Shown here in pieces: positions 1-64,000 of a stretch of DNA of 64,000 nt (positions are counted from its first letter, which is position 1; each line of letters opens with the position of its first letter). Source of the DNA: an uncultured Agathobacter sp. (GTDB lineage Bacteria; Bacillota; Clostridia; Lachnospirales; Lachnospiraceae); assembly GCA_944381555.1 (NCBI GenBank), contig CALWLL010000052.1, positions 1-64,000 of the forward strand. The letters run 5' to 3'. Position numbers and translations under genes: made by a program. Under the pieces are notes generated by a model. It did not search any database and was not told the origin of the DNA. It worked only from the letters and a program-made list of their open reading frames with translations.

Positions 1-176
1 TGCCGAAATATCTGCGTAACGCACTCCATCCAGAGGCTATAGGGGCATAAATCACTATTTTGTCAGCTGAAATATTGAATTTTCAAGGAGCGCAGCCCAT
101 TTCAGGTATGGGAAGTCTTAGTTATTAATCTTCTTTCCGAAATGATTCTTTCTTCCGAACACAATACCATTCCTTC
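1..176. other. Window-edge stretch with no recognisable gene
   Basis: Downstream of hisC. A 16-codon open frame on the plus strand runs in from the left edge and stops at 50; it could be the tail of a neighbouring gene but is too short to identify. No terminator hairpin or RNA gene was recognised. Confidence 0.3.
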
Positions 177-1235
177 TTAAACCATATAGCTTTTCAAAAA
201 ATCTAATAATTTCTGCATCTGCGCTTCTGTTCCGATGGAAATACGCAGATAGTTGCTGATTCTCTCCGGTCTGCTAAAATGTCTGACATAAATATCCTGC
301 TTACGAAGTGCGTTGTATAATTCCTCTGCGCTATAATCCTTATGCGTTACAAATATGAAATTGCTCATGGAATCTCCACATTCAAAGCCAAGGCCACGCA
401 GCTTTTCCTTCGTCCATTCTCTTGTTGCAATAATTTTTTTCCTTGTCATTTCAAAATATTCTTTATCCTTTATAGCTTTTGCACCAAGCTCAATGGTTAA
501 TGCATCCATCGTATATGAATTGAAAGAATATTTTACATCATTTAAATACCTGATTACTTTTTCATTGCTAATGGCAAAACCGATTCTTGAGCCTGCCATA
601 GAGCGGGACTTAGAAAAGGTCTGTACCACGATGATATTATCGTATTTCTCCACAAGCGGTAACGCACTCTCTCCTCCGAAATCGATATATGCCTCATCCA
701 CAACCACAAAAACGTCAGGATTTCCCTGCACAATAGATTCTACCTGTGCGAGCAGCAATAGTTCTCCGGTTGGTGCATTCGGGTTTGGAAAGATGATGCC
801 TCCGCATTCTTTCTGATAATCCGCTGCACGAATACAGAGATTTTCATCTAATGGAATCCTGTTGTATGGAATACGAAGCATGTCTGCCCAAACCTCGTAA
901 AAGGAGTATGTAATGTCCGGGAACAGAATTGGCTTCTCGGAATTAAAAAAGGTCATAAAAATCATGGCAAGTACATCATCTGAGCCAACGCCTGTAAATA
1001 CCTGTTCCTTTTTCACCCCATAATACTCTGCAATAGCGCTATTTAATTTACCTGCCGCAGGGTCCGGATAAAGACGAAGCCTTCCGGCATCAAAAGTCTC
1101 TAATATCTTACGCACACCCGGCGCCGGAGGGTATGGATTCTCATTTGTATTTAGTTTAATCATGTTCTCCCTGTCCGGCTGTTCGCCCGGGACATAAGGA
1201 ACTACTTTTCTGACATATTTTTCCCAATTGCTCAT
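177..1235 (-). CDS. hisC: Histidinol-phosphate aminotransferase
   Basis: A PLP-dependent fold-type I aminotransferase of 352 residues that converts imidazole-acetol phosphate and glutamate to histidinol phosphate in histidine synthesis. Visible motifs are NPNAPTG (about 151-157), the Asp/Tyr pair of VVDEAY (about 178-183) and the PLP-lysine segment TFSKSRSMAGSRIGF with Lys near 209. A C-terminal Arg-containing segment (YLRISIGT) matches the substrate-carboxylate site of the family. The ATG at 1235 is chosen because a GGGAGAGGG ribosome site lies upstream; a TTG two codons earlier is less likely. No other his gene is nearby, so it stands alone, divergent from the MATE gene. HisC-like enzymes can have broader aromatic aminotransferase activity, so the exact substrate is inferred. 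Confidence 0.88.
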   Translation of the reverse strand: MSNWEKYVRKVVPYVPGEQPDRENMIKLNTNENPYPPAPGVRKILETFDAGRLRLYPDPAAGKLNSAIAEYYGVKKEQVFTGVGSDDVLAMIFMTFFNSEKPILFPDITYSFYEVWADMLRIPYNRIPLDENLCIRAADYQKECGGIIFPNPNAPTGELLLLAQVESIVQGNPDVFVVVDEAYIDFGGESALPLVEKYDNIIVVQTFSKSRSMAGSRIGFAISNEKVIRYLNDVKYSFNSYTMDALTIELGAKAIKDKEYFEMTRKKIIATREWTKEKLRGLGFECGDSMSNFIFVTHKDYSAEELYNALRKQDIYVRHFSRPERISNYLRISIGTEAQMQKLLDFLKSYMV

Positions 1236-1359
1236 TTTCAACCCTCTCCCTTACCGCAATTTATCTATTTCTTTACATACTTTCAACTTTAACGCATTTG
1301 TATGGGATTGTCCATAAAAGAATGTATAATAATCATAAAAAGTTTATATATTTTCCCTA

Positions 1360-1387
1360 TTGTATTTTAATGACAGCATGCTAAAAT
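1360..1387 (+). promoter_or_regulatory. Candidate promoter of the MATE gene
   Basis: TTGTAT (1360-1365) and TAAAAT (1382-1387) are separated by 16 bases, about 43 bases before the MATE start codon. The match to the sigma-A consensus is moderate and no operator was recognised. Confidence 0.45.
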
Positions 1388-1430
1388 ATGTTTTCGAAAA
1401 AAATATTCTTTATCATAGAGAGGGATTTTT

Positions 1431-2810
1431 ATGGCTGGAAGTACTACGAAAAACATGACGGAAGGGGCTCCTGCAAAACTCATTCTCGGATTTGCAATTC
1501 CAATGCTTATGGGAATGCTGTTCCAGCAGGTGTATAACTTTGTAGATACCATTATTGTCGGACGATATTTAGGCGTAAACGCACTTGCTGCTGTCGGTTC
1601 TACGGGCAGTATCCATTTCCTCATCATCGGCTTCTGCATTGGTGTATGCAGCGGCTTTTCCTTACCGGTTGCACAGCGTTTTGGTGCAAAGGATTATGAG
1701 GGTCTCCGCAAATATGTGGGCAACTCAGCAGTACTTGCCGCAATCATTGCCGCTGTACTTACGGTGATTACAGCACTTCTTTGCAGAAGCATATTAGAAT
1801 GGATGCAAACTCCCGCAGATATTATTGAGGATGCGTATAATTACATCTTTGTAACCTTCGTAAGCATTCCGGTTATTATGCTGTATAATCTTTTATCCGG
1901 TTACATACGCGCCTTAGGCGACGCCACCACACCTGTTATTTATCTTGTTATTTCGTCCTTTTTAAATATCGGTCTGGACATTTTATTTATTGTGCCTTTT
2001 CAAATGGGCGTTTTCGGTGCCTCTTTGGCAACTGCTCTTTCCCAGTTGATTTCAGGCATCTTATGCCTGATTCATATTATGTTAAAATTTGATTTGCTTC
2101 ATCTAAAAAGAGATGATTGGCGCTTAAATTCACAATATGTACGCGTCATTCTTAATATGGGGCTTCCAATGGGGCTTCAATATTCCATCACGGCTATCGG
2201 CAGTGTAATTTTGCAGTCCTGCGTAAATCCGCTGGGTTCTGTGGCAGTCGCTTCTATGACGGCCTCCGGTAAAATCTCCAGTTTTATGATGTGTCCGCTT
2301 GATGCACTCGGTTCCACAATGGCAACCTACAGCGGTCAGAATGTCGGTGCAGGTAAATTGGAACGGCTTGGCAAAGGATTACGGGCTGCTGTTTTCAGCG
2401 GATGGATTTATTCCGTTATCGCGTTTTTAGCGGCATATTTCTTCGGGGAACATCTCATTCAGATATTCGTAGAAACCGATGATGCTGCCTTAAAAGCCTT
2501 AGTTATCGAACAGGGAAATCTAAACCTTGTGATAGCCTTAGCTTTTTATCCGCTTCTTACATTAGTAAACACTGTCCGTTTTACCATTCAGGGAATGGGT
2601 TTTTCGGGTTTTGCAGTTTTTGCAGGGGTTTCGGAAATGATTGCACGGGCGTTGGTCGGAATCCTGTTGGTACCAATCTTCGGATTCACCGGTGCATGCT
2701 TTGCAGGCCCTGTCGCCTGGCTGTTCGCAGACGCATTCCTGATTCCGGCATACTTTAGCTGCTATCGGAAATTAACCCGCATCATAAACAAAACGCCTGA
2801 TCTGGCATAA
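1431..2810 (+). CDS. MATE family multidrug/cation efflux protein
   Basis: A 459-residue integral membrane protein of the MATE (NorM/DinF-like) family, which uses Na+ or H+ gradients to export cationic drugs and metabolites. The N-terminal half starts with a MATE-type segment (PMLMGMLFQQVYNFVDTIIVGR), and roughly twelve hydrophobic segments cover the whole length with the internal two-fold repeat expected of the family. The length is typical. The ATG at 1431 follows an AGAGAGGG ribosome site by about five bases. It is a single-gene unit between a divergent hisC and a convergent dapL, ending at a strong shared terminator. The substrate cannot be deduced. Confidence 0.88.
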   Translation: MAGSTTKNMTEGAPAKLILGFAIPMLMGMLFQQVYNFVDTIIVGRYLGVNALAAVGSTGSIHFLIIGFCIGVCSGFSLPVAQRFGAKDYEGLRKYVGNSAVLAAIIAAVLTVITALLCRSILEWMQTPADIIEDAYNYIFVTFVSIPVIMLYNLLSGYIRALGDATTPVIYLVISSFLNIGLDILFIVPFQMGVFGASLATALSQLISGILCLIHIMLKFDLLHLKRDDWRLNSQYVRVILNMGLPMGLQYSITAIGSVILQSCVNPLGSVAVASMTASGKISSFMMCPLDALGSTMATYSGQNVGAGKLERLGKGLRAAVFSGWIYSVIAFLAAYFFGEHLIQIFVETDDAALKALVIEQGNLNLVIALAFYPLLTLVNTVRFTIQGMGFSGFAVFAGVSEMIARALVGILLVPIFGFTGACFAGPVAWLFADAFLIPAYFSCYRKLTRIINKTPDLA

Positions 2811-2814
2811 AAAT

Positions 2815-2859
2815 ACGCCCTTAACGCTTGCTGTTATACACAAACGTTACGGGCGTTTT
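2815..2859. terminator. Bidirectional intrinsic terminator between MATE and dapL
   Basis: Arms ACGCCC/GGGCGT and TAACG/CGTTA form an interrupted 11-bp stem with a T-run on the plus side (TTTTC) and an A/T-rich tail on the minus side. It lies between two convergent genes and probably ends both the MATE transcript and the nine-gene purC-dapL transcript. Confidence 0.8.
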
Positions 2860-2876
2860 CTATCATCTTTTGTTCT

Positions 2877-4061
2877 TTATTTTGAAAGCAGCCCAACCAA
2901 CCGCTTTGCAGCTTCTTTGGTATCCTCCGGTGAACCAAAGGTAGAGAAACGGAAATACCCTTCGCCGCAGGTACCAAAGCCTTCTCCCGGCGTTCCAACC
3001 ACCTGGATTTCCTGTAACAGATAGTCAAAAAATTCCCAGCTTCCCATATTATCCGGGCATTTCATCCAGATATACGGTGCATTTTTCCCGCCGCAATACC
3101 AGATTCCAAGCTTATCTAACGCTTCCATCAGACATGCCGCATTCTGTTTATAAATTTTAATGTTATCGTGAATCTGTTTCTGTCCTTCTTCGGTAAAGAT
3201 TGCCGCAGCACCTTTTTGAATAATGTAAGATACACCGTTCGTCTTGGTTGTGCGGTTTCTTACCCACATTTGATTTAAGCTTAATCCATCACGCTCTAAT
3301 TCTTTTGGGATTATTGTATATCCGCATCTTGTGCCTGTAAAACCGGCTGTTTTAGACAAAGAGCAAATCTCAATCGCACATCTATCTGCACCTTCCACTT
3401 CATAAATACTATGCGGAATTGTATCGTCTTCGATAAACGCTTCGTATGCCGCATCAAAGAGAATGATTGCACCTATCCTGTCTGCATAATCCACCCACTC
3501 TTTTAGCCGTTTGTAATCAAATACTGCACCGGTCGGATTGTTTGGAGAACAGATATAAATAACATCTGCGTTTATATTTACATCCGGCATCGGCAAAAAT
3601 CCGTTTTCTTTTCCTGCCGGCATATGGATAATTTTATTTCCAGCGATAATATTTGCATCTACATAAGCCGGATATGCCGGCTCCATGATTAAGACCGTTT
3701 TATCCCTGCCAAACAAATCCAGAATATCGCCTAATTCATCGCTTGCTCCGCTTGAAACAAAGACTTCTTCATCGGAAAGCTCCACATTTCTTTTTTTATA
3801 ATACTTAGCAATGGTTTTTCTTAATGCAGGGTCCCCGCACTCCGGCATATAACCATGAAAGGTATTCTTTTTTGCCTGATCATCTACTGCCTCATGAAGC
3901 GCTCTAATAACCGCATCACAAAGCGGCAGGGAGACATCCCCTATTCCCATACGATAGAGATGGCTGCCCGGATGCTTCTCCAAATACGCCTTTGTTTTCT
4001 GGGAAATATTATAAAATAAATACGACTCCTTTAAGTTTCTATAATTTGTGTTTGGTATCAT
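2877..4061 (-). CDS. dapL: LL-diaminopimelate aminotransferase
   Basis: A 394-residue fold-type I aminotransferase of the DapL family. It makes LL-diaminopimelate directly from tetrahydrodipicolinate and glutamate, a one-step route to lysine and cell-wall DAP that is common in Clostridia. Diagnostic features are the N-terminal NTNYRNLKESYLF, the segment YRMGIGDVSLPL, SPNNPTG (172-178), and the PLP-lysine segment SLSKTAGFTGTRCG with Lys near 237. It is the last gene of the minus-strand purC operon, 12 bases after carB, with its own AGGAGG site. Its place in a nucleotide operon is unusual in function but fits a unit whose members all handle amino-acid nitrogen. Confidence 0.9.
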   Translation of the reverse strand: MIPNTNYRNLKESYLFYNISQKTKAYLEKHPGSHLYRMGIGDVSLPLCDAVIRALHEAVDDQAKKNTFHGYMPECGDPALRKTIAKYYKKRNVELSDEEVFVSSGASDELGDILDLFGRDKTVLIMEPAYPAYVDANIIAGNKIIHMPAGKENGFLPMPDVNINADVIYICSPNNPTGAVFDYKRLKEWVDYADRIGAIILFDAAYEAFIEDDTIPHSIYEVEGADRCAIEICSLSKTAGFTGTRCGYTIIPKELERDGLSLNQMWVRNRTTKTNGVSYIIQKGAAAIFTEEGQKQIHDNIKIYKQNAACLMEALDKLGIWYCGGKNAPYIWMKCPDNMGSWEFFDYLLQEIQVVGTPGEGFGTCGEGYFRFSTFGSPEDTKEAAKRLVGLLSK

Positions 4062-4073
4062 TTTCTAATCCTC

Positions 4074-7000
4074 CTAATCCGTAATCGCTGAAACCCCTAT
4101 GGTGATTTCCTCCAAAACATCTAACAATACCCACACCGTATCTAAAGAGGTAAACATGGTTACGTTATTCTCTATTGCTGTTCTTCTGATTGCCAGCCCA
4201 TCCTCATAATGGATGCCGGATAAAATCGCTCTTGTATTGATTACATAGCTTACATATCCGGTGCGGATTGCTTCTAGGATTTCTGTGCTGTTCTCACTGA
4301 GCTTCTTACGAATACGGGTCCGGATACCATGTGCCTTTAAAAATTCACCGGTTCCGACAGTTGCTTCAATATTAAAGCCCATGTCATAAAATCTTTTTAT
4401 AAGCGGCAAGGCTTCTTCTTTATCCTCGTCTGCAAGTGTAACGACTACCGTTCCGTAATTGTGCATCTTCACACCGGAAGCAAGCAGCGCTTTATACATC
4501 GCGCGGGACAGCTTTTTATCATATCCGATGGCTTCACCTGTGGATTTCATTTCCGGTGAAAGGTATGCGTCCATACCGTTTAACTTTGCAAAAGAAAAGG
4601 CTGGCGCTTTTACATACCATTTCTTTTTCTCCTCAGGGTATATGGTATTTATGCCCTGTGCTTTTAAACTTTCTCCGAGAATTACTTTTGTTGCGATATC
4701 TGCAAGAGAATATCCGGTTGCCTTTGATAAAAACGGCACGGTTCTTGAAGAACGCGGATTTACCTCTATAATGTAGATATTATCTTCTTTATCTACGATA
4801 AACTGAATATTAAACAATCCGATAATCCCGATTCCTATCCCCAGCTTTTTGGCATACTCTAAAATAACTTCCTTTACTTTATCAGAGATGCTGAAACTCG
4901 GATATACGCTGATAGAGTCCCCGGAATGAACGCCGGTTCTTTCCACCAGTTCCATAATTCCCGGAACAAACACGTCCGTTCCATCGCAAACCGCATCAAT
5001 TTCTACTTCCTTGCCACAGATATATTTATCTACCAGCACCGGTTTGTCTTCATCAATCTCAACCGCAGTTTTCAGATAATGACGCAGATGCTCTTCTTTT
5101 GCTACAATCTGCATGGCTCTTCCGCCTAGTACAAAGCTTGGACGTACCAGTACAGGGTAACCAATCTGCGCCGCAGCCTTTACGCCATCCTCAATATTGG
5201 TAACAGCCTGTCCTTTCGGCTGTGGAATATCAAGTTCTGACAGCAGCTTTTCAAAAGCATCTCTGTTTTCCGCTTTTTCAATTGCCGCGCAATCTGTACC
5301 TATGAGCTTCACACCCCTCTCTTCAAGAGGCTTTGCAAGATTGATGGCCGTCTGTCCGCCTAATGATACAATCACTCCGTCCGGTTTTTCCATCTCGATG
5401 ACATTCATAACATCTTCCACACAAAGCGGTTCAAAGTACAGCTTATCTGACGTCGTATAGTCCGTAGATACGGTTTCCGGATTATTGTTGATAATGATGG
5501 CCTCATACCCGGCTTCTTTGATAGTTTTTACCGCATGTACAGTAGAATAATCAAACTCTACCCCCTGACCGATTCGAATCGGACCGGAACCAAGTACAAT
5601 CATCTTCTTTCTGTCTTCTATTACCGATTCATTTTCCTCCTCATAGGTGGAATAAAAATACGGAACATAGCTTTCAAATTCCGAAGCGCAGGTATCAATC
5701 ATCTTATAGACAGGGAAAATACCAGAATCCTTACGCATTTTGAATATGTCTGTTTCCTCCATATTCCAGAATCCCGCGATTGCCTTATCGGAAAATCCAG
5801 TTTTCTTTGCCTGATACAGAACCTCTCTGTCACCCGGATGCAGTTTTACTGCTTCTTCCATATCAATGATTTTTTGCATTTTATCCAGAAAAAAGTTGTC
5901 GATTTTGGTTGCCTCTGCAATAACAGATATCCTGCAGCCTTGGCGCAGTAATTCCGCGATAGCAAAAATACGGTCATCCGTACCGATTTTGATGTATTCT
6001 GTCAGTTTTTCCTTCTCCATCTCTTTAAACTTAGGCATAAACAAATGATTTACTCCGGTTTCAAGAGAACGGATAGCTTTTAACAGACTCTCTTCAAAGG
6101 TTCTGCCGACACTCATTACTTCTCCGGTTGCTTTCATCTGGGTACCCAGTTTTTGATTTGCATCCGTAAATTTATCAAACGGAAAACGCGGTATCTTCGT
6201 TACTACATAATCAAGTGCAGGTTCAAACGATGCCGGTGTATTTACCAGCATAATTTCATCCAATGTCATACCCACACTAATCTTTGCAGACACTCTGGCA
6301 ATCGGGTATCCGCTGGCTTTTGAAGCAAGTGCTGAAGAACGGGAGACTCTTGGATTTACCTCAATCAGATAATATTGAAAGGAATGCGGGTCTAACGCAA
6401 ACTGCACATTGCAGCCGCCTTCTACCTTAAGTGCGCGGATAATTTTCAGTGCGCTGTCCCGCAGCATGTGATACTCCTTATTGGTAAGCGTCTGTGACGG
6501 ACACACCACAATGGAATCTCCCGTATGAATTCCGACCGGATCAAGATTTTCCATGTTACATACTGTAATCGCAGTATCGTTTACATCCCGGATGACTTCG
6601 TATTCAATCTCCTTAAAGCCCTTTATGCTCTTTTCTATCAATACCTGATGCACCGGAGACAATGCCAATGCATTCTTAATGAGTTCCATAAATTCCTGCT
6701 CATTATCCGCAAAACCGCCTCCGGTTCCTCCAAGCGTAAATGCAGGTCTTAAAACTACGGGATAGCCGATTTCTTTTGCAGCATGGATTGCCTCTTCAAC
6801 TGTATTGGCAATCACGGACGGTAAAACAGGTTCTCCCAATTCTTCACAAAGTTCCTTGAACAGTTCACGGTCCTCCGCACGTTCAATGCTTTCACTGCTG
6901 GTTCCAAGCAATTCTACCTGACATTCCTTTAAGACGCCCTTTTTCTCCAACTGCATGGCAAGATTTAATCCTGTCTGGCCTCCGATACCCGGTACAATTG

Positions 7001-7253
7001 CATCCGGACGCTCATGACGTACAATTTTCGCAACATATTCCAACGTCAATGGTTCCATATAGACCTTATCTGCAATTGTGGTATCCGTCATAATGGTAGC
7101 AGGGTTGGAATTGCAGAGAATCACTTCATATCCTTCTTCCCGCAATGCAAGGCATGCCTGTGTTCCCGCATAATCAAATTCTGCCGCCTGGCCAATGACA
7201 ATCGGTCCGGAACCAATGACAAGTATTTTCTTTATATCAGTTCTTTTTGCCAT
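4074..7253 (-). CDS. carB: Carbamoyl-phosphate synthase large subunit
   Basis: A full-length 1059-residue CarB that makes carbamoyl phosphate from bicarbonate, ATP and ammonia channelled from CarA, for pyrimidine and arginine synthesis. The duplicated ATP-grasp architecture is visible. The N-half begins [26 protein letters not shown] and the C-half begins about residue 553 with the parallel [22 protein letters not shown]. Each half carries an [20 protein letters not shown]-type metal-binding segment. An MGS-like allosteric domain follows after about 940. It overlaps the end of carA by 17 bases, implying translational coupling, and is followed by dapL after 12 bases. Only one carAB pair is in the window, so whether it serves arginine or pyrimidine synthesis is not decided here. 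Confidence 0.96.
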
Positions 7254-8337
7254 CTCTTGTTCCCTCCATCATTTCCATAAATTGGTCAAACAGATACATA
7301 CTGTCCTGTGGTCCGGGCGCGCTTTCCGGGTGGTATTGTACGCAAAAGACCTTATCCTTCTTACATGCAACACCTTCTACAGTAGAATCCAGCAGATTCC
7401 TATGTGTTACTTCAAGCCCTGTATTTTCGAGACTTTTTTCATCTACTGCATAAGAATGATTCTGCGAAGTGATTTCAATTTTACCGGTTAAGAGATTTTT
7501 TACCGGATGGTTTCCGCCCCTGTGACCAAACTTCAATTTATAGGTCTTCGCACCATATGCCAGTGAAATAATCTGATGCCCTAAGCAAATGCCGAATATC
7601 GGATATTTTCCTCTCAGATTTCTAACCAGCCTGATTACCGTTTCCACATCTGTCGGGTCTCCCGGTCCATTTGACAAGAAAATTCCGTCAGGCTTTATGC
7701 GTTCTACCTCTTCTTGGGATACGTTCCAAGGCAATACCGTTACATGACATCCCTTCTGATTCAGGCAGCGGATAATATTCTGTTTCATTCCGCAATCGAT
7801 TGCTGCTACATGATATCCTGCATCCGGGATAAAATATTCCTGCACGTTCTTCCTGCTGACCTTAGATACCGCATCTTTTGGCATCTCATACGCATGAAGT
7901 CTTTTTAGTCCTTCCTGAAGCGGCGTATCTGCCGAAGTGATAAGAACCTTGCGGCTTCCCAAATCCCTTATGGAGCGAATGAGCTTTCTCGTATCAATCC
8001 CGTAAATTCCCGGGATATGGTATTTTTCCATAATTTCCGCTAACGTATGCCTGCTGCGGAAATTGGATGGCTTGTCGTTATAATCTCTTACTGCCAGCCC
8101 TCCGATCGTAGGTATTGCAGTTTCAAAATCATCTTCTGCAATGCCATAATTCCCAATTAACGGATACGCCATTACGACTGTCTGGTAAGTATAAGATGGG
8201 TCGGAAATAATTTCCTGATATCCTACGGGCGATGTATTGAATACGATTTCTGTTATCCCATCTTCCATGCAGCCAAATCCATACCCATAGTACTCACTTC
8301 CATCTTCCAAAATCAGTTTTCTGTTGAATTTATTCAT
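7237..8337 (-). CDS. carA: Carbamoyl-phosphate synthase small subunit
   Basis: A 366-residue glutaminase subunit that releases ammonia from glutamine for CarB. The N-terminal CPSase-small domain (about 1-150) includes the [21 protein letters not shown] segment. The class I amidotransferase domain has the nucleophile Cys in [14 protein letters not shown] and the His/Glu pair in [11 protein letters not shown]. The ribosome site AAAGAGGG lies before the ATG at 8337. It lies 21 bases after purF and overlaps carB. It is one of four glutamine amidotransferases in this operon (guaA, pyrG, purF, carA). Confidence 0.96.
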
Positions 8338-8358
8338 AATACTTATTCCCTCTTTGCA

Positions 8359-9777
8359 TTAGACTCTCTCAGATAGCTTTCCTTCAAACCGATCTTTCCG
8401 AAGATCCTTCGGTATACTGGTTGGATACTCTCCATTAAAACATGCGGCACAATAATCTTTACTGCCTGCTAGTTTTTCCAAGCTTTCAATCGGCAGATAC
8501 CCTAAGGTATCCACACCGATAATCTGGGCGATTTCTTTCATACTGTGATGGCATGCAATCAAATTTTCCTCTGAGTCAATATCTGTTCCATAATAACATG
8601 GATGTAAAAACGGCGGGGCGGATATTCTCATGTGGATTTCCCTCGCCCCTGCATCCCGCAGGAGTTTTACAATGCGTTTGCTGGTTGTTCCCCTGACAAT
8701 TGAATCGTCTATCAGTACAACCCGCTTTTTCTCTATCACATCCTTCACCGGACTAAGCTTAATCCTTACCTGATCCAACCGCTCGTTTTGTCCCGGAGAA
8801 ATAAATGTTCTGCCTATATATTTGTTCTTAATCAATCCTATTCCATATGGAATCCCCGAGACTCTCGAAAATCCCAAAGCGGCTTCTAAACCGCTATCCG
8901 GTACGCCAATTACAATATCCGCATCTGCCGGATAACTTTTTGCCAGAAGCTCTCCTGCCCGCATCCGGGATTCCGAGACCCCTATCCCGTCAATGACCGA
9001 ATCCGGTCTTGCAAAATAAATATATTCAAAAATACAGGTCCTTCTCTTCTGCCTGCCGCAATGTTCTTTTCTTGATGCGACTCCCTTCTCGCTGAATACC
9101 AGAATTTCTCCCGGCAGCACATCCCTTATAAACACTGCGCCTACCGCAGATATAGCACAGCTTTCGGACGCAATTACATACGTTCCGTCCGGCATCTGTC
9201 CATAGCAAAGCGGTCGAAACCCATACGGGTCCCTCGCCGCAATCATCTTTGTGGAGGACATAAGAATGAGGGAATACGCACCTTCTATCGAGTTCATCGC
9301 ACGGCTTACCGCTTCTTCAATGCTTGGCGTCACAAGTCTTTCTCTGGTAACGACATAAGCAATGGTTTCTGTGTCGCTTGTCGTATGGAAAATAGCCCCC
9401 GACAGTTCTAAGCTGTCACGAAGCTGCAATGCATTACTTAAATTTCCATTGTGCGCGACTGCCATTTTCCCTTTCTGATGATTGACTTCAATGGGCTGGC
9501 AGTTATTTCTTGTCGTTCCTCCGGTGGTTCCATATCTGACATGTCCCACTGCCATATTTCCTTCTGACAAATGGGATAATGTGTCTTTGGAGAATACCTC
9601 GCTTACAAGTCCTAAGTCTTTATAGGAGGAAAATGCACCATCATCATTAACGACAATACCGCAGCTTTCCTGTCCTCTATGCTGCAGGGCATATAGTCCG
9701 TAATACACAATGCCCGCAACATTTTCTCTTTTTGTACTCATCACTCCGAATACACCACATTCTTCATGAACAGCCAT
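8359..9777 (-). CDS. purF: Amidophosphoribosyltransferase (PRPP amidotransferase)
   Basis: A 472-residue enzyme for the first committed step of purine synthesis, PRPP + glutamine to phosphoribosylamine. The N-terminal sequence MAVHEECGVFG shows a short propeptide whose removal would expose Cys7 as the N-terminal nucleophile of this class II amidotransferase. The PRPP-binding loop is VVLIDDSIVRGTTSKRIV. Cysteines near the middle (EHCGRQ, RRTCIFEYIYF) and the C-terminus (YCAACF) are placed as in the Bacillus-type enzyme, which carries a [4Fe-4S] cluster; the cluster is inferred. The AGGAGG site precedes the ATG at 9777, and the gene is 42 bases after pyrG. Confidence 0.95.
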   Translation of the reverse strand: MAVHEECGVFGVMSTKRENVAGIVYYGLYALQHRGQESCGIVVNDDGAFSSYKDLGLVSEVFSKDTLSHLSEGNMAVGHVRYGTTGGTTRNNCQPIEVNHQKGKMAVAHNGNLSNALQLRDSLELSGAIFHTTSDTETIAYVVTRERLVTPSIEEAVSRAMNSIEGAYSLILMSSTKMIAARDPYGFRPLCYGQMPDGTYVIASESCAISAVGAVFIRDVLPGEILVFSEKGVASRKEHCGRQKRRTCIFEYIYFARPDSVIDGIGVSESRMRAGELLAKSYPADADIVIGVPDSGLEAALGFSRVSGIPYGIGLIKNKYIGRTFISPGQNERLDQVRIKLSPVKDVIEKKRVVLIDDSIVRGTTSKRIVKLLRDAGAREIHMRISAPPFLHPCYYGTDIDSEENLIACHHSMKEIAQIIGVDTLGYLPIESLEKLAGSKDYCAACFNGEYPTSIPKDLRKDRFEGKLSERV

Positions 9778-9819
9778 GAACGTAATTCCTCCTATACTCC
9801 TATAATCATGTCCGCAGAG

Positions 9820-12980
<3,161 letters not shown>

Positions 12981-12992
12981 GTTTTTCCTCTC

Positions 12993-14270
12993 TTAAAACA
13001 TTGTGATGTATGCATCACGTTCCGCTCCTACAGATACATATTTAATTGGACATTCAATAACTTTTTCGATATAACGGATATATTCTAATGCTTCTTTTGG
13101 AAGGTCTTCCATAGTCCGGCATCCGCTGATGTCACAATGAAAGCCCGGTAAATATTCATAAACCGGTTTCGCTTCATTTAACTCCACGATTCCGGAAGGG
13201 AACGTATCTACTCTCTGTCCGTTTATCTCATAGGCTACACATACCGGAATTTTATCCATATAGGAAAGCACATCCAGTTTTGTAAGCGCCACATATGTGC
13301 AGCCCTGCATTTTTGCGCCGTATTTTGAAGCCACCACATCAAAACCGCCCACTCTTCTCGGTCTTCCGGTAGCCGCACCGTACTCTCCGCCTGCTGCACG
13401 AAGTTCTTCTGCTTCCGCACCAAACATCTCGCAGGTAAATGGTCCTTCCCCCACACAACTGGAGTATGCTTTCATAATTCCTATGTTCTCATCTAACTTT
13501 GCAAAAGGTACGCCTGCCCCGATTGGCGCGTAAGCAGCTAATGTCGTTGACGCAGAAGTATACGGATAAATTCCAAAATCAATATCTCTAAGTGCGCCAA
13601 GCTGTGCCTCAAACATAATGGACTTTCCTTCTGCAATTGCATTTCCCAGATACTCGGTTGTGTCACAGATAAACGGAACAAAGAACTCTCCATATTTTTT
13701 CAGCCATTCAAGCATTTCCTCTGTTTCTACAGGAGCATGTGCATATCCTTTTTCTACTGTGAGATTTTTCCACTCAATAAGGTCTTTTAATCTGTCCTCC
13801 AGACATTCCATATGCAGTAAATCGCCTAAACGCAGCGCCTTTTTCATATACTTATCCGCATATACCGGGGATATCCCTCTACGGGTAGAACCGAATTTCT
13901 TATCCAGAAGCCTGTCTTCTTCCAGACAATCCATAAGCTTATGATACGGCATACAGATAGTTGCCCTGTCACTGAGTTTTAAATGCTCCGGTGTTACTTT
14001 CACGCCCTTTTCTTCCAGTTTTTCTACTTCCCCGTATAGATGTTCTAAATCAATCACAACCCCCGGTCCTAAGATGTTTACGGTATTTTCTCTGCATATT
14101 CCGGAAGGCATCAGGTTCATAACGAACTTACCTTTCTCATTGATTACGGTATGTCCCGCATTATTACCGCCCTGATAACGGACTACAATATCATAATTTT
14201 CACTGAGAAGGTCAACCATACGGCCTTTTCCTTCATCTCCCCAGTTTGTTCCAACAATAGATGTAAGCAT
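12993..14270 (-). CDS. purA: Adenylosuccinate synthetase
   Basis: A 425-residue enzyme condensing IMP and aspartate with GTP to adenylosuccinate. The P-loop region reads GTNWGDEGKGR, a slight variant of the usual QWGDEGKGK with Asn and Arg substitutions. RYQGGNNAGHT and the IMP-loop segment FGSTRRGISPVYADK follow. The start is placed at the ATG at 14270 (MLTSIVGTNWG): it gives the normal family N-terminus and avoids an unrelated 23-residue extension that would run into the end of purB. A GGAAGG ribosome site precedes it. It is 28 bases after purB, so AMP-branch steps are adjacent. Confidence 0.93.
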   Translation of the reverse strand: MLTSIVGTNWGDEGKGRMVDLLSENYDIVVRYQGGNNAGHTVINEKGKFVMNLMPSGICRENTVNILGPGVVIDLEHLYGEVEKLEEKGVKVTPEHLKLSDRATICMPYHKLMDCLEEDRLLDKKFGSTRRGISPVYADKYMKKALRLGDLLHMECLEDRLKDLIEWKNLTVEKGYAHAPVETEEMLEWLKKYGEFFVPFICDTTEYLGNAIAEGKSIMFEAQLGALRDIDFGIYPYTSASTTLAAYAPIGAGVPFAKLDENIGIMKAYSSCVGEGPFTCEMFGAEAEELRAAGGEYGAATGRPRRVGGFDVVASKYGAKMQGCTYVALTKLDVLSYMDKIPVCVAYEINGQRVDTFPSGIVELNEAKPVYEYLPGFHCDISGCRTMEDLPKEALEYIRYIEKVIECPIKYVSVGAERDAYITMF

Positions 14271-14298
14271 ACTAATTCTTTTCCTTCCTTTTATATAT

Positions 14299-15732
14299 TT
14301 ATACATTGATTTGCGCTTCCACATTTTTGCATTGTTCACGCTCTAACAGCGGACGAACAACCTCTGTAACAAATTTTTCGCATTGATGCTCTGCCATACC
14401 CGTAAATTTTGCAGGCTCAAGCAAAGTTTCCAGTTCTGATTCCGTCAAATCAAATATACTGTCACCTTTTATTCGTTCAATCAGGTCATTTTCTTTTCCA
14501 TATAATTTTACCTGCTCTGCCGCTTTTACGGAGTGTCTGCGGATTGCCTCATGCAGTTCCTGTCTGTCCCCGCCTTTATTTTTCACACAATACATCAATA
14601 TATTTTCCGTAGCCATAAACGGAAGCTCTGCATCCAGATGCTTTTTAATAACCGCCGGATATACCTTAAGTCCCCGGATAACATTAATATACAGGTTTAA
14701 GATGGCATCCGTTGCAAGAAATGCCTCCGGTACAGACAATCGTTTGTTTGCCGAATCATCCAAAGTCCTTTCAAACCATTGTGCGGATGCAGTGATTGCC
14801 GTATTCTGCAAATCACACATTACATAACGTGCCAGCGATGCAATACGTTCGCTTCTCATTGGATTTCTCTTATATGCCATTGCAGAAGAACCAATCTGTT
14901 TTTCTTCGAACGGCTCATCTACTTCCTTTAAGTGACTGAGCAGCCGGATATCACCCGAAAACTTGGATGCACTCTGTGCAATACCGGATAATACCTGTAA
15001 AACTGCAAAATCAGCTTTTCTGGTATATGTCTGTCCACTGACATACTGACATTTGGAAAAGCCGATTTTGTCTGCAATCTTCTGCTCCAACTGCTCTACC
15101 TTTTCTTCATCGCCATCAAACAACTCTAAGAAGCTGGCACCTGTCCCGGTAGTTCCTTTACAGCCAAGCAGTCTCAAATTATTCAGTTGAAAATCAAGCT
15201 GTTCGATATCAAACAGCAGATCATTCATCCAAAGACAGGCTCTTTTCCCAACAGTTGTTGGCTGTGCTGCCTGAAAATGTGTATACGCAAGGGTAGGAAG
15301 TGCCTTATACTCCATTGCAAATTCGCTGAGTGCTTCTACTGCATTCAGAAGCAGGTTCTTAATCTGAACCAGCGCACTCTGCATAAGAATAATATCTGTG
15401 TTATCCCCCACATAGCATGAGGTCGCCCCTAAATGAATAATACCTGCTGCTTTCGGACATGCGTCACCAAAGGTATGAACATGCGCCATAACATCATGGC
15501 GAAGCTCACTTTCGTATTTTTTTGCCTTTTCATAATCGATATTATAGATTTGAGACTTCATCTCCTGAATCTGTTCATCCGAAATAGGGAGTCCAAGTTC
15601 CTGTTCGCTTTCTGCAAGCGCAATCCATAATTTCCGCCATGTTGAAAACTTTCTGTCATTTGAGAATATACTTTGCATCTCTTTGCTTGCGTAACGCTCA
15701 CATAAAGGGGACTGATAAATATCTGTTCTCAT
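14299..15732 (-). CDS. purB: Adenylosuccinate lyase
   Basis: A 477-residue member of the fumarase/aspartase superfamily that acts twice in purine synthesis, splitting SAICAR and adenylosuccinate with release of fumarate. The superfamily signature GSSAMAYKRNPMRSE with the catalytic flexible-loop Ser is present at about residues 277-291, and HLGATSCYVGDN lies near 105. The ATG at 15732 is used rather than the GTG one codon upstream. It begins 6 bases after the purC stop, so purC and purB are almost certainly cotranscribed. Confidence 0.93.
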   Translation of the reverse strand: MRTDIYQSPLCERYASKEMQSIFSNDRKFSTWRKLWIALAESEQELGLPISDEQIQEMKSQIYNIDYEKAKKYESELRHDVMAHVHTFGDACPKAAGIIHLGATSCYVGDNTDIILMQSALVQIKNLLLNAVEALSEFAMEYKALPTLAYTHFQAAQPTTVGKRACLWMNDLLFDIEQLDFQLNNLRLLGCKGTTGTGASFLELFDGDEEKVEQLEQKIADKIGFSKCQYVSGQTYTRKADFAVLQVLSGIAQSASKFSGDIRLLSHLKEVDEPFEEKQIGSSAMAYKRNPMRSERIASLARYVMCDLQNTAITASAQWFERTLDDSANKRLSVPEAFLATDAILNLYINVIRGLKVYPAVIKKHLDAELPFMATENILMYCVKNKGGDRQELHEAIRRHSVKAAEQVKLYGKENDLIERIKGDSIFDLTESELETLLEPAKFTGMAEHQCEKFVTEVVRPLLEREQCKNVEAQINV

Positions 15733-15738
15733 CACTTG

Positions 15739-16458
15739 TTACTCCTTCTCTATTTCTAATCCTAATCTTCTGGCAACCTCAATGTATGCCTCTTCCACAT
15801 TTCCCAAATCCCTGCGGAAACGGTCTTTGTCCATCTTATCGCCACTTTCGGCATCCCATAAACGACATGTATCCGGAGATATTTCATCTGCCAGAATAAT
15901 CTTTCCATGAAAACGTCCAAATTCTATCTTGAAATCTATCAGCCGGAGTCCTGCCTTTAAAAACTCCAGTTTCAAAATATCATTCACCATAAATGCATAT
16001 TTCTTTATCGTTTCTATCTCATTTGAAGTTGCGAGTTTAAGTGCTTTTGCAAAAGAACTGTTAATAAGCGGATCTCCAAGTTCATCATTCTTATAAGAAA
16101 ATTCAATGGTAGGCTCTTCGAATTGCGTTCCTTCCTCCACTCCCAAGCGCTTAGAAAAACTTCCCGTAGCAACATTACGCACAATTACCTCAAGCGGAAC
16201 AATTTCTACTCTGCGGACTGCGGTCTCGCGGCCGTTTAATTCCTGAATATAATGTGTCGGCACACCTTTTGCTTCTATTTTCTGAAACAGCAGATTCGTC
16301 ATTCGGTTGTTGATTGCACCTTTACCTGCAATCGTTCCTTTTTTCAATCCGTTAAAGGCCGTTGCATCATCCTTATAAGACACAATTAAAACATCCGGAT
16401 CCTCCGTCAAGAAAACCTTTTTGGCTTTTCCCTCATATAGCTGCTCACATTTTTGCAT
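15739..16458 (-). CDS. purC: Phosphoribosylaminoimidazole-succinocarboxamide synthase (SAICAR synthetase)
   Basis: A 239-residue enzyme joining CAIR and aspartate, the substrate-forming step for PurB. It starts CEQLYEGKAKKVFLTEDPDVL with the YEGKAK signature and contains RNVATGSFSKRLGVEEG and LIDFKIEFGRFHGKIILADEISPD, both diagnostic. It is the first gene of the nine-gene minus-strand operon; the AAGGAGG site is about 10 bases before the ATG. Upstream lies an ANTAR-type attenuator and a strong promoter. The other purine genes (purD, E, K, L, M, N, H) are not in this window. Confidence 0.95.
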   Translation of the reverse strand: MQKCEQLYEGKAKKVFLTEDPDVLIVSYKDDATAFNGLKKGTIAGKGAINNRMTNLLFQKIEAKGVPTHYIQELNGRETAVRRVEIVPLEVIVRNVATGSFSKRLGVEEGTQFEEPTIEFSYKNDELGDPLINSSFAKALKLATSNEIETIKKYAFMVNDILKLEFLKAGLRLIDFKIEFGRFHGKIILADEISPDTCRLWDAESGDKMDKDRFRRDLGNVEEAYIEVARRLGLEIEKE

Positions 16459-16502
16459 CCTGCATTTCCTCCTTCAAAGTGATATCAGACATTGATTTAC
16501 AC

Positions 16503-16556
16503 AAAAAAAGACAAAGACGCCTTTAAGTTTTTACTAAACTTAAAGACCCCTTTGCC
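16503..16556 (-). terminator. Leader terminator (attenuator) of the purC operon
   Basis: On the minus strand the leader can form an outer stem GGCAAAG/CUUUGUC and an inner stem UUUAAGUUU/AAACUUAAA separated by a small internal loop, followed by seven U residues (16509-16503). This is an intrinsic terminator some 45 bases ahead of purC. Its 5' arm contains the loop and 3' arm of the ANTAR-type hairpin, so the two structures exclude each other. Confidence 0.78.
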
Positions 16557-16560
16557 TTCA
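16541..16560 (-). promoter_or_regulatory. ANTAR-type antiterminator hairpin at the 5' end of the purC operon mRNA
   Basis: The minus-strand stem UGAAGGC/GUCUUUA (7 bp, one G-U pair) closes a six-base loop AAAGGG with A at loop position 1 and G at position 4, which is the known recognition rule for ANTAR RNA-binding proteins. The predicted transcription start lies only one or two bases upstream, so the RNA would begin with this hairpin. Formation blocks the downstream terminator. The proposed binder is the ANTAR protein at 29944-30528. The structure and sequence are seen; the binding is inferred. Confidence 0.72.
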
Positions 16561-16568
16561 CGCGTGTA

Positions 16569-16597
16569 ATCTTACACCCTTTCGCAATCTTTGTCAA
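16569..16597 (-). promoter_or_regulatory. Promoter of the purC-dapL operon
   Basis: On the minus strand, a perfect -35 TTGACA (16597-16592) is followed after exactly 17 bases by a -10 TAAGAT (16574-16569). A 6+6 inverted sequence GTGTAA/TTACAC with a 2-base centre (16564-16577) covers the -10. A similar sequence covers the -10 of the glnN promoter. Confidence 0.8.
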
Positions 16598-16913
16598 TCA
16601 TTTTTTCATCTTCTAATGGGATTATCCGTTATATTTTAAACAGCTCTATTATACAACAATTTCAAAAATCTATTCGCATTTCGCTGATAGTATGATATAC
16701 TTTTACCAAGCAGTTTAGTAGAGATATTATAAATAGAATAAGCACATACCCGACAGTAATATGCTGTTTTTATCGGGTTGTCTGTACTGTAAAAACCTAA
16801 TATAAATAATTTTAATAAACTATATTATGCACGTAGGATTGTGGGGCGTTGTGTGTTCCTATGTTCCTACGTGCTATTTTATTTTCGAATATTGCGAAAG
16901 GAGATAGTTAACT
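16598..16913 (+). other. Intergenic leader region between purC promoter and lipoprotein gene
   Basis: A 316-base AT-rich stretch without a convincing gene. A candidate plus-strand promoter is TTTACC (16702-16707), 17 bases, TATTAT (16725-16730). The transcript would then contain a small hairpin with arms CCCGA/TCGGG (about 16750-16780) and a larger one at 16829-16874. No known riboswitch class was recognised. Confidence 0.4.
16829..16885 (+). terminator. Terminator-like hairpin in the leader of the lipoprotein gene
   Basis: A perfect 10-bp stem GCACGTAGGA/TCCTACGTGC encloses a 26-base G/T-rich loop and is followed by TATTTTATTTT. It lies 40 bases before the lipoprotein start codon. The loop holds a second near-copy of the 3' arm (TTCCTATG), which allows an alternative shorter pairing. 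It may be an attenuator or a relic terminator of a lost gene. Confidence 0.5.
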
Positions 16914-17561
16914 ATGAAACCATTTTACAAGCAAACAAGACGTAATTTTATGGTGTTACTCATCTTGCTGATTGTAGTTCTGTTCACAACAGGTTGTGGG
17001 CAGAAATCTGAGTTTGAAAAAGGCTTTGGATACACTCTTACTCCTAACGAGATTATGTTGGGGGCGCGTTCTGATACCGATTCTTTTACTAAAGACAATG
17101 TGACATTTGAGATAAGTTACGGTTTACATGATATTGGCTATAGCAAGGAGAATGGTACAGATCCTAAATGTGGCTACCAAAAGACAGGATACGAGACCGT
17201 TTTCTTTGGATTGTATATTTGCGATGCGGATTATAGTCTTGATGTTGTGAATGATATGGAAATATCTGATTATAAGATGATTGATAATCATTATTTTGTC
17301 AAAGAAATTTCCGAGGAAGAAGCCTTTTCTGATGAATACGGTTTTACAATGAGCTATTGGAAAGGTATTACCTATAATCATAGCGAAAAAATTACTATTC
17401 CAACGGAGTTTTTTGTAGAGGAAACAGGCAGTTTTGCTATTAAAGTTATAGCTTTTAACGAACCGCTAACAGAAGGCGCTGACTACTATACATCAATGGC
17501 GCGTCATATTGAGTTTGATTATGAAATAGTTGACGAAAATACAATAAAAATTGTATTCTAA
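16914..17561 (+). CDS. Putative lipoprotein, function unknown
   Basis: A 215-residue protein with a basic N-terminus (KQTRR), a hydrophobic stretch (about 13-26) and a lipobox ending LFTTGCG with Cys28 as the likely lipidated residue. It is therefore predicted to be membrane-anchored on the outer face. The rest is acidic, rich in Tyr, Asp and beta-type alternation, with no family recognised. The ribosome site AAAGGAGA precedes the ATG. It is a single plus-strand gene between two minus-strand operons and looks more AT-rich than its neighbours (many AAA, ATT and GAT codons), which may point to later acquisition. An alternative is a substrate-binding or immunity-type lipoprotein, but nothing in the sequence decides this. 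Confidence 0.75.
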   Translation: MKPFYKQTRRNFMVLLILLIVVLFTTGCGQKSEFEKGFGYTLTPNEIMLGARSDTDSFTKDNVTFEISYGLHDIGYSKENGTDPKCGYQKTGYETVFFGLYICDADYSLDVVNDMEISDYKMIDNHYFVKEISEEEAFSDEYGFTMSYWKGITYNHSEKITIPTEFFVEETGSFAIKVIAFNEPLTEGADYYTSMARHIEFDYEIVDENTIKIVF

Positions 17562-17653
17562 TTTTTAAAAAAATAAACAGATACTTTTACACACTCTTGA
17601 AAATCGTTCCTCTTTCTTTGTATCAATACACCTCTTCATTCCAAATTATATAC

Positions 17654-17690
17654 CAAAAAACCAAAGGCTTCATACATGAAAGCCTTGGTT
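17654..17690 (-). terminator. Terminator of the glnN-amt-asnB unit
   Basis: On the minus strand, AACCAAGGCTTTCAT pairs with ATGAAGCCTTTGGTT around a two-base loop and is followed by TTTTTT. It is about 60 bases after the asnB stop codon. It may also slow plus-strand transcription from the lipoprotein gene. Confidence 0.75.
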
Positions 17691-17748
17691 CTTTGTGCAG
17701 CATCCCAGATATGCTATGCTCTTTTTAAAGTTCTTTTTCACAACCGTC

Positions 17749-19329
17749 TTATTTTCCACTGTCTCCATAGTTGGAAAGTACTCTTGCGGATGGGTCATTT
17801 ACATTGCAGCCTTCCCATTCTTTGTTCGGCATCCAGAAATCCACCACCATCTCGGCCTGGTCTTTGTAGTATTTTTCAAAAATCTCTCTATATAATAAGG
17901 ATTCTTTTGTAAATGGTCTGGCAAATGTATACTTCTGGCATTCTCTTTCAAACGCTTCATCCGTATACATCTTCTTAGCATATTCCTTCAAGTAATCAAC
18001 CATAGAATGACCTACTGCGTCGGAAAATGCCGCCTTTTCTCTCCAGAGAATTTCATCCGGCAGATAATCCCCTTCTTCAAATGCATGACGAAGCAGATAT
18101 TTGCCTTTTCCATACCGATTGAGTTTTAATTCCGGGTCCACCGCCATTACATATTTCACGAAATCAAGATCTCCAAACGGAACCCGTGCTTCCAATGAAT
18201 TTACCGAAATGCAACGGTCTGCACGAAGTACATCATACATATGCAGTTCCCGGATCCTCTTTTGCGATTCTTTCTGGAATGCCTCTGCATCCGGGGCAAA
18301 ATCCGTATATTTATATCCGAACAGTTCATCTGATATTTCACCTGTCAGAAGCACCCGGATGTTGGTCTGTTCATGAACTGCCTTACATACTAAATACATA
18401 CCCATAGATGCACGGATTGTGGTAATGTCATAAGTCCCTAACATCGCAATGACTGTTTCCAGCGAGTCCAATACCTCTTTGGGCGTCATATAAACTTCCG
18501 TATGCTCGCTGCCAATGTATTCCGCTACCTGCTTTGCATATTTTAAGTCAATGGCATCTTCGCTCATTCCAATGGCAAAGGTCTTTATCGGTTCCCTGCT
18601 TTTCTTTGCAGCAATCGCACACACCAGAGAGGAATCCAGACCGCCTGAGAGTAAAAATCCTACCTTTGCGTCTGCAACAAGCCTTTTTTCCACGCCTGCC
18701 ACAAGCTTATCGTGAATATTCCGGCAAACGGTTTCCAGATCGTCCTGACAAATAGCATCTATCTTTGCAATGTCACAATAGCAGATGAAGCTGCCATCTT
18801 TATAATAGTGTCCCGGCGGGAAGGGCATAACCTTTTCTACTATACCGGTCAGATTTTTGGCTTCACTTGCAAACACAATCACACCATTACTGTCATAACC
18901 ATAGTATAGAGGGCGGATTCCGATAGGATCTCTTGCCGCAATATATTCTTCTGTTTCTCCATCGTATATGATACAGGCAAATTCAGCATCCAGCATGGCA
19001 AACATTTCTGTTTTGTATTCTTTATACAATGGCAAAAGAATTTCACAATCCGATTCACTTTTGAATGTATACTTTTCGGAAAGCTCCCTTTTTATTTTCT
19101 CAAATCCATAAATTTCACCATTACAGACCACATAGCTTTCACCAAGCTGGAAGGGCTGCATACCGGATGGCATCAAGCCCATAATCGCCAGTCTGTGAAA
19201 ACCAAGAAAACCATTTCCTGTATCTACTATCCTGCTGTCATCCGGTCCTCTTGAAATCGTCTTTCGGAATCCTTCCAAAAATGTATCATAGGCAGCACTG
19301 CGGCTGCAATAACCCATAATAGAACACAT
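17749..19329 (-). CDS. asnB: Asparagine synthetase (glutamine-hydrolysing)
   Basis: A 526-residue AsnB making asparagine from aspartate, ATP and glutamine. Met is followed directly by Cys2 (MCSIMGYCSR), the N-terminal nucleophile of class II amidotransferases. The amidotransferase domain (about 1-190) has SRGPDDSRI, GFHRLAIMG and VVCNGEIY. The synthetase domain carries the PP-loop FLLSGGLDSSLVCAIAAK at about 226-243 and the segment LLTGEISDELFGYKYTDFAP. The GGAGGA ribosome site lies upstream of the ATG. It is third in the glnN-amt-asnB unit, 88 bases after amt, so probably under the same nitrogen control. Confidence 0.95.
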   Translation of the reverse strand: MCSIMGYCSRSAAYDTFLEGFRKTISRGPDDSRIVDTGNGFLGFHRLAIMGLMPSGMQPFQLGESYVVCNGEIYGFEKIKRELSEKYTFKSESDCEILLPLYKEYKTEMFAMLDAEFACIIYDGETEEYIAARDPIGIRPLYYGYDSNGVIVFASEAKNLTGIVEKVMPFPPGHYYKDGSFICYCDIAKIDAICQDDLETVCRNIHDKLVAGVEKRLVADAKVGFLLSGGLDSSLVCAIAAKKSREPIKTFAIGMSEDAIDLKYAKQVAEYIGSEHTEVYMTPKEVLDSLETVIAMLGTYDITTIRASMGMYLVCKAVHEQTNIRVLLTGEISDELFGYKYTDFAPDAEAFQKESQKRIRELHMYDVLRADRCISVNSLEARVPFGDLDFVKYVMAVDPELKLNRYGKGKYLLRHAFEEGDYLPDEILWREKAAFSDAVGHSMVDYLKEYAKKMYTDEAFERECQKYTFARPFTKESLLYREIFEKYYKDQAEMVVDFWMPNKEWEGCNVNDPSARVLSNYGDSGK

Positions 19330-19417
19330 ATGATTGTTCCTCCATTAAACCATTAATTCAGCATTCTATAGGGCATGGCTTTTACCATCCCATGCTTAGT
19401 GTGAGCAATGTTGTGTA

Positions 19418-21133
19418 TTACTCTACATCCTGTAATGCGTCATATCCCTCTTCACCGGTACGAACCTTTACTACGTTTTCTACATCATAAACGAAAATCT
19501 TACCATCCCCGATATGGCCTGTGTAAAGTACTTTCTTGGCAGTTTCAATAACGCTGCGTACAGGGACTTTGCTTACAACAATATCAACCTGTACCTTCGG
19601 AAGCAGGTTTGCTTCCACCTGTACGCCACGATAATATTCCGGTTTCCCTTTCTGAACACCGCAGCCTAATACATGAGATACGGTCATACCGGTAATACCA
19701 AGGTTCATCATCGCTGCCTTTAATGCTTCAAAACGTGATTCCTTACAGATGATTTCAACCTTTGTTAATTTTGGCGTACCTTCTTCAAAGGTTGGAACCT
19801 TCTTAACCGGAATTGCTTCTGCAACAGGAGTATCTCCCGTAACCATAACCGGTGCCTCCTCATCATCCGCCGTAGCTGTATCCGGAAGCATTGCTAAGCC
19901 TGCATATGCCGTAAGTAAACCATGTTCTGAAATATCAAGTCCGGCAATTTCATCCTCGGCATCTGCTCTAAGTCCAATGGTATATTTGATTAACAGGAAT
20001 ACTATGGTAATAACAATCGTTACATATATAGCAACCGAAAGAACGCCAAGTGCCTGAACTCCTAACAGATGGAATCCTCCGCCATAGAATAAGCCTGCCT
20101 CCGTTGTCACACCTGTAGCAAATAAACCTGTAAGGATTGTTCCTGTTGCGCCACATACACCATGAACAGATATTGCACCTACCGGGTCATCAATCTTTGC
20201 TATCTTATCAAAAAATTCAACTGCCAGAACAATCAATATTCCACAGATAAGACCGGTTGCCGCCGCACCTGCCGGACTTACCGCATCACATCCTGCTGTA
20301 ATGCCAACAAGACCTGCTAACGCTGCATTGTATGTCATGGAAACATCCGGTTTCTTATAGCGAATCCATGTGAAAATCAATGTTGTACAGCAAGCTACTG
20401 CTGCTGCCATATTGGTATTAAAGAATACCCTTCCTGCTGTTTCCATCAGCGCATCACTATCCATGCCTACGGTAGAGGCACCATTAAATCCAAACCAGCA
20501 GAACCAGAGAATGAATACGCCCAGCGCTGCAAATGTCAGGTTATGTCCAAGAATTGCTTTTGGTTTTCCATTCTTATCATACTTGCCAATACGAGGTCCT
20601 AAGATTTTAGCGCCAATGAGAGCGCAGATACCGCCAACCATATGAACGGCTGTAGAACCTGCAAAATCATGGAAGCCTAACTCAGACAACCAGCCGCCGC
20701 CCCAAATCCAGTGACCGGAAATCGGGTAGATGAAAAGGGAAATAGCAGCAGAATAAATACAGTAAGCACTGAATTTTGTTCGCTCGGCCATAGCACCAGA
20801 TACAATTGTTGCAGAAGTTGCGCAAAATACAGTCTGGAAAATCACATATGCCCAAAGCGGAACCCCTGCCGGCAAAATATGACTGTAATCTTCGCGAATC
20901 AGTGGGTCAAAGTCTCCGATAATCCCATTTCCCGCACCAAACATCAGCCCAAATCCTATCAGCCAGAAAGCTGGTGTCCCAATACAGAAGTCCATCAGAT
21001 TTTTCATCAGGATATTACCGGTATTCTTTGCTCTTGTAAATCCGGCTTCACACATGGAAAACCCTGCCTGCATGAAAAACACCAATGCAGTGCCGATAAG
21101 CACCCATATTGTATTAACAGCACTGTAACTCAT
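19418..21133 (-). CDS. amt: Ammonium transporter fused to a PII (GlnK) regulatory domain
   Basis: A 571-residue fusion. Residues about 1-410 are an Amt/Rh-type channel with eleven hydrophobic segments and the family motifs SGAMAERTKFSAY, SGHWIWGGGWL, DFAGSTAVHMVGG and GFNGASTVGMD. After a polar linker (about 420-455), residues about 460-571 form a PII domain. This has the beta-alpha-beta start KLTKVEIICKESRFEALKAAM, a T-loop region with PEYYRGVQVEANLLPK, and the GHIGDGKIFV segment before the C-loop. PII proteins sense 2-oxoglutarate and ATP/ADP and block Amt channels, so the fusion puts the gate on the transporter. The ATG at 21133 is preferred because AGAAGGA lies 7 bases before it. It is 60 bases downstream of glnN. 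Confidence 0.93.
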   Translation of the reverse strand: MSYSAVNTIWVLIGTALVFFMQAGFSMCEAGFTRAKNTGNILMKNLMDFCIGTPAFWLIGFGLMFGAGNGIIGDFDPLIREDYSHILPAGVPLWAYVIFQTVFCATSATIVSGAMAERTKFSAYCIYSAAISLFIYPISGHWIWGGGWLSELGFHDFAGSTAVHMVGGICALIGAKILGPRIGKYDKNGKPKAILGHNLTFAALGVFILWFCWFGFNGASTVGMDSDALMETAGRVFFNTNMAAAVACCTTLIFTWIRYKKPDVSMTYNAALAGLVGITAGCDAVSPAGAAATGLICGILIVLAVEFFDKIAKIDDPVGAISVHGVCGATGTILTGLFATGVTTEAGLFYGGGFHLLGVQALGVLSVAIYVTIVITIVFLLIKYTIGLRADAEDEIAGLDISEHGLLTAYAGLAMLPDTATADDEEAPVMVTGDTPVAEAIPVKKVPTFEEGTPKLTKVEIICKESRFEALKAAMMNLGITGMTVSHVLGCGVQKGKPEYYRGVQVEANLLPKVQVDIVVSKVPVRSVIETAKKVLYTGHIGDGKIFVYDVENVVKVRTGEEGYDALQDVE

Positions 21134-21193
21134 AAACATTCCTTCTTTCTTTCATAATTTTTATATCTTTTTCCTAACACACATTTCCTTACA

Positions 21194-23290
21194 CTATCTT
21201 ACACTGAACAGCAGATCGCCATAAGTCGGGAATGGCCAGTATTTCTTTGCTGTTACGGTTTCTGCTTCGTCACAGGCAAGTCTTAACTCACTCATCTTCA
21301 CAAGGACAACATCACGGATCATGTATGATTCCGAAATAATCTCCTCCTGGCTTTGCAGTTCAACCAGAGCATTTTCCAGTTCCTCTGTTTTAATGGCAAT
21401 CCTGTCTGTTAATGTAGAAAGTCTCTTAATCAATCCGCTTTCATAACCGCAAACCAAAGCAGAATCCACAGCTTTTTTCGCAGCAAATGTTTTTGCCAGC
21501 TCTCTTGTATAGGCTTCTACTGCCGGAGCGATCTGCGTTCTTGCCATATCAACCATTGTATTCGCCTCAATGATAACGGTCTTACAATAATTCTCAAGCA
21601 TAATGTCGCATCTGGACTTTAATTCTGCTTCTGAGAAAACTTTATGAGAAGTCAGCATTTTTACGTTTTTCTCATCCAGTAAATGCGGCATACAATCCGG
21701 TGTTGTACGGTAATTCAAAAGACCTCTTTCTTCGGTGGCTTCTTTTATCCATGTGTCATCATAACCGTTTCCGTTGAAGATAATCTTCTTATGATCCTTA
21801 ATGGTCTTACGAATCATCTCGTGCAGTGCTTCCTCGAAGTTTTCTGCTTTTTCCAGTCTGTCTGCATAAATCTTAAGGCTTTCTGCAACTGCGCTGTTTA
21901 GCATGATGTTTGCACATGCGATACTGTTGGAAGAACCAAGCATACGGAATTCAAATTTATTTCCGGTAAAAGCAAATGGTGATGTACGGTTACGGTCTGT
22001 CGTATCCCTGTTAAACTTCGGCAAAACATCAACCCCAAGCCGCATCTGCGTCTTTTGTGTCCCTTCATATGGAGTATTGTTTTCAATCGCTTCCAGTACG
22101 GCATTTAATTCATCTCCAAGGAACATGGATACTACCGCAGGAGGAGCTTCATTTGCGCCAAGACGATGGTCATTTCCTGCTGTAGCAACGGAAAGACGAA
22201 GCAGGTCCTGATAATCGTCTACCGCCTTGATTACTGCGCATAAGAACAGTAAGAACTGCGCGTTTTCATATGGTGTTTCTCCCGGCGAAAGCAGATTTAC
22301 GCCCCCATCCGTAGCAATTGACCAGTTATTATGTTTACCGCTTCCGTTTACCCCTGCAAACGGTTTTTCATGAAGCAGACAAACCAGCCCGTGCTTTGCC
22401 GCAACCTTTTGCATGATTTCCATTGTGAGCTGATTGTGGTCCGTTGCAATATTGGTGGTAGAATAAATCGGAGCCAGCTCATGCTGCGCCGGAGCAACTT
22501 CATTATGTTCTGTTTTTGCAAGTATTCCTAATTTCCAAAGCTCCTCATTCAGTTCCTCCATATATGCCGCTACTCTTGGTTTGATTACTCCGAAGTAATG
22601 ATCATCCATTTCCTGACCCTTCGGAGGTTTTGCTCCAAACAGGGTGCGGCCGGTAAAACGTAAATCAGGACGCTTGTCGTACATCGCTTTATCAATCAGG
22701 AAGTATTCCTGCTCCGGCCCTACGGATGTGCGGACACATTTTACATCATCATGTCCAAATAAATGAAGAATACGAAGCGCCTGCTTATTCAGCGCTTCCA
22801 TCGAACGCAGCAGCGGAGTCTTCTTATCCAATGCCTCACCGCCGTAAGAACAAAAGGCTGTAGGAATACACAATGTCTTTCCTTTGATAAATGCATAAGA
22901 TGTAGGATCCCATGCGGTATATCCTCTTGCTTCAAATGTTGCCCGCAAGCCTCCGGAAGGGAAAGAAGATGCATCCGGTTCGCCTTTTATCAGCTCTTTT
23001 CCGGAAAACTCCATAATCACTCCTCCATCCGGCGATGGAGAAATAAAACTGTCATGCTTTTCCGCTGTTATGCCTGTCAATGGCTGAAACCAGTGCGTAT
23101 AATGAGTAGCACCATTTGCAACAGCCCAATCCTTCATAGCTGTTGCGACTGCGTTCGCTACTCCAATATCAAGTTTTGCTCCTTCATCAATGGTTTTTCT
23201 GAGTGATTGATATACTTTTGCAGATAAATTTGCTTTCATTACTCTGTCATCAAACACCAGACATCCAAAATACTCTGGAATATTCTTCAT
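21194..23290 (-). CDS. glnN: Glutamine synthetase type III
   Basis: A 698-residue GSIII that assimilates ammonia into glutamine. Family marks are the N-terminal [15 protein letters not shown], the metal/glutamate-site segments [10 protein letters not shown] and [20 protein letters not shown], and [15 protein letters not shown]. The length fits GSIII (about 700) and is far from type I (about 440). It is the first gene of the glnN-amt-asnB unit and divergent from the glutamate-synthase operon. The leader carries two successive attenuators with ANTAR-type hairpins and a near-consensus promoter. Confidence 0.95.
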
Positions 23291-23336
23291 AATGATTCCT
23301 CCTCACTATTATGAATTTGAATTTGTATAATAAAGA

Positions 23337-23377
23337 AAGACGTCCTTAATGCTCTTGTATGCATTAAAGACGCCTTT
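23337..23377 (-). terminator. Second leader terminator of glnN
   Basis: On the minus strand, AAAGGCGUCUUUAAUGC pairs with GCAUUAAGGACGUCUUU as a continuous 17-bp stem (two G-U pairs) with an eight-base loop. The T-tail is weak (CTTTATTATA), so this second attenuator may be leaky or act as a pause. It shares its 5' arm with the second ANTAR-type hairpin. Confidence 0.65.
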
Positions 23378-23384
23378 GCCTTTA
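23365..23384 (-). promoter_or_regulatory. Second ANTAR-type hairpin in the glnN leader
   Basis: The stem UAAAGGC/GUCUUUA (7 bp) closes the loop AAAGGC with A1 and G4. It begins about 45 bases after the end of the first terminator, so the glnN leader carries two complete hairpin-plus-terminator modules in series. Confidence 0.72.
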
Positions 23385-23391
23385 TCTCTGT

Positions 23392-23404
23392 CTTTCCTAT
23401 GATA
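23392..23404 (-). repeat. Dispersed motif TATCATAGGAAAG, copy 1
   Basis: On the minus strand it follows the T-run of the first glnN leader terminator, so it would form the spacer between the two attenuators. Other copies are at 35389-35401, 37988-38000, 56046-56058 and 56091-56104. Confidence 0.55.
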
Positions 23405-23406
23405 TG

Positions 23407-23446
23407 AAAAAAGCGTCTTCAAGGTACCTACCTCAAAGACGCCTTT
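23407..23446 (-). terminator. First leader terminator of glnN
   Basis: A minus-strand 17-bp stem starting AAAGGCGUCUUUGAGGU, with loop AGGU and a 3' arm ACCUUGAAGACGC, runs into UUUUUU. It is a strong intrinsic terminator within about 50 bases of the transcription start, sharing its 5' arm with the first ANTAR-type hairpin. Confidence 0.8.
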
Positions 23447-23452
23447 GCCTTC
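23435..23452 (-). promoter_or_regulatory. First ANTAR-type hairpin at the 5' end of glnN mRNA
   Basis: The stem GAAGGC/GUCUUU with hexaloop AAAGGC (A1, G4) begins about three bases after the predicted transcription start. The stem is the same as in the purC leader and the loop differs only at position 6. Confidence 0.75.
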
Positions 23453-23461
23453 ATGGATGTG

Positions 23462-23490
23462 ATATTACACCTCCTAAAAAGAGTTGTCAA
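23462..23490 (-). promoter_or_regulatory. Promoter of the glnN-amt-asnB unit
   Basis: On the minus strand, -35 TTGACA (23490-23485), a 17-base spacer and -10 TAATAT (23467-23462). This is almost a perfect sigma-A promoter, consistent with constitutive initiation and control by attenuation. Confidence 0.85.
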
Positions 23491-23534
23491 GCCTTTTTTT
23501 ATTTTCTTTTTTACAAAAATTTTTTCAAAAACAA

Positions 23535-23563
23535 TTGACAAACGATTTTATTAGCGGTATAAA
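23535..23563 (+). promoter_or_regulatory. Promoter of the glutamate synthase-glnA-ANTAR operon
   Basis: TTGACA (23535-23540), 17-base spacer, TATAAA (23558-23563). It is divergent from the glnN promoter with 44 bases between the two -35 boxes. The predicted start is near 23570. Confidence 0.85.
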
Positions 23564-23572
23564 TAAGCCATG

Positions 23573-23588
23573 TGAGCAAAGGTGTTCA
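23573..23588 (+). promoter_or_regulatory. ANTAR-type hairpin at the 5' end of the glutamate synthase mRNA
   Basis: The stem UGAGC/GUUCA with hexaloop AAAGGU keeps A1 and G4. Compared with the purC and glnN hairpins the stem bases have changed on both sides (GAAGGC/GUCUUU to UGAGC/GUUCA) while pairing is kept, which is covariation support for the structure. Confidence 0.72.
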
Positions 23589-23635
23589 TTTTGGGGCAGA
23601 TTTTTCTGCCTGTAAAATGAGCGCCTTTGTTTTTT
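23577..23635 (+). terminator. Leader terminator of the glutamate synthase operon
   Basis: CAAAGGUGUUCAUUUU pairs over 16 bp with AAAAUGAGCGCCUUUG. A second stem GGCAGA/UCUGCC with a U4 loop is stacked on top, and six U residues follow. It excludes the ANTAR hairpin because both need 23577-23588. Confidence 0.82.
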
Positions 23636-23662
23636 ATTATTCAAAAAGGAAGGTAACATATT

Positions 23663-24757
23663 ATGAAAATTGAAGGTCAAGTACGAATTCCTTCCGGATG
23701 TGCGATTGCAGCAGTAATTTCCAAAGAAGGAAACAAAATGTCCGGTGAGATGATCACAAACTCCATGAAGCCAATGCATGACCGTTCCAACGGACTAGGC
23801 GGCGGTTTTGCCGGGTATGGCATTTATCCTGAATATAAAGAATATTATGCATTGCATCTGTTTTTTGATACCCGCGCAACACGAAAAGATTGTGAGGCTT
23901 TCTTAAAAGAAAGATTTGAAATTGTACAGTCCGAAATCATTCCAACCCGAAAGATTCCGGCTATTACCGATGAGCCTGTTATATGGAGATACTTTGTATC
24001 ACCTTTAAAATCCGTACTCGCATCCATGCAGTTAGACGAAAAAGAATTTGTCGCAAGAACAGTCATGAAAATCAATACGCAAATGCATGGCGCCTATGTC
24101 TTTTCCAGCGGCAAAAATATGGGTGCCTTCAAGGCCGTAGGTTTTCCTGAGGATGTCGGCGTCTTTTATAAACTAGAGGAATATGAAGGATATTCCTGGA
24201 CTGCTCACGGACGTTATCCGACAAATACGCCGGGCTGGTGGGGCGGTGCCCATCCGTTTACACTTTTAGATTATTCTATCGTACATAACGGGGAAATCTC
24301 TTCCTATGATGCCAATCGCAGATTCATTGAAATGTTTGGCTATAAATGTACGCTTCAGACAGATACCGAAGTGATTACATATATTATGGATTATCTTCTT
24401 CGCGTACAAGGCCTTACTCTTGATGAAGCTGCAAGCGTAATTGCCGCTCCATTCTGGAGTACCATTGCAGAAAAAGCTAATACGCAGGAACAGAAAAAAT
24501 ATACTTACCTGCGGACAATGTTTCCCAGTCTTCTTATAACCGGTCCATTTTCTATTGTATTGGGATTTGACGGAGGCCTGATGGCTTTAAATGACCGCTT
24601 AAAGCTGCGCTCTATGGTAGTCGGCGAAAAGGATGATAAAGTATTTATTGCCAGCGAAGAAGCTGCCATCCGTGCCATCGAGCCGAATGCAGAAAATATC
24701 TGGTCTCCTGCCGGCGGAGAACCTGTAATTGTAAAAGTAAAGGAAGGTGCATATTAA
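23663..24757 (+). CDS. Glutamate synthase amidotransferase subunit (class II GATase)
   Basis: A 364-residue stand-alone glutaminase that supplies ammonia to the synthase encoded next. The candidate nucleophile is Cys13 in RIPSGCAIAAVIS, which would need removal of a 12-residue leader to be N-terminal. Other class II marks are AHGRYPTNTPGWWGGAHPFTLLDYSIVHNGEISSYDANRR and TDTEVITYIMDYL. It ends with the stop codon overlapping the next ATG by one base (24757), so it is coupled to gltB. Split amidotransferase, synthase and GXGXG subunits are the arrangement known from archaeal-type and clostridial glutamate synthases. Confidence 0.9.
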   Translation: MKIEGQVRIPSGCAIAAVISKEGNKMSGEMITNSMKPMHDRSNGLGGGFAGYGIYPEYKEYYALHLFFDTRATRKDCEAFLKERFEIVQSEIIPTRKIPAITDEPVIWRYFVSPLKSVLASMQLDEKEFVARTVMKINTQMHGAYVFSSGKNMGAFKAVGFPEDVGVFYKLEEYEGYSWTAHGRYPTNTPGWWGGAHPFTLLDYSIVHNGEISSYDANRRFIEMFGYKCTLQTDTEVITYIMDYLLRVQGLTLDEAASVIAAPFWSTIAEKANTQEQKKYTYLRTMFPSLLITGPFSIVLGFDGGLMALNDRLKLRSMVVGEKDDKVFIASEEAAIRAIEPNAENIWSPAGGEPVIVKVKEGAY

Positions 24758-26262
24758 TGAGCGTTCAATTTATATATCCTGAATTTGAAGTTATCCGAAA
24801 TGAAAGCAGATGTATCGCCTGTAGAGTCTGCGAGCGACAATGCGCCAATGGCGTACATCAATATGATGAAGAACAACATATCATGAAATGTGACGAAAGC
24901 CAATGCGTAAACTGCCAGCGGTGCGTTTCTCTTTGTCCAACCCATGCCTTGAAAATCGTAAAAAGCGATTGTACTTTACGCGAGAATGCCAATTGGCAAA
25001 ATGATACGATTAAAGAAATCTATAAACAGGCAAACAGCGGTGGCGTTCTTTTATCATCTATGGGTAATCCCAAACCATTTCCTGTGTATTGGGATAAACT
25101 TCTAATCAATGCCTCTCAGGTAACAAATCCATCTATCGATCCTTTAAGAGAGCCAATGGAAACCAGAGTCTATCTGGGTAAAAAGCCTCAGAAAGTGCAA
25201 CGTAACAGTGATGGAAAATTGGATTGTACCTTACCTCCTCAGCTTAAGCTGTCCATGCCGGTTATGTTTTCTGCAATGAGCTATGGCTCTATCAGTTATA
25301 ACGCCCACAAATCTCTGGCTTTAGCCGCTGCTGAACTTGGTATTTTATACAATACCGGCGAAGGCGGTCTGCATGAAGACTTTTATTGTTATGGTGAAAA
25401 TACAATCGTTCAGGTGGCTTCCGGACGCTTCGGCGTTCATGAAGAATATCTAAATGCCGGTTCTGCGATTGAAATCAAAATGGGACAGGGTGCAAAACCG
25501 GGTATCGGCGGCCATCTGCCGGGTACAAAAATCGTAGGTGATGTATCACGCACACGAATGATACCGGAAGGCTCCGATGCTATCTCTCCTGCCCCACACC
25601 ATGATATTTATTCTATTGAAGATTTACGGCAGCTTGTCTTTTCTTTAAAAGAAGCTACCGAATACAAAAAACCGATTATTGTAAAGGTTGCAGCCGTTCA
25701 TAACATTGCAGCCATTGCCAGCGGTATTGCAAGAAGCGGCGCTGACATCATTGCTATTGACGGTTTCCGGGGCGGTACAGGCGCAGCGCCTACCAGAATC
25801 CGTGACAATGTCGGCATCCCGGTTGAACTTGCGTTAGCCGCTGTTGACCAACGGCTTCGTGATGAAGGCATCCGTAACAATATTTCCCTTGTAGTCGGCG
25901 GAAGTATCCGCAGCGCTTCTGATGTTGTCAAGGCAATTGCACTCGGTGCAGATGCATGTTACATCGCAACTGCCGCACTTCTGGCCTTAGGCTGCCATCT
26001 TTGCAGAACCTGCCAAAGCGGCAAGTGCAACTGGGGTATTGCCACACAGCGGCCGGAGCTTGTAAAAAGACTAAATCCCGAAATTGGAAGCCAGCGGCTG
26101 GTTAATCTGATGACCGCCTGGAAACACGAAATCAAAGAACTCATGGGCGGAATGGGCATCAATTCTATTGAGGCTTTACGCGGAAACCGCCTGATGCTTC
26201 GCGGCATTGGTTTGAATGAAAAAGAACTTGAGATTCTCGGCATTTCTTATGCAGGTGAATAA
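24757..26262 (+). CDS. gltB: Glutamate synthase, FMN-binding synthase subunit with ferredoxin domain
   Basis: A 501-residue catalytic subunit making glutamate from 2-oxoglutarate and ammonia. The N-terminus carries two [4Fe-4S] motifs (CIACRVCERQC about 22-32 and CVNCQRCVSLCP about 49-60). The FMN/TIM-barrel domain follows with PVMFSAMSYGSIS, TGEGG, EIKMGQGAKPGIGG, ISPAPHHDIYSIEDL, IDGFRGGTGAAP and VGGSIRSASDVVKAIALGADA. Three more cysteines (CHLCRTCQSGKC, about 409-420) sit at the 3Fe-4S cluster position of GltB. The amidotransferase and GXGXG parts of a classical large subunit are separate genes here. It is followed after 15 bases by a ferredoxin gene. Confidence 0.93.
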   Translation: MSVQFIYPEFEVIRNESRCIACRVCERQCANGVHQYDEEQHIMKCDESQCVNCQRCVSLCPTHALKIVKSDCTLRENANWQNDTIKEIYKQANSGGVLLSSMGNPKPFPVYWDKLLINASQVTNPSIDPLREPMETRVYLGKKPQKVQRNSDGKLDCTLPPQLKLSMPVMFSAMSYGSISYNAHKSLALAAAELGILYNTGEGGLHEDFYCYGENTIVQVASGRFGVHEEYLNAGSAIEIKMGQGAKPGIGGHLPGTKIVGDVSRTRMIPEGSDAISPAPHHDIYSIEDLRQLVFSLKEATEYKKPIIVKVAAVHNIAAIASGIARSGADIIAIDGFRGGTGAAPTRIRDNVGIPVELALAAVDQRLRDEGIRNNISLVVGGSIRSASDVVKAIALGADACYIATAALLALGCHLCRTCQSGKCNWGIATQRPELVKRLNPEIGSQRLVNLMTAWKHEIKELMGGMGINSIEALRGNRLMLRGIGLNEKELEILGISYAGE

Positions 26263-26277
26263 GGGAGGTGTTATAAA

Positions 26278-26712
26278 ATGAAACGTATTTATGTTAATGA
26301 AGAATGGTGTCTCGGATGCCATTTATGCGAATACAATTGTGCGTTTGCCAATTCGGGCAAAAAGGATATGATAACTGCCTTAAAAGGAAAACCCATCTAT
26401 CCCCGCATTCATATAGAAGAAAATGATAAAATCTGTTATGCCGTTTCCTGTAGACATTGCATGGACCCTATCTGCATCAAAAGCTGTATCGCAGGCGCAA
26501 TATCAAAAACAGACGGCGTTGTTCATATAGACCAGTATAAATGCGTCGGATGTCTTACCTGCGTTCTCGTCTGCCCGTACGGCGCATTAGCGCCAAACGA
26601 AAACGGCATCATGCAAAAATGTGAACTCTGCCTTGAAAATACCTGCGGCGAGCCTGCCTGTGTAAAAGGTTGTCCGAATAACGCTATCGTCTATGAAGAA
26701 AGGAGTGAATAG
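26278..26712 (+). CDS. Polyferredoxin-type electron-transfer subunit
   Basis: A 144-residue iron-sulphur protein of the HycB/DmsB-like 4Fe-4S family, with four Cys groups: CLGCHLCEYNC, CRHCMDPICIKSC, CVGCLTCVLVCP and CELCLENTCGEPACVKGCP. This gives up to four clusters. It lies between the synthase and an FAD oxidoreductase, so it most likely carries electrons from the flavoprotein to the FMN synthase. A GGGAGGTG ribosome site precedes the ATG. Its physiological donor (NADH, NADPH or ferredoxin) is not visible. Confidence 0.9.
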   Translation: MKRIYVNEEWCLGCHLCEYNCAFANSGKKDMITALKGKPIYPRIHIEENDKICYAVSCRHCMDPICIKSCIAGAISKTDGVVHIDQYKCVGCLTCVLVCPYGALAPNENGIMQKCELCLENTCGEPACVKGCPNNAIVYEERSE

Positions 26713-26713
26713 T

Positions 26714-27961
26714 ATGGCTCAATATGTTATTATCGGAAACGGTGTTGCAGCCATCGGCTGTATCGAAGGCATCCGAAAAACAGACACACAAAATACCATT
26801 ATCGTTATATCCGAAGAACCCCACCCGGTCTACTGCCGTCCTCTCATCTCCTACTATTTGGAAGGTAAGACAGATTTAGAGAGAATGGCATACCGCAGTA
26901 AAGATTATTATAAAGAAATGAACTGCGAGGTTATCTATGGTAAAAAAGCCGTTCATATCGATGCTTCTGCCAAACAGGTGGTTCTGGATGATGATACTGT
27001 CATCTCCTATGATAAGCTTTGTCTTGCTACCGGTTCTTACAGCTTTGTACCTCCTATGAAAGGACTTGACACTGTAGAACATAAATATTCTTTTATGACC
27101 TTGGATGATACGCTGGCGCTTGAATCTGCCATAACCAAAGATTCTAAAATTCTCATTGTCGGTGCAGGTCTCATCGGATTAAAATGCGCAGAAGGACTAA
27201 AAGACCGGGTGGCCGGCATTACCGTTTGTGACCTTGCCAATCGTGTACTTTCAAGCATTCTGGATTTTGACTGCGCCGCTATGGTACAACGGCATCTCGA
27301 AGAAAATGGCATATCTTTTTTACTGGAGGACAGCGTTGCCTCTTTTGATAAGAATACTGCCTACATGAAAAGCGGAAAAACCGTTGATTTTGATGTTCTG
27401 GTTCTTGCTGTGGGCGTGCGCGCCAATACTGCACTGTTAAGCGAAACCGGCGGAGAGGTAAACCGGGGAATACTTATCAACACAAAAATGGAAACCTCTG
27501 TTTCCGATATCTATGCGGCTGGCGACTGTACAGAGGGCGAAGACATCTCCTGTAACGACAAACGTGTCCTTGCGCTTTTACCGAATGCCTATATGCAGGG
27601 AAACTGTGCCGGTATCAATATGGCGGGCGGCTCTTGTGTATTCGGCAAAGCAATCCCGATGAATTCCATTGGTTTCTTCGGCTTACATATTATGACTGCC
27701 GGAAGCTATTATCCTTCTGACGAAGGCGGAGAGCTTTATGAGGAACAATCACAAGGAGTATTGAAACGCTTCTTTACCAGAAACGGTTATCTGACCGGAT
27801 TTATTTTAATCGGTGATACCAGTCGTGCCGGAATTTACACCTCTCTCATCCGGGAGCGGATTCCATTGGATTCCATTGATTTTGAAACATTGAAAAAAAC
27901 TGCTACGTCTACGGTATTTTCCTCAGAAAAGCGTAAACATTTTTTTGGAGGTGTGGTATAA
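26714..27961 (+). CDS. FAD-dependent NAD(P)H oxidoreductase of the glutamate synthase complex
   Basis: A 415-residue flavoprotein of the pyridine nucleotide-disulphide oxidoreductase class I family. It has an FAD-binding start (QYVIIGNGVAAIGCIEGIR), an NAD(P)-binding motif ILIVGAGLIGLKCAEGL at about 150-166 and the second FAD motif TSVSDIYAAGDCTE near 262-275. There is no redox CxxxxC pair, so it resembles NADH oxidases and rubredoxin reductases more than thioredoxin reductases. The ATG at 26714 is chosen, one base after the ferredoxin stop, with AAAGGAG upstream. An upstream in-frame start would overlap the ferredoxin gene. It probably feeds electrons into the synthase. Confidence 0.88.
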   Translation: MAQYVIIGNGVAAIGCIEGIRKTDTQNTIIVISEEPHPVYCRPLISYYLEGKTDLERMAYRSKDYYKEMNCEVIYGKKAVHIDASAKQVVLDDDTVISYDKLCLATGSYSFVPPMKGLDTVEHKYSFMTLDDTLALESAITKDSKILIVGAGLIGLKCAEGLKDRVAGITVCDLANRVLSSILDFDCAAMVQRHLEENGISFLLEDSVASFDKNTAYMKSGKTVDFDVLVLAVGVRANTALLSETGGEVNRGILINTKMETSVSDIYAAGDCTEGEDISCNDKRVLALLPNAYMQGNCAGINMAGGSCVFGKAIPMNSIGFFGLHIMTAGSYYPSDEGGELYEEQSQGVLKRFFTRNGYLTGFILIGDTSRAGIYTSLIRERIPLDSIDFETLKKTATSTVFSSEKRKHFFGGVV

Positions 27962-27962
27962 T

Positions 27963-28685
27963 ATGAAAATCATTGATGCTACAGATTTAGATTACAAAAT
28001 CCTAAATGAGAAACTGCGCGATACAGACAGCGAATATATCATTGACGGTTGCTGCGGTCAACGCTTTCTGGCCGCCGGAATGTCAGATAAAACAATTACC
28101 ATAAATGGTGTTCCGGGCAATGCTTTGGGTGCTTATTTGAATAATGCAACGATAACCGTAAATACCAACGCACAGGATGCAGTAGGGGATACCATGAATG
28201 AGGGAAAAATCCTGATACATGGCAACATCGGAGATGCTGCCGGATATGCTATGCGAGGCGGAAAAATATACGTTCGCGGCAATGCAGGCTATCGTGCCGG
28301 CATACATATGAAAGCATACAAAGAAAAAGTCCCTGTCATGATTATCGGCGGATGTGCCGGAAGCTTCCTTGGCGAATATCAGGCAGGCGGCATTATCATT
28401 GTGCTTGGTTTAAATTCTAACGGGAATCCTATTGTTGGCAATTTTCCATGCACAGGTATGCATGGCGGTAAAATGTACCTGCGCGGCAATTGCAGCAATA
28501 TAAAATTACCAGAACAGGTTACTGCACACCCAGCAGATACAGAAGACCTTGATAAAATACACAATTACCTGTCCGAATACTGTTCTGACTTTGGGCTGGA
28601 TGCAGAGGATATCCTATCCACTCCTTTTACCGTCATAACACCGGACAGCAGAAACCCGTATAAACAAATGTATGTAGCAAACTAA
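27963..28685 (+). CDS. Glutamate synthase GXGXG-motif subunit
   Basis: A 240-residue right-handed beta-helix protein matching the C-terminal GXGXG domain of glutamate synthase large subunits. Repeats with Gly at fixed spacing are seen: GVPGNALGAYLNNATITVNTNAQDAVGDTMNEGKI, GNIGDAAGYAMRGGKIYVRGNAGYRAG and GMHGGKMYLRGN. In the classical enzyme this domain holds subunits and the ammonia tunnel together. The ATG at 27963 follows GGAGGTG by 8 bases. Similar domains occur in formylmethanofuran dehydrogenase subunit C, but the neighbours fix its role here. Confidence 0.9.
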   Translation: MKIIDATDLDYKILNEKLRDTDSEYIIDGCCGQRFLAAGMSDKTITINGVPGNALGAYLNNATITVNTNAQDAVGDTMNEGKILIHGNIGDAAGYAMRGGKIYVRGNAGYRAGIHMKAYKEKVPVMIIGGCAGSFLGEYQAGGIIIVLGLNSNGNPIVGNFPCTGMHGGKMYLRGNCSNIKLPEQVTAHPADTEDLDKIHNYLSEYCSDFGLDAEDILSTPFTVITPDSRNPYKQMYVAN

Positions 28686-28703
28686 AGGAAAGTAGGTAGG
28701 TTT

Positions 28704-29915
28704 ATGAAGTACTCAAAACAAGAGGTTATGCAGTATGTGCGGGAGGAAGATGTAAAATTCATCCGCCTTGCCTTTTGCGATGTGTTTGGCAAACAGAAAA
28801 ACATATCCGTTATGCCGGAGGAACTCCCCCGTGCTTTTGAATACGGAATTGCCATTGATGCATCCGCCATTGAAGGCTTCGGCGATGAAACCCATTCCGA
28901 TTTACTGCTTCATCCTGATGCAGATACATTGATGCCTTTGCCTTGGAGGCCGGAGCATGGACGTGTAGTCCGGATGTTCTGTAATATCTCTTATCCGGAT
29001 GGAAGCGCATTTGAGTGCGACTCTCGCTCTATTTTAAAACAGGCTGTTTCCGATGCCCAGAAAGCCGGATATGAGTTCTTCTTTGGTGCGGAGCAGGAAT
29101 TTTATCTTTTCAATCTGGATGAGGATGGAAATCCTACAAAAGAACCTTATGATTCTGCCGGTTATATGGATATTGCCCCGGAAGACAAAGGTGAAAATAT
29201 ACGGCGGGAAGTCTGTCTGACGCTTGAACAAATGGGGATTCGGCCGGAAAGCTCTCACCATGAAGAAGGTCCCGGACAAAACGAAATTGATTTCCGCTAT
29301 TCCAATCCTCTTTCTGCCGCAGACAATGCCATGACTTTTCAGACGGTTGTAAAAACCGTTGCCCGCCGCAATGGGCTATATGCTGATTTTACCCCAAAGC
29401 CGCTTGCGGATAAGCCGGGAAATGGATTCCATATCAACATATCGGTAAAATCATCGGATAATACTGATTGCATGGAGCAGATGATAGCCGGCATTCTTGC
29501 AAAAATTTCCGATATGACGGTATTTTTAAATCCATTGGAAGACTCGTATAAACGATTCGGTAATCATAAAGCGCCAAAATATATTTCCTGGTCCGGTGAG
29601 AACCGTTCCCAGCTTATAAGAGTTCCGGCTGCCGTAGGGGAATACAAACGTGCAGAGCTTCGTTCCCCTGATCCTTCCTCAAATACGTATCTGGCATTTG
29701 CATTACTGATATATGCCAGCCTGTACGGCATTCAACATAATCTATCACTGCCGGAAGCTGCTGACATCAACTTATATAAGGCAGATGCCGATACACTTGC
29801 AAAGTTTAAGCAATTACCGGGCGACTTAAAAGCAGCATGTGCCGCAGCATATTCCAGTGATTTTATCAAAGAGCATATTCCTGATGCGATACTGGACATC
29901 TACTGCAACAGATAA
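28704..29915 (+). CDS. glnA: Glutamine synthetase, short type I-like
   Basis: A 403-residue GS, shorter than the usual 440-470 of type I. The catalytic segments are present: the N-terminal beta-grasp (KFIRLAFCDVFGKQKNISV), GAEQEFYLF with the metal-binding Glu, HHEEGPGQNEIDF, GNGFHINIS, NRSQLIRVP and RAELRSPDPSSNTYLAFA. The shortening is mainly at the C-terminus; the adenylylation-site Tyr region of proteobacterial GSI is not recognisable. It is the second GS of the locus, besides the type III enzyme, and sits between the GXGXG subunit and the ANTAR gene. It could be a true GS or a GS-like ligase acting on another amine. Confidence 0.85.
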   Translation: MKYSKQEVMQYVREEDVKFIRLAFCDVFGKQKNISVMPEELPRAFEYGIAIDASAIEGFGDETHSDLLLHPDADTLMPLPWRPEHGRVVRMFCNISYPDGSAFECDSRSILKQAVSDAQKAGYEFFFGAEQEFYLFNLDEDGNPTKEPYDSAGYMDIAPEDKGENIRREVCLTLEQMGIRPESSHHEEGPGQNEIDFRYSNPLSAADNAMTFQTVVKTVARRNGLYADFTPKPLADKPGNGFHINISVKSSDNTDCMEQMIAGILAKISDMTVFLNPLEDSYKRFGNHKAPKYISWSGENRSQLIRVPAAVGEYKRAELRSPDPSSNTYLAFALLIYASLYGIQHNLSLPEAADINLYKADADTLAKFKQLPGDLKAACAAAYSSDFIKEHIPDAILDIYCNR

Positions 29916-29943
29916 TGAAATCTAAAAAAGGAGGAGGCATCAA

Positions 29944-30528
29944 ATGAGCTTAAAAGAATGCGTTTATAGTATACTCATTGTATCTGCAACAGACAGCTTT
30001 CACTCTGCCTTCACCGATTTACTCCCTGAAACAAGATATAGTCCGGTCGATACGGTTTCAAGCATCAGCACCGCAAAGAGAGTTCTTGCTGAAAAAACAT
30101 ATGACTTTATTATCATCAACGCACCCTTACCCGATGATATCGGAACACGTTTTGCAATTGATACCTGCATTTCCAAGCAATGCGCTGTGCTGCTTTTGGT
30201 AAAAAACGATATTCATGCCGATATCCATGATAAAGTTGCGGAATACGGAGTGTTTACCCTTTCAAAGCCTACGTCGAAGTTAATCATGATGCATGCCCTT
30301 AACTGGATGCAAAGTGCCCGTGAACGATTAAGACAATTTGAGAAGAAATCATTATCCATCGAAGATAAGATGGCTGAAATCCGAATTGTTAATAAGGCAA
30401 AATGGGTGCTCATCAGCGAATTAAAAATGAATGAGCCTGATGCCCATCGTTATATCGAAAAGCAGGCAATGGACCAATGTGTTTCCAAAAAACGCATTGC
30501 AGAAGAGATTATTAAGACTTATACTTAA
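29944..30528 (+). CDS. ANTAR-domain RNA-binding antiterminator with degenerate receiver
   Basis: A 194-residue protein of the response-regulator fold. Residues about 8-120 form a receiver-like domain, but the phosphoacceptor position reads FIIINAP with Asn59, and the N-terminal acidic pair is missing (LIVSAT). Lys108 of SKP is kept. Phosphorylation is therefore unlikely. A coiled-coil linker (about 122-145) leads to the ANTAR domain (about 148-190) with KAKWVLIS, AHRYIEKQAMD and IAEEII. ANTAR proteins bind hexaloop hairpins in nascent RNA and prevent termination. It is the last gene of an operon whose leader holds such a hairpin, so autoregulation is likely. Clostridial nitrogen regulator NitR, an ANTAR protein near glnA, is the nearest functional parallel. 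Confidence 0.9.
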   Translation: MSLKECVYSILIVSATDSFHSAFTDLLPETRYSPVDTVSSISTAKRVLAEKTYDFIIINAPLPDDIGTRFAIDTCISKQCAVLLLVKNDIHADIHDKVAEYGVFTLSKPTSKLIMMHALNWMQSARERLRQFEKKSLSIEDKMAEIRIVNKAKWVLISELKMNEPDAHRYIEKQAMDQCVSKKRIAEEIIKTYT

Positions 30529-30531
30529 TCG

Positions 30532-30575
30532 AAAAAGCACCGGAGTAGTTTTTTCTACTACCCCGGTGCTTTTTC
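30532..30575. terminator. Bidirectional terminator between the ANTAR gene and galT
   Basis: AAAAAGCACCGG pairs with CCGGTGCTTTTT, with an inner GTAG/CTAC stem and a T6 loop. A/T tails on both sides make it work for both convergent operons. Confidence 0.85.
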
Positions 30576-30586
30576 ATGATTATATA

Positions 30587-32137
30587 CTATTTTACGCTCT
30601 CAACAAACCTGACAAATGCTTCTCTTCCGGCCTTATCGCACTTATATACGCCTGCATTCTCAAGAACCTCTGCAAACACCAGTCCGATTTCTTTATGAAT
30701 AATGTCTGTCACATTATCTGGATTTACATCCGTATATTTCTTAAGGAAGCCTTCTGCCCATTCTGCATGAGAAGCAAGTGTTTCCGTAGAACGAAGGTCC
30801 GTTCCGTTTAAGATTGCATCTTCTAGTTCTGCCATTTCATCCTTTAACCGGGCGGGAAGTACTGCTAATCCCATTACTTCAATCAGACCTATGTTTTCCT
30901 TTTTGATATGGTGCAGATGCGCATGTGGATGATATACACCAAGCGGATGCTCTTCTGTCGTTAAGTTATTACGAAGAACTAAATCCAGCTCATAGTCTTC
31001 TCCTCTCCTTCTTGCAATCGGAGTAATTGTGTTATGCGCCTCCTGATTCGTTTCGGCATAAATATTTGCAGATGCATCCGTATAACCACGCCACGCTGTA
31101 AGAATTTTATCTGCAAGTGCAATCAGTCTATCCTTGTCCGGTCCGCTGATGCGAATGACAGACATTGGCCATTTTACAATACCTGCCTTTACATCCTCAA
31201 ATCCGGCAAATGTAATTACTTTTTCTATTGGCGCCTTTGCCATTGCAAAGGTATAATGTCCGCCCTGAAAATGGTCATGGCTTAAAATAGAGCCGCCTAC
31301 GATTGGAAGGTCTGCATTAGAGCCTACAAAGTAGTGTGGGAACTGTGTCACAAAATCTAACAGCTTGCCAAATGTTGCACGTTCAATCTTCATCGGTGTG
31401 TGCAGAGCATGAAACACAATACAATGTTCATTGTAGTACACATATGGTGAATACTGGAAAAACCATTCACTATTGTTAATCGTTAGCGGAATGATTCTGT
31501 GATTCTGCCTTGCAGGATGATTGACACGTCCCGCATATCCTTCATTTTCCGCGCAAAGCTGGCATTTCGGATATGCAGACTGCTTTGCATTTTTTGCTGC
31601 CGCTATTGCCTTTGGATCCTTTTCCGGTTTGGATAAGTTAATCGTAATATCCAGCATACCGTACTGCGTATCTGTGGTCCATTTCTGGTCCTTTTTGATA
31701 CGCTGGCGACGGATATAATTGCTGTCGCAGCTTAATTTGTAGAAGTAATCCGTTGCCGCAAGCGCCGATTCCCGTTCATACAAATCCCTGAATTTTGCAC
31801 GGACTTCACTTGGCCGTGCAACCAAAAGGCCCATGATTTTGGTATCGAATAAATCCTTATATACAATACTGTTTTCTTTCATAATGCCATGCTCGTATGC
31901 ATAGCTCATCATATCTTCTAAGATATCTTCTAATGCCGCTTCGGCAGTTTCCTGTGTCATCGTATAGCCATTTGCTTCCTTCTTACGGGCCGCAAATTCC
32001 CCGATAACACTGTCCGGCATTTCATCCATCTGAAACAACTCCATCAGACTGTTTATTGTGTAAATCTTATCTTCCGGGCAGATTAAGCCCGTTACCAGAC
32101 CATATTCTACAAGTTCCAGAATTCTTGTTGCAATCAT
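30587..32137 (-). CDS. galT: Galactose-1-phosphate uridylyltransferase (Firmicutes type)
   Basis: A 516-residue GalT of the long Gram-positive type, exchanging UMP between UDP-glucose and galactose 1-phosphate in the Leloir pathway. The family-2 marks are the N-terminal segment with YGLVTGLICPEDKIYT and the Cys-rich CQLCAENEGYAGRVNHPARQNHRIIPL. The nucleophile segment SHDHFQGGHYTFAM carries His-x-His. It follows galK by 62 bases on the minus strand. galE and galM are not in the window, so the pathway is completed elsewhere. Confidence 0.95.
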   Translation of the reverse strand: MIATRILELVEYGLVTGLICPEDKIYTINSLMELFQMDEMPDSVIGEFAARKKEANGYTMTQETAEAALEDILEDMMSYAYEHGIMKENSIVYKDLFDTKIMGLLVARPSEVRAKFRDLYERESALAATDYFYKLSCDSNYIRRQRIKKDQKWTTDTQYGMLDITINLSKPEKDPKAIAAAKNAKQSAYPKCQLCAENEGYAGRVNHPARQNHRIIPLTINNSEWFFQYSPYVYYNEHCIVFHALHTPMKIERATFGKLLDFVTQFPHYFVGSNADLPIVGGSILSHDHFQGGHYTFAMAKAPIEKVITFAGFEDVKAGIVKWPMSVIRISGPDKDRLIALADKILTAWRGYTDASANIYAETNQEAHNTITPIARRRGEDYELDLVLRNNLTTEEHPLGVYHPHAHLHHIKKENIGLIEVMGLAVLPARLKDEMAELEDAILNGTDLRSTETLASHAEWAEGFLKKYTDVNPDNVTDIIHKEIGLVFAEVLENAGVYKCDKAGREAFVRFVESVK

Positions 32138-32199
32138 TTCTCTTCTCCTGTTGTCCTGCTATCTGCTGATTAACGTTTTTGCGTCGTTTTGTAGTCACA

Positions 32200-33369
32200 T
32201 TAATACAATCTCTTCGGACCGTCGCCAATCTCTACAACATAGAAATCTGCTGCATATCCGATTTTCTCTTCGTATGCTTTTCCAACCTGTTCAATGAAAG
32301 TTTCAACAGCTTTGTCTTTTACGATACTTACCGTACATCCTCCAAAGCCGGCGCCTGTCATACGGGAACCGATAACCCCGTCTACCTTCCATGCTTCTTC
32401 CACCAATGTATCAAGTTCAAGTCCTGTTACTTCATAATCGTCTCTTAAAGACGCATGAGAATCATTCATAAGCTGACCGAATAAGGTAACGTCGTTATTT
32501 TGTAATGCTTTTACGGCCTTTATGGTTCTCTGGTTTTCATACACTGCATGTCTTGCACGTCTTATGCGAATATCACTCCCTATTGCAGATTTTACTTCTT
32601 CAAATTCTTCTTCCGTTAATTCGCCAAGAGAATGGATAGCCTTAACCTTCTGAATTTCTGCAAGCGCAGTTTCACATTCGCTTCTTCTCTCATTGTATTT
32701 TGAATCGCCCAGACCACGCTTCTTGTTGCTGCATGAAATCACGATTTTGGCATTTTCCAGCTTAATCGGCGCGTACTCATATTCTAAAGTTGCTGTATCA
32801 AGGAAAATCGCATGACCGGCTTTTCCCATTGCGATTGCAAACTGGTCCATAATTCCGCAGTTTACACCGTTAAATTTATTCTCCGAATATTGTCCGATTA
32901 GTGCCAAATCCTGATTGGATACGTCAAATCCAAACAGATCTCTTAAGATAAACCCTGTTAATACTTCTACGGACGCAGAAGAAGACAGTCCCGAACCGTT
33001 TGGAATATTTCCGTATAAAACAAGGTCCATGCCATATTCAACAGACATCCCCTTCTCGCCAAATGCCCACATAATGCCCTTCGGGTAGTTCGTCCAATCT
33101 GCTTCTTTTTCCGGTTTGAGATTTTCAACACTCGATTCGATTACGCCAAGGTGTTCAAAGTTTAAGGAATAAAAACGAATCTTTTTATCTGTTCTTTTAC
33201 GAGCCGCACCATATGTACCGATGGTAAGGGCACACGGAAATACATGACCTCCATTGTAGTCCGTATGCTCACCAATCATATTTACGCGGCCCGGTGCAAA
33301 ATAAACGCCAATTTCCCCTTCGCTGCCAAATAATTCTTTGAATTTCTCCAATACACTCTGCCAAATCAT
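32200..33369 (-). CDS. galK: Galactokinase
   Basis: A 389-residue GHMP kinase phosphorylating galactose at C1. It has the galactokinase signature GRVNMIGEHTDYNGGHVFP near the N-terminus, the ATP loop PNGSGLSSSASVEVLTGF at about 120-137 and the C-terminal RMTGAGFGGCTVSIV. The ATG at 33369 (MIWQSVLEKF) is chosen because AGGAG lies 6 bases upstream; the longer frame adds 17 charged residues not typical of the family. It heads a galK-galT unit with a recognisable promoter. Confidence 0.95.
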   Translation of the reverse strand: MIWQSVLEKFKELFGSEGEIGVYFAPGRVNMIGEHTDYNGGHVFPCALTIGTYGAARKRTDKKIRFYSLNFEHLGVIESSVENLKPEKEADWTNYPKGIMWAFGEKGMSVEYGMDLVLYGNIPNGSGLSSSASVEVLTGFILRDLFGFDVSNQDLALIGQYSENKFNGVNCGIMDQFAIAMGKAGHAIFLDTATLEYEYAPIKLENAKIVISCSNKKRGLGDSKYNERRSECETALAEIQKVKAIHSLGELTEEEFEEVKSAIGSDIRIRRARHAVYENQRTIKAVKALQNNDVTLFGQLMNDSHASLRDDYEVTGLELDTLVEEAWKVDGVIGSRMTGAGFGGCTVSIVKDKAVETFIEQVGKAYEEKIGYAADFYVVEIGDGPKRLY

Positions 33370-33405
33370 AATTTTCTCCTTTTGCCTCTTATCTTTGCTA
33401 TTTTC

Positions 33406-33433
33406 ATTATAACTTGACATTTATTCTTTGCAA
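33406..33433 (-). promoter_or_regulatory. Promoter of galK-galT with repeated TTTGCAAG boxes
   Basis: On the minus strand, TTGCAA (33433-33428), 16 bases, TATAAT (33411-33406). The -35 lies inside one copy of the octamer TTTGCAAG (plus strand 33427-33434), and a second copy is 14 bases away at 33441-33448. The pair is a candidate operator. Confidence 0.6.
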
Positions 33434-33480
33434 GATGCGTTTTGCAAGTTACAACATTACGCGAGAATTATGCAACATTT

Positions 33481-34872
33481 TTACATATCTTTTTTCTGAA
33501 ATTCCTCAATTGCATTTAGTACTTCCTGTGTCGTGGCATCATCCGCACCGCCAATATAATATACCTGCTCATCCACAGTCAGCTTAATGAATAAATCATT
33601 CTTTGGATTTAAAAACACCTCAAACATACCCTCACGGTATACCTCAAAGGTTCCTATCAGCAGATTATCCATACCGCTTCCATTTACCTTAATCATCTCC
33701 GGGAGTTCTGTTACGGTGGTATATGCATCAATATCTTCCAGAGGGATTTTATAATCCACGTTTAACTGCTGGCAGATAATGGTATCATTTTCTACTGTCA
33801 CCTGAATTGGAGTAAATTCTGCCAATATCATCCAGACTGATAAAACCGGAATGGCCAAAATTGCCGCAGCACTCAAAATCATGGTTGCCATTCCTGCCTT
33901 ATTGCCCAGATTTACGGTAGTACCGGTTCCAAGACGGCTTTCAATCATATAATGCCTGTCATTCTTATTATAGTACATAAGTCCCCAAATCCAGTTTTTA
34001 TCATCCTCTGACGCATCCAGAACAGTTCTCTTTGGTTCATATGCCTTATTGATATCAAATATCTTCTTAACTATCCAGCCGGCAAACACCATAATGAAAA
34101 CACAATAAATCAAAGACCCCCAGATAACTCCGCTTATGGCCCATTCTCTTTGCAGCATAAATAAAAGTATGCACCAGGTAAACACCGTATTAATCCATGC
34201 ACAGGCCAGTGAGTAATTCTTCCAAACCTGCTTTTTTGCCCTTGCATAATTCATATTGGTATCGCTGTCCTCACAAATAACTGTAATTTTCTGCCTATCC
34301 GTCCATACTGCACAGATATAGAACAGGTAAGTACATAAACCAAATACAGTAACAACCCAGCCGAATACTTCATAACCATGTCCCTGAAAAACAATAAACG
34401 CGATAAGCATTGGAATCGTACTTAAAACAAGCGCAGGCAGAAACGTAATCAGCTTTACCTTTCCCGGTACGGATGCGGTTTTTAAGTCTGTATAAGAAAC
34501 ATTGCTTTCCTCACTCCAGCCTCTTTTCTGCTTAAGCTCCTTTATTTTACCATTTGCAATGGCAAACCATAGCATCGGCAGAAAACAGATTGCCAATATC
34601 CAGAGCATCCACAAAGACATACTGATTGAAAAATATGGAATAAATGGAAACCCGATTGGAATAACTGCCAAAAGAATTGTGCTCCATTTCAGACGCTTTC
34701 GAAACTCTGCATCAATTTCCTTCACATCCTCATCATTTCGCAATTCTTTCTTTAAGGTTGCGCCGAAGCAATAATTTTTGTTTCCTGAGTTTCTTAAGAT
34801 AAGATACATTGCCAATAAAATCGGATAACAGGACACCAAAAAGATAATACTCATAATCATACTTGTAGTCAT
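33481..34872 (-). CDS. DUF5808 multi-pass membrane protein
   Basis: A 463-residue membrane protein with an N-terminal helix, a pair of helices at about 65-105, further helices at about 155-200 and 220-270, one at about 330-350, and a soluble C-terminal domain. The segment WGLMYYNKNDRHYMIESRLG TGTTVNLGNK at about 290-320 matches the DUF5808 signature, and the FPFIPYF segment resembles DUF1648-type SdpI-related proteins. It is 37 bases after a YtrA-type GntR regulator. In Firmicutes such pairs are often linked to cell-envelope stress and antibiotic response. The function here is unknown. Confidence 0.75.
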   Translation of the reverse strand: MTTSMIMSIIFLVSCYPILLAMYLILRNSGNKNYCFGATLKKELRNDEDVKEIDAEFRKRLKWSTILLAVIPIGFPFIPYFSISMSLWMLWILAICFLPMLWFAIANGKIKELKQKRGWSEESNVSYTDLKTASVPGKVKLITFLPALVLSTIPMLIAFIVFQGHGYEVFGWVVTVFGLCTYLFYICAVWTDRQKITVICEDSDTNMNYARAKKQVWKNYSLACAWINTVFTWCILLFMLQREWAISGVIWGSLIYCVFIMVFAGWIVKKIFDINKAYEPKRTVLDASEDDKNWIWGLMYYNKNDRHYMIESRLGTGTTVNLGNKAGMATMILSAAAILAIPVLSVWMILAEFTPIQVTVENDTIICQQLNVDYKIPLEDIDAYTTVTELPEMIKVNGSGMDNLLIGTFEVYREGMFEVFLNPKNDLFIKLTVDEQVYYIGGADDATTQEVLNAIEEFQKKDM

Positions 34873-34909
34873 AATTTTCCCTCTCTTTCCTAAACATCAA
34901 TCTTTAAAA

Positions 34910-35272
34910 TCAGCCAAAAAACGGTTCGCATAATTTATAAAAATCTTCTTTGGTAATTCCTCTTACTTTAGCTTCTGAGATTACCCTCTGAAGCATCTCC
35001 TTCGTATCAGCAGGCAGTTCATTGGAAAATTCTAAACGCTCACGAACCTTCGCTCCATTTCTCCTGTCTGTATAGATATATCCCTCCTGCTTTAACATCT
35101 GATAAGCTTTATTGACTGTCATGGAATTAATCCCCATTTCCTCTGCCAGTCCTCTTACTGTCGGAAGCTGCTCTCCGGGCGCTAATCTTCCATCGGATAT
35201 TCCAAGCACTATCTGATTTCGAATCTGCAAATAGATTGGTACATCTGAGTATTCATTAATTGCAATAATCAT
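34910..35272 (-). CDS. GntR family regulator, YtrA subfamily
   Basis: A 120-residue regulator with an N-terminal winged helix-turn-helix (VPIYLQIRNQIVLGIS, GEQLPTVRGLAEEMGINSMTVNKAYQMLKQEGYIYTDRRNGAKV) and only a short helical tail, as in the YtrA subfamily. The ATG at 35272 is 8 bases after AAGGAG; a TTG one codon earlier is less likely. It is cotranscribed with the DUF5808 membrane protein and probably represses its own operon through the palindromes around the promoter. Confidence 0.9.
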   Translation of the reverse strand: MIIAINEYSDVPIYLQIRNQIVLGISDGRLAPGEQLPTVRGLAEEMGINSMTVNKAYQMLKQEGYIYTDRRNGAKVRERLEFSNELPADTKEMLQRVISEAKVRGITKEDFYKLCEPFFG

Positions 35273-35316
35273 CAATTTTCTCCTTTCTTTTACTTATCTT
35301 TACTTTTGTTATAGTA

Positions 35317-35359
35317 ATTGTAATACAAACAACACAAAATGTCAATCATAGTATTACTA
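35317..35359 (-). promoter_or_regulatory. Promoter and candidate operator of the GntR-DUF5808 unit
   Basis: On the minus strand, TTGACA (35345-35340), 17 bases, TACAAT (35322-35317). A perfect odd palindrome TAGTA-T-TACTA (35349-35359) is just upstream of the -35, and a related sequence, TAGTAAT (35312-35318), overlaps the -10, so two operator half-systems could flank the polymerase site. Confidence 0.65.
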
Positions 35360-35372
35360 ATTTCTTTCACAC

Positions 35373-35407
35373 GTTAATGTATCACGGTCTTCCTATGATA
35401 TAAAAAA
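35373..35407 (-). repeat. Dispersed intergenic repeat, long form
   Basis: A roughly 35-base sequence beginning GTTAATGTATCACGGTCTTC on the plus strand and ending in TATGATATAAAAAA. It is nearly identical (differing by one substitution and one insertion) to 56075-56110. Read on the minus strand it directly follows the T-run of the hairpin at 35402-35430. Confidence 0.6.
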
Positions 35408-35430
35408 CAGCGGCATCCACCGCTGTTTTT
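35402..35430. terminator. Terminator-type hairpin near the degV 3' end
   Basis: ACAGCGG and CCGCTGT form a 7-bp GC-rich stem with a six-base loop, with A6/T5 on both sides. It lies downstream of degV (minus strand) and upstream of the GntR promoter. Confidence 0.8.
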
Positions 35431-35447
35431 ACGACTAAATATTCCAT

Positions 35448-36299
35448 TTATCTCTCGTCAATAAAGAGTACGCCCAGCGTTCCCGGCCCGCAATGGCTGG
35501 AAATTACACAACCTGCTCTTGTAATGAGAATCTCTTCAAACATATCTAAATCTTTCAAATACTTATGCACGGAAGCAATAATCTCCGGGTCACAGCCAGA
35601 GTGTGTAATAAATACACGGGACTTCTGTGCCTTCTTTAAATCTTCTTCCATAGTTCTTACATAATCCATAACAACCTTATGCATTTTCCCGCGGAATTTT
35701 TCCTCCGGCTTCATCTTTCCGTTTTCTACGACAATTTTCGGATGAAGCTTTAACATACCTCCCGCTAATGCTGCAACACCGCTGCATCTTCCGCCTCTGT
35801 GAAGATATTTCAAGGTGTCTACTACAAAACTCGAGCGCACACGCGGTCTTATTTCCTGAATATGAGCAACAATCTCTGCCGCACTCTTATTCTGCTGCGC
35901 CATAATGGCAGCCTCAATTACCTGCAAACCGATGCCTGTAGAGAGATTTGCGGAATCAATGATAAAAATCTTATCTTCTGCTTGAAGCTCTGCTGCCGCC
36001 ATACGCATAACATTATAGGTGGTTGACATTTCGGCCGAAATACAAAAGACAATTATTTCTTCTCCCTTTTCGATGTGCGGACGATACACTTCTATCATCT
36101 GGTCAATTCCGACTGCGGAAGTCTTTGGCGTAACACCGTGTGCATCTGACCAGCGATATATTTCATCCGGCGTAATATTCTTTCCGTCTTCGTATTCTTC
36201 ATCTCCTAAAAGGATATGTAAGGGAATCGTCTCTACATCATATTTTTCCAATAATTCCTGTGACAAATCACAAGTACTGTCCGAAATAATTTTCACCAT
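35448..36299 (-). CDS. DegV family fatty-acid-binding protein
   Basis: A 283-residue DegV-family protein. These bind a fatty acid, and some (FakB) deliver it to the FakA kinase for phospholipid synthesis. The N-terminal VKIISDSTCDLSQELLEKYDVETIPL, FCISAEMSTTYNVM, IDSANLSTGIGL and the C-terminal ISSHCGPGTLGVLF are the usual ligand-contacting segments. The length is typical. AAGGAG precedes the ATG at 36299. No fakA-like gene is in the window, so its partner is unknown. Confidence 0.9.
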   Translation of the reverse strand: MVKIISDSTCDLSQELLEKYDVETIPLHILLGDEEYEDGKNITPDEIYRWSDAHGVTPKTSAVGIDQMIEVYRPHIEKGEEIIVFCISAEMSTTYNVMRMAAAELQAEDKIFIIDSANLSTGIGLQVIEAAIMAQQNKSAAEIVAHIQEIRPRVRSSFVVDTLKYLHRGGRCSGVAALAGGMLKLHPKIVVENGKMKPEEKFRGKMHKVVMDYVRTMEEDLKKAQKSRVFITHSGCDPEIIASVHKYLKDLDMFEEILITRAGCVISSHCGPGTLGVLFIDER

Positions 36300-36387
36300 A
36301 ATCCTAATCTCCTTTTTTATATAAGAAATATTTTAACACTCCTGTCGAAAAAGGGAAGAAAGAAAATGTTAATAATTCCTAAAGTTT

Positions 36388-37917
36388 CTATAAAGAATCC
36401 CAGTACTGGCAGTCCTCTCTTCCAACCACCGTCGATGTAAATGGTGTTCCATCATTTTTCTTATAATGCTCCGTTGCTTTTAGAGCACATTTCGCGCCTG
36501 CATATACAATCGGAAGATTAAAAAATACGATCAGAATGTTTCCCAGATCTGAGAACGCCCACAAATTGCCAAGCTCCAATCCTGCAATATTACATAGTAT
36601 ACCAAACATCGCTACCAAAAGCGCGAGGATACGAATGCCGTTGATAAAGCCGTTTGCTTTGCTGATACGGTTTGCAGCAATTTCCGAAAAACTGATCATA
36701 CCAAGCAGACAGGTGTAAGCAAACAAACCAAAGCACAGCGTGATGATAAACGTTATAACCGAATGAAGAGCCGGATTTGGTGTTAATGCGGCAACCGATT
36801 CCGTAAACATCGGGAGTTTATCCAAAGAAGCCCACTTTTGGGCGTCCGGTCCGTCCCAGCAATGCGCCATGACAACCACAAAACCGGAAAGCGTACAAAT
36901 AACTATCGTATCCAAAAACACGCCAAGCGCCGCTAGAATTCCCTGTTCACAAGGATGCTTCGCGTCTGCGGCAGCCGCTGACATCGTAATGGTTCCCTGT
37001 CCGGCTTCATTTGACATAAGGCCTCGTTTTACCCCCTGTGCCAAAACCGTACCAAACAAGCCCCCAAAGAATGCCTCCGGCTTAAATGCCCCGCCGATTA
37101 CGGAGGAAAAGAAATAGGGGAGCTCATTCAGATTTAGAACGATCAGTATCAAAACTGTTACAATATATAATACTGCCATAACCGGAACCATTTTATCTGT
37201 CCACTTGCTAACCTTCCTCATTCCGCCAAACGCAATGAGCGCTGTTACCGCAACCACACAGCCGCCTGCTGCATAATAAAACATAGCATCGCTTGCAATC
37301 GCTTCACCGGTTACTATTTCTGCCATCCTTCCGACAGAGGAAACCACGTTAAAGCCCTGCGCCGGCAGACAACAAAACGCATATAAAATATACAATACTG
37401 ATAAGGCAACGCCTACCCATACCCGGTTCCCAAGAAGCTTTCTTCCGTAAAACGGAAGCCCTCCTATAAATTCATCCTCTTTCTTTTCTTTAAAAATCTG
37501 TGCCAGAACAGCTTCCATATAGGCTAATGCCATTCCAAAAAATGCAGATACCCACATCCAAAACAATGCGCCCGGACCGCCTGCTGCAATTGCTCCCGTC
37601 ACACCAATAATGTTACCCGGTCCTACGCGCATGGCAGAGCTAAGCAGAAATGCCGCCAGGGGAGAAATGCCCGTTTTAGCCGTCCGCTTCTCCGTCATAA
37701 TACTTATCCCCTTCTTAAAATGAGTTACCTGCATAAATCCGGTTCGAAAACTAAAATAAATTCCAGAGCCAACCAATAAAATAACGGCAATAGAAAAATT
37801 TCCCAGAACCGGTATATCTGCATACCATTTTATATTTGTCGGAAAATCCCACAGAAAATCGGATAACGGCCCAACAAACGAAAATATACGGTTAATGGAT
37901 TCAAAAACAACCTGCAT
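36388..37917 (-). CDS. Sodium:alanine/glycine symporter (AGCS family)
   Basis: A 509-residue transporter with about eleven membrane segments. AGCS motifs are seen: GSGIYFSFRTGFMQVTHF, AFLLSSAMRVGPGNIIGVTGAIAAGGPGALFWMW with the family signature, and GVKRGLMSNEAGQGTITMSAA. It imports alanine or glycine with sodium. The ATG at 37917 is chosen because GAGGGG lies about 7 bases upstream; the in-frame ATG upstream sits on that site. It is monocistronic, with degV following on the same strand after 88 bases. Confidence 0.9.
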   Translation of the reverse strand: MQVVFESINRIFSFVGPLSDFLWDFPTNIKWYADIPVLGNFSIAVILLVGSGIYFSFRTGFMQVTHFKKGISIMTEKRTAKTGISPLAAFLLSSAMRVGPGNIIGVTGAIAAGGPGALFWMWVSAFFGMALAYMEAVLAQIFKEKKEDEFIGGLPFYGRKLLGNRVWVGVALSVLYILYAFCCLPAQGFNVVSSVGRMAEIVTGEAIASDAMFYYAAGGCVVAVTALIAFGGMRKVSKWTDKMVPVMAVLYIVTVLILIVLNLNELPYFFSSVIGGAFKPEAFFGGLFGTVLAQGVKRGLMSNEAGQGTITMSAAAADAKHPCEQGILAALGVFLDTIVICTLSGFVVVMAHCWDGPDAQKWASLDKLPMFTESVAALTPNPALHSVITFIITLCFGLFAYTCLLGMISFSEIAANRISKANGFINGIRILALLVAMFGILCNIAGLELGNLWAFSDLGNILIVFFNLPIVYAGAKCALKATEHYKKNDGTPFTSTVVGREDCQYWDSL

Positions 37918-37987
37918 ACATACCCCTCGCATTTCTATCCTGCTCAATTATATTCCAAACAAAAATAAATAGAACAACAATTATGGT

Positions 37988-38000
37988 CTTTCCTATGATA
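37988..38000 (-). repeat. Dispersed motif TATCATAGGAAAG, copy 3
   Basis: On the minus strand it directly follows the T-run of the GH53 terminator, the same placement as copies in the glnN leader and after the hairpin near degV. Confidence 0.55.
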
Positions 38001-38001
38001 C

Positions 38002-38039
38002 AAAAAACGGAAAATAAACCTGCATTTACTTTCCGTTTT
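38002..38039 (-). terminator. Terminator of the galactan-degradation unit
   Basis: AAAACGGAAAGTAAA pairs with TTTATTTTCCGTTTT on the minus strand around a six-base loop, followed by a T-run, a few bases after the GH53 stop codon. Confidence 0.8.
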
Positions 38040-38045
38040 CTTTCT

Positions 38046-39158
38046 TTATTTCTTTTTAAAAGATTGAATCACTTCCCATGCCGGTAATGCGTTTCCATCA
38101 TAATCAAATAACGCCTGATTTGCCCACTCATTACCGCAAGGTCCCTTATCCTTGATATATTCCAAAGACGCCTTGGTAGCCCAGCCCGAGCCCGGAACCG
38201 GAATCCATGCCGGCTCCCACCAGAAAAAGCCACAGCCCTTGTCATCCACAACGTTAGCCACTCTGTTTAAGAAGTCTTTTGTAAAGTCTGCCTGACCCTG
38301 AATTGTCATAGGGTAATCGATATTCTCCAGAAGATGTGGTTTTGTTGCATAGCCTTTTCTCTCATGGTCTTCTAGCTTCTCATATTCTTTGTAATCCTCC
38401 ATAGTAAATCCCATAGATACTTCTGCAACAATCAGTTCTTTGCCAAAACGTTTTGCAATATCATTCATGTTGTCTTCCAACTGTTTAAGACGTCCATGCC
38501 AGAATGGATAATAGGATAATCCGATATAATCGAAATCCTCTCCGCGCGGAATGTAGTTGTCAAACCATCTGCGGTATAATTCGTTGTTTCCGCCGTTGTC
38601 TAAGTGGATCATAATCGGAATCTTAGCGTTTACTTTGCGGCAGGCACGAATACCGGCACTTACGAATTTTGCAATATTATCGTACTCCGGGACCTGACCT
38701 TCCGGCCACAGCAATCCGTTCGAGAGCTCATTGCCCACCTGAATTAAGGTAACATTTACCCCCGCAGCCAGAATTTTCTTCATTGATTCTTTGGTAAATT
38801 CATAAACAGCTTTTTCTAATTCCTCTACACCGTAGTCTGCCCATGCTTTTGGTTTAAACTGTTTTCCCGGATCTGCCCAGAAATCACTGTAATGAAAATT
38901 TACAAGAACTCCAAGACCTGCTTCCGTTACTCTCTTTCCAATAGCAATTGTTGTGTCTAAATCATTATTTCCCGCACCATAAGGTTCCCCCTCCGGTGAC
39001 TTTGGATCGTTCCAGATACGCAGGCGAATAGTATCCACGTCATATTTTTTTACGATGTCAAGGATGTCCATCTCCTGACCATTGTCGTAATACTTTGCAC
39101 CGCATTGTTCCAGTTCAAGCAAGGTGGAAAGGTCCATGCCTTTTATAAATCTGCTCAT
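38046..39158 (-). CDS. Arabinogalactan endo-beta-1,4-galactanase, family GH53
   Basis: A 370-residue (beta/alpha)8-barrel enzyme hydrolysing beta-1,4-galactan. The GH53 marks are FIKGMDLSTLLELEQCGAKYYD, IRLRIWNDP, NFHYSDFWADPGKQ and LIQVGNELSNGLLWPEG with the acid/base Glu (about residue 145). The later segment LIVAEVSMGFT holds the nucleophile Glu. There is no signal peptide or anchor, so it acts in the cytoplasm, presumably on imported galacto-oligosaccharides. It is the third gene of a unit with the unrecognised carbohydrate-active protein and the zinc ribbon, and ends at a terminator. Confidence 0.93.
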   Translation of the reverse strand: MSRFIKGMDLSTLLELEQCGAKYYDNGQEMDILDIVKKYDVDTIRLRIWNDPKSPEGEPYGAGNNDLDTTIAIGKRVTEAGLGVLVNFHYSDFWADPGKQFKPKAWADYGVEELEKAVYEFTKESMKKILAAGVNVTLIQVGNELSNGLLWPEGQVPEYDNIAKFVSAGIRACRKVNAKIPIMIHLDNGGNNELYRRWFDNYIPRGEDFDYIGLSYYPFWHGRLKQLEDNMNDIAKRFGKELIVAEVSMGFTMEDYKEYEKLEDHERKGYATKPHLLENIDYPMTIQGQADFTKDFLNRVANVVDDKGCGFFWWEPAWIPVPGSGWATKASLEYIKDKGPCGNEWANQALFDYDGNALPAWEVIQSFKKK

Positions 39159-39187
39159 AGATATTCTCCTGTGTGCTCAGCCCTGCA

Positions 39188-39229
39188 CCTGCCCCAGCAG
39201 CACCTCATTGCCTTGCTGCATTGGGCAGG
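39188..39229 (-). other. GC-rich intergenic hairpin between the zinc-ribbon and GH53 genes
   Basis: CCTGCCC and GCAGCA pair with TGCTGC and GGGCAGG over about 13 bp with small bulges. No T-run follows on either strand, so it is more likely an mRNA processing or stability element than a terminator. Confidence 0.6.
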
Positions 39230-39238
39230 TATGAACTG

Positions 39239-39457
39239 TTAATCAAAATCGAATTTCGTAATTCTTTCATGCATTGCGCCATAACGAAAACGAACCATCT
39301 CATTCTTTTCTAATACGTCCTTTTCGTCGCCTCTGTACTGGCAGCGAATGCAACTGTAAATTCCTGTTTCTTTATTGTAAAACATATCGATGTCGAGGTC
39401 TCGCATAAAGCATGATGGACATCTGTAATTTAATTTGCCTTTTCCAAGTTGAGCCAT
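39239..39457 (-). CDS. Small zinc-ribbon protein
   Basis: A 72-residue basic protein with two CxxC knuckles, CPSC (13-16) and CIRC (37-40), placed as in zinc ribbons. Positive patches lie at both ends. Its start overlaps the 3' end of the upstream gene by 28 bases, with AGGGAGG before the ATG, so the two are translationally coupled. No family is recognised. A role as a nucleic-acid binding or chaperone-like accessory of the galactan unit is possible, but nothing in the sequence shows it. Confidence 0.8.
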   Translation of the reverse strand: MAQLGKGKLNYRCPSCFMRDLDIDMFYNKETGIYSCIRCQYRGDEKDVLEKNEMVRFRYGAMHERITKFDFD

Positions 39458-41289
39458 GTTGCAAATACCTCCCTTTCAGAAATTTTCTTCTTGTAGCCGA
39501 GCTTGAACATTGGAGAGAATGCATATCCCTCTTCAATATATCCAAGCGCCTTATCAGATGCTGTAAGAGAAACTTTTGTCTGAATAGCCGGAACTACTGC
39601 ACTTACGGCTGTTGCTCCATCTAATTTAGCATCGCGGCATCTGTATTCATAATTTATGGTTTTTCCGCCTTCACCTTCACAGGCAAGGGTAATACCCGTC
39701 ATATCTTCCGGATATTCGGTTGTACCATAGCAGGCTGTAATATATTCATCCAGCATAATATCTGCATTTGGATCACTGATTTCCAGAATATTTCTTTCAA
39801 TCTTAATGTTTGATGCACCTTCTTCGAAATATTCCTTTGTCTGTAATTTAACCGTTACACCGTTAAATTTGATTTCAACAGGATCAAGTGTTAAGATACG
39901 GTTCTTCTTGCCGTCAATTACCTCCTCTGAGAAGTGGCAGTGTGTCGGGCAGAGGCAAAGGTCAACCTCTTCACCATTATAAGAAAGCTTTGCGCTTCTT
40001 ACTGTACCTGCTCCGGCATAATGCGTAAAGTAGCCTGCGCGGTATTTTTCCTGAATCAGGAATGGATAAGAAGCATCCTGTACATGTTTGGTACCGATAC
40101 CTACCGGCCATTCCAGTTTTGCAACATATGGGCGGAGGTCTACGATTGCACCGCCCTGATCCATGTTCACACATGCTCTCATGTATGGGTCGCAGTACCA
40201 GAATAACTGTTTGTCTGAACCGTAAAGAATATCTCTCCAAGGAGCGCATTCCGGCTCATTGTAGTTGCCTGCATTTACACCCTTCTTTTCTCTGTAGTAG
40301 TCAGCAAACTCAGCCATTGTCATGTCAATCAGCTTGCCTTCTTTCTTTAACTGTCCGTAATATTTACATCCATCGCTGTATGACTTGTAAAGAAGCTCGT
40401 ATGGCTGCTCCCAGCGTCCCATCTTGTTCATCCAGCCCGGTCCCACAAACATCATGTTGTAGGAATATCCGTTGTTGTATTTTGCAAGGTCACGGTACTG
40501 GTCGATCAGGTTGTAAAGATATGGATATTCCCATGTCTTTGTATCGTAAATCATACCACGAAGTACGTTCTGCGGATGCGTTCCGAAGTTTGAGCCATTA
40601 CCGTCATAACATGCAATAAGGTCACGGGAAAGATGTGGGATTGCTACGATACCACTATCCTCTGCCGCATTTGCCGCAGGTGCATGTGTGTTCTGCTTTG
40701 ATGGAATCCAAGGAGCCCAAGGACCGCCGTCAAATAACGTATACCAGGAGTTGTTACATGTATGGTAAGCCTTTGGTCCTTCTTCCCAACAGGTTGCAAC
40801 GGCACATTTTACCATTGGATATTTTTCTTTGATATAGTTTGTAAGGTCCGCATCCATGTAATAAGAACCTGTTGATTCCGGATAGAACCCGAATTTCTCA
40901 TAGAACTTCTCGAAAACATCATTCACAATGGCAATCTTATCTTCCATTGAAAACATCCAGATGCAAAAATCTTTGGTTTTATATTTTTCACGAAATTCTT
41001 CACATGGTAAACCAAGTAAAGAAAGCGCAATTTCATCACCATATACTTCATGGTCATGCTTTGCGATTTCAACTGCCTCATCGTTAAAAAGAGCAGCATA
41101 TGTCATCTGGATTGTAACCTTTAATCCATTTTCATGTGCTAATCTCTGCTGGGTCTTAAAGATATCAAGCGACTCTGTAATCAGCGCTTTATCTCCAATA
41201 TCCTCTTCTTTGCCTTGTCCTGTAACAGTTGCAGAATATTCCGGAACCATTTCCGGACGATGGATGATATTAACAATAAATTTGTCCAT
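39430..41289 (-). CDS. Putative carbohydrate-active enzyme of unrecognised family
   Basis: A 619-residue cytoplasmic protein. The N-terminal 380 or so residues look like an alpha/beta barrel of the polysaccharide-deacetylase/GH57/GH38 kind: VNIIHRPEMVPEY, KVTIQMTYAALF, IALSLLGLPCEEF, FYPESTGSYYMDADLTNYIKE and WYTLFDGGPWAPWIPSK. The remainder (about 390-619) is beta-rich, typical of an accessory sandwich domain. It may correspond to the DUF3863/DUF3864 pair, but that is from memory and weak. The ATG at 41289 has GGGAGG 8 bases upstream. It is the first gene of the GH53 unit, with a LacI-type operator at the promoter, so a role on galactan or galacto-oligosaccharides is inferred. It is not a GH112 phosphorylase by motif. 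Confidence 0.7.
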   Translation of the reverse strand: MDKFIVNIIHRPEMVPEYSATVTGQGKEEDIGDKALITESLDIFKTQQRLAHENGLKVTIQMTYAALFNDEAVEIAKHDHEVYGDEIALSLLGLPCEEFREKYKTKDFCIWMFSMEDKIAIVNDVFEKFYEKFGFYPESTGSYYMDADLTNYIKEKYPMVKCAVATCWEEGPKAYHTCNNSWYTLFDGGPWAPWIPSKQNTHAPAANAAEDSGIVAIPHLSRDLIACYDGNGSNFGTHPQNVLRGMIYDTKTWEYPYLYNLIDQYRDLAKYNNGYSYNMMFVGPGWMNKMGRWEQPYELLYKSYSDGCKYYGQLKKEGKLIDMTMAEFADYYREKKGVNAGNYNEPECAPWRDILYGSDKQLFWYCDPYMRACVNMDQGGAIVDLRPYVAKLEWPVGIGTKHVQDASYPFLIQEKYRAGYFTHYAGAGTVRSAKLSYNGEEVDLCLCPTHCHFSEEVIDGKKNRILTLDPVEIKFNGVTVKLQTKEYFEEGASNIKIERNILEISDPNADIMLDEYITACYGTTEYPEDMTGITLACEGEGGKTINYEYRCRDAKLDGATAVSAVVPAIQTKVSLTASDKALGYIEEGYAFSPMFKLGYKKKISEREVFATWLNLEKAN

Positions 41290-41347
41290 CCTGTTTTCCT
41301 CCCTAGAATTTATATATGCAGCATTCACGCAAATCCTTGATTTTCCA

Positions 41348-41369
41348 GTTGCGCAAACGGTTGCTCAAC
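41348..41369 (-). promoter_or_regulatory. LacI-type operator of the galactan unit
   Basis: A 22-base imperfect palindrome with outer arms GTTG/CAAC and core GCAAACGGTTGC centred on CG. It lies directly downstream of the -10, where bound repressor would block the start. The half TTTGCGCA also occurs (as GTTGCGCA) at 42499-42506. Confidence 0.68.
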
Positions 41370-41376
41370 TAGTTGG

Positions 41377-41405
41377 AGTATAGCAAGGTTACTCCTAACT
41401 GTCAA
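41377..41405 (-). promoter_or_regulatory. Promoter of the unrecognised enzyme-zinc ribbon-GH53 unit
   Basis: On the minus strand, TTGACA (41405-41400), 17 bases, TATACT (41382-41377). It is near-consensus, as expected for a promoter held down by a repressor. Confidence 0.82.
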
Positions 41406-41471
41406 GCCAATTTTCAAAAACAATTTTGTACAAATTTTCATTCGCATTTTTGTGAATTATTTTGTAGTTTC

Positions 41472-42470
41472 TTATTTCGTTGATTCCTTGAGAACAACCT
41501 CATACGATAACAGCATCTTGCTTGGTACTTCTTCTCCCTCAATCTGTCCGAGAAGATTCTTACAGGCTACTACTCCAAGTTCTTTGGCATCAAAAACAAG
41601 TGAAGTAATAGAAGGAACATTATTCTGCAATACAGAGCTGTTATAAAAAGACGCCACCTTTACTTCAGCAGGAATCTTAATGTGTGACTGACGTAATTTG
41701 CGGAGCGCCTGACTACAGATACCATCATCCATACACAAAATACACTCTGCCTTCTTTTCTAATGCCTCTTCAACCGCATGGTTAATACTGCTGCGATTCT
41801 CCAGATTCAAAAATATTAGTTCAGGATCTACTGATTTTCCTGCCATAGCAAATGCATCCATAAAACCCTTTAAACGTCGTTTATTAACAATAATCCGCTC
41901 ATTGCCGCCTAATAATGCAACTTTAAAATGATTGTTCATTAAAACAATGGAAGTCAGCTCACGGCAGGCACTCTCATGGTCGTGGTCAATCTGTTTTACT
42001 CCCGAATAACTGGTGCTGCCTGTCGCGACAAACGGAATAGATTTTCCTTTTAAGAATTCAATCTGTTTATCTCCTTCAAAGGTACGAAGAAGAATAACTC
42101 CATCCACCTTTCTGTTGGAGATAACGCGTTCTAAGCCCGTGATGTCATCCTGCTGGCAAATGCTGAGCAGAATGTCATATTCCATCTTGGCAGCAACTTG
42201 CTGAATGCCTATTATGGCTTCCTGAAAAAACGGAAGATCCACAAGAGCATAATCTCCGGGCATAACAACACAAATATTATAGGTTTTTGACTGCGCCAGA
42301 CTCTTTGCAATTACATTTGGCTTATAGTCATTTGCCTCAATATACTCTAATACTCTTTGCTTGGTTACTTCACCAATCCGCCCCTTACCGGATATTGCCC
42401 GGCTTACCGTTGTCTTCGATACGCCCAGTGCCTCCGCAACATCTGATATTGTAATATTTTTATTTCCCAT
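41472..42470 (-). CDS. LacI family transcriptional regulator of the galactan genes
   Basis: A 332-residue regulator. The N-terminal helix-turn-helix and hinge are clear: ITISDVAEALGVSKTTVSRAISGKGRIGEVTKQRVLEYIEANDYKPNVIAKSLAQSKT. A periplasmic-binding-protein-like sugar-sensing domain fills residues about 60-330. It lies between the operator-bearing galactan unit and the divergent GH42 gene, and two matching operators frame it, so local control and autoregulation are likely. The effector is presumably galactose or a galacto-oligosaccharide (inferred). Confidence 0.92.
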   Translation of the reverse strand: MGNKNITISDVAEALGVSKTTVSRAISGKGRIGEVTKQRVLEYIEANDYKPNVIAKSLAQSKTYNICVVMPGDYALVDLPFFQEAIIGIQQVAAKMEYDILLSICQQDDITGLERVISNRKVDGVILLRTFEGDKQIEFLKGKSIPFVATGSTSYSGVKQIDHDHESACRELTSIVLMNNHFKVALLGGNERIIVNKRRLKGFMDAFAMAGKSVDPELIFLNLENRSSINHAVEEALEKKAECILCMDDGICSQALRKLRQSHIKIPAEVKVASFYNSSVLQNNVPSITSLVFDAKELGVVACKNLLGQIEGEEVPSKMLLSYEVVLKESTK

Positions 42471-42489
42471 AACAGCCTTCCCCTTTACC

Positions 42490-42506
42490 GTTCAATCGGT
42501 TGCGCA
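42490..42506. promoter_or_regulatory. Second LacI-type operator, in the lacI/GH42 divergent region
   Basis: CAATCGGTTGCGCA here aligns with CAACCGTTTGCGCA of the operator at 41348-41369 on the minus strand, sharing the CG centre and the TTGCGCA arm. It lies just downstream of a candidate lacI promoter on the minus strand (TTGACT, 17 bases, CACAAT), so it suits autoregulation; GH42 begins about 180 bases away. Confidence 0.6.
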
Positions 42507-42681
42507 TTTTTATTGTGCTAAAATCTATTAAAGAAGTCAACCCCCTTTGCCGAAATCTTTTCCTGTATTTGGAAATTCTGTGCATTCTGCCGAAAAAATT
42601 TATTTTCAACTGTATTCTATTCTGTTATACTATTTTCCAAATAAATGTATCCTATACAAGTACAAGAAAGGAACCCGACAT

Positions 42682-44694
42682 ATGAAGACAGACAAACTGC
42701 TGTATGGTGTGGCATATTATGATGAATATATGCCGTATGACCGCATAGAAAAGGATATGGAAATGATTGCAAAGGCAGGTATGAATGTGATTCGTATTGC
42801 AGAATCTACATGGAGTACCTGGGAGCCGCAGGAGGGCGTATTTGATTTTACACATTTAAGGAGAATGCTGGACGCCTCAAAAAAGTATGGAATTTCCGTA
42901 ATTATTGGCACTCCAACCTATGCTGTACCGACATGGCTGGTAAAAAAATGTCCCGAAATCCTTGCCCTGACGCATGACGGACAGGAGCTTTATGGTCACA
43001 GACAGAATATGGATATCACAAATCCGGTATATCTGCATCATGCCGAAATAATGATCCGTAAGCTCATGGAATATGTAAAGGATGAACCTCACATCATCGG
43101 CTACCAGTTAGATAATGAAACAAAATCTTACGATACCTGTACTCCGTATGCACAGGCAAAATTTGCAGAATATATAAAAGGACAATTTCCAGATATTGAA
43201 GACTTCAATCATGAATTTGGATTGGATTACTGGAGCAACCGCATCAATGCATGGGAGGATTTCCCGGATGTGCGCGGAACAATTAACCAGAGCCTTGCAG
43301 CCGAATACTGCAAATTCCAAAGGAAACTGGTCACAGACTTCCTCACCTGGCAGTCTGACATCATAACAGAATACAAGCGTCCGGAGCAATTCATTACCCA
43401 CAACTTCGACTTTGAATGGCATGACTATTCTTTTGGCCTTCAGCCGGAGGCTGACCAGTATGCCGCCGCAAAATGCGTTACTGTCGCAGGCGGCGATATT
43501 TATCACCCGTCACAGGACGATTTGACCGGAAAGGAAATCACCTGCTGCGGAAATATCCTTCGCGGTTTAAAAAATAACGGGAACTACTTCATACTAGAAA
43601 CAGAAGCTCAGGGCAACCAGGCATGGCTTCCATATCCGGGACAGCTTCGTCTTCAGGCATACAGCCACATTGCAAATGGTTCTAACTGCGTTATGTACTG
43701 GCACTGGCATTCCATTCATAATGCCATCGAAAGCTATTGGAAGGGTGTGCTCTCTCACGATTTGGCAGAAAATGAGACTTACCGCGAATGCGTAAGTATC
43801 GGCAACGATTGGAAACGCATCGGTTCACATCTTAACAATTTAAAAAAGACCAATAAAATTGCAATTGTTGCAAACAACGAAGCATTAACCGGTCTCATTC
43901 AGTTTCCGGCACGGACAAAGGATGCTTACGGTTATAACCGCGTTCTTCGCCGGCTTGCAGATACACTTATGGAATTAAATATCGAATATGACATCATTCC
44001 TGCCGACGAGGATTTATTAACAGGCTATGACTGCATTATTCTTCCTGCCTTCTATAGTGCAAAAGAATCCTATTTAAAAGCACTAGATAGCTACGTTCAA
44101 AATGGCGGTAACTTAATTACCGCTTATAAGTCTGCCTTTAGTGATGAATATTTAAAGATATATTCCGATACACAGCCACATATTTTAAATAAGACGCTTG
44201 GTATCCACTATGACCAGTTTACTTATCCAAACAAGGTAACCGTCACCTATAACGGCAAAACCTCCGAGGCGGCCGAGTGGATGGAAATGGTATGCTGCGA
44301 TACTGCAAAACCCCTCGCACAGTATGAACATCATACATGGGGCCGCTATACTGCCGTTGCATTTAATACCTACGGAAAAGGTCATACCCTTTACCTTGCC
44401 ACCCTTCTTGATACCAGTATCTTAAAAGAGCTTCTTACCGGCTTCTTTAAAGAATGCCAGTTAAAAGAATCCGCAAAACTTCCGTTTGAAGCTGCATATC
44501 CGGTTGCCGTAAAACAGGGGGTAAATGATGACGGCCATCACATTCTTTACTTCCTGAACTATTCTAAGGATACCCAAACCGCAAGAAACCTTGCCGGTAC
44601 TGCTACAGAACTTCTCACCGAAAAAAAGATTGCTTCCGGTGAATCCATAACACTAGGCGCATGGGAGGTTGCAATTCTGGAGTTTGACAACTGA
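42682..44694 (+). CDS. Beta-galactosidase, family GH42
   Basis: A 670-residue cytoplasmic GH42 enzyme releasing terminal beta-linked galactose. The barrel starts KLLYGVAYYDEYMP, with MNVIRIAESTWSTWEPQEG typical of GH42. The acid/base Glu is in GYQLDNETKSYDT (about 145-157) and the nucleophile Glu in YFILETEAQGNQAW (about 302-315). A trimerisation domain (about 390-600) and a small C-terminal beta domain follow. The ATG at 42682 follows AAAGGA; an upstream start would add 45 residues from a hydrophobic non-homologous stretch. With GH53 and galKT it completes galactan oligosaccharide to galactose 1-phosphate to UDP-galactose. Confidence 0.93.
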   Translation: MKTDKLLYGVAYYDEYMPYDRIEKDMEMIAKAGMNVIRIAESTWSTWEPQEGVFDFTHLRRMLDASKKYGISVIIGTPTYAVPTWLVKKCPEILALTHDGQELYGHRQNMDITNPVYLHHAEIMIRKLMEYVKDEPHIIGYQLDNETKSYDTCTPYAQAKFAEYIKGQFPDIEDFNHEFGLDYWSNRINAWEDFPDVRGTINQSLAAEYCKFQRKLVTDFLTWQSDIITEYKRPEQFITHNFDFEWHDYSFGLQPEADQYAAAKCVTVAGGDIYHPSQDDLTGKEITCCGNILRGLKNNGNYFILETEAQGNQAWLPYPGQLRLQAYSHIANGSNCVMYWHWHSIHNAIESYWKGVLSHDLAENETYRECVSIGNDWKRIGSHLNNLKKTNKIAIVANNEALTGLIQFPARTKDAYGYNRVLRRLADTLMELNIEYDIIPADEDLLTGYDCIILPAFYSAKESYLKALDSYVQNGGNLITAYKSAFSDEYLKIYSDTQPHILNKTLGIHYDQFTYPNKVTVTYNGKTSEAAEWMEMVCCDTAKPLAQYEHHTWGRYTAVAFNTYGKGHTLYLATLLDTSILKELLTGFFKECQLKESAKLPFEAAYPVAVKQGVNDDGHHILYFLNYSKDTQTARNLAGTATELLTEKKIASGESITLGAWEVAILEFDN

Positions 44695-44748
44695 TATATG
44701 AATAAATCTTAAGATTTTCTGAAAAAGTTTAAGAAAGACCAAATCGCA

Positions 44749-44777
44749 TTGCCGCCCAAAAAACAGTGTGCTATAAT
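44749..44777 (+). promoter_or_regulatory. Promoter of the PAP2 gene
   Basis: TTGCCG (44749-44754), 17 bases, TATAAT (44772-44777). It supports the ATG at 44809 rather than an upstream in-frame start that would lie inside the promoter. Confidence 0.72.
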
Positions 44778-44808
44778 CACCTTATCGTTAGGAAAAGGAT
44801 TGAATATT

Positions 44809-45531
44809 ATGTCGGGATTCAAGAAATGTTTACAAAAGTTTTGGGAAACAAATAAGCATTTTACATTGATGCTCTATTTCATAATTTATTTGGCATGGTT
44901 TGTTTTTTTGGAAAAACATGTAACCACGCATTTCCATGTAATACATTTGGATATTGATGATTATATTCCATTTTGCGAATTTTTCATCGTACCCTATCTG
45001 CTTTGGTTTGCTTACATCGCAGTGACCATTGTATATATGGGATTTAAGGACAAAAAGGAATATTATAATATGTGCGCCTTCCTCTTTAGCGGAATGACAC
45101 TGTTTTTAATTATCTCTACCGTATTTCCAAACGGACACTTCCTTCGTCCGATTAGTTTTGAGAGAGATAATATTTTTACACAGCTTTGCGCTATGTTATA
45201 TCAGACTGATACCGCAACGAACCTGTTTCCAAGTATCCATGTGTATAACTCCATCGGTGTGCATCTTGCGATTACAAACAGCGAAAGGACCAGATACAAC
45301 AAGCCCGTCCGGCTGGCATCAGGAATTCTCATGGTAAGCATTATTCTTTCCACTGTATTCTTAAAACAGCACTCTGTGTTTGACGTAATTACCGCATTCT
45401 TTACAGCTTTCGTAGTATATCTTCTGGTTTATGTCCGTAGCTGGGATAAGGTAAAAGAGAATACGCTTGCCCGCAAAGCAAAAATTCAGGCGCGTAAAGA
45501 GGAACTACAGAAGCATCTGCCGGAATTTTAA
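44809..45531 (+). CDS. PAP2-family membrane phosphatase
   Basis: A 240-residue protein with about six membrane segments. PAP2 acid-phosphatase motifs are visible: NLFPSIHVYNS (second motif, with His) and STVFLKQHSVFDV (third motif, with catalytic His and Asp). Such enzymes dephosphorylate phosphatidic acid, undecaprenyl diphosphate or inositol phospholipids at the membrane. The C-terminus is a lysine-rich helix. It is single, with its own promoter and a terminator. Confidence 0.88.
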   Translation: MSGFKKCLQKFWETNKHFTLMLYFIIYLAWFVFLEKHVTTHFHVIHLDIDDYIPFCEFFIVPYLLWFAYIAVTIVYMGFKDKKEYYNMCAFLFSGMTLFLIISTVFPNGHFLRPISFERDNIFTQLCAMLYQTDTATNLFPSIHVYNSIGVHLAITNSERTRYNKPVRLASGILMVSIILSTVFLKQHSVFDVITAFFTAFVVYLLVYVRSWDKVKENTLARKAKIQARKEELQKHLPEF

Positions 45532-45563
45532 TTCTAATATAAATCTTCTTAAAACTAATAAAA

Positions 45564-45592
45564 GGGTTGCCAAAAGCGGCAACCCTTATTTC
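45564..45592. terminator. Bidirectional terminator between PAP2 and hydrolase genes
   Basis: GGGTTGCC and GGCAACCC form an 8-bp perfect stem with a six-base loop, with A/T tails on both sides, between two convergent genes. Confidence 0.85.
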
Positions 45593-45595
45593 TGT

Positions 45596-46537
45596 TTATG
45601 TAGTAATTCTTCCGTTCATCCATGCAAGCAAATCCTCAAATACCACCTGTCTGTCCGTCTCATTCAATATCTCATGTCTGTCATTTTCATACAGCCTGTA
45701 TGTCAGGTCTGTGATTCCTGCATCCTGATACAGATGGTAAGTCTCCATTACGCCTTTTCCAAAACCACCGACCGGATCCTGCTTACCGGATACGATAAAC
45801 ATTGGTAATTTTTTAGGAATCAGTCTTGCATTTTCTGCATCGCAGCAGAAATTAACAGCTTCAAAAAGTCCCTGATACCCATTTACGGTAAACATAAACG
45901 TACATTCCGGAGTCTGATAGTATTTCCGTACAATATCCACGTCTTTGGTAAGCCAGCTCTTTTCGGGACACTCTCCAGTCATGTCAAACTCCTTATAATC
46001 TTCCCCAAAAGCAAGATTTGAAATAAATTTGCTGCGATACTTAGAGCCGCGAATTTTACCAATTACCTTTGTAAGCACAACCGCCAGTTTCGTTACATGC
46101 ACAGGTGTAAAACCAGTTCCCATAATAATTACTCCGCATAGATTGTCATTATAGTATGACAAATATTTACGGAGCATAAAGGAGCCCATGCTGTGTCCAA
46201 GCATAAAATATGGCATTCCCGGATTTTCTTCCTGAATCAAAGAACGAATCTTATGCATATCTGCAACTACCGTATCACTTGGTGCGTCCTCACAGAAATA
46301 GCCCCAGTTTTCTTTTGAAGCTACCGATTGTCCATGTCCGATATGGTCATGTCCTGCTACCATATATCCTTTTGAAGTCAGAAACTCTGCGAAAGGCGCA
46401 TACCTCTCAATATACTCTGCCATACCATGCGTAATCTGAAGTACTGCATGATACTCTCCTGAATCTGGAAGCCATTTTACTGCGTGTACTGCGGTTTTGC
46501 CATCATTGGATAAAAAAGTAAAATTGTTCGTAATCAT
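45596..46537 (-). CDS. Alpha/beta hydrolase (lysophospholipase/monoacylglycerol lipase type)
   Basis: A 313-residue serine hydrolase of the Hydrolase_4/PldB type. It has the oxyanion segment LQITHGMAEYIERYAPFAEFL, GHDHIGHGQS and the nucleophile elbow MLGHSMGSFMLR with Ser about 115. Later come an Asp in VSGKQDPVGG and a His in YENDRHEILNE, completing the triad. There is no signal peptide, so it is cytoplasmic. It lies 20 bases after the MCP-like gene with AAAGGAG upstream. Confidence 0.9.
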   Translation of the reverse strand: MITNNFTFLSNDGKTAVHAVKWLPDSGEYHAVLQITHGMAEYIERYAPFAEFLTSKGYMVAGHDHIGHGQSVASKENWGYFCEDAPSDTVVADMHKIRSLIQEENPGMPYFMLGHSMGSFMLRKYLSYYNDNLCGVIIMGTGFTPVHVTKLAVVLTKVIGKIRGSKYRSKFISNLAFGEDYKEFDMTGECPEKSWLTKDVDIVRKYYQTPECTFMFTVNGYQGLFEAVNFCCDAENARLIPKKLPMFIVSGKQDPVGGFGKGVMETYHLYQDAGITDLTYRLYENDRHEILNETDRQVVFEDLLAWMNGRITT

Positions 46538-46557
46538 ACCATTCTCCTTTCCGTATG

Positions 46558-47487
46558 CTAATCAGCCTGAACATTTCCCAGCAAATCCAACATATAGGAG
46601 ATGTCGCTTTCTAACTCTTTCAATTGGTTCTCCTGGCTTAAGACCTCCTCCTGTACATCACCTAACTGTATCTTATTCCTCTCCCCACATTTTGCGATTT
46701 CTTCATCCAGATTCCGTAACCCCACCACTTTATCACGGACTAAAATCATCTCTTCAGAGAAATTTCTCATTGCCGCTTTTTCCATTGCCCTGCTGCTTTC
46801 CTGACACTTTTTAAGAAGACGCGTGGTTCCCATATTATTCTCCTTCATCAGTGCCACCAGACGTCCCACAATATCCTCCAGCTCAGCAATACGTTCTTGG
46901 GAATGTTCCAATTCCTCACGCATCACAACAGCCTTTTTTTCAAACTCAAGTGCTGTCTGCCTGATTTCCTCGGAAGCTGCCACAAACTGTTTGCCCTCTT
47001 CGCCCATTCTGCCTGCTTCTATTGCAGCATTTAAGGCAAGCACACTCATCCTGCGTCCATCCTCCTCCATCTGAAGCAACTGCCCTGTATAAGAGACGCT
47101 GGCTGCACGCAGATTTCCCGGTACCTCTGACAGATACTTTGCAGGAGACGTATAATGCTTATTTTCTTCCACCAAAGCAGTCGTTGCCTCCAGCTGTTTC
47201 CCTATAAGAAGACGCAGATTGTCATATGCCTCAGCCGCCGTTTTCAAATTTTCGGAAAGAACATCAATGGTTTGTAACAGCTTTGATTCCTCATCAATAT
47301 TGAGCATGGCATGTTCTACAAGACTGCTGCTATTGTCTATTACCTGACTAATATCCGCTTGAATGCGTTTTCCCGACTCTTCCATCTGCGTCACATCTGC
47401 ATCAAAGCCTTCTTTGTTTTCTGTTATCTGTGCTAGCAGAATCCTTCTTTGTTCTTTTATAATCTTATTCTTTTTGTTCCCAAACAT
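46558..47487 (-). CDS. Soluble methyl-accepting-chemotaxis-like protein
   Basis: A 309-residue, almost wholly helical protein without membrane segments or an obvious sensor domain. The segment LALNAAIEAGRMGEEGKQFVAASEEIRQTA at about 155-185 matches the hairpin tip of MCP signalling domains, which contact CheA and CheW. The rest is long coiled coil. It lies 53 bases after recJ and before a hydrolase. It could be a cytoplasmic chemoreceptor or an MCP-derived scaffold; ligand and partners are unknown. Confidence 0.8.
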   Translation of the reverse strand: MFGNKKNKIIKEQRRILLAQITENKEGFDADVTQMEESGKRIQADISQVIDNSSSLVEHAMLNIDEESKLLQTIDVLSENLKTAAEAYDNLRLLIGKQLEATTALVEENKHYTSPAKYLSEVPGNLRAASVSYTGQLLQMEEDGRRMSVLALNAAIEAGRMGEEGKQFVAASEEIRQTALEFEKKAVVMREELEHSQERIAELEDIVGRLVALMKENNMGTTRLLKKCQESSRAMEKAAMRNFSEEMILVRDKVVGLRNLDEEIAKCGERNKIQLGDVQEEVLSQENQLKELESDISYMLDLLGNVQAD

Positions 47488-47540
47488 CGAAATGCCTCCA
47501 ACACCACTATTCTACAACGACCATACCCATTTCGCAATGA

Positions 47541-49301
47541 TTACTGATAATATTGTATTTCAAATTGTAACTCATCCACACCGCGAAAACTGTTGATTTT
47601 TGGAAAATATACAATAGACAATTGTATATTACTCGACACACCGTTCCTTGCAGCCTCTAACTGATTACTGCCAAATTTGTTCTCTATGTATAAAAGAAAA
47701 GCCTCCACATTTCCAAAATAAATTCCTGTAGCAGGCGCACCATTGGCTGTAACCATGCTAAGTTTAACAACATTTCTGTTTTTGCCCATAATCATCAGAC
47801 GCTTAATGCGTACTCCTCTGTCTGCAAAGACAGGTTTGGGATTGTCCTTGCCGAAAGGAGCTAAAATGCCAAGCTCCCGCACCAGTTCTATGGTTACATA
47901 ATCTAACGGCATCGGTACGTCAATACGTATCTTTGGCGTTAGCTGCTCCTCTGTAAGTGCAGCGAGCGCATTGATTCTTTCCCGGAAAATACCAATATTT
48001 TCTTCGGGAAGCGAAAGTCCCGCCGCCATTGGATGTCCGCCGAATTTGGTAAACAAATCCTGACACCTGCACATCTCTTCATACATAGAATATCCTTCTA
48101 TCGAGCGTCCCGAGCCTTTCGCTCCTTCCTCTGCTTTTGTTAAAACAAATACCGGTTTATAATACTTTTCGCGAATCCGTCCGGCAATGATTCCTGCAAT
48201 GCTTTCATGTATATCCGGCAGATAAATCACCAGCACCTTATCTTTCTCGCAGCCATGTTCTTCGTAGAAACGGACTGCCTCTTCTACACCTTCCAGTGTC
48301 AAATCCTTGCGTTCTTCATTGAGTACCACCAGTTCGTTGGCGATAACCGCTGCTTTGTCATAATCTGTCTGAAAAAACAGTTCGACGGCACGTTTTGCAG
48401 TATCTAACCGTCCGCTGGCATTAATACAAGGACCTAATACAAATCCGAAATGAAAGGCATCTATCTGCCCGCGCTCTAATCCGCACTGTGCAATAAGCGC
48501 CCGCATACCTGCATTCGAAGTCTTGTGAATACGTTTTATTCCTTCTTTTACCAAAATGCGGTTTTCTCCTGTCAAAGACATAATATCTCCTACTGTTGCA
48601 AATGCCACATTTTCCAAAAACGCTTCCGCTTCGCAAAAAGGAATCCCAAGACTTTCATATAATACGCACACCACTTTCCATGCCACTGCTGCTCCGCACA
48701 GATTTTTATAAGGATAGGCACATTCTATCTGGTGCGGATTAACAATTGCATCGGCCTGACTTTTTTTATATAACCGTTCCCCGTCCACATCCTCAAATGG
48801 AATTTCATGATGGTCTGTTACCAGTACCGTCATCCCCAATTCTTTAGCATGGGCAATTTCATTGATTGCCGCAATACCATTATCACAGGTCAGAATGGTA
48901 TCTATGCCGTCTTCATACGCCTTGTCAATCAAATCCATATTCAGCCCATAGCCATCATGGATCCGGTCTGGAATCTGAATACTCACAACAGCTTTACAGC
49001 GTTCTAAGGCTGTTTTTAAAATATATGTGGACATCACGCCATCAATGTCATAATCCCCGATAATGCGTATCGTTTTTTTGTGATGAATTTTGTCTGTAAG
49101 GATTTCTGCCAGTTTCTCTGCATCCTTTAACAGATGCGGATTATGTAAATCCTGAATGCTCCCCTGCAAAAACACACGAATATCTTCATCCTCCACCACA
49201 TCCCGGTTGCGGATAATTCTGGCAGTTACCTGATCAATATGGTACTTTTCTCCAATTGCCTTAAAATCTGCCTTCTTATTTTGTACTAACCACTGCTGCA
49301 T
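47541..49301 (-). CDS. recJ: Single-stranded-DNA-specific exonuclease RecJ
   Basis: A 586-residue 5'-3' single-strand exonuclease for recombination and mismatch repair. The DHH phosphoesterase motifs are IRIIGDYDIDGVMSTYIL (about 79-96), LTCDNGIAA, VTDHHEIPFEDVDG (about 146-159) and the DHHA1-type GSGRSIEGYSMYEEM with KFGGHPMAAGLSL. A C-terminal OB-like domain follows, shorter than in E. coli RecJ. It overlaps the end of truA by 26 bases. Confidence 0.93.
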   Translation of the reverse strand: MQQWLVQNKKADFKAIGEKYHIDQVTARIIRNRDVVEDEDIRVFLQGSIQDLHNPHLLKDAEKLAEILTDKIHHKKTIRIIGDYDIDGVMSTYILKTALERCKAVVSIQIPDRIHDGYGLNMDLIDKAYEDGIDTILTCDNGIAAINEIAHAKELGMTVLVTDHHEIPFEDVDGERLYKKSQADAIVNPHQIECAYPYKNLCGAAVAWKVVCVLYESLGIPFCEAEAFLENVAFATVGDIMSLTGENRILVKEGIKRIHKTSNAGMRALIAQCGLERGQIDAFHFGFVLGPCINASGRLDTAKRAVELFFQTDYDKAAVIANELVVLNEERKDLTLEGVEEAVRFYEEHGCEKDKVLVIYLPDIHESIAGIIAGRIREKYYKPVFVLTKAEEGAKGSGRSIEGYSMYEEMCRCQDLFTKFGGHPMAAGLSLPEENIGIFRERINALAALTEEQLTPKIRIDVPMPLDYVTIELVRELGILAPFGKDNPKPVFADRGVRIKRLMIMGKNRNVVKLSMVTANGAPATGIYFGNVEAFLLYIENKFGSNQLEAARNGVSSNIQLSIVYFPKINSFRGVDELQFEIQYYQ

Positions 49302-50034
49302 AATCTACCTGCTTTAACATAAGTCCTTCCGGCGGAGCTGTATAGCCCGCTTTGCTTCTGTCTTTACTTTCTAATATTTCTGTCACGGAATCCGCTGTTC
49401 GTGTTCCGTTTCCCACCTCAATTAAGGTTCCTGTCATAATGCGTACCATATTCTGTAAGAATCCATCTCCCGTATACGAAATAAACATCTCGTTTTCCCG
49501 TTTTTCTATCGAAACAGAAAAAATGGTACGGACTGTAGACTTTTTCATCTTTTTATTACCGCAGAATGCCGCAAAATCATGAGTACCTGACAAATGTTCT
49601 GCCGCGTTTTTCATTGCCTTTACATCAAGGGGGATTGTGTAAGTATACATATATTTCCTTTGAAATACATCTGGAATACTGCTCGTATGGATACGATACA
49701 CATAAGTCTTGCTCAAAGCATGGTATCTGGCATGAAAGCGCTCATCGACCTCATCTATTTTTGTAACCGCAATATCCATTGGCAGATAATGGTTCAAATA
49801 TTCCAGTATCTCTTCGTTTGAAAAATCCCCATCCATATGGAAATTTGCCACCTGTCCAACGGCATGCACACCTGCATCTGTTCTTCCCGAGCCGATTACC
49901 TCAACAGGGTGCCCCGCCAGCTCTTCCAATACTGACTGGAGCTTTCCCTGAATTGTCATATCCGTTTGTTTCTGCACCTGCCAGCCTTTGTATCTTGTTC
50001 CGTCATATTGAACCAAAATTCTATAGTTTTTCAT
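49276..50034 (-). CDS. truA: tRNA pseudouridine(38-40) synthase TruA
   Basis: A 252-residue pseudouridine synthase modifying positions 38-40 of the tRNA anticodon stem-loop. It begins NYRILVQYDGTRYKGWQVQK and has the catalytic Asp in GSGRTDAGVHAVGQVANF (about 50-67). RYHALSKTYVYRI and FLQNMVRIMTGTLIEVGNG follow. There are two consecutive ATG codons; the second (50034) has the better spacing to AGAGGT. It is translationally coupled to recJ. Confidence 0.93.
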   Translation of the reverse strand: MKNYRILVQYDGTRYKGWQVQKQTDMTIQGKLQSVLEELAGHPVEVIGSGRTDAGVHAVGQVANFHMDGDFSNEEILEYLNHYLPMDIAVTKIDEVDERFHARYHALSKTYVYRIHTSSIPDVFQRKYMYTYTIPLDVKAMKNAAEHLSGTHDFAAFCGNKKMKKSTVRTIFSVSIEKRENEMFISYTGDGFLQNMVRIMTGTLIEVGNGTRTADSVTEILESKDRSKAGYTAPPEGLMLKQVDYAAVVSTK

Positions 50035-50227
50035 CATACCTCTTTATTCGTTTGTCGGTTTCCTATCAATTCGTCTTTTTCGGATTCTGCATATCTTACC
50101 ATACCATTATGAGGATTCTTTAGGTAATATTCATAATATACATCTCAAATGCATTTATGCGTTCTTCTCGCTTGCGCTCATTATATCATATCCGGCTTCT
50201 ATAAAAAATGAAAAAATCCATAAAAAC

Positions 50228-51535
50228 TTATTGCAGCTCTGCGATTCGTGTTACTGCTACATAAATATTGGAAATCTCATACCATGTATTATAATCTACC
50301 ACGCCTGTTACAGGCAACCCGAATACTGATTGAAAAACTTCTACCGCTTCTCTTGTCGACGGACCATATACACCATCTGCCCGAATGGTTGGAATTGCCG
50401 GATATGCTCTGGAGATTCTTGCAAGCTGCTCCTGTAACTGCCTTACCTTATCTCCCGTTGCTCCAAGTCCCAAATTGTATCCCGGCCATGATGCAGGAAT
50501 ACCTGAAATTCCTTCTGCCACATTGATATACATATCGCTGCCATAGAAATACCTTAATATTTCAATTGCAGAATAGCCTTGGTCACCAAGATATTTACTT
50601 CCCCATTGTGTCATCCAGTTTGGACAGCTAACTTTGTTTCCATCACAATACTGTGTCAAAATCGGCTGGGTAATTCCCGGACGTGACAAATAGTTTTCAA
50701 ACTGCTCATCAACAATCCTTGAGATACTCTGATAGTAGTTTCTACCCGGAATAAACATATGGTCATATGCGGTTGAAGATGTAATTGTAAACTGGTATCC
50801 TTTGCCCCTGTACCACTCTGTATACACGCGGTTTAATGTAAAAGACATAATTGCCAGAACATTTGCACGGATTGTGGCATCCGGCCATGTAGCATAGATT
50901 TCACTGGAAGCTACATTTTTAATGTAGTCCCGATAACGCACATAATAATCTCTTGCCGTATAGTCTCCCGGTGTTCCATCATGTACTACAATATATTCCG
51001 GGATAACTACCCTGCTAAGTACGATTTCCCCTGTATCAGTAACTGTTTTTACCTCTTCCTCTGGAATCTTTGGCGGATATTCGGCGTATAACGTATGAGG
51101 TCCAATTACAATGTTATCCTCTGCCGTCCCACTTGTATCCAATGTCTCCATCTGAACCGGCTGCTCGGATATCTGCTGAGACATTAGCTCAATCCCGGAA
51201 ATTTCAATCTCTTTGAACCCCTCTGCCTGAACAATAATCGAATATTCCGCATAAGGCTGTCTGTCCTGTGGCTGCATGGAATACTCCAATGGAGGTGTTC
51301 TAAGTGTAATCGGCTGCGCATTTCCTGAACTGTCTGTCGTTAATTCCCCCACAATATCCTGTGGACCGCCCGTATACGTTACGATGATTCTTGCATTAGA
51401 AATTGGTGTTCCGTCCGACTTAGAAGCAACTCTCACACGAAGCTGTCCCTCATCAATCTGATCCTGAAGAGGGGTTACATCTTCAGCAGCACGCAGTATC
51501 GCGTTATCCTTGGTAGTCCTTCTATTTAGGTTCAT
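50228..51535 (-). CDS. SleC-like spore cortex-lytic protein with peptidoglycan-binding domain
   Basis: A 435-residue protein. The N-terminal part (about 25-110) is a beta domain like a carboxypeptidase regulatory fold (LRVRVASKSDGTPISNARIIVTYTG). The middle (about 195-340) resembles the SpoIID-fold lytic domain of SleC: RDYIKNVASSEIYATWPDATIRANVLAIMSFTLNRVYTEWYRGKGYQFTITSSTAYD, then QYCDG and QWGSKYLGDQGYSAIEILRYFYG. A peptidoglycan-binding domain-1 (about 355-425, LGLGATGDKVRQLQEQL, DGVYGPSTREAVEVFQ) closes it. SleC cleaves spore cortex during germination in Clostridia. No signal peptide is seen. The ATG at 51535 follows AGGAG. Confidence 0.82.
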   Translation of the reverse strand: MNLNRRTTKDNAILRAAEDVTPLQDQIDEGQLRVRVASKSDGTPISNARIIVTYTGGPQDIVGELTTDSSGNAQPITLRTPPLEYSMQPQDRQPYAEYSIIVQAEGFKEIEISGIELMSQQISEQPVQMETLDTSGTAEDNIVIGPHTLYAEYPPKIPEEEVKTVTDTGEIVLSRVVIPEYIVVHDGTPGDYTARDYYVRYRDYIKNVASSEIYATWPDATIRANVLAIMSFTLNRVYTEWYRGKGYQFTITSSTAYDHMFIPGRNYYQSISRIVDEQFENYLSRPGITQPILTQYCDGNKVSCPNWMTQWGSKYLGDQGYSAIEILRYFYGSDMYINVAEGISGIPASWPGYNLGLGATGDKVRQLQEQLARISRAYPAIPTIRADGVYGPSTREAVEVFQSVFGLPVTGVVDYNTWYEISNIYVAVTRIAELQ

Positions 51536-51600
51536 AATTTCTCCTATATTTTGCTTTCCCAACATTCTATGCATGGTCTTAAGAAGAGGTGCATAAATAA

Positions 51601-51630
51601 TTGCATAAGATTATTACAATTTGATATAAT
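51601..51630 (+). promoter_or_regulatory. Promoter of the flavin reductase gene
   Basis: TTGCAT (51601-51606), 18 bases, TATAAT (51625-51630), about 30 bases before the start codon. Confidence 0.65.
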
Positions 51631-51662
51631 ATAAAAAACATTTCAAAAGAGAGGTTCTTACT

Positions 51663-52169
51663 ATGCATACATTCCAACCATATCCAATCATACTATTAGA
51701 AATGAATCCATTTACCAAAATTGGTAAAGAATGGGCGCTTGTCACCGCAGGAAACAAGCAAAAATGTAATACCATGACTGTATCCTGGGGCGGCTTAGGT
51801 GTCATCTGGGGAAAAGACGTGGTTTACATTTTTGTCAGGGACTCCAGATATACCAAAGAATTTCTTGATAACGGAGAGTTTTTCTCATTATCCTTTTTTG
51901 ATAACTCATACCGCAAAGCACTTGCGTATTGCGGTGCAAATTCCGGGCGGGATGAAGATAAATGGAAACAGGCAGGTCTTACTCCTGCTTACCGCCACAG
52001 TATACCCTATCCTGATGAAGCCAACCTTGTAATGCTCTGCAAAAAATTGGCTGCCGTTCCAATACCGGAAGAATCTTTTGCAGATGAAACTATTATGGAG
52101 ACATGGTACAAAGACAAAGATATGCATACTATGTATATCGGTGAAATATATGAAGTGATGGCCAGATAG
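51663..52169 (+). CDS. Flavin reductase-like protein
   Basis: A 168-residue FMN-binding split-barrel protein of the flavin reductase family. WALVTAGNKQKCNTMTVSWGGLGVIWGKDVVYIFVRDSRYTKEFLDNGEFFSLSFF matches the FMN-binding strands and loops. Members reduce free flavins or act as flavin-dependent oxidoreductases. It stands alone on the plus strand, and its 3' end is built into the terminator stem that follows. Confidence 0.85.
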   Translation: MHTFQPYPIILLEMNPFTKIGKEWALVTAGNKQKCNTMTVSWGGLGVIWGKDVVYIFVRDSRYTKEFLDNGEFFSLSFFDNSYRKALAYCGANSGRDEDKWKQAGLTPAYRHSIPYPDEANLVMLCKKLAAVPIPEESFADETIMETWYKDKDMHTMYIGEIYEVMAR

Positions 52170-52187
52170 CCATCACTTCATGCTTTT
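52152..52187. terminator. Terminator overlapping the flavin reductase stop codon
   Basis: GAAGTGATGGC and GCCATCACTTC form a perfect 11-bp stem with loop CAGATA; the 5' arm is coding sequence and the TAG stop straddles the loop and 3' arm. A T-run follows at 52182-52186. It also faces the 3' end of ilvH. Confidence 0.85.
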
Positions 52188-52209
52188 TAGATATTCATTT
52201 ATTCGATTT

Positions 52210-52713
52210 CTAACGATTCTTTGTACTGATTGATTCAATCGCTACTGCACCGCCGCGTACAATATTGATACGTTTGAACCTTTTCTTAAGAAGGGCAATC
52301 AGTTCGTTGTTTTTACGCTCAATCAGTTTACATTCCAACAACACGCTGTCCACACCGATATCCACCACATCAACCGTAAATACCTGTGCAATCTGAAACA
52401 CCTCTGCTTTTTCCTCCGGTGTGATACTGTTTACTTTTACATACAGCAGTTCCTTCATGTGCGTAGGCGTATCGGTAAGGTCCATTACCTTAATGACTTC
52501 TACCATACGGTTTAGCTGTTTTTTTACCTGCTCAAAAGTAACATCATCACTGGTAACCCCAATTGTCATACGCGAAACGGTTTCATCTTCTGTCGTACCC
52601 ACCGTTAAGGAATGCAGGTTGTAGGATTTTCCCGCAAAAAGCCCTGCAACCTTGGCAAGTACGCCGACTTCGTTTTCTACATACATTGCAATCCATCTAT
52701 TCTTCATTGTCAT
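52210..52713 (-). CDS. ilvH: Acetolactate synthase small (regulatory) subunit
   Basis: A 167-residue regulatory subunit of acetohydroxyacid synthase giving valine feedback control. An ACT domain opens it (RWIAMYVENEVGVLAKVAGLFAGKSYNLHSLTVGTTEDETVSRMTIGV), followed by the C-terminal ferredoxin-like half (YVKVNSITPEEKAEVFQIAQVFTVDVVDIG). The length fits IlvH. It is 12 bases after ilvB with AGGAGG before the ATG. Confidence 0.95.
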   Translation of the reverse strand: MTMKNRWIAMYVENEVGVLAKVAGLFAGKSYNLHSLTVGTTEDETVSRMTIGVTSDDVTFEQVKKQLNRMVEVIKVMDLTDTPTHMKELLYVKVNSITPEEKAEVFQIAQVFTVDVVDIGVDSVLLECKLIERKNNELIALLKKRFKRINIVRGGAVAIESISTKNR

Positions 52714-52725
52714 GGCTTTTTCCTC

Positions 52726-54447
52726 CTACTTTAAAATCATTTCACTCATTGGATTTCCTCCCTTAACCATCGGAAGGACAATTTCATCGGTGGAAATCAT
52801 AAATTCGATAATGGTCGGAGCATCTTTGTGCTTTTTCGCTTCCGCAAATGCCGCGTCAATATCTTCTTCTTTTTCAACACGTATTCCGTAAGCGCCATAG
52901 CTTTCCGCCAGCTTGACAAAATCCGGCGTATACGGCGGACATGCAGGATTTGGTCCCTTGCATTCTCTCGGACAGGAGGCACGTTTTCTAAGGCAGGTAG
53001 CGCTATAGCGTTTGCCGTAGAATAACTGCTGCATTTGACGAACCATACCTAAATAATAATTATTTAATACACATACGGTTACAGCAGCTCCCTGTGTTAC
53101 TGCGGTTGCCATCTCCTGAATATTCATCTGCATTCCGCCGTCACCCGAAATACATACAACATCCCTATCCGGGTTTGCAATCTTTGCACCGATAGCTGCC
53201 GGGAATCCAAATCCCATCGTTCCAAGTCCGCCGGAAGTAAGCATCTGATTATTATAACCAAGTTCAAGGTACTGTGTTGCCCACATCTGATGCTGCCCTA
53301 CGTCTGTTACATAGATTCCGTCCGGGTAATTTTTATTGATATGCTCCATAATCATCTGCGGAGTCATCCCCTTATCGCGGCGCATTTCCATCGGATTTTC
53401 CGCTTCCCATGCGGCGATTTCTTCCATCCAGCTCTTTGTTTTCTTAGGCTCTGCCCATTCGAGCATCTTCTCAAGTGCCAGTTTTGCATCCGATACGACA
53501 GGTACATCTACCACTACATTACGGGAGATGGATGCAGTATCGATATCAATGTGAATAATCTGTGCTTTTGGCGCAAACTCATTCAAATCCCCGGTAATCC
53601 TATCGTTAAAACGGGTACCAATGGAAAACAGCACGTCGCATTCGCTGACCGCTTTATTTGCCGCATATCTGCCATGCATACCGCAATTTCCTATGTAAAG
53701 CTCATGGGTTGTCGGAATCGCGCCCTTTCCCATAATCGTGGTTACCACAGGAACCTTCATTTTTTCTGCAAAATCCTGCAATACGTCATTTGCCTTCGCA
53801 AGGTTAATTCCTCCGCCGGCTAATATCAGAGGCTTCTTCCCTCCTTTTAAAAGTTTGAAGGCCTTTTTCAACTGTCCAACGTGAACGCTTGCATTTGGCT
53901 TGTATCCCCGGATATCTACATAGGAAGGATAGACTGCGGAACCGATTTCCGTCTGAATATTTTTAGGAATATCAATGAGTACAGGACCCGGTTTTCCCGT
54001 GCTTGCAATCTGGAATGCCATCTTGATGATTCTGCCAAGGTCTTCCCGCCTTCTGACTGTTACACCATATTTGGTAATACTTCTGGTCATACCCACGATA
54101 TCAACCTCTTGGAAAGCATCGTTTCCAATCAGGTTTAAAGGCACCTGACCGGTAAAACAGACAAGCGGAATATTATCATAATGCGCATCTGCAAGTCCAG
54201 TTATAATGTTCGTAGCACCAGGACCGCTTGTAACAAGACATACGCCCACCCTGCCTGTGGATTTTGCATACCCTTCTGCTTCATGGATTAACCCCTGCTC
54301 ATGACGCGGCAGGATTACCCGAATAGAATCCTGCTTATATAATTCATCAAATAAATCGGTAACTGTTCCTCCGGGATACCCGAAGATGGTATCAACCCCT
54401 TCTTCTATCAAGGCTTTTACAAACAACTTTCTTCCTGTAATATCCAT
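52726..54447 (-). CDS. ilvB: Acetolactate synthase large (catalytic) subunit with Cys-rich insertion
   Basis: A 573-residue ThDP enzyme for the first common step of branched-chain amino acid synthesis. Marks are the catalytic Glu in FGYPGGTVTDLFDELY and RHEQGLIHEAEGYAKSTGRVG, and the ThDP-binding GDGGMQMNIQEMATAV with LNNYYLGMVRQMQQLFYGKRYS. Between RYS and the usual PDFVKLAESYG is an extra stretch of about 22 residues with four cysteines (CLRKRASC, CKGPNPAC). The ATG at 54447 follows GAGGTG; an ATG 7 codons earlier has no ribosome site. Confidence 0.95.
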   Translation of the reverse strand: MDITGRKLFVKALIEEGVDTIFGYPGGTVTDLFDELYKQDSIRVILPRHEQGLIHEAEGYAKSTGRVGVCLVTSGPGATNIITGLADAHYDNIPLVCFTGQVPLNLIGNDAFQEVDIVGMTRSITKYGVTVRRREDLGRIIKMAFQIASTGKPGPVLIDIPKNIQTEIGSAVYPSYVDIRGYKPNASVHVGQLKKAFKLLKGGKKPLILAGGGINLAKANDVLQDFAEKMKVPVVTTIMGKGAIPTTHELYIGNCGMHGRYAANKAVSECDVLFSIGTRFNDRITGDLNEFAPKAQIIHIDIDTASISRNVVVDVPVVSDAKLALEKMLEWAEPKKTKSWMEEIAAWEAENPMEMRRDKGMTPQMIMEHINKNYPDGIYVTDVGQHQMWATQYLELGYNNQMLTSGGLGTMGFGFPAAIGAKIANPDRDVVCISGDGGMQMNIQEMATAVTQGAAVTVCVLNNYYLGMVRQMQQLFYGKRYSATCLRKRASCPRECKGPNPACPPYTPDFVKLAESYGAYGIRVEKEEDIDAAFAEAKKHKDAPTIIEFMISTDEIVLPMVKGGNPMSEMILK

Positions 54448-54479
54448 GACTAACACCTCATTTTCCATATTTGCCCAGT

Positions 54480-54971
54480 TTATTTTATCTTTTCATATCT
54501 GTAGAAGAAAAACTCCAAATCAAAATAAGTCTGCTCTTCACTATCTGCAACAATCTTCCACTCCGGCTTCTCATCCAGATTTGGAAAATACGCATCTGCA
54601 TCATATTCATATTCAATCTTGGTAATGTGCGCGACATCACAATCATCTACAAGTGCCTTGTAAATCTGCTCTCCACCAATAATGTAAATATCTTCACTCT
54701 TATATTTCTTTAATTCCTCGCGCAATTCCTCCATAGAGTGAACTACGATTGCATCCTTTACCTCGTATTTTGGATTACGGCTAAGTACAATATTGGTACG
54801 GTTTTTAAGCGGAAGTCCATTCGGAAAGCTTTCTAATGTTTTTCTTCCCATTACTACCACTTTACCCGTCGTTGTTTCCCTGAAAAATTTCTGATCCATT
54901 GGAATCCGCACCAAAAGCTGGTTGTTTTTGCCGATAGCCCAATTCTTATCTACTGCTGCGATTAAATTCAT
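54480..54971 (-). CDS. folA: Dihydrofolate reductase
   Basis: A 163-residue NADPH-dependent DHFR regenerating tetrahydrofolate. The N-terminal LIAAVDKNWAIGKNNQLL, the NADPH loop VVVMGRKTLESFP, IVLSRNP and YIIGGEQIYKALVDDCDVAHITKI are diagnostic. It is 40 bases after thyA, whose reaction produces dihydrofolate, and 32 bases before the ilvB start. Confidence 0.95.
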   Translation of the reverse strand: MNLIAAVDKNWAIGKNNQLLVRIPMDQKFFRETTTGKVVVMGRKTLESFPNGLPLKNRTNIVLSRNPKYEVKDAIVVHSMEELREELKKYKSEDIYIIGGEQIYKALVDDCDVAHITKIEYEYDADAYFPNLDEKPEWKIVADSEEQTYFDLEFFFYRYEKIK

Positions 54972-55011
54972 GCTTTTTCCTCTCTTTAACTTATTTGCTC
55001 TCTGTTATGCA

Positions 55012-55860
55012 TCAAATAGCAATTGGAATATTTTTAATCTGTTCCCCTGTCACATAATCTATCAGCTTAATATCATCTGTCGTAAACTGATAAAAATCCT
55101 TAATCATGGGATTCATCCAGAATTTTGGCGCCGGATACTGTTCTCTTTGAATGAGTTCTTTTACGATTGGAATATGCCGGTCGTAAATATGCGCATCTGC
55201 AATCACATGCACCAGTTCCCCTACCTGCATACCGCACACCTGTGCAAGCATATGAACCAAAACGGCATACTGACACACATTCCAGTTGTTAGCCGCAAGC
55301 ACATCCTGCGAACGCTGGTTTAAGATTGCATTCAATACTAATTTATCTTCACCCGGTCTTTGCGTTACGTTAAATGTCATGCTATACGCGCATGGATACA
55401 GATGCATTTCATGTAAATCCTGATGTACATAAATATTGGTCATAATACGACGGCTGAACGGATTATTCTTTAAGTCATAGATGACTCTGTCCACCTGATC
55501 CATCATACCTTCTTTGTACTGGTGTTTTACTCCCATCTGATACCCATAAGCCTTACCGATAGAACCTGTTTCATCAGCCCATTCATCCCAGATATGACCT
55601 TTTAAATCATGGATATTGTTGGATTTTCTCTGCCAGATCCAAAGCAGCTCATCCACACAGGTCTTAATGGCAGTCTTGCGAAGCGTAAGCGCCGGAAATT
55701 CCTTCGACAAATCATAGCGGTTTACTACCCCGAATTTTTTGATGGTATACGCGCTTGTTCCGTCTTCCCAGACTGGACGAACCTTTTCCCCCTCTGTACT
55801 GGTTCCGTTCTCTATAATGTCTTTACACATCTCTACAAATACTTTATCCGCGTAGCTCAT
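55012..55860 (-). CDS. thyA: Thymidylate synthase
   Basis: A 282-residue ThyA methylating dUMP with methylene-tetrahydrofolate. The catalytic Cys is in LYPCAYSMTFNV and the dUMP-binding segment is NQRSQDVLAANNWNVCQYAVL. HVIADAHIYDRHIP is the C-terminal signature. The ATG at 55860 (MSYADKVF) follows AAGGAGA; an upstream in-frame start adds 11 residues across that site. It is first of a thyA-folA-ilvB-ilvH unit. Confidence 0.94.
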   Translation of the reverse strand: MSYADKVFVEMCKDIIENGTSTEGEKVRPVWEDGTSAYTIKKFGVVNRYDLSKEFPALTLRKTAIKTCVDELLWIWQRKSNNIHDLKGHIWDEWADETGSIGKAYGYQMGVKHQYKEGMMDQVDRVIYDLKNNPFSRRIMTNIYVHQDLHEMHLYPCAYSMTFNVTQRPGEDKLVLNAILNQRSQDVLAANNWNVCQYAVLVHMLAQVCGMQVGELVHVIADAHIYDRHIPIVKELIQREQYPAPKFWMNPMIKDFYQFTTDDIKLIDYVTGEQIKNIPIAI

Positions 55861-56040
55861 GTTCTTCTCCTTATCTATACCTGTTACCGCCATATTAGAA
55901 TGTGGCTTATCATAGTCATCTTAACTACATATTGTACTGAAATCGAAAACTAAAATCAAGAATAATAAGTACTTTATCCTATATAAAATAATTATGGCAA
56001 TTATAGAACAATGTGTGCGCCTGACGCACACTTTCGCATT

Positions 56041-56110
56041 TTTTATATCATAGGAAAGTCATTTTCTTTTACATGTTAATGCATCACGGTCTTCCGTATG
56101 ATATAAAAAA
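56041..56110. repeat. Facing pair of the dispersed TATCATAGGAAAG repeat
   Basis: A plus-strand copy (56046-56058) and a longer minus-strand copy (56075-56110) face each other, making an imperfect inverted repeat of about 70 bases. The plus-strand copy follows a hairpin GTGTGCG/CGCACAC (56013-56031) and a T-run; the minus-strand copy follows the T-run of the tRNA terminator. No gene lies between. Confidence 0.6.
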
Positions 56111-56130
56111 AAGAAACACTTCCGTGTTTC
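56104..56130 (-). terminator. Terminator of the tRNA-Gly pair
   Basis: GAAACAC and GTGTTTC form a 7-bp stem with a four-base loop, followed on the minus strand by eight T residues, six bases after the second tRNA gene. Confidence 0.85.
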
Positions 56131-56136
56131 TATAAG

Positions 56137-56209
56137 AGCGATAGACGGGGCTCGAACCCGCGGTCTCGACCTTGGCAAGGTCGCGCGTTACCAACTACGC
56201 CACTATCGC
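56137..56209 (-). tRNA. tRNA-Gly (GCC), downstream copy
   Basis: A 73-base cloverleaf read on the minus strand: acceptor GCGATAG/CTATCGC with discriminator T, D-arm region GTAGTTGGTA, anticodon stem CGACC/GGTCG with loop TTGCCAA (anticodon GCC), and T-arm GCGGGTTCGAGCCCCGT. CCA is not encoded. It is identical to the copy 47 bases away. Confidence 0.96.
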
Positions 56210-56256
56210 GTATATGAAATTTCAAGAACCACTTATAGTTGTCATGATTCTATGAG

Positions 56257-56329
56257 AGCGATAGACGGGGCTCGAACCCGCGGTCTCGACCTTGGCAAGG
56301 TCGCGCGTTACCAACTACGCCACTATCGC
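56257..56329 (-). tRNA. tRNA-Gly (GCC), upstream copy
   Basis: Identical 73 bases to 56137-56209, including anticodon GCC and no encoded CCA. The short flank just after the 3' end (TCTTATAG versus TCTCATAG) is also similar, consistent with a recent tandem duplication. Confidence 0.96.
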
Positions 56330-56508
56330 ATATTATATGCTTCGAAAACATCTTGATTTCGTAGGCACAGATAATATATTACCTCATCACTTTATGAATG
56401 TCAATAACTTTTTAAAATTTTCCGCTTTTTCTTACATATTTTCTCTTTCGTCCATGCATATATCTTTTGCCGAAGCATAGTATATATAAACGGGAGTGAG
56501 GTGAAATC

Positions 56509-56658
56509 ATGAGTTCTAAAACTAAGATTATTGTTATTAAATTAAAAGATATCTTGTTTTATGCAACGGTTATCGCATTATGCATTATTGTACTTCTGCT
56601 TCTCTACATACTGTTTCAGCCGGATGCCACAACCACAGGAGCTATTATAAACGTATGA
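56509..56658 (+). CDS. Small single-pass membrane protein, function unknown
   Basis: A 49-residue frame starting MSSKTKIIVIKLKDILFYAT, with a basic amphipathic N-terminus, one hydrophobic helix (about 15-36) and a short polar tail ending TTTGAIINV. A strong GGAGTGAGGTG ribosome site and an upstream TATATATAAA support expression. The N-terminus resembles that of longer lachnospiral membrane proteins that continue into an extracytoplasmic domain, so this may be a short relative or a shortened copy. A hairpin follows. Confidence 0.6.
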   Translation: MSSKTKIIVIKLKDILFYATVIALCIIVLLLLYILFQPDATTTGAIINV

Positions 56659-56678
56659 TATACATTCTGGTAAATATA

Positions 56679-56710
56679 GAAAGAAGTACAGCATCTGCTA
56701 TACTTCTTTC
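56679..56710. terminator. Hairpin between the two small membrane-protein genes
   Basis: GAAAGAAGT and ACTTCTTTC pair over 9 bp with a 14-base loop, between convergent genes. T-tails are weak on both strands, so termination is probable but not strong. Confidence 0.5.
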
Positions 56711-56719
56711 ATATTATTA

Positions 56720-57022
56720 TTATTCGGCATTTTCTGTAGATTCTGTCGAATCTTCTTTATCTGTAGCTTCTTCTGTTTCTGTATCCTCCGCATAAAGTTC
56801 ATTCAAATAATCATCAATGCCTGCCGTTGTAGCATAAATTGTTTTTACCGGACGGTTATCAATAACGTAGATAACTGCACTTACACCAATCCACGCAACA
56901 AGCGCTAAAGCTACAATGCTGCCGCAGACTTTTGCAATGAAACGGTTGCGTTTCTGCTTTGCCATTGTTTCTTTACGATTTGCTTTCTCAACTTTATACT
57001 TATCAACTTTTGCCTGACTCAT
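56720..57022 (-). CDS. Small membrane protein with acidic C-terminal tail, function unknown
   Basis: A 100-residue protein with a lysine-rich cytoplasmic N-terminus (about 1-28), one membrane helix (about 32-55) and an outer domain of about 45 residues. The outer domain ends in a Glu/Asp/Thr/Ser-rich tail of low complexity. The ATG at 57022 is preferred over the one two codons upstream because AAGGAGAG then has normal spacing. No family is recognised. Confidence 0.75.
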   Translation of the reverse strand: MSQAKVDKYKVEKANRKETMAKQKRNRFIAKVCGSIVALALVAWIGVSAVIYVIDNRPVKTIYATTAGIDDYLNELYAEDTETEEATDKEDSTESTENAE

Positions 57023-57098
57023 TTTCATCTCTCCTTAGTACTTAAATACTTAACAGATATATTCTACATGGTTTTGCCACAAAAAGCAAGGAAAATTG

Positions 57099-57893
57099 TT
57101 ACATACTGCGCGACTTATCCAGACAGGCTTTCACGGCATCCATAACCGCCGCACGCATTCCCTGCTCCTCTAATATTCGCACTGCCTGAATCGTTGTCCC
57201 TCCCGGTGAGCAAACCATATCCTTAAGCTGAGCCGGATGCAGGTTTGTTTCTAATACCATTTTAGCGCTTCCTAACACCGCCTGAGCTGCAAATGTATAT
57301 GCCTGCTGTCTTGGCATACCACCCTCAACTGCGGCATCCGCCATTGCCTCAATAAACATGAATACATAAGCAGGCGAACTGCCGCTAACGGCGGTTACCA
57401 CATCCATCAGTTCCTCTGCTACGATTTCCGTTTTGGAGAATCCGCTGCACAAGTCGCAGACCGCCTTTAACTCAGAGGCAGATACCCTTTCATTTCCGCA
57501 GATTCCCATCATGCCCTCTTTTACGCAGGACGGTGTGTTTGGCATGGCCCGAACGATTTTGCAGGACTTGCCTGCCTTCTCTTTTATCCATGCAAAGGTT
57601 TTGCCCGGCGCAATCGAAATAAGTACCGTCTGCTCTTTGATTTCACTTCGGATTTCTGCAAGAACCTCTTCATAATACTGCGGTTTTACTGCCAGAAATA
57701 CATAATCTGCCTCACGCACAACCTCTATATTTTTCTGTGCAACAGATACCTTATATTGTCTTTCAATTTTTTCTTTTGTATTGGCAGTCTTTACCGAAAC
57801 AATAACATCTTTTTCCGATATTTTTCCCGAACCGAGCATTCCGGCAAGCATTGCCTGTCCCATATTTCCGCAGCCGATAAATCCAACTTTCAT
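57099..57893 (-). CDS. proC: Pyrroline-5-carboxylate reductase
   Basis: A 264-residue NAD(P)H-dependent enzyme for the last step of proline synthesis. The Rossmann start KVGFIGCGNMGQAMLAGML, FLAVKPQYYEEVL, IVRAMPNTPSCVKEGM and the C-terminal signature DMVCSPGGTTIQAVRILEEQGMRAAVMDAV are diagnostic. It follows argJ on the same strand after 59 bases. The ribosome site is weak (GGGG). Confidence 0.95.
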   Translation of the reverse strand: MKVGFIGCGNMGQAMLAGMLGSGKISEKDVIVSVKTANTKEKIERQYKVSVAQKNIEVVREADYVFLAVKPQYYEEVLAEIRSEIKEQTVLISIAPGKTFAWIKEKAGKSCKIVRAMPNTPSCVKEGMMGICGNERVSASELKAVCDLCSGFSKTEIVAEELMDVVTAVSGSSPAYVFMFIEAMADAAVEGGMPRQQAYTFAAQAVLGSAKMVLETNLHPAQLKDMVCSPGGTTIQAVRILEEQGMRAAVMDAVKACLDKSRSM

Positions 57894-57952
57894 AATAATC
57901 CCCGTTTTTGCGCACTAATCCTTTCCTATTTGCTGAGCAATCTATAAAATAA

Positions 57953-59206
57953 TTAAGAACGGTAATCTCCGTTTATCTTTACATATTCGTATGTCAGGTC
58001 ACAGCCCCATGCTTTGGCTTTTGCCTCTCCCTGATTTAAATCAACATGAATATAGATTTCATCCGCACTCAATACTTTCTTTGCTGTTTCTTCTGAAAAT
58101 TCCACGCCGGAACCGTTTCTGCATACTGCAACCGTTCCTTGCTCCGATGCCAAATCCACATCTACCTTATTAATATCAAACTCTGCCTTTGCATAGCCTA
58201 TGGCACACAAAATCCTGCCCCAGTTTGCATCTTCTCCAAACATTGCACATTTCAAAAGCGGCGAACAAATCACACTTTTTGCCACAGTAATGGCTGTATC
58301 CAAATCCGGGGCGCCTATGCAGGAGCATTCTAACATTTTGGTTGCGCCTTCACCATCCTTCGCCAGCATCTTGGTAAGCTTCTCAAGGATCTCATATAAT
58401 ACGCCCTTGAATATCTCATAATCCTCATTTTCAGTTTCAATCTTTACGTTCCCTGCAAGGCCATTCGCCATAACTGCCAATGTGTCATTGGTAGAGGTAT
58501 CTCCATCCACGCTGAGGCAGTTGTAGGTTATCTTTACGATTTCCGATAAGGCTTTCTGCAATAAACCTGAATCAATTGCCACATCCGTTGTAATGAAGTT
58601 TAAGGTTGTTGCCATATTTGGGTGAATCATGCCGCTTCCCTTTGCCATACCGCCCATGATACACTCTGTCCCGCCTACGGTAAACTTTACTGCATACTGC
58701 TTTGGAATCGTATCTGTCGTCATAATCGCGTTTGTCACTCTGTCATTTCCATCCGCAGTTAATCCGGCAACAAGAGCGTGCATATGACTTTCAATTGGTT
58801 CCATCGGAAGAATCTGGCCGATAACGCCGGTAGATGCTACTATGACCTCTTCTTCTTTGACGTCATAGCCTTGTGCTGTCAGTTCTGTGGCTGCCAGACT
58901 GCACATCTTCTGTGCTTTCTCTACTCCGTCAATGTTACAGGTATTGGCATTCTTGCTGTTTACGATGATTACCTTTGATTTTTCTCCCGATTTTTCTAAG
59001 TTTGCCTTTGTCACAAGAATCGGTGCGCCCTTTACTTTATTTGTTGTATATACGGCAGCCGTATCGCATACAGCTTCCGATACAACCATACCCAAATCAT
59101 TCTTTTCTTTATCTGGATTCAGACCACAGTTTAATCCATTTGCCTTAAAGCCTTTCGCCGCACATACTCCGCCTTCAATTTGCATCCACGCCTGATTTTT
59201 CACCAT
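57953..59206 (-). CDS. argJ: Bifunctional glutamate N-acetyltransferase/amino-acid acetyltransferase
   Basis: A 417-residue ArgJ, which recycles the acetyl group in arginine synthesis and may also use acetyl-CoA. The self-cleavage site is in KGSGMIHPNMATTLNF at about residues 183-198, where the first Thr of ATT would become the N-terminal nucleophile of the beta chain. GVCAAKGFKANG, NSKNANTC and CNIDGVEKA are also typical, as is the C-terminal DLTYEYVKINGDYRS. Other arg genes are absent nearby. AAGGAG lies 10 bases before the ATG. Confidence 0.94.
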   Translation of the reverse strand: MVKNQAWMQIEGGVCAAKGFKANGLNCGLNPDKEKNDLGMVVSEAVCDTAAVYTTNKVKGAPILVTKANLEKSGEKSKVIIVNSKNANTCNIDGVEKAQKMCSLAATELTAQGYDVKEEEVIVASTGVIGQILPMEPIESHMHALVAGLTADGNDRVTNAIMTTDTIPKQYAVKFTVGGTECIMGGMAKGSGMIHPNMATTLNFITTDVAIDSGLLQKALSEIVKITYNCLSVDGDTSTNDTLAVMANGLAGNVKIETENEDYEIFKGVLYEILEKLTKMLAKDGEGATKMLECSCIGAPDLDTAITVAKSVICSPLLKCAMFGEDANWGRILCAIGYAKAEFDINKVDVDLASEQGTVAVCRNGSGVEFSEETAKKVLSADEIYIHVDLNQGEAKAKAWGCDLTYEYVKINGDYRS

Positions 59207-59238
59207 ACCGGTACAACTCCTTCTAAGTATCCTGCATT

Positions 59239-60747
59239 TTAAATGTATTTATCCAATTGATGAGACACATTCAGAATATTTGTTAATTCTAACTTTGCAC
59301 TTTCAGCATTATCTAAGTTTTCAATTGTCATGTCTGCTGCCTGTGCAGAAGAAGCTGTAACCTCCTCTGTTGTCGCAGACAAGTATGTAATATTGTCAAC
59401 AATCTGATTATTCGCTTCAGAAAGGCTTACAAGCATACCGTCGATATTTTCAATTTCTGTAATTAGTCCATTTACATTTTTGCTCATTTCTTCAAAGCTC
59501 ATGGATACCTTTTCAATCATATCCTCCTGAACACTTGTAGCATCCATTGAGCGGCCTACCGCATTTGCAGCCTCTTGTGCATTCTGCGAAAGTTCATCAA
59601 GAATACGGGCAATATTCTCTGTCTCCTGACGGGTTTTTGCTGCTAACTGTCTGATTTCATCTGCCACTACTGCAAATCCCCTGCCTGCCTCTCCTGCTCT
59701 TGCACTCTCGATAGAAGCGTTCAGCGCAAGAAGATTGGTCTGGTTTGAGATTGAGAAAATTGTGTCTGCAATCCCTTTTACCGCATTGGTACGTTCCTGT
59801 AATTCTTGCATAGAGCTTGCCACATCCCCGTTTGTCTGGGCAATAACTTCTGATTGCTGTTTTAAATCTGACATAAGCTGTAAGTTCTGCCGATTCAGTT
59901 CATCCGACTGCTGCGCTACACGGACCATATTCTCAGAACTTTGGATGGTAACATTAATGGAATCCTGAATATTCTGCGTCATTGTTGTCTGTGTCTGAAT
60001 ATTATCCGATGTACTCTGCGTACTGCTGGAAATGTCACTCATAGCACCATTTACAATTTCCGAAGATTCATTCAGCTTATTGATAATCTCCATTGCATTC
60101 TCTGTTCCCCGGCGAACCTCTTCTGCCACTGAGATAACATCATCCATAATCTGCTTCTGGCGCGCCTGCTCTGCTGCTGCCGCGCTGACAGAATGCTCAT
60201 TAAAAAGCGTTGCGATTCTCGTCGTAAAACATGCGAGCGCCAGTAACAATATAACCGCACTTGTAACAAACATCTCATCAATAATGAGTGTACCCTGCAC
60301 ACGTTTTTCAATCCCGATTTGTATAACGTTTACTAAAATGATGGTTGCCGCATAGGCGGCAGATGCACGCAAGGAAAACTTCATATCAAAGAAAAGAATA
60401 TATCCAACGATTGGAAATGCCCCTATTAAACGTGCAAAATCCTGCGTATATACATAACTGATAACCCAACTGATCAGACACAGTCCTATTAAAGAAACAT
60501 ATTTTAGATACGCAGTCGCCGGTCTGCGTTTAATCATTATCCATATCGAGGACAACGAAATTAACACTCCTATGCCAATCATTCCGCAAAATCCGGCTGA
60601 ACGTTCGTTTCTTAACAAAGATGTTAAAAGCATCAGTATAATATATATATAATATACTGTGTATCCGATTGCCAGAAAACGGTTTGCACGGATCAACTGC
60701 TGCTGCTTATCTGCATATAAATACTCTTTTTTTTCCTTTACAAGCAT
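59239..60747 (-). CDS. Methyl-accepting chemotaxis protein with six-helix membrane sensor
   Basis: A 502-residue chemoreceptor-type protein. The N-terminal 195 residues hold about six hydrophobic segments with no extracellular domain between them, followed by a linker. The long helical signalling domain has its tip at [41 protein letters not shown] (about 325-365). Such 6TM receptors may sense membrane or energy state rather than a soluble ligand. AGGAGG precedes the ATG. No flagellar or che gene is in the window. Confidence 0.9.
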
Positions 60748-60786
60748 TTCTATAATCCTCCTAAGTAAAACCTCATATTATCTTTT

Positions 60787-62118
60787 TTATTCCGCCTCTT
60801 CCATAACACTCATGTATGCAGGACGAATAATTTTATTCATACCAATCATTTCTTCAATGCGGTGCGCACTCCAGCCCACAATACGGGCAATTGCAAACAG
60901 CGGTGTATACAATTCCATTGGAATACCCAGCATTTCATATACAAATCCACTGTAAAAATCCACATTAGGACTAACGCCTTTAAAAATATGTCGTTTTTCA
61001 GCAATCAGTTCCGGCGCTACCTCTTCAATCATGTTATACAGACCCATTTGTTTCTGCTGGTTCTTTGCTGCCGCCAAATCTTCTACATAAGAACGGAAAA
61101 TTCTTTCACGCGGGTCAGATAAGGAATAAACTGCATGTCCCATACCGTAGATAAGACCCTTTTTATCAAATACTTCTCCATCCAGCATTCTTCTAAGATA
61201 TGCTTTTACTTCATCACGGTCGCCCCAATCCTTCACATTCTGACGGATATCTTCCATCATTTCCATAACCTTGATGTTTGCACCGCCATGCTTTGGTCCT
61301 TTCAGGGATGACATAGCTGCTGCAATTGCAGAATATGTGTCCGTACCCGCAGACGTAACTACACGGGTAGTAAAGGTTGAGTTATTCCCGCCGCCATGCT
61401 CCATATGAAGCATCAGAGCCACATCTAAGACCTTGGCTTCCAGTTGTGTGTATTTCTTATCCGGACGAAGCATCATTAAGAAATTCTCTGCTGCGGAAAG
61501 GCTTGGATCCGGTCTGTGAATATACATGCTTGCGTCATTTTCATAATGATTATATGCATGGTAACCATATACGGCCAGCATCGGGAAATTTGCAATAAGC
61601 TGTAAACACTGACGAATACTATTTTCTACAGATGTATCTGCTGTCAATGCATCATAAGAAGCCAGTGTAAGGATACTTCTGGTCATTGAGTTCATAATAT
61701 CCTTAGACGGAGCCTTCATGATAACATCTCTTGTAAAATTAGTCGGAAGTGTTCTGCTGTTTCCTAATATTGCCGCAAACTCACTTAATTCTTCTACGCT
61801 TGGAATTTCACCAAACAACAGCAGGTATGCTGTTTTTTCAAAACAGAACTCATCTTCTTTTAAGTCATTGATAAGTTTCTCCACACGAAAACCTCTGTAC
61901 CAGAGTTCACCATCACACGGCACCTGTACCCCATCAACTTTTTTAAAAGATACAATTTTTGAAATATTAGTAAGACCTGTAAGAACTCCCTTACCGTTTA
62001 AATCACGAAGGCCTCTGTTTACACCGAATTTCTTAAACAGTTCTTCCGGAATTGTGTCGTTTTTTACACACATATCTTTTTTGTTGATTGCATAAGTAGT
62101 TAAATCTTTTAATACCAT
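60787..62118 (-). CDS. Citrate synthase
   Basis: A 443-residue Si-type citrate synthase, condensing oxaloacetate and acetyl-CoA. The catalytic His residues are in LHMEHGGGNNSTFTTRV and GMGHAVYSLSDPRERI, and the catalytic Asp in NVDFYSGFVYEMLGIP. The N-terminal region with DGVQVPCDGELWYRGFRVEKLI is that of the clostridial lineage. In such anaerobes it feeds glutamate synthesis through 2-oxoglutarate, which would link to the nitrogen genes, but no aconitase or isocitrate dehydrogenase is nearby. GGAAGTGGAG precedes the ATG. Confidence 0.93.
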   Translation of the reverse strand: MVLKDLTTYAINKKDMCVKNDTIPEELFKKFGVNRGLRDLNGKGVLTGLTNISKIVSFKKVDGVQVPCDGELWYRGFRVEKLINDLKEDEFCFEKTAYLLLFGEIPSVEELSEFAAILGNSRTLPTNFTRDVIMKAPSKDIMNSMTRSILTLASYDALTADTSVENSIRQCLQLIANFPMLAVYGYHAYNHYENDASMYIHRPDPSLSAAENFLMMLRPDKKYTQLEAKVLDVALMLHMEHGGGNNSTFTTRVVTSAGTDTYSAIAAAMSSLKGPKHGGANIKVMEMMEDIRQNVKDWGDRDEVKAYLRRMLDGEVFDKKGLIYGMGHAVYSLSDPRERIFRSYVEDLAAAKNQQKQMGLYNMIEEVAPELIAEKRHIFKGVSPNVDFYSGFVYEMLGIPMELYTPLFAIARIVGWSAHRIEEMIGMNKIIRPAYMSVMEEAE

Positions 62119-62169
62119 TCTATCACTCCACTTCCTGTATTTTATTTCCTACAAACGGGAACCGGATGC

Positions 62170-64000
62170 CTACATTGAGTAGAAATCCATATGTGCCTGC
62201 AATTCGGCAGTCATAACACCCCCATCTGATGTATAACGGTCAAATAAGATTCTTTGTTTTTCACGTTTTCTGCTCATTACAATATCGCTCTTAATAAAGA
62301 GTTCCTTAAACATTGGGTTATCTTTCAGCTTCTTACGGACTGCTGAAGGGAACGGTACATAATCCGAGATAATCCGTCTGGATACCTTGTTCAAACGGAA
62401 ACTGCCCTGTGATTCGTACTTCATCCAGCTTACATAATCTGCCACAAACACTTCTCTGTAGTTGTTCTTTGCATGAATCAGATCTGCTTTTATTTTTTCT
62501 TTTGCCGGCTGGCTTAAATCACGGTTCTTACGATAAAACTGAATATAATCGTAAAATTCTGATGTTAAGGATTTTTCCCTGATGTCATTCCATCTTACGC
62601 CCAGAATCTTACGGCAGATTTCCCAGCGGTAGCGGCCTGCCGTTTCTAACATCATCTGTGATAAATCTCCAATTGTCATAACCGGGAAAATGAAACGGGC
62701 AGGCGTATCTCTCTTAACTCCTGACGTTTCCTGCCACATCATGGCCCTGCTTCCGATGTTTGGCATAAGTATGACCTCAGGAAGAACTTCTTTCATGATC
62801 TCTGTCCTGTCAATTCCATGCTCCGGCGCCATAAAATATACTTCACGGTAGAAACAGGAATAATCCAGACTGCGGATTTCATCGACTGCCTCGTTAATCT
62901 TGTCCAATGTAAGAAGCATCTGATCGACGCTTCGGATGAAGTCCTTATTATGCAGTACCGGGCAGAAAGAAGTAATCCGGCCATATGTAATACGGTTATT
63001 TGTGGTAAACATATTGCGGATCTCAAACTGGACTTTTTTCAACTGGTCACGCTTTAACTCATTTTCCTGCGCACGCGTAATCATGTTGTTTTTTCGCTTT
63101 TCAAGCAATTCTCCCGCATAATCCACATCAAACTCATTCTTGGAAGGTTCCCTTTCCCCCATGTATATCATACACAACCACTGGTAAGCAGTAAATACAT
63201 GCACAAAGGCTTCATTCTCTGCCATACGTGCTTTCTGCTGCTCCTGCTGCCTGTGAATACTGTCTAATGCGGCAAGAAGCTCATCTAAATGTTCTTCTCC
63301 TGCCATCTGCAAATCAAGAATGCCAAACTGGAAGAACAATTCCATAACCGTTGAGATGCTTTTTGCCTCAAATGCCCGCAGAAATGCTTTCTCATAGATA
63401 TCATAGAACATAGCTGTCAGTTCCTTGCGCACCCGCTGACAGGCACTTGTAGTATAATCCTGTGCAACAGCCACAGTCTCGTAAGATTTCAGAAGCTCTT
63501 TGCATTTTGCAATCTCTTCCTTACCAAATCCCGCATACTTCATAATATATGCAGCAAAGTCTGTTTTTAAAACCGCCTCTTTATCCATTTCTTCGGTAAC
63601 TACGCCCTGCTGCATCTCTCCTCTGGATTCCTCAGCAGCATGGGTCAGCACATAGTTTTTAAAGTTCATTGAGGTATAATATTTGATACGGTTTGTAACC
63701 TCTTCCTCAGAAAATAGTCCGGTTCTTAAAAGAAAATCCTGAATCTCGAATACTTTTATCTGTGCACTCGTGGCAGAACCGCCGCGATGCGCCATCTGCA
63801 TAGAGAAATCATACCATAACTCCACCAGATCCTCATCTTCACAGATAAGAACCTCTTTTGCTTTCATCTGGTATTCTGTCAAGACGTCCATATTAGAAAG
63901 CAGGCGGCAGATCATGTCGGAAATATTTAGGATTTCGCCCACACACAAAGCCTGATTATCTGTGTAGTAGCAACGCAGGTCTTTCTCCGGCTGTTCAGCT
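62170..64000 (-). CDS. Large conserved-looking protein of unknown function, partial at the window edge
   Basis: At least 609 codons, open from the right edge of the window to the stop at 62170. An internal TTG at 63948 could be a start but has no ribosome site, and the frame continues upstream without a stop, so the real start is probably outside. The protein is soluble, highly helical and charged, with no signal peptide and no motif recognised. The C-terminal third has WMKYESQGSFRLNKVSRRIISDYVPFP and FIKSDIVMSRKREKQR. It precedes citrate synthase by 51 bases on the same strand. Confidence 0.7.
   Translation of the reverse strand, partial: AEQPEKDLRCYYTDNQALCVGEILNISDMICRLLSNMDVLTEYQMKAKEVLICEDEDLVELWYDFSMQMAHRGGSATSAQIKVFEIQDFLLRTGLFSEEEVTNRIKYYTSMNFKNYVLTHAAEESRGEMQQGVVTEEMDKEAVLKTDFAAYIMKYAGFGKEEIAKCKELLKSYETVAVAQDYTTSACQRVRKELTAMFYDIYEKAFLRAFEAKSISTVMELFFQFGILDLQMAGEEHLDELLAALDSIHRQQEQQKARMAENEAFVHVFTAYQWLCMIYMGEREPSKNEFDVDYAGELLEKRKNNMITRAQENELKRDQLKKVQFEIRNMFTTNNRITYGRITSFCPVLHNKDFIRSVDQMLLTLDKINEAVDEIRSLDYSCFYREVYFMAPEHGIDRTEIMKEVLPEVILMPNIGSRAMMWQETSGVKRDTPARFIFPVMTIGDLSQMMLETAGRYRWEICRKILGVRWNDIREKSLTSEFYDYIQFYRKNRDLSQPAKEKIKADLIHAKNNYREVFVADYVSWMKYESQGSFRLNKVSRRIISDYVPFPSAVRKKLKDNPMFKELFIKSDIVMSRKREKQRILFDRYTSDGGVMTAELQAHMDFYSM

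Follow-up and report, generated by a model that had tools for sequence, protein, structure and literature searches.

NitR of Clostridium saccharobutylicum, reportedly described by Stutz et al. in 2007, is the closest known system to the leader analysed here. In the accessible part of one account, NitR is a GS/GOGAT ANTAR antiterminator that is induced under nitrogen limitation, and the likeness lies in the link, through antitermination, between an ANTAR protein and glutamine synthetase and glutamate synthase (PMC6316151); at the present locus, the ANTAR gene is likewise linked to glutamine synthetase and glutamate synthase genes. Compared by description, the two systems differ in the nucleotide operons and single-hexaloop leaders, neither of which is mentioned for NitR in the accessible part of that account (PMC6316151).

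Known ANTAR target RNAs, as far as the accessible parts of two sources describe them, contain two hexaloops with A at position 1 and G at position 4 (A1/G4; PMC3369931; PMC8934654), and loop base 3 is free in the ANTAR consensus. The EutV/EutW, NasR, and AmiR systems share with the present leader an A1/G4 hexaloop hairpin that is mutually exclusive with an intrinsic terminator, whereas their targets have, in the same accessible texts, two hexaloops and the present leader has one, at the predicted transcript start (PMC3369931; PMC8934654). EutV contacts one hexaloop at a time, yet needs both to block termination, and the text available to us leaves single-hexaloop targets as a possibility (PMC8934654). 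The ANTAR regulons of Desulfotomaculum, in the accessible portion of their description, resemble the present case in placing many attenuators over nitrogen-assimilation units within one genome but are of the dual-hairpin kind, and the targets named in that text include transporters, nitrogenase, and the synthases of glutamate, glutamine, and arginine; purine and CTP genes are not named there (PMC3369931). A literature search that covered mainly open-access papers found no ANTAR-controlled purine or CTP-synthase operon.

The purC leader and its genomic setting

The window (the whole stretch of DNA analysed, 64,000 nt) is part of a genome assigned to an uncultured Agathobacter sp. Upstream of its purC operon lie asnB, the gene of an ammonium transporter and P-II fusion, and glnN, and beyond them the divergent glutamate synthase genes, glnA, and the ANTAR gene (Table 1), which a sequence-only reading had put about 13 kb from the purC leader and for which we measured 13.3 kb. 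That reading also spoke of a nine-gene purine/pyrimidine operon; the nine genes are present, but dapL is not a nucleotide gene. The dapL gene (LL-diaminopimelate aminotransferase, 2877-4061) closes the operon and again adjoins pyrG/purF of the same regulon in L192, L202, L285, L296, L299, and L302. Between asnB and purC, the plus strand (16914-17561) encodes a protein of 215 aa that has a lipoprotein-like start and matches nothing in NCBIfam, and in locus L070 asnB adjoins purC where the window has this gene between them.

Table 1. Coordinates of the leader elements and genes in the window.
Feature	Position	Strand	Remarks
Operon purC-purB-purA-guaA-pyrG-purF-carA-carB-dapL	2877..16458	-	Nine genes
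Intrinsic terminator of the purC leader	16503..16559	-	23 pairs, T7; P1 within its 5' arm
Hairpin P1 (proposed antiterminator)	16541..16560	-	Hexaloop AAAGGG, loop 16553-16548; proposed ANTAR site
purC-operon promoter	16569..16597	-	TTGACA-17-TAAGAT; 10/12 consensus matches; sigma70-like
asnB	17749..19329	-	Asparagine synthase with glutamine amidotransferase domain
Ammonium transporter	19418..21139	-	C-terminal P-II domain (fusion); inside the proposed regulon
glnN	21194..23290	-	Glutamine synthetase type III
glnN attenuator 2	23365..23384	-	Tandem; hexaloop AAAGGC; weak U-tract
glnN attenuator 1	23434..23453	-	Hexaloop AAAGGC and terminator
Glutamate-synthase attenuator hairpin	23572..23589	+	Hexaloop AAAGGT, then long terminator
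Split glutamate synthase genes	23663..28685	+	GATase, central/FMN, Fe-S, oxidoreductase, GXGXG
glnA	28704..29915	+	Glutamine synthetase; directly 5' of the ANTAR gene
ANTAR antiterminator protein	29944..30528	+	Pseudo-receiver without phospho-acceptor Asp

On the minus strand, 95 bases (16597-16503) take the purC leader from promoter to T-run, and the consensus promoter, the A1/G4 hairpin just after it, and the competing intrinsic terminator that had been read there were all recovered, the promoter agreeing with consensus at 10 of 12 positions. The hairpin P1 has the sequence AAGGC-[AAAGGG]-GTCTT, with A as loop base 1 and G as loop base 4, and reaches 7 pairs if weak outer pairs are counted (16560-16541). 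The terminator (pairing 16559-16507, T7 at 16509-16503) encloses P1, has a stability of -28.2 kcal/mol (z -7.9), and was equalled by 0 of 200 shuffles; P1 and the terminator are mutually exclusive because P1 sits in the terminator 5' arm. Loop base 6 (G) lies opposite a G in the terminator and is unpaired. At the purC leader, Rfam gave no family at gathering score, the weak sub-threshold matches being miRNA models, and a known riboswitch or Rfam leader was rejected for want of a covariance-model match at that score. An inverted repeat flanks the attenuator, with TTACACGCG at 16569-16561 and TGTGTAA at 16503-16497 (GCGTGTAA in L069).

The genome has a second, divergent purC (36%) and carB (44%), with identities like those of some same-genus genomes, and the window proteins match the Lachnospiraceae-like locus L070, recorded as an Enterocloster bolteae MAG, at 77-91%. 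Contig C52 (window 1-64000) may have been transferred or mis-binned, which leaves the RNA finding unaffected; in that event, the single ANTAR gene counted for the genome below would depend on the true owner of the contig.

Copies of the element in the genome

The 16-base core AAGGCAAAGGNGTCTT has exactly three zero-mismatch sites in the 2.31-Mb genome, one at purC (16558-16543) and two at glnN (23451-23436 and 23382-23367), and the next-best sites are four with 2 mismatches each, of which two (L043 and L044) look coding-like by eye and are without a T-run. When both window strands were scanned for any A1/G4 hexaloop hairpin with a stem of at least 5 that is overlapped by a terminator, the three matches were those of purC, glnN, and glutamate synthase, and the second glnN copy, with its weak U-tract, was detected under relaxed rules. 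The hairpin type of the purC leader had been said to recur at glnN and glutamate synthase, and it does so as the exact core in the former (twice) and as a close variant in the latter. Across 1.65 Mb of other loci, the general scan gave 9 matches, including 4 regulon leaders (L069, L070, L071, and L142), against 3 in reversed sequence; the relaxed scan gave 29 against 12, and relaxed scans include chance matches.

Conservation upstream of purC

Conservation of the A1/G4 hexaloop and competing terminator before purC in relatives, which had been set as a test beforehand, was seen in L069, L071, L210, L287, and L303; a TTGACA promoter is present in each except L287, where none is recognisable. L069 and L071 are Lachnospiraceae MAGs whose purC is 85% identical to that of the window, and their promoter has the same arrangement, followed by P1 with the loop AAAGGU and by the terminator directly 5' of purC; the element comes after a gene read as glutamate-synthase small subunit, and loop base 6 is a U that lies opposite an A in the terminator. 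L303 is more distant (purC 49% identical) and still has P1 and a terminator before purC. L070, L142, and L301 have purC in a same-strand glnN-(amt)-asnB-purC arrangement with the element at its head. Among 80 purC loci, the leaders of 40 of which were inspected by eye and the others by scan alone, the element, or regulon neighbours with the element, occurred only in L069, L070, L071, L080, and L142. By scan, no element was found in L082, which lies near asnB and glnA, and the order-level purC loci L002-L009 had no such leader by eye or by scan. Same-genus relatives (n = 23) are unable to test the leader, since their matches were only 31-36% identical in 21 and absent in 2.

The element across related genomes

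Model R1, built from 12 elements, matched 82 of 299 family genomes (E 0.05) and 31 of 391 class genomes (E 0.005), many of the weak matches being chance. From 37 of the 82 family genomes, 40 regions were taken, of which 25 had an element no more than 600 nt from a target gene, 4 an element without a target, and 11 none; the 18 regions from 16 of the 31 class genomes comprised 13 with a target-linked element, 1 with an element and no target, 3 with none, and L294, whose elements lie about 820-890 nt before purC and were left out of the set used below. That set, which required a hexaloop, a terminator, and a target gene within 600 nt, which includes the window and the purC loci, and from which L071 was excluded as a duplicate of L069, holds 92 distinct elements in 44 loci. 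Loop conservation in the later-gathered elements is by construction, because an A1/G4 loop and C-G closure were required.

Most elements (65/92) precede glnN (38) or glutamate synthase (27), targets in relatives being named by tblastn with the window proteins and some glutamate-synthase matches being only 24-27% identical. Fifteen precede nucleotide genes, namely pyrG (7, in seven loci), purC (5), and guaA, purF, and carA (1 each), and the others stand before asnB (7), glnA (4), and amtB (1). Of the 34 non-window loci in which an element precedes glnN or asnB, 27 also carry purine, pyrimidine, or glmS genes farther down that strand; transcription was assumed to be continuous there, and the genes between are presumed to be co-transcribed. 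In Mediterraneibacter massiliensis (NZ_LN913001.1, G049), a named isolate, glutamate synthase and pyrG-purF-dapL are headed by elements, and glnN by two. Where elements stand in tandem before glnN, their spacing is 64 to 137 bases, and by scan every one has a terminator of its own. Two serial single-hexaloop attenuators 64-88 bases apart stand before glnN in the window (23365-23453) and in L285, L291, L292, L296, L298, L299, and L302.

Structure of the element

Covariation of the P1 stem in 12 elements amounted to 15 double-change cells, a number reached by 0 of 500 shuffles, none of which equalled the covariation score either, and a slid P1 register gave at most 5; these elements had been picked as hairpins, which biases the percentage paired, and in the same 12, neither the pairs changed on both sides nor the pair types rose above shuffles. 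Loop base 3 has a standard partner in the predicted terminator in 83 of the 92 elements (A-U 68, U-A 5, G-C 5, C-G 2, and G-U 3, with 9 unpaired) and in 15 of the 19 where it is not A; 4 of the 7 U loops, versus 0 of 85 others, come with the fold-independent word CC-A-TT. The promoter -10 ends 10-17 nt before the closing C in 60/92 elements, compared with 0.6% of shuffles, and has the same placement in 12 of the 15 distinct nucleotide-gene leaders. If transcription starts the usual 6-8 nt past the -10, P1 would be made of the first transcribed bases.

The element has the six-base A1/G4 loop on at least three pairs and the mutually exclusive intrinsic terminator by which ANTAR targets are recognised. 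In the window purC leader, a second A1/G4 hexaloop a few bases downstream, as in dual-hexaloop targets, is absent. Within 40 nt, a second A1/G4 hexaloop accompanies 9 of the 92 elements, the other fifteen base choices giving 5 to 32, and the purC leader of L069 has a possible second A1/G4 hairpin. The element is a single-hexaloop attenuator and not the known dual-hexaloop ANTAR motif; of the ANTAR-type attenuator claimed by the sequence-only reading, the A1/G4 hexaloop with its competing terminator stands, while the likeness to a standard dual-hexaloop target does not.

The ANTAR protein and its association with glnA

The ANTAR gene of the window is the sole PF03861 match in the genome, and a profile of 21 ANTAR proteins matches structures that we take to be those of Rv1626, EutV, AmiR, and NasR. 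On the alignment, the residue at the position of EutV Asp54 is Asn in the window protein and, in most members of the second clade, Gly, so control by phosphorelay seems unlikely; the pseudo-receiver without Asp and the partner gene glnA set the window protein apart from EutV. Several RNA-contact residues of EutV/EutW, NasR, and AmiR are kept: by residue count on the alignment, the EutV G4 contacts Lys149 and Glu160 and the Met172 plug are conserved, EutV Tyr164 is His in these proteins, as in AmiR, and the contacts Arg142 and Arg168 are not conserved.

In the regions sampled from genomes without an R1 match, glnA lay near the ANTAR gene in all 20. At these motif-independent loci, 5 of 12 any-hexaloop attenuators were A1/G4 versus 1/16 expected, four of them in glnA leaders, and visual inspection of the 20 glnA leaders showed, in 8, a promoter-like stretch together with an A1/G4 hexaloop and a terminator; in the glnA leader of L247, loop base 1 is G. 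An ANTAR match was found in 40 of 43 element genomes, the 43 counting G388 with its more distant element, versus 265 of 299 family genomes, and co-occurrence was dropped as proof, the two proportions being about equal. All 23 genomes of the family set with a target-linked element have ANTAR, and the 34 family genomes without ANTAR yielded no such element, but only 3 of these had an R1 match to check, numbers too small to decide.

Proposed mechanism and alternative explanations

The promoter, the hairpin, the exclusive terminator, their conservation and covariation, and the leaders shared between operons, all as read from sequence, suggest that the purC leader is probably a transcription attenuator of ANTAR/NitR type, and a single regulator acting on RNA probably switches nitrogen supply together with nucleotide synthesis. 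In the scheme that we infer for start site, ANTAR binding, antitermination, and polarity, transcription would start at the foot of P1, which would be the first structure to leave RNA polymerase, and a free ANTAR dimer, encoded beside glnA, would grip P1 by its A1/G4 hexaloop. With P1 held, the terminator would be unable to recruit its bases and polymerase would read through into the nine-gene operon; with the ANTAR protein absent or masked, P1 would be absorbed by the terminator and transcription would stop. The presence of the element at glnN (twice), glutamate synthase, and purC would make one regulon, in which glutamine synthesis is joined to the glutamine-consuming amidotransferases encoded by purF, guaA, pyrG, and carA, and in relatives by asnB and glmS. 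The likeliest sensor would be GlnA or its feedback-inhibited form, freeing ANTAR at low glutamine, because the ANTAR protein is without a phosphorylatable Asp and its gene follows glnA; this assignment to GlnA is nevertheless less likely than not.

Further points count against an ANTAR/NitR-type reading. It is physiologically puzzling that makers and consumers of glutamine would be controlled in the same direction; one reading would be that, when glutamine is low, more is needed of the enzymes that have to capture it. Without a clear second hexaloop, the need of EutV for both, as given in the accessible text (PMC8934654), also weighs against this reading.

The alternative that survives best, while itself unlikely, is a protein-read attenuator whose reader is not ANTAR, namely another RNA-binding protein or GlnA/PII itself, and it draws on the single hexaloop and on three genomes that hold purC-linked elements without an ANTAR-domain match. 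Neither PF03861 nor profile A4 gave a match in G611 and G388; in G042, PF03861 gave none and the A4 matches stop before or at the ANTAR domain edge. In G611, the gene after glnA is amidotransferase-like by its translation. Against such a reader, G042 and G388 are also without a good glnA match, which suggests a missing assembly stretch, the ANTAR gene is found within the regulated operons or next to them, and ANTAR is matched by the A1/G4 loop, the C-G pair that closes it, the location at the start site, the overlap with the terminator, and the nitrogen regulon. Less probable still is a leader that has nothing to do with nitrogen, either an attenuator that is simply constitutive or one that senses nucleotides as a riboswitch or by start-site attenuation: the element is short, at the start site, and heads nucleotide genes, as such a leader would, but no Rfam family exceeds its gathering score, and the core is identical at glnN and closely similar at glutamate synthase. 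A chance hexaloop inside an ordinary terminator arm, as might be suspected from the location of P1 in that arm, from self-complementary runs that may form small hairpins by chance, and from the 5 of 9 general-scan matches that are not regulon leaders, is scarcely credible given the stem covariation, the three exact copies found only in regulon leaders, the hexaloop conserved at orthologous leaders, and the recurrence in 44 loci.

For the ANTAR/NitR-type attenuator, a wider and more tentative proposal, somewhat less probable than its opposite, is that in Lachnospiraceae and related clostridia a one-hexaloop ANTAR switch at the transcript start defines a glutamine-economy regulon. GlnA would mask or release an unphosphorylatable ANTAR protein, which would then co-activate the assimilation of ammonia along with the glutamine-dependent amidotransferases that act in making purines, CTP, GMP, carbamoyl phosphate, asparagine, and amino sugars, and one hexaloop would suffice because it is the first RNA to emerge.

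Control of nucleotide synthesis is also exerted by other routes, among them PurR and riboswitches. The element would offer natural single-hexaloop targets, a possibility raised in the accessible part of the EutV work (PMC8934654). If the ANTAR/NitR-type reading is true, nucleotide synthesis in these clostridia, several of which come from animal guts according to their source records, would be coupled to nitrogen status through one small protein acting on RNA, separately from PurR and riboswitches.
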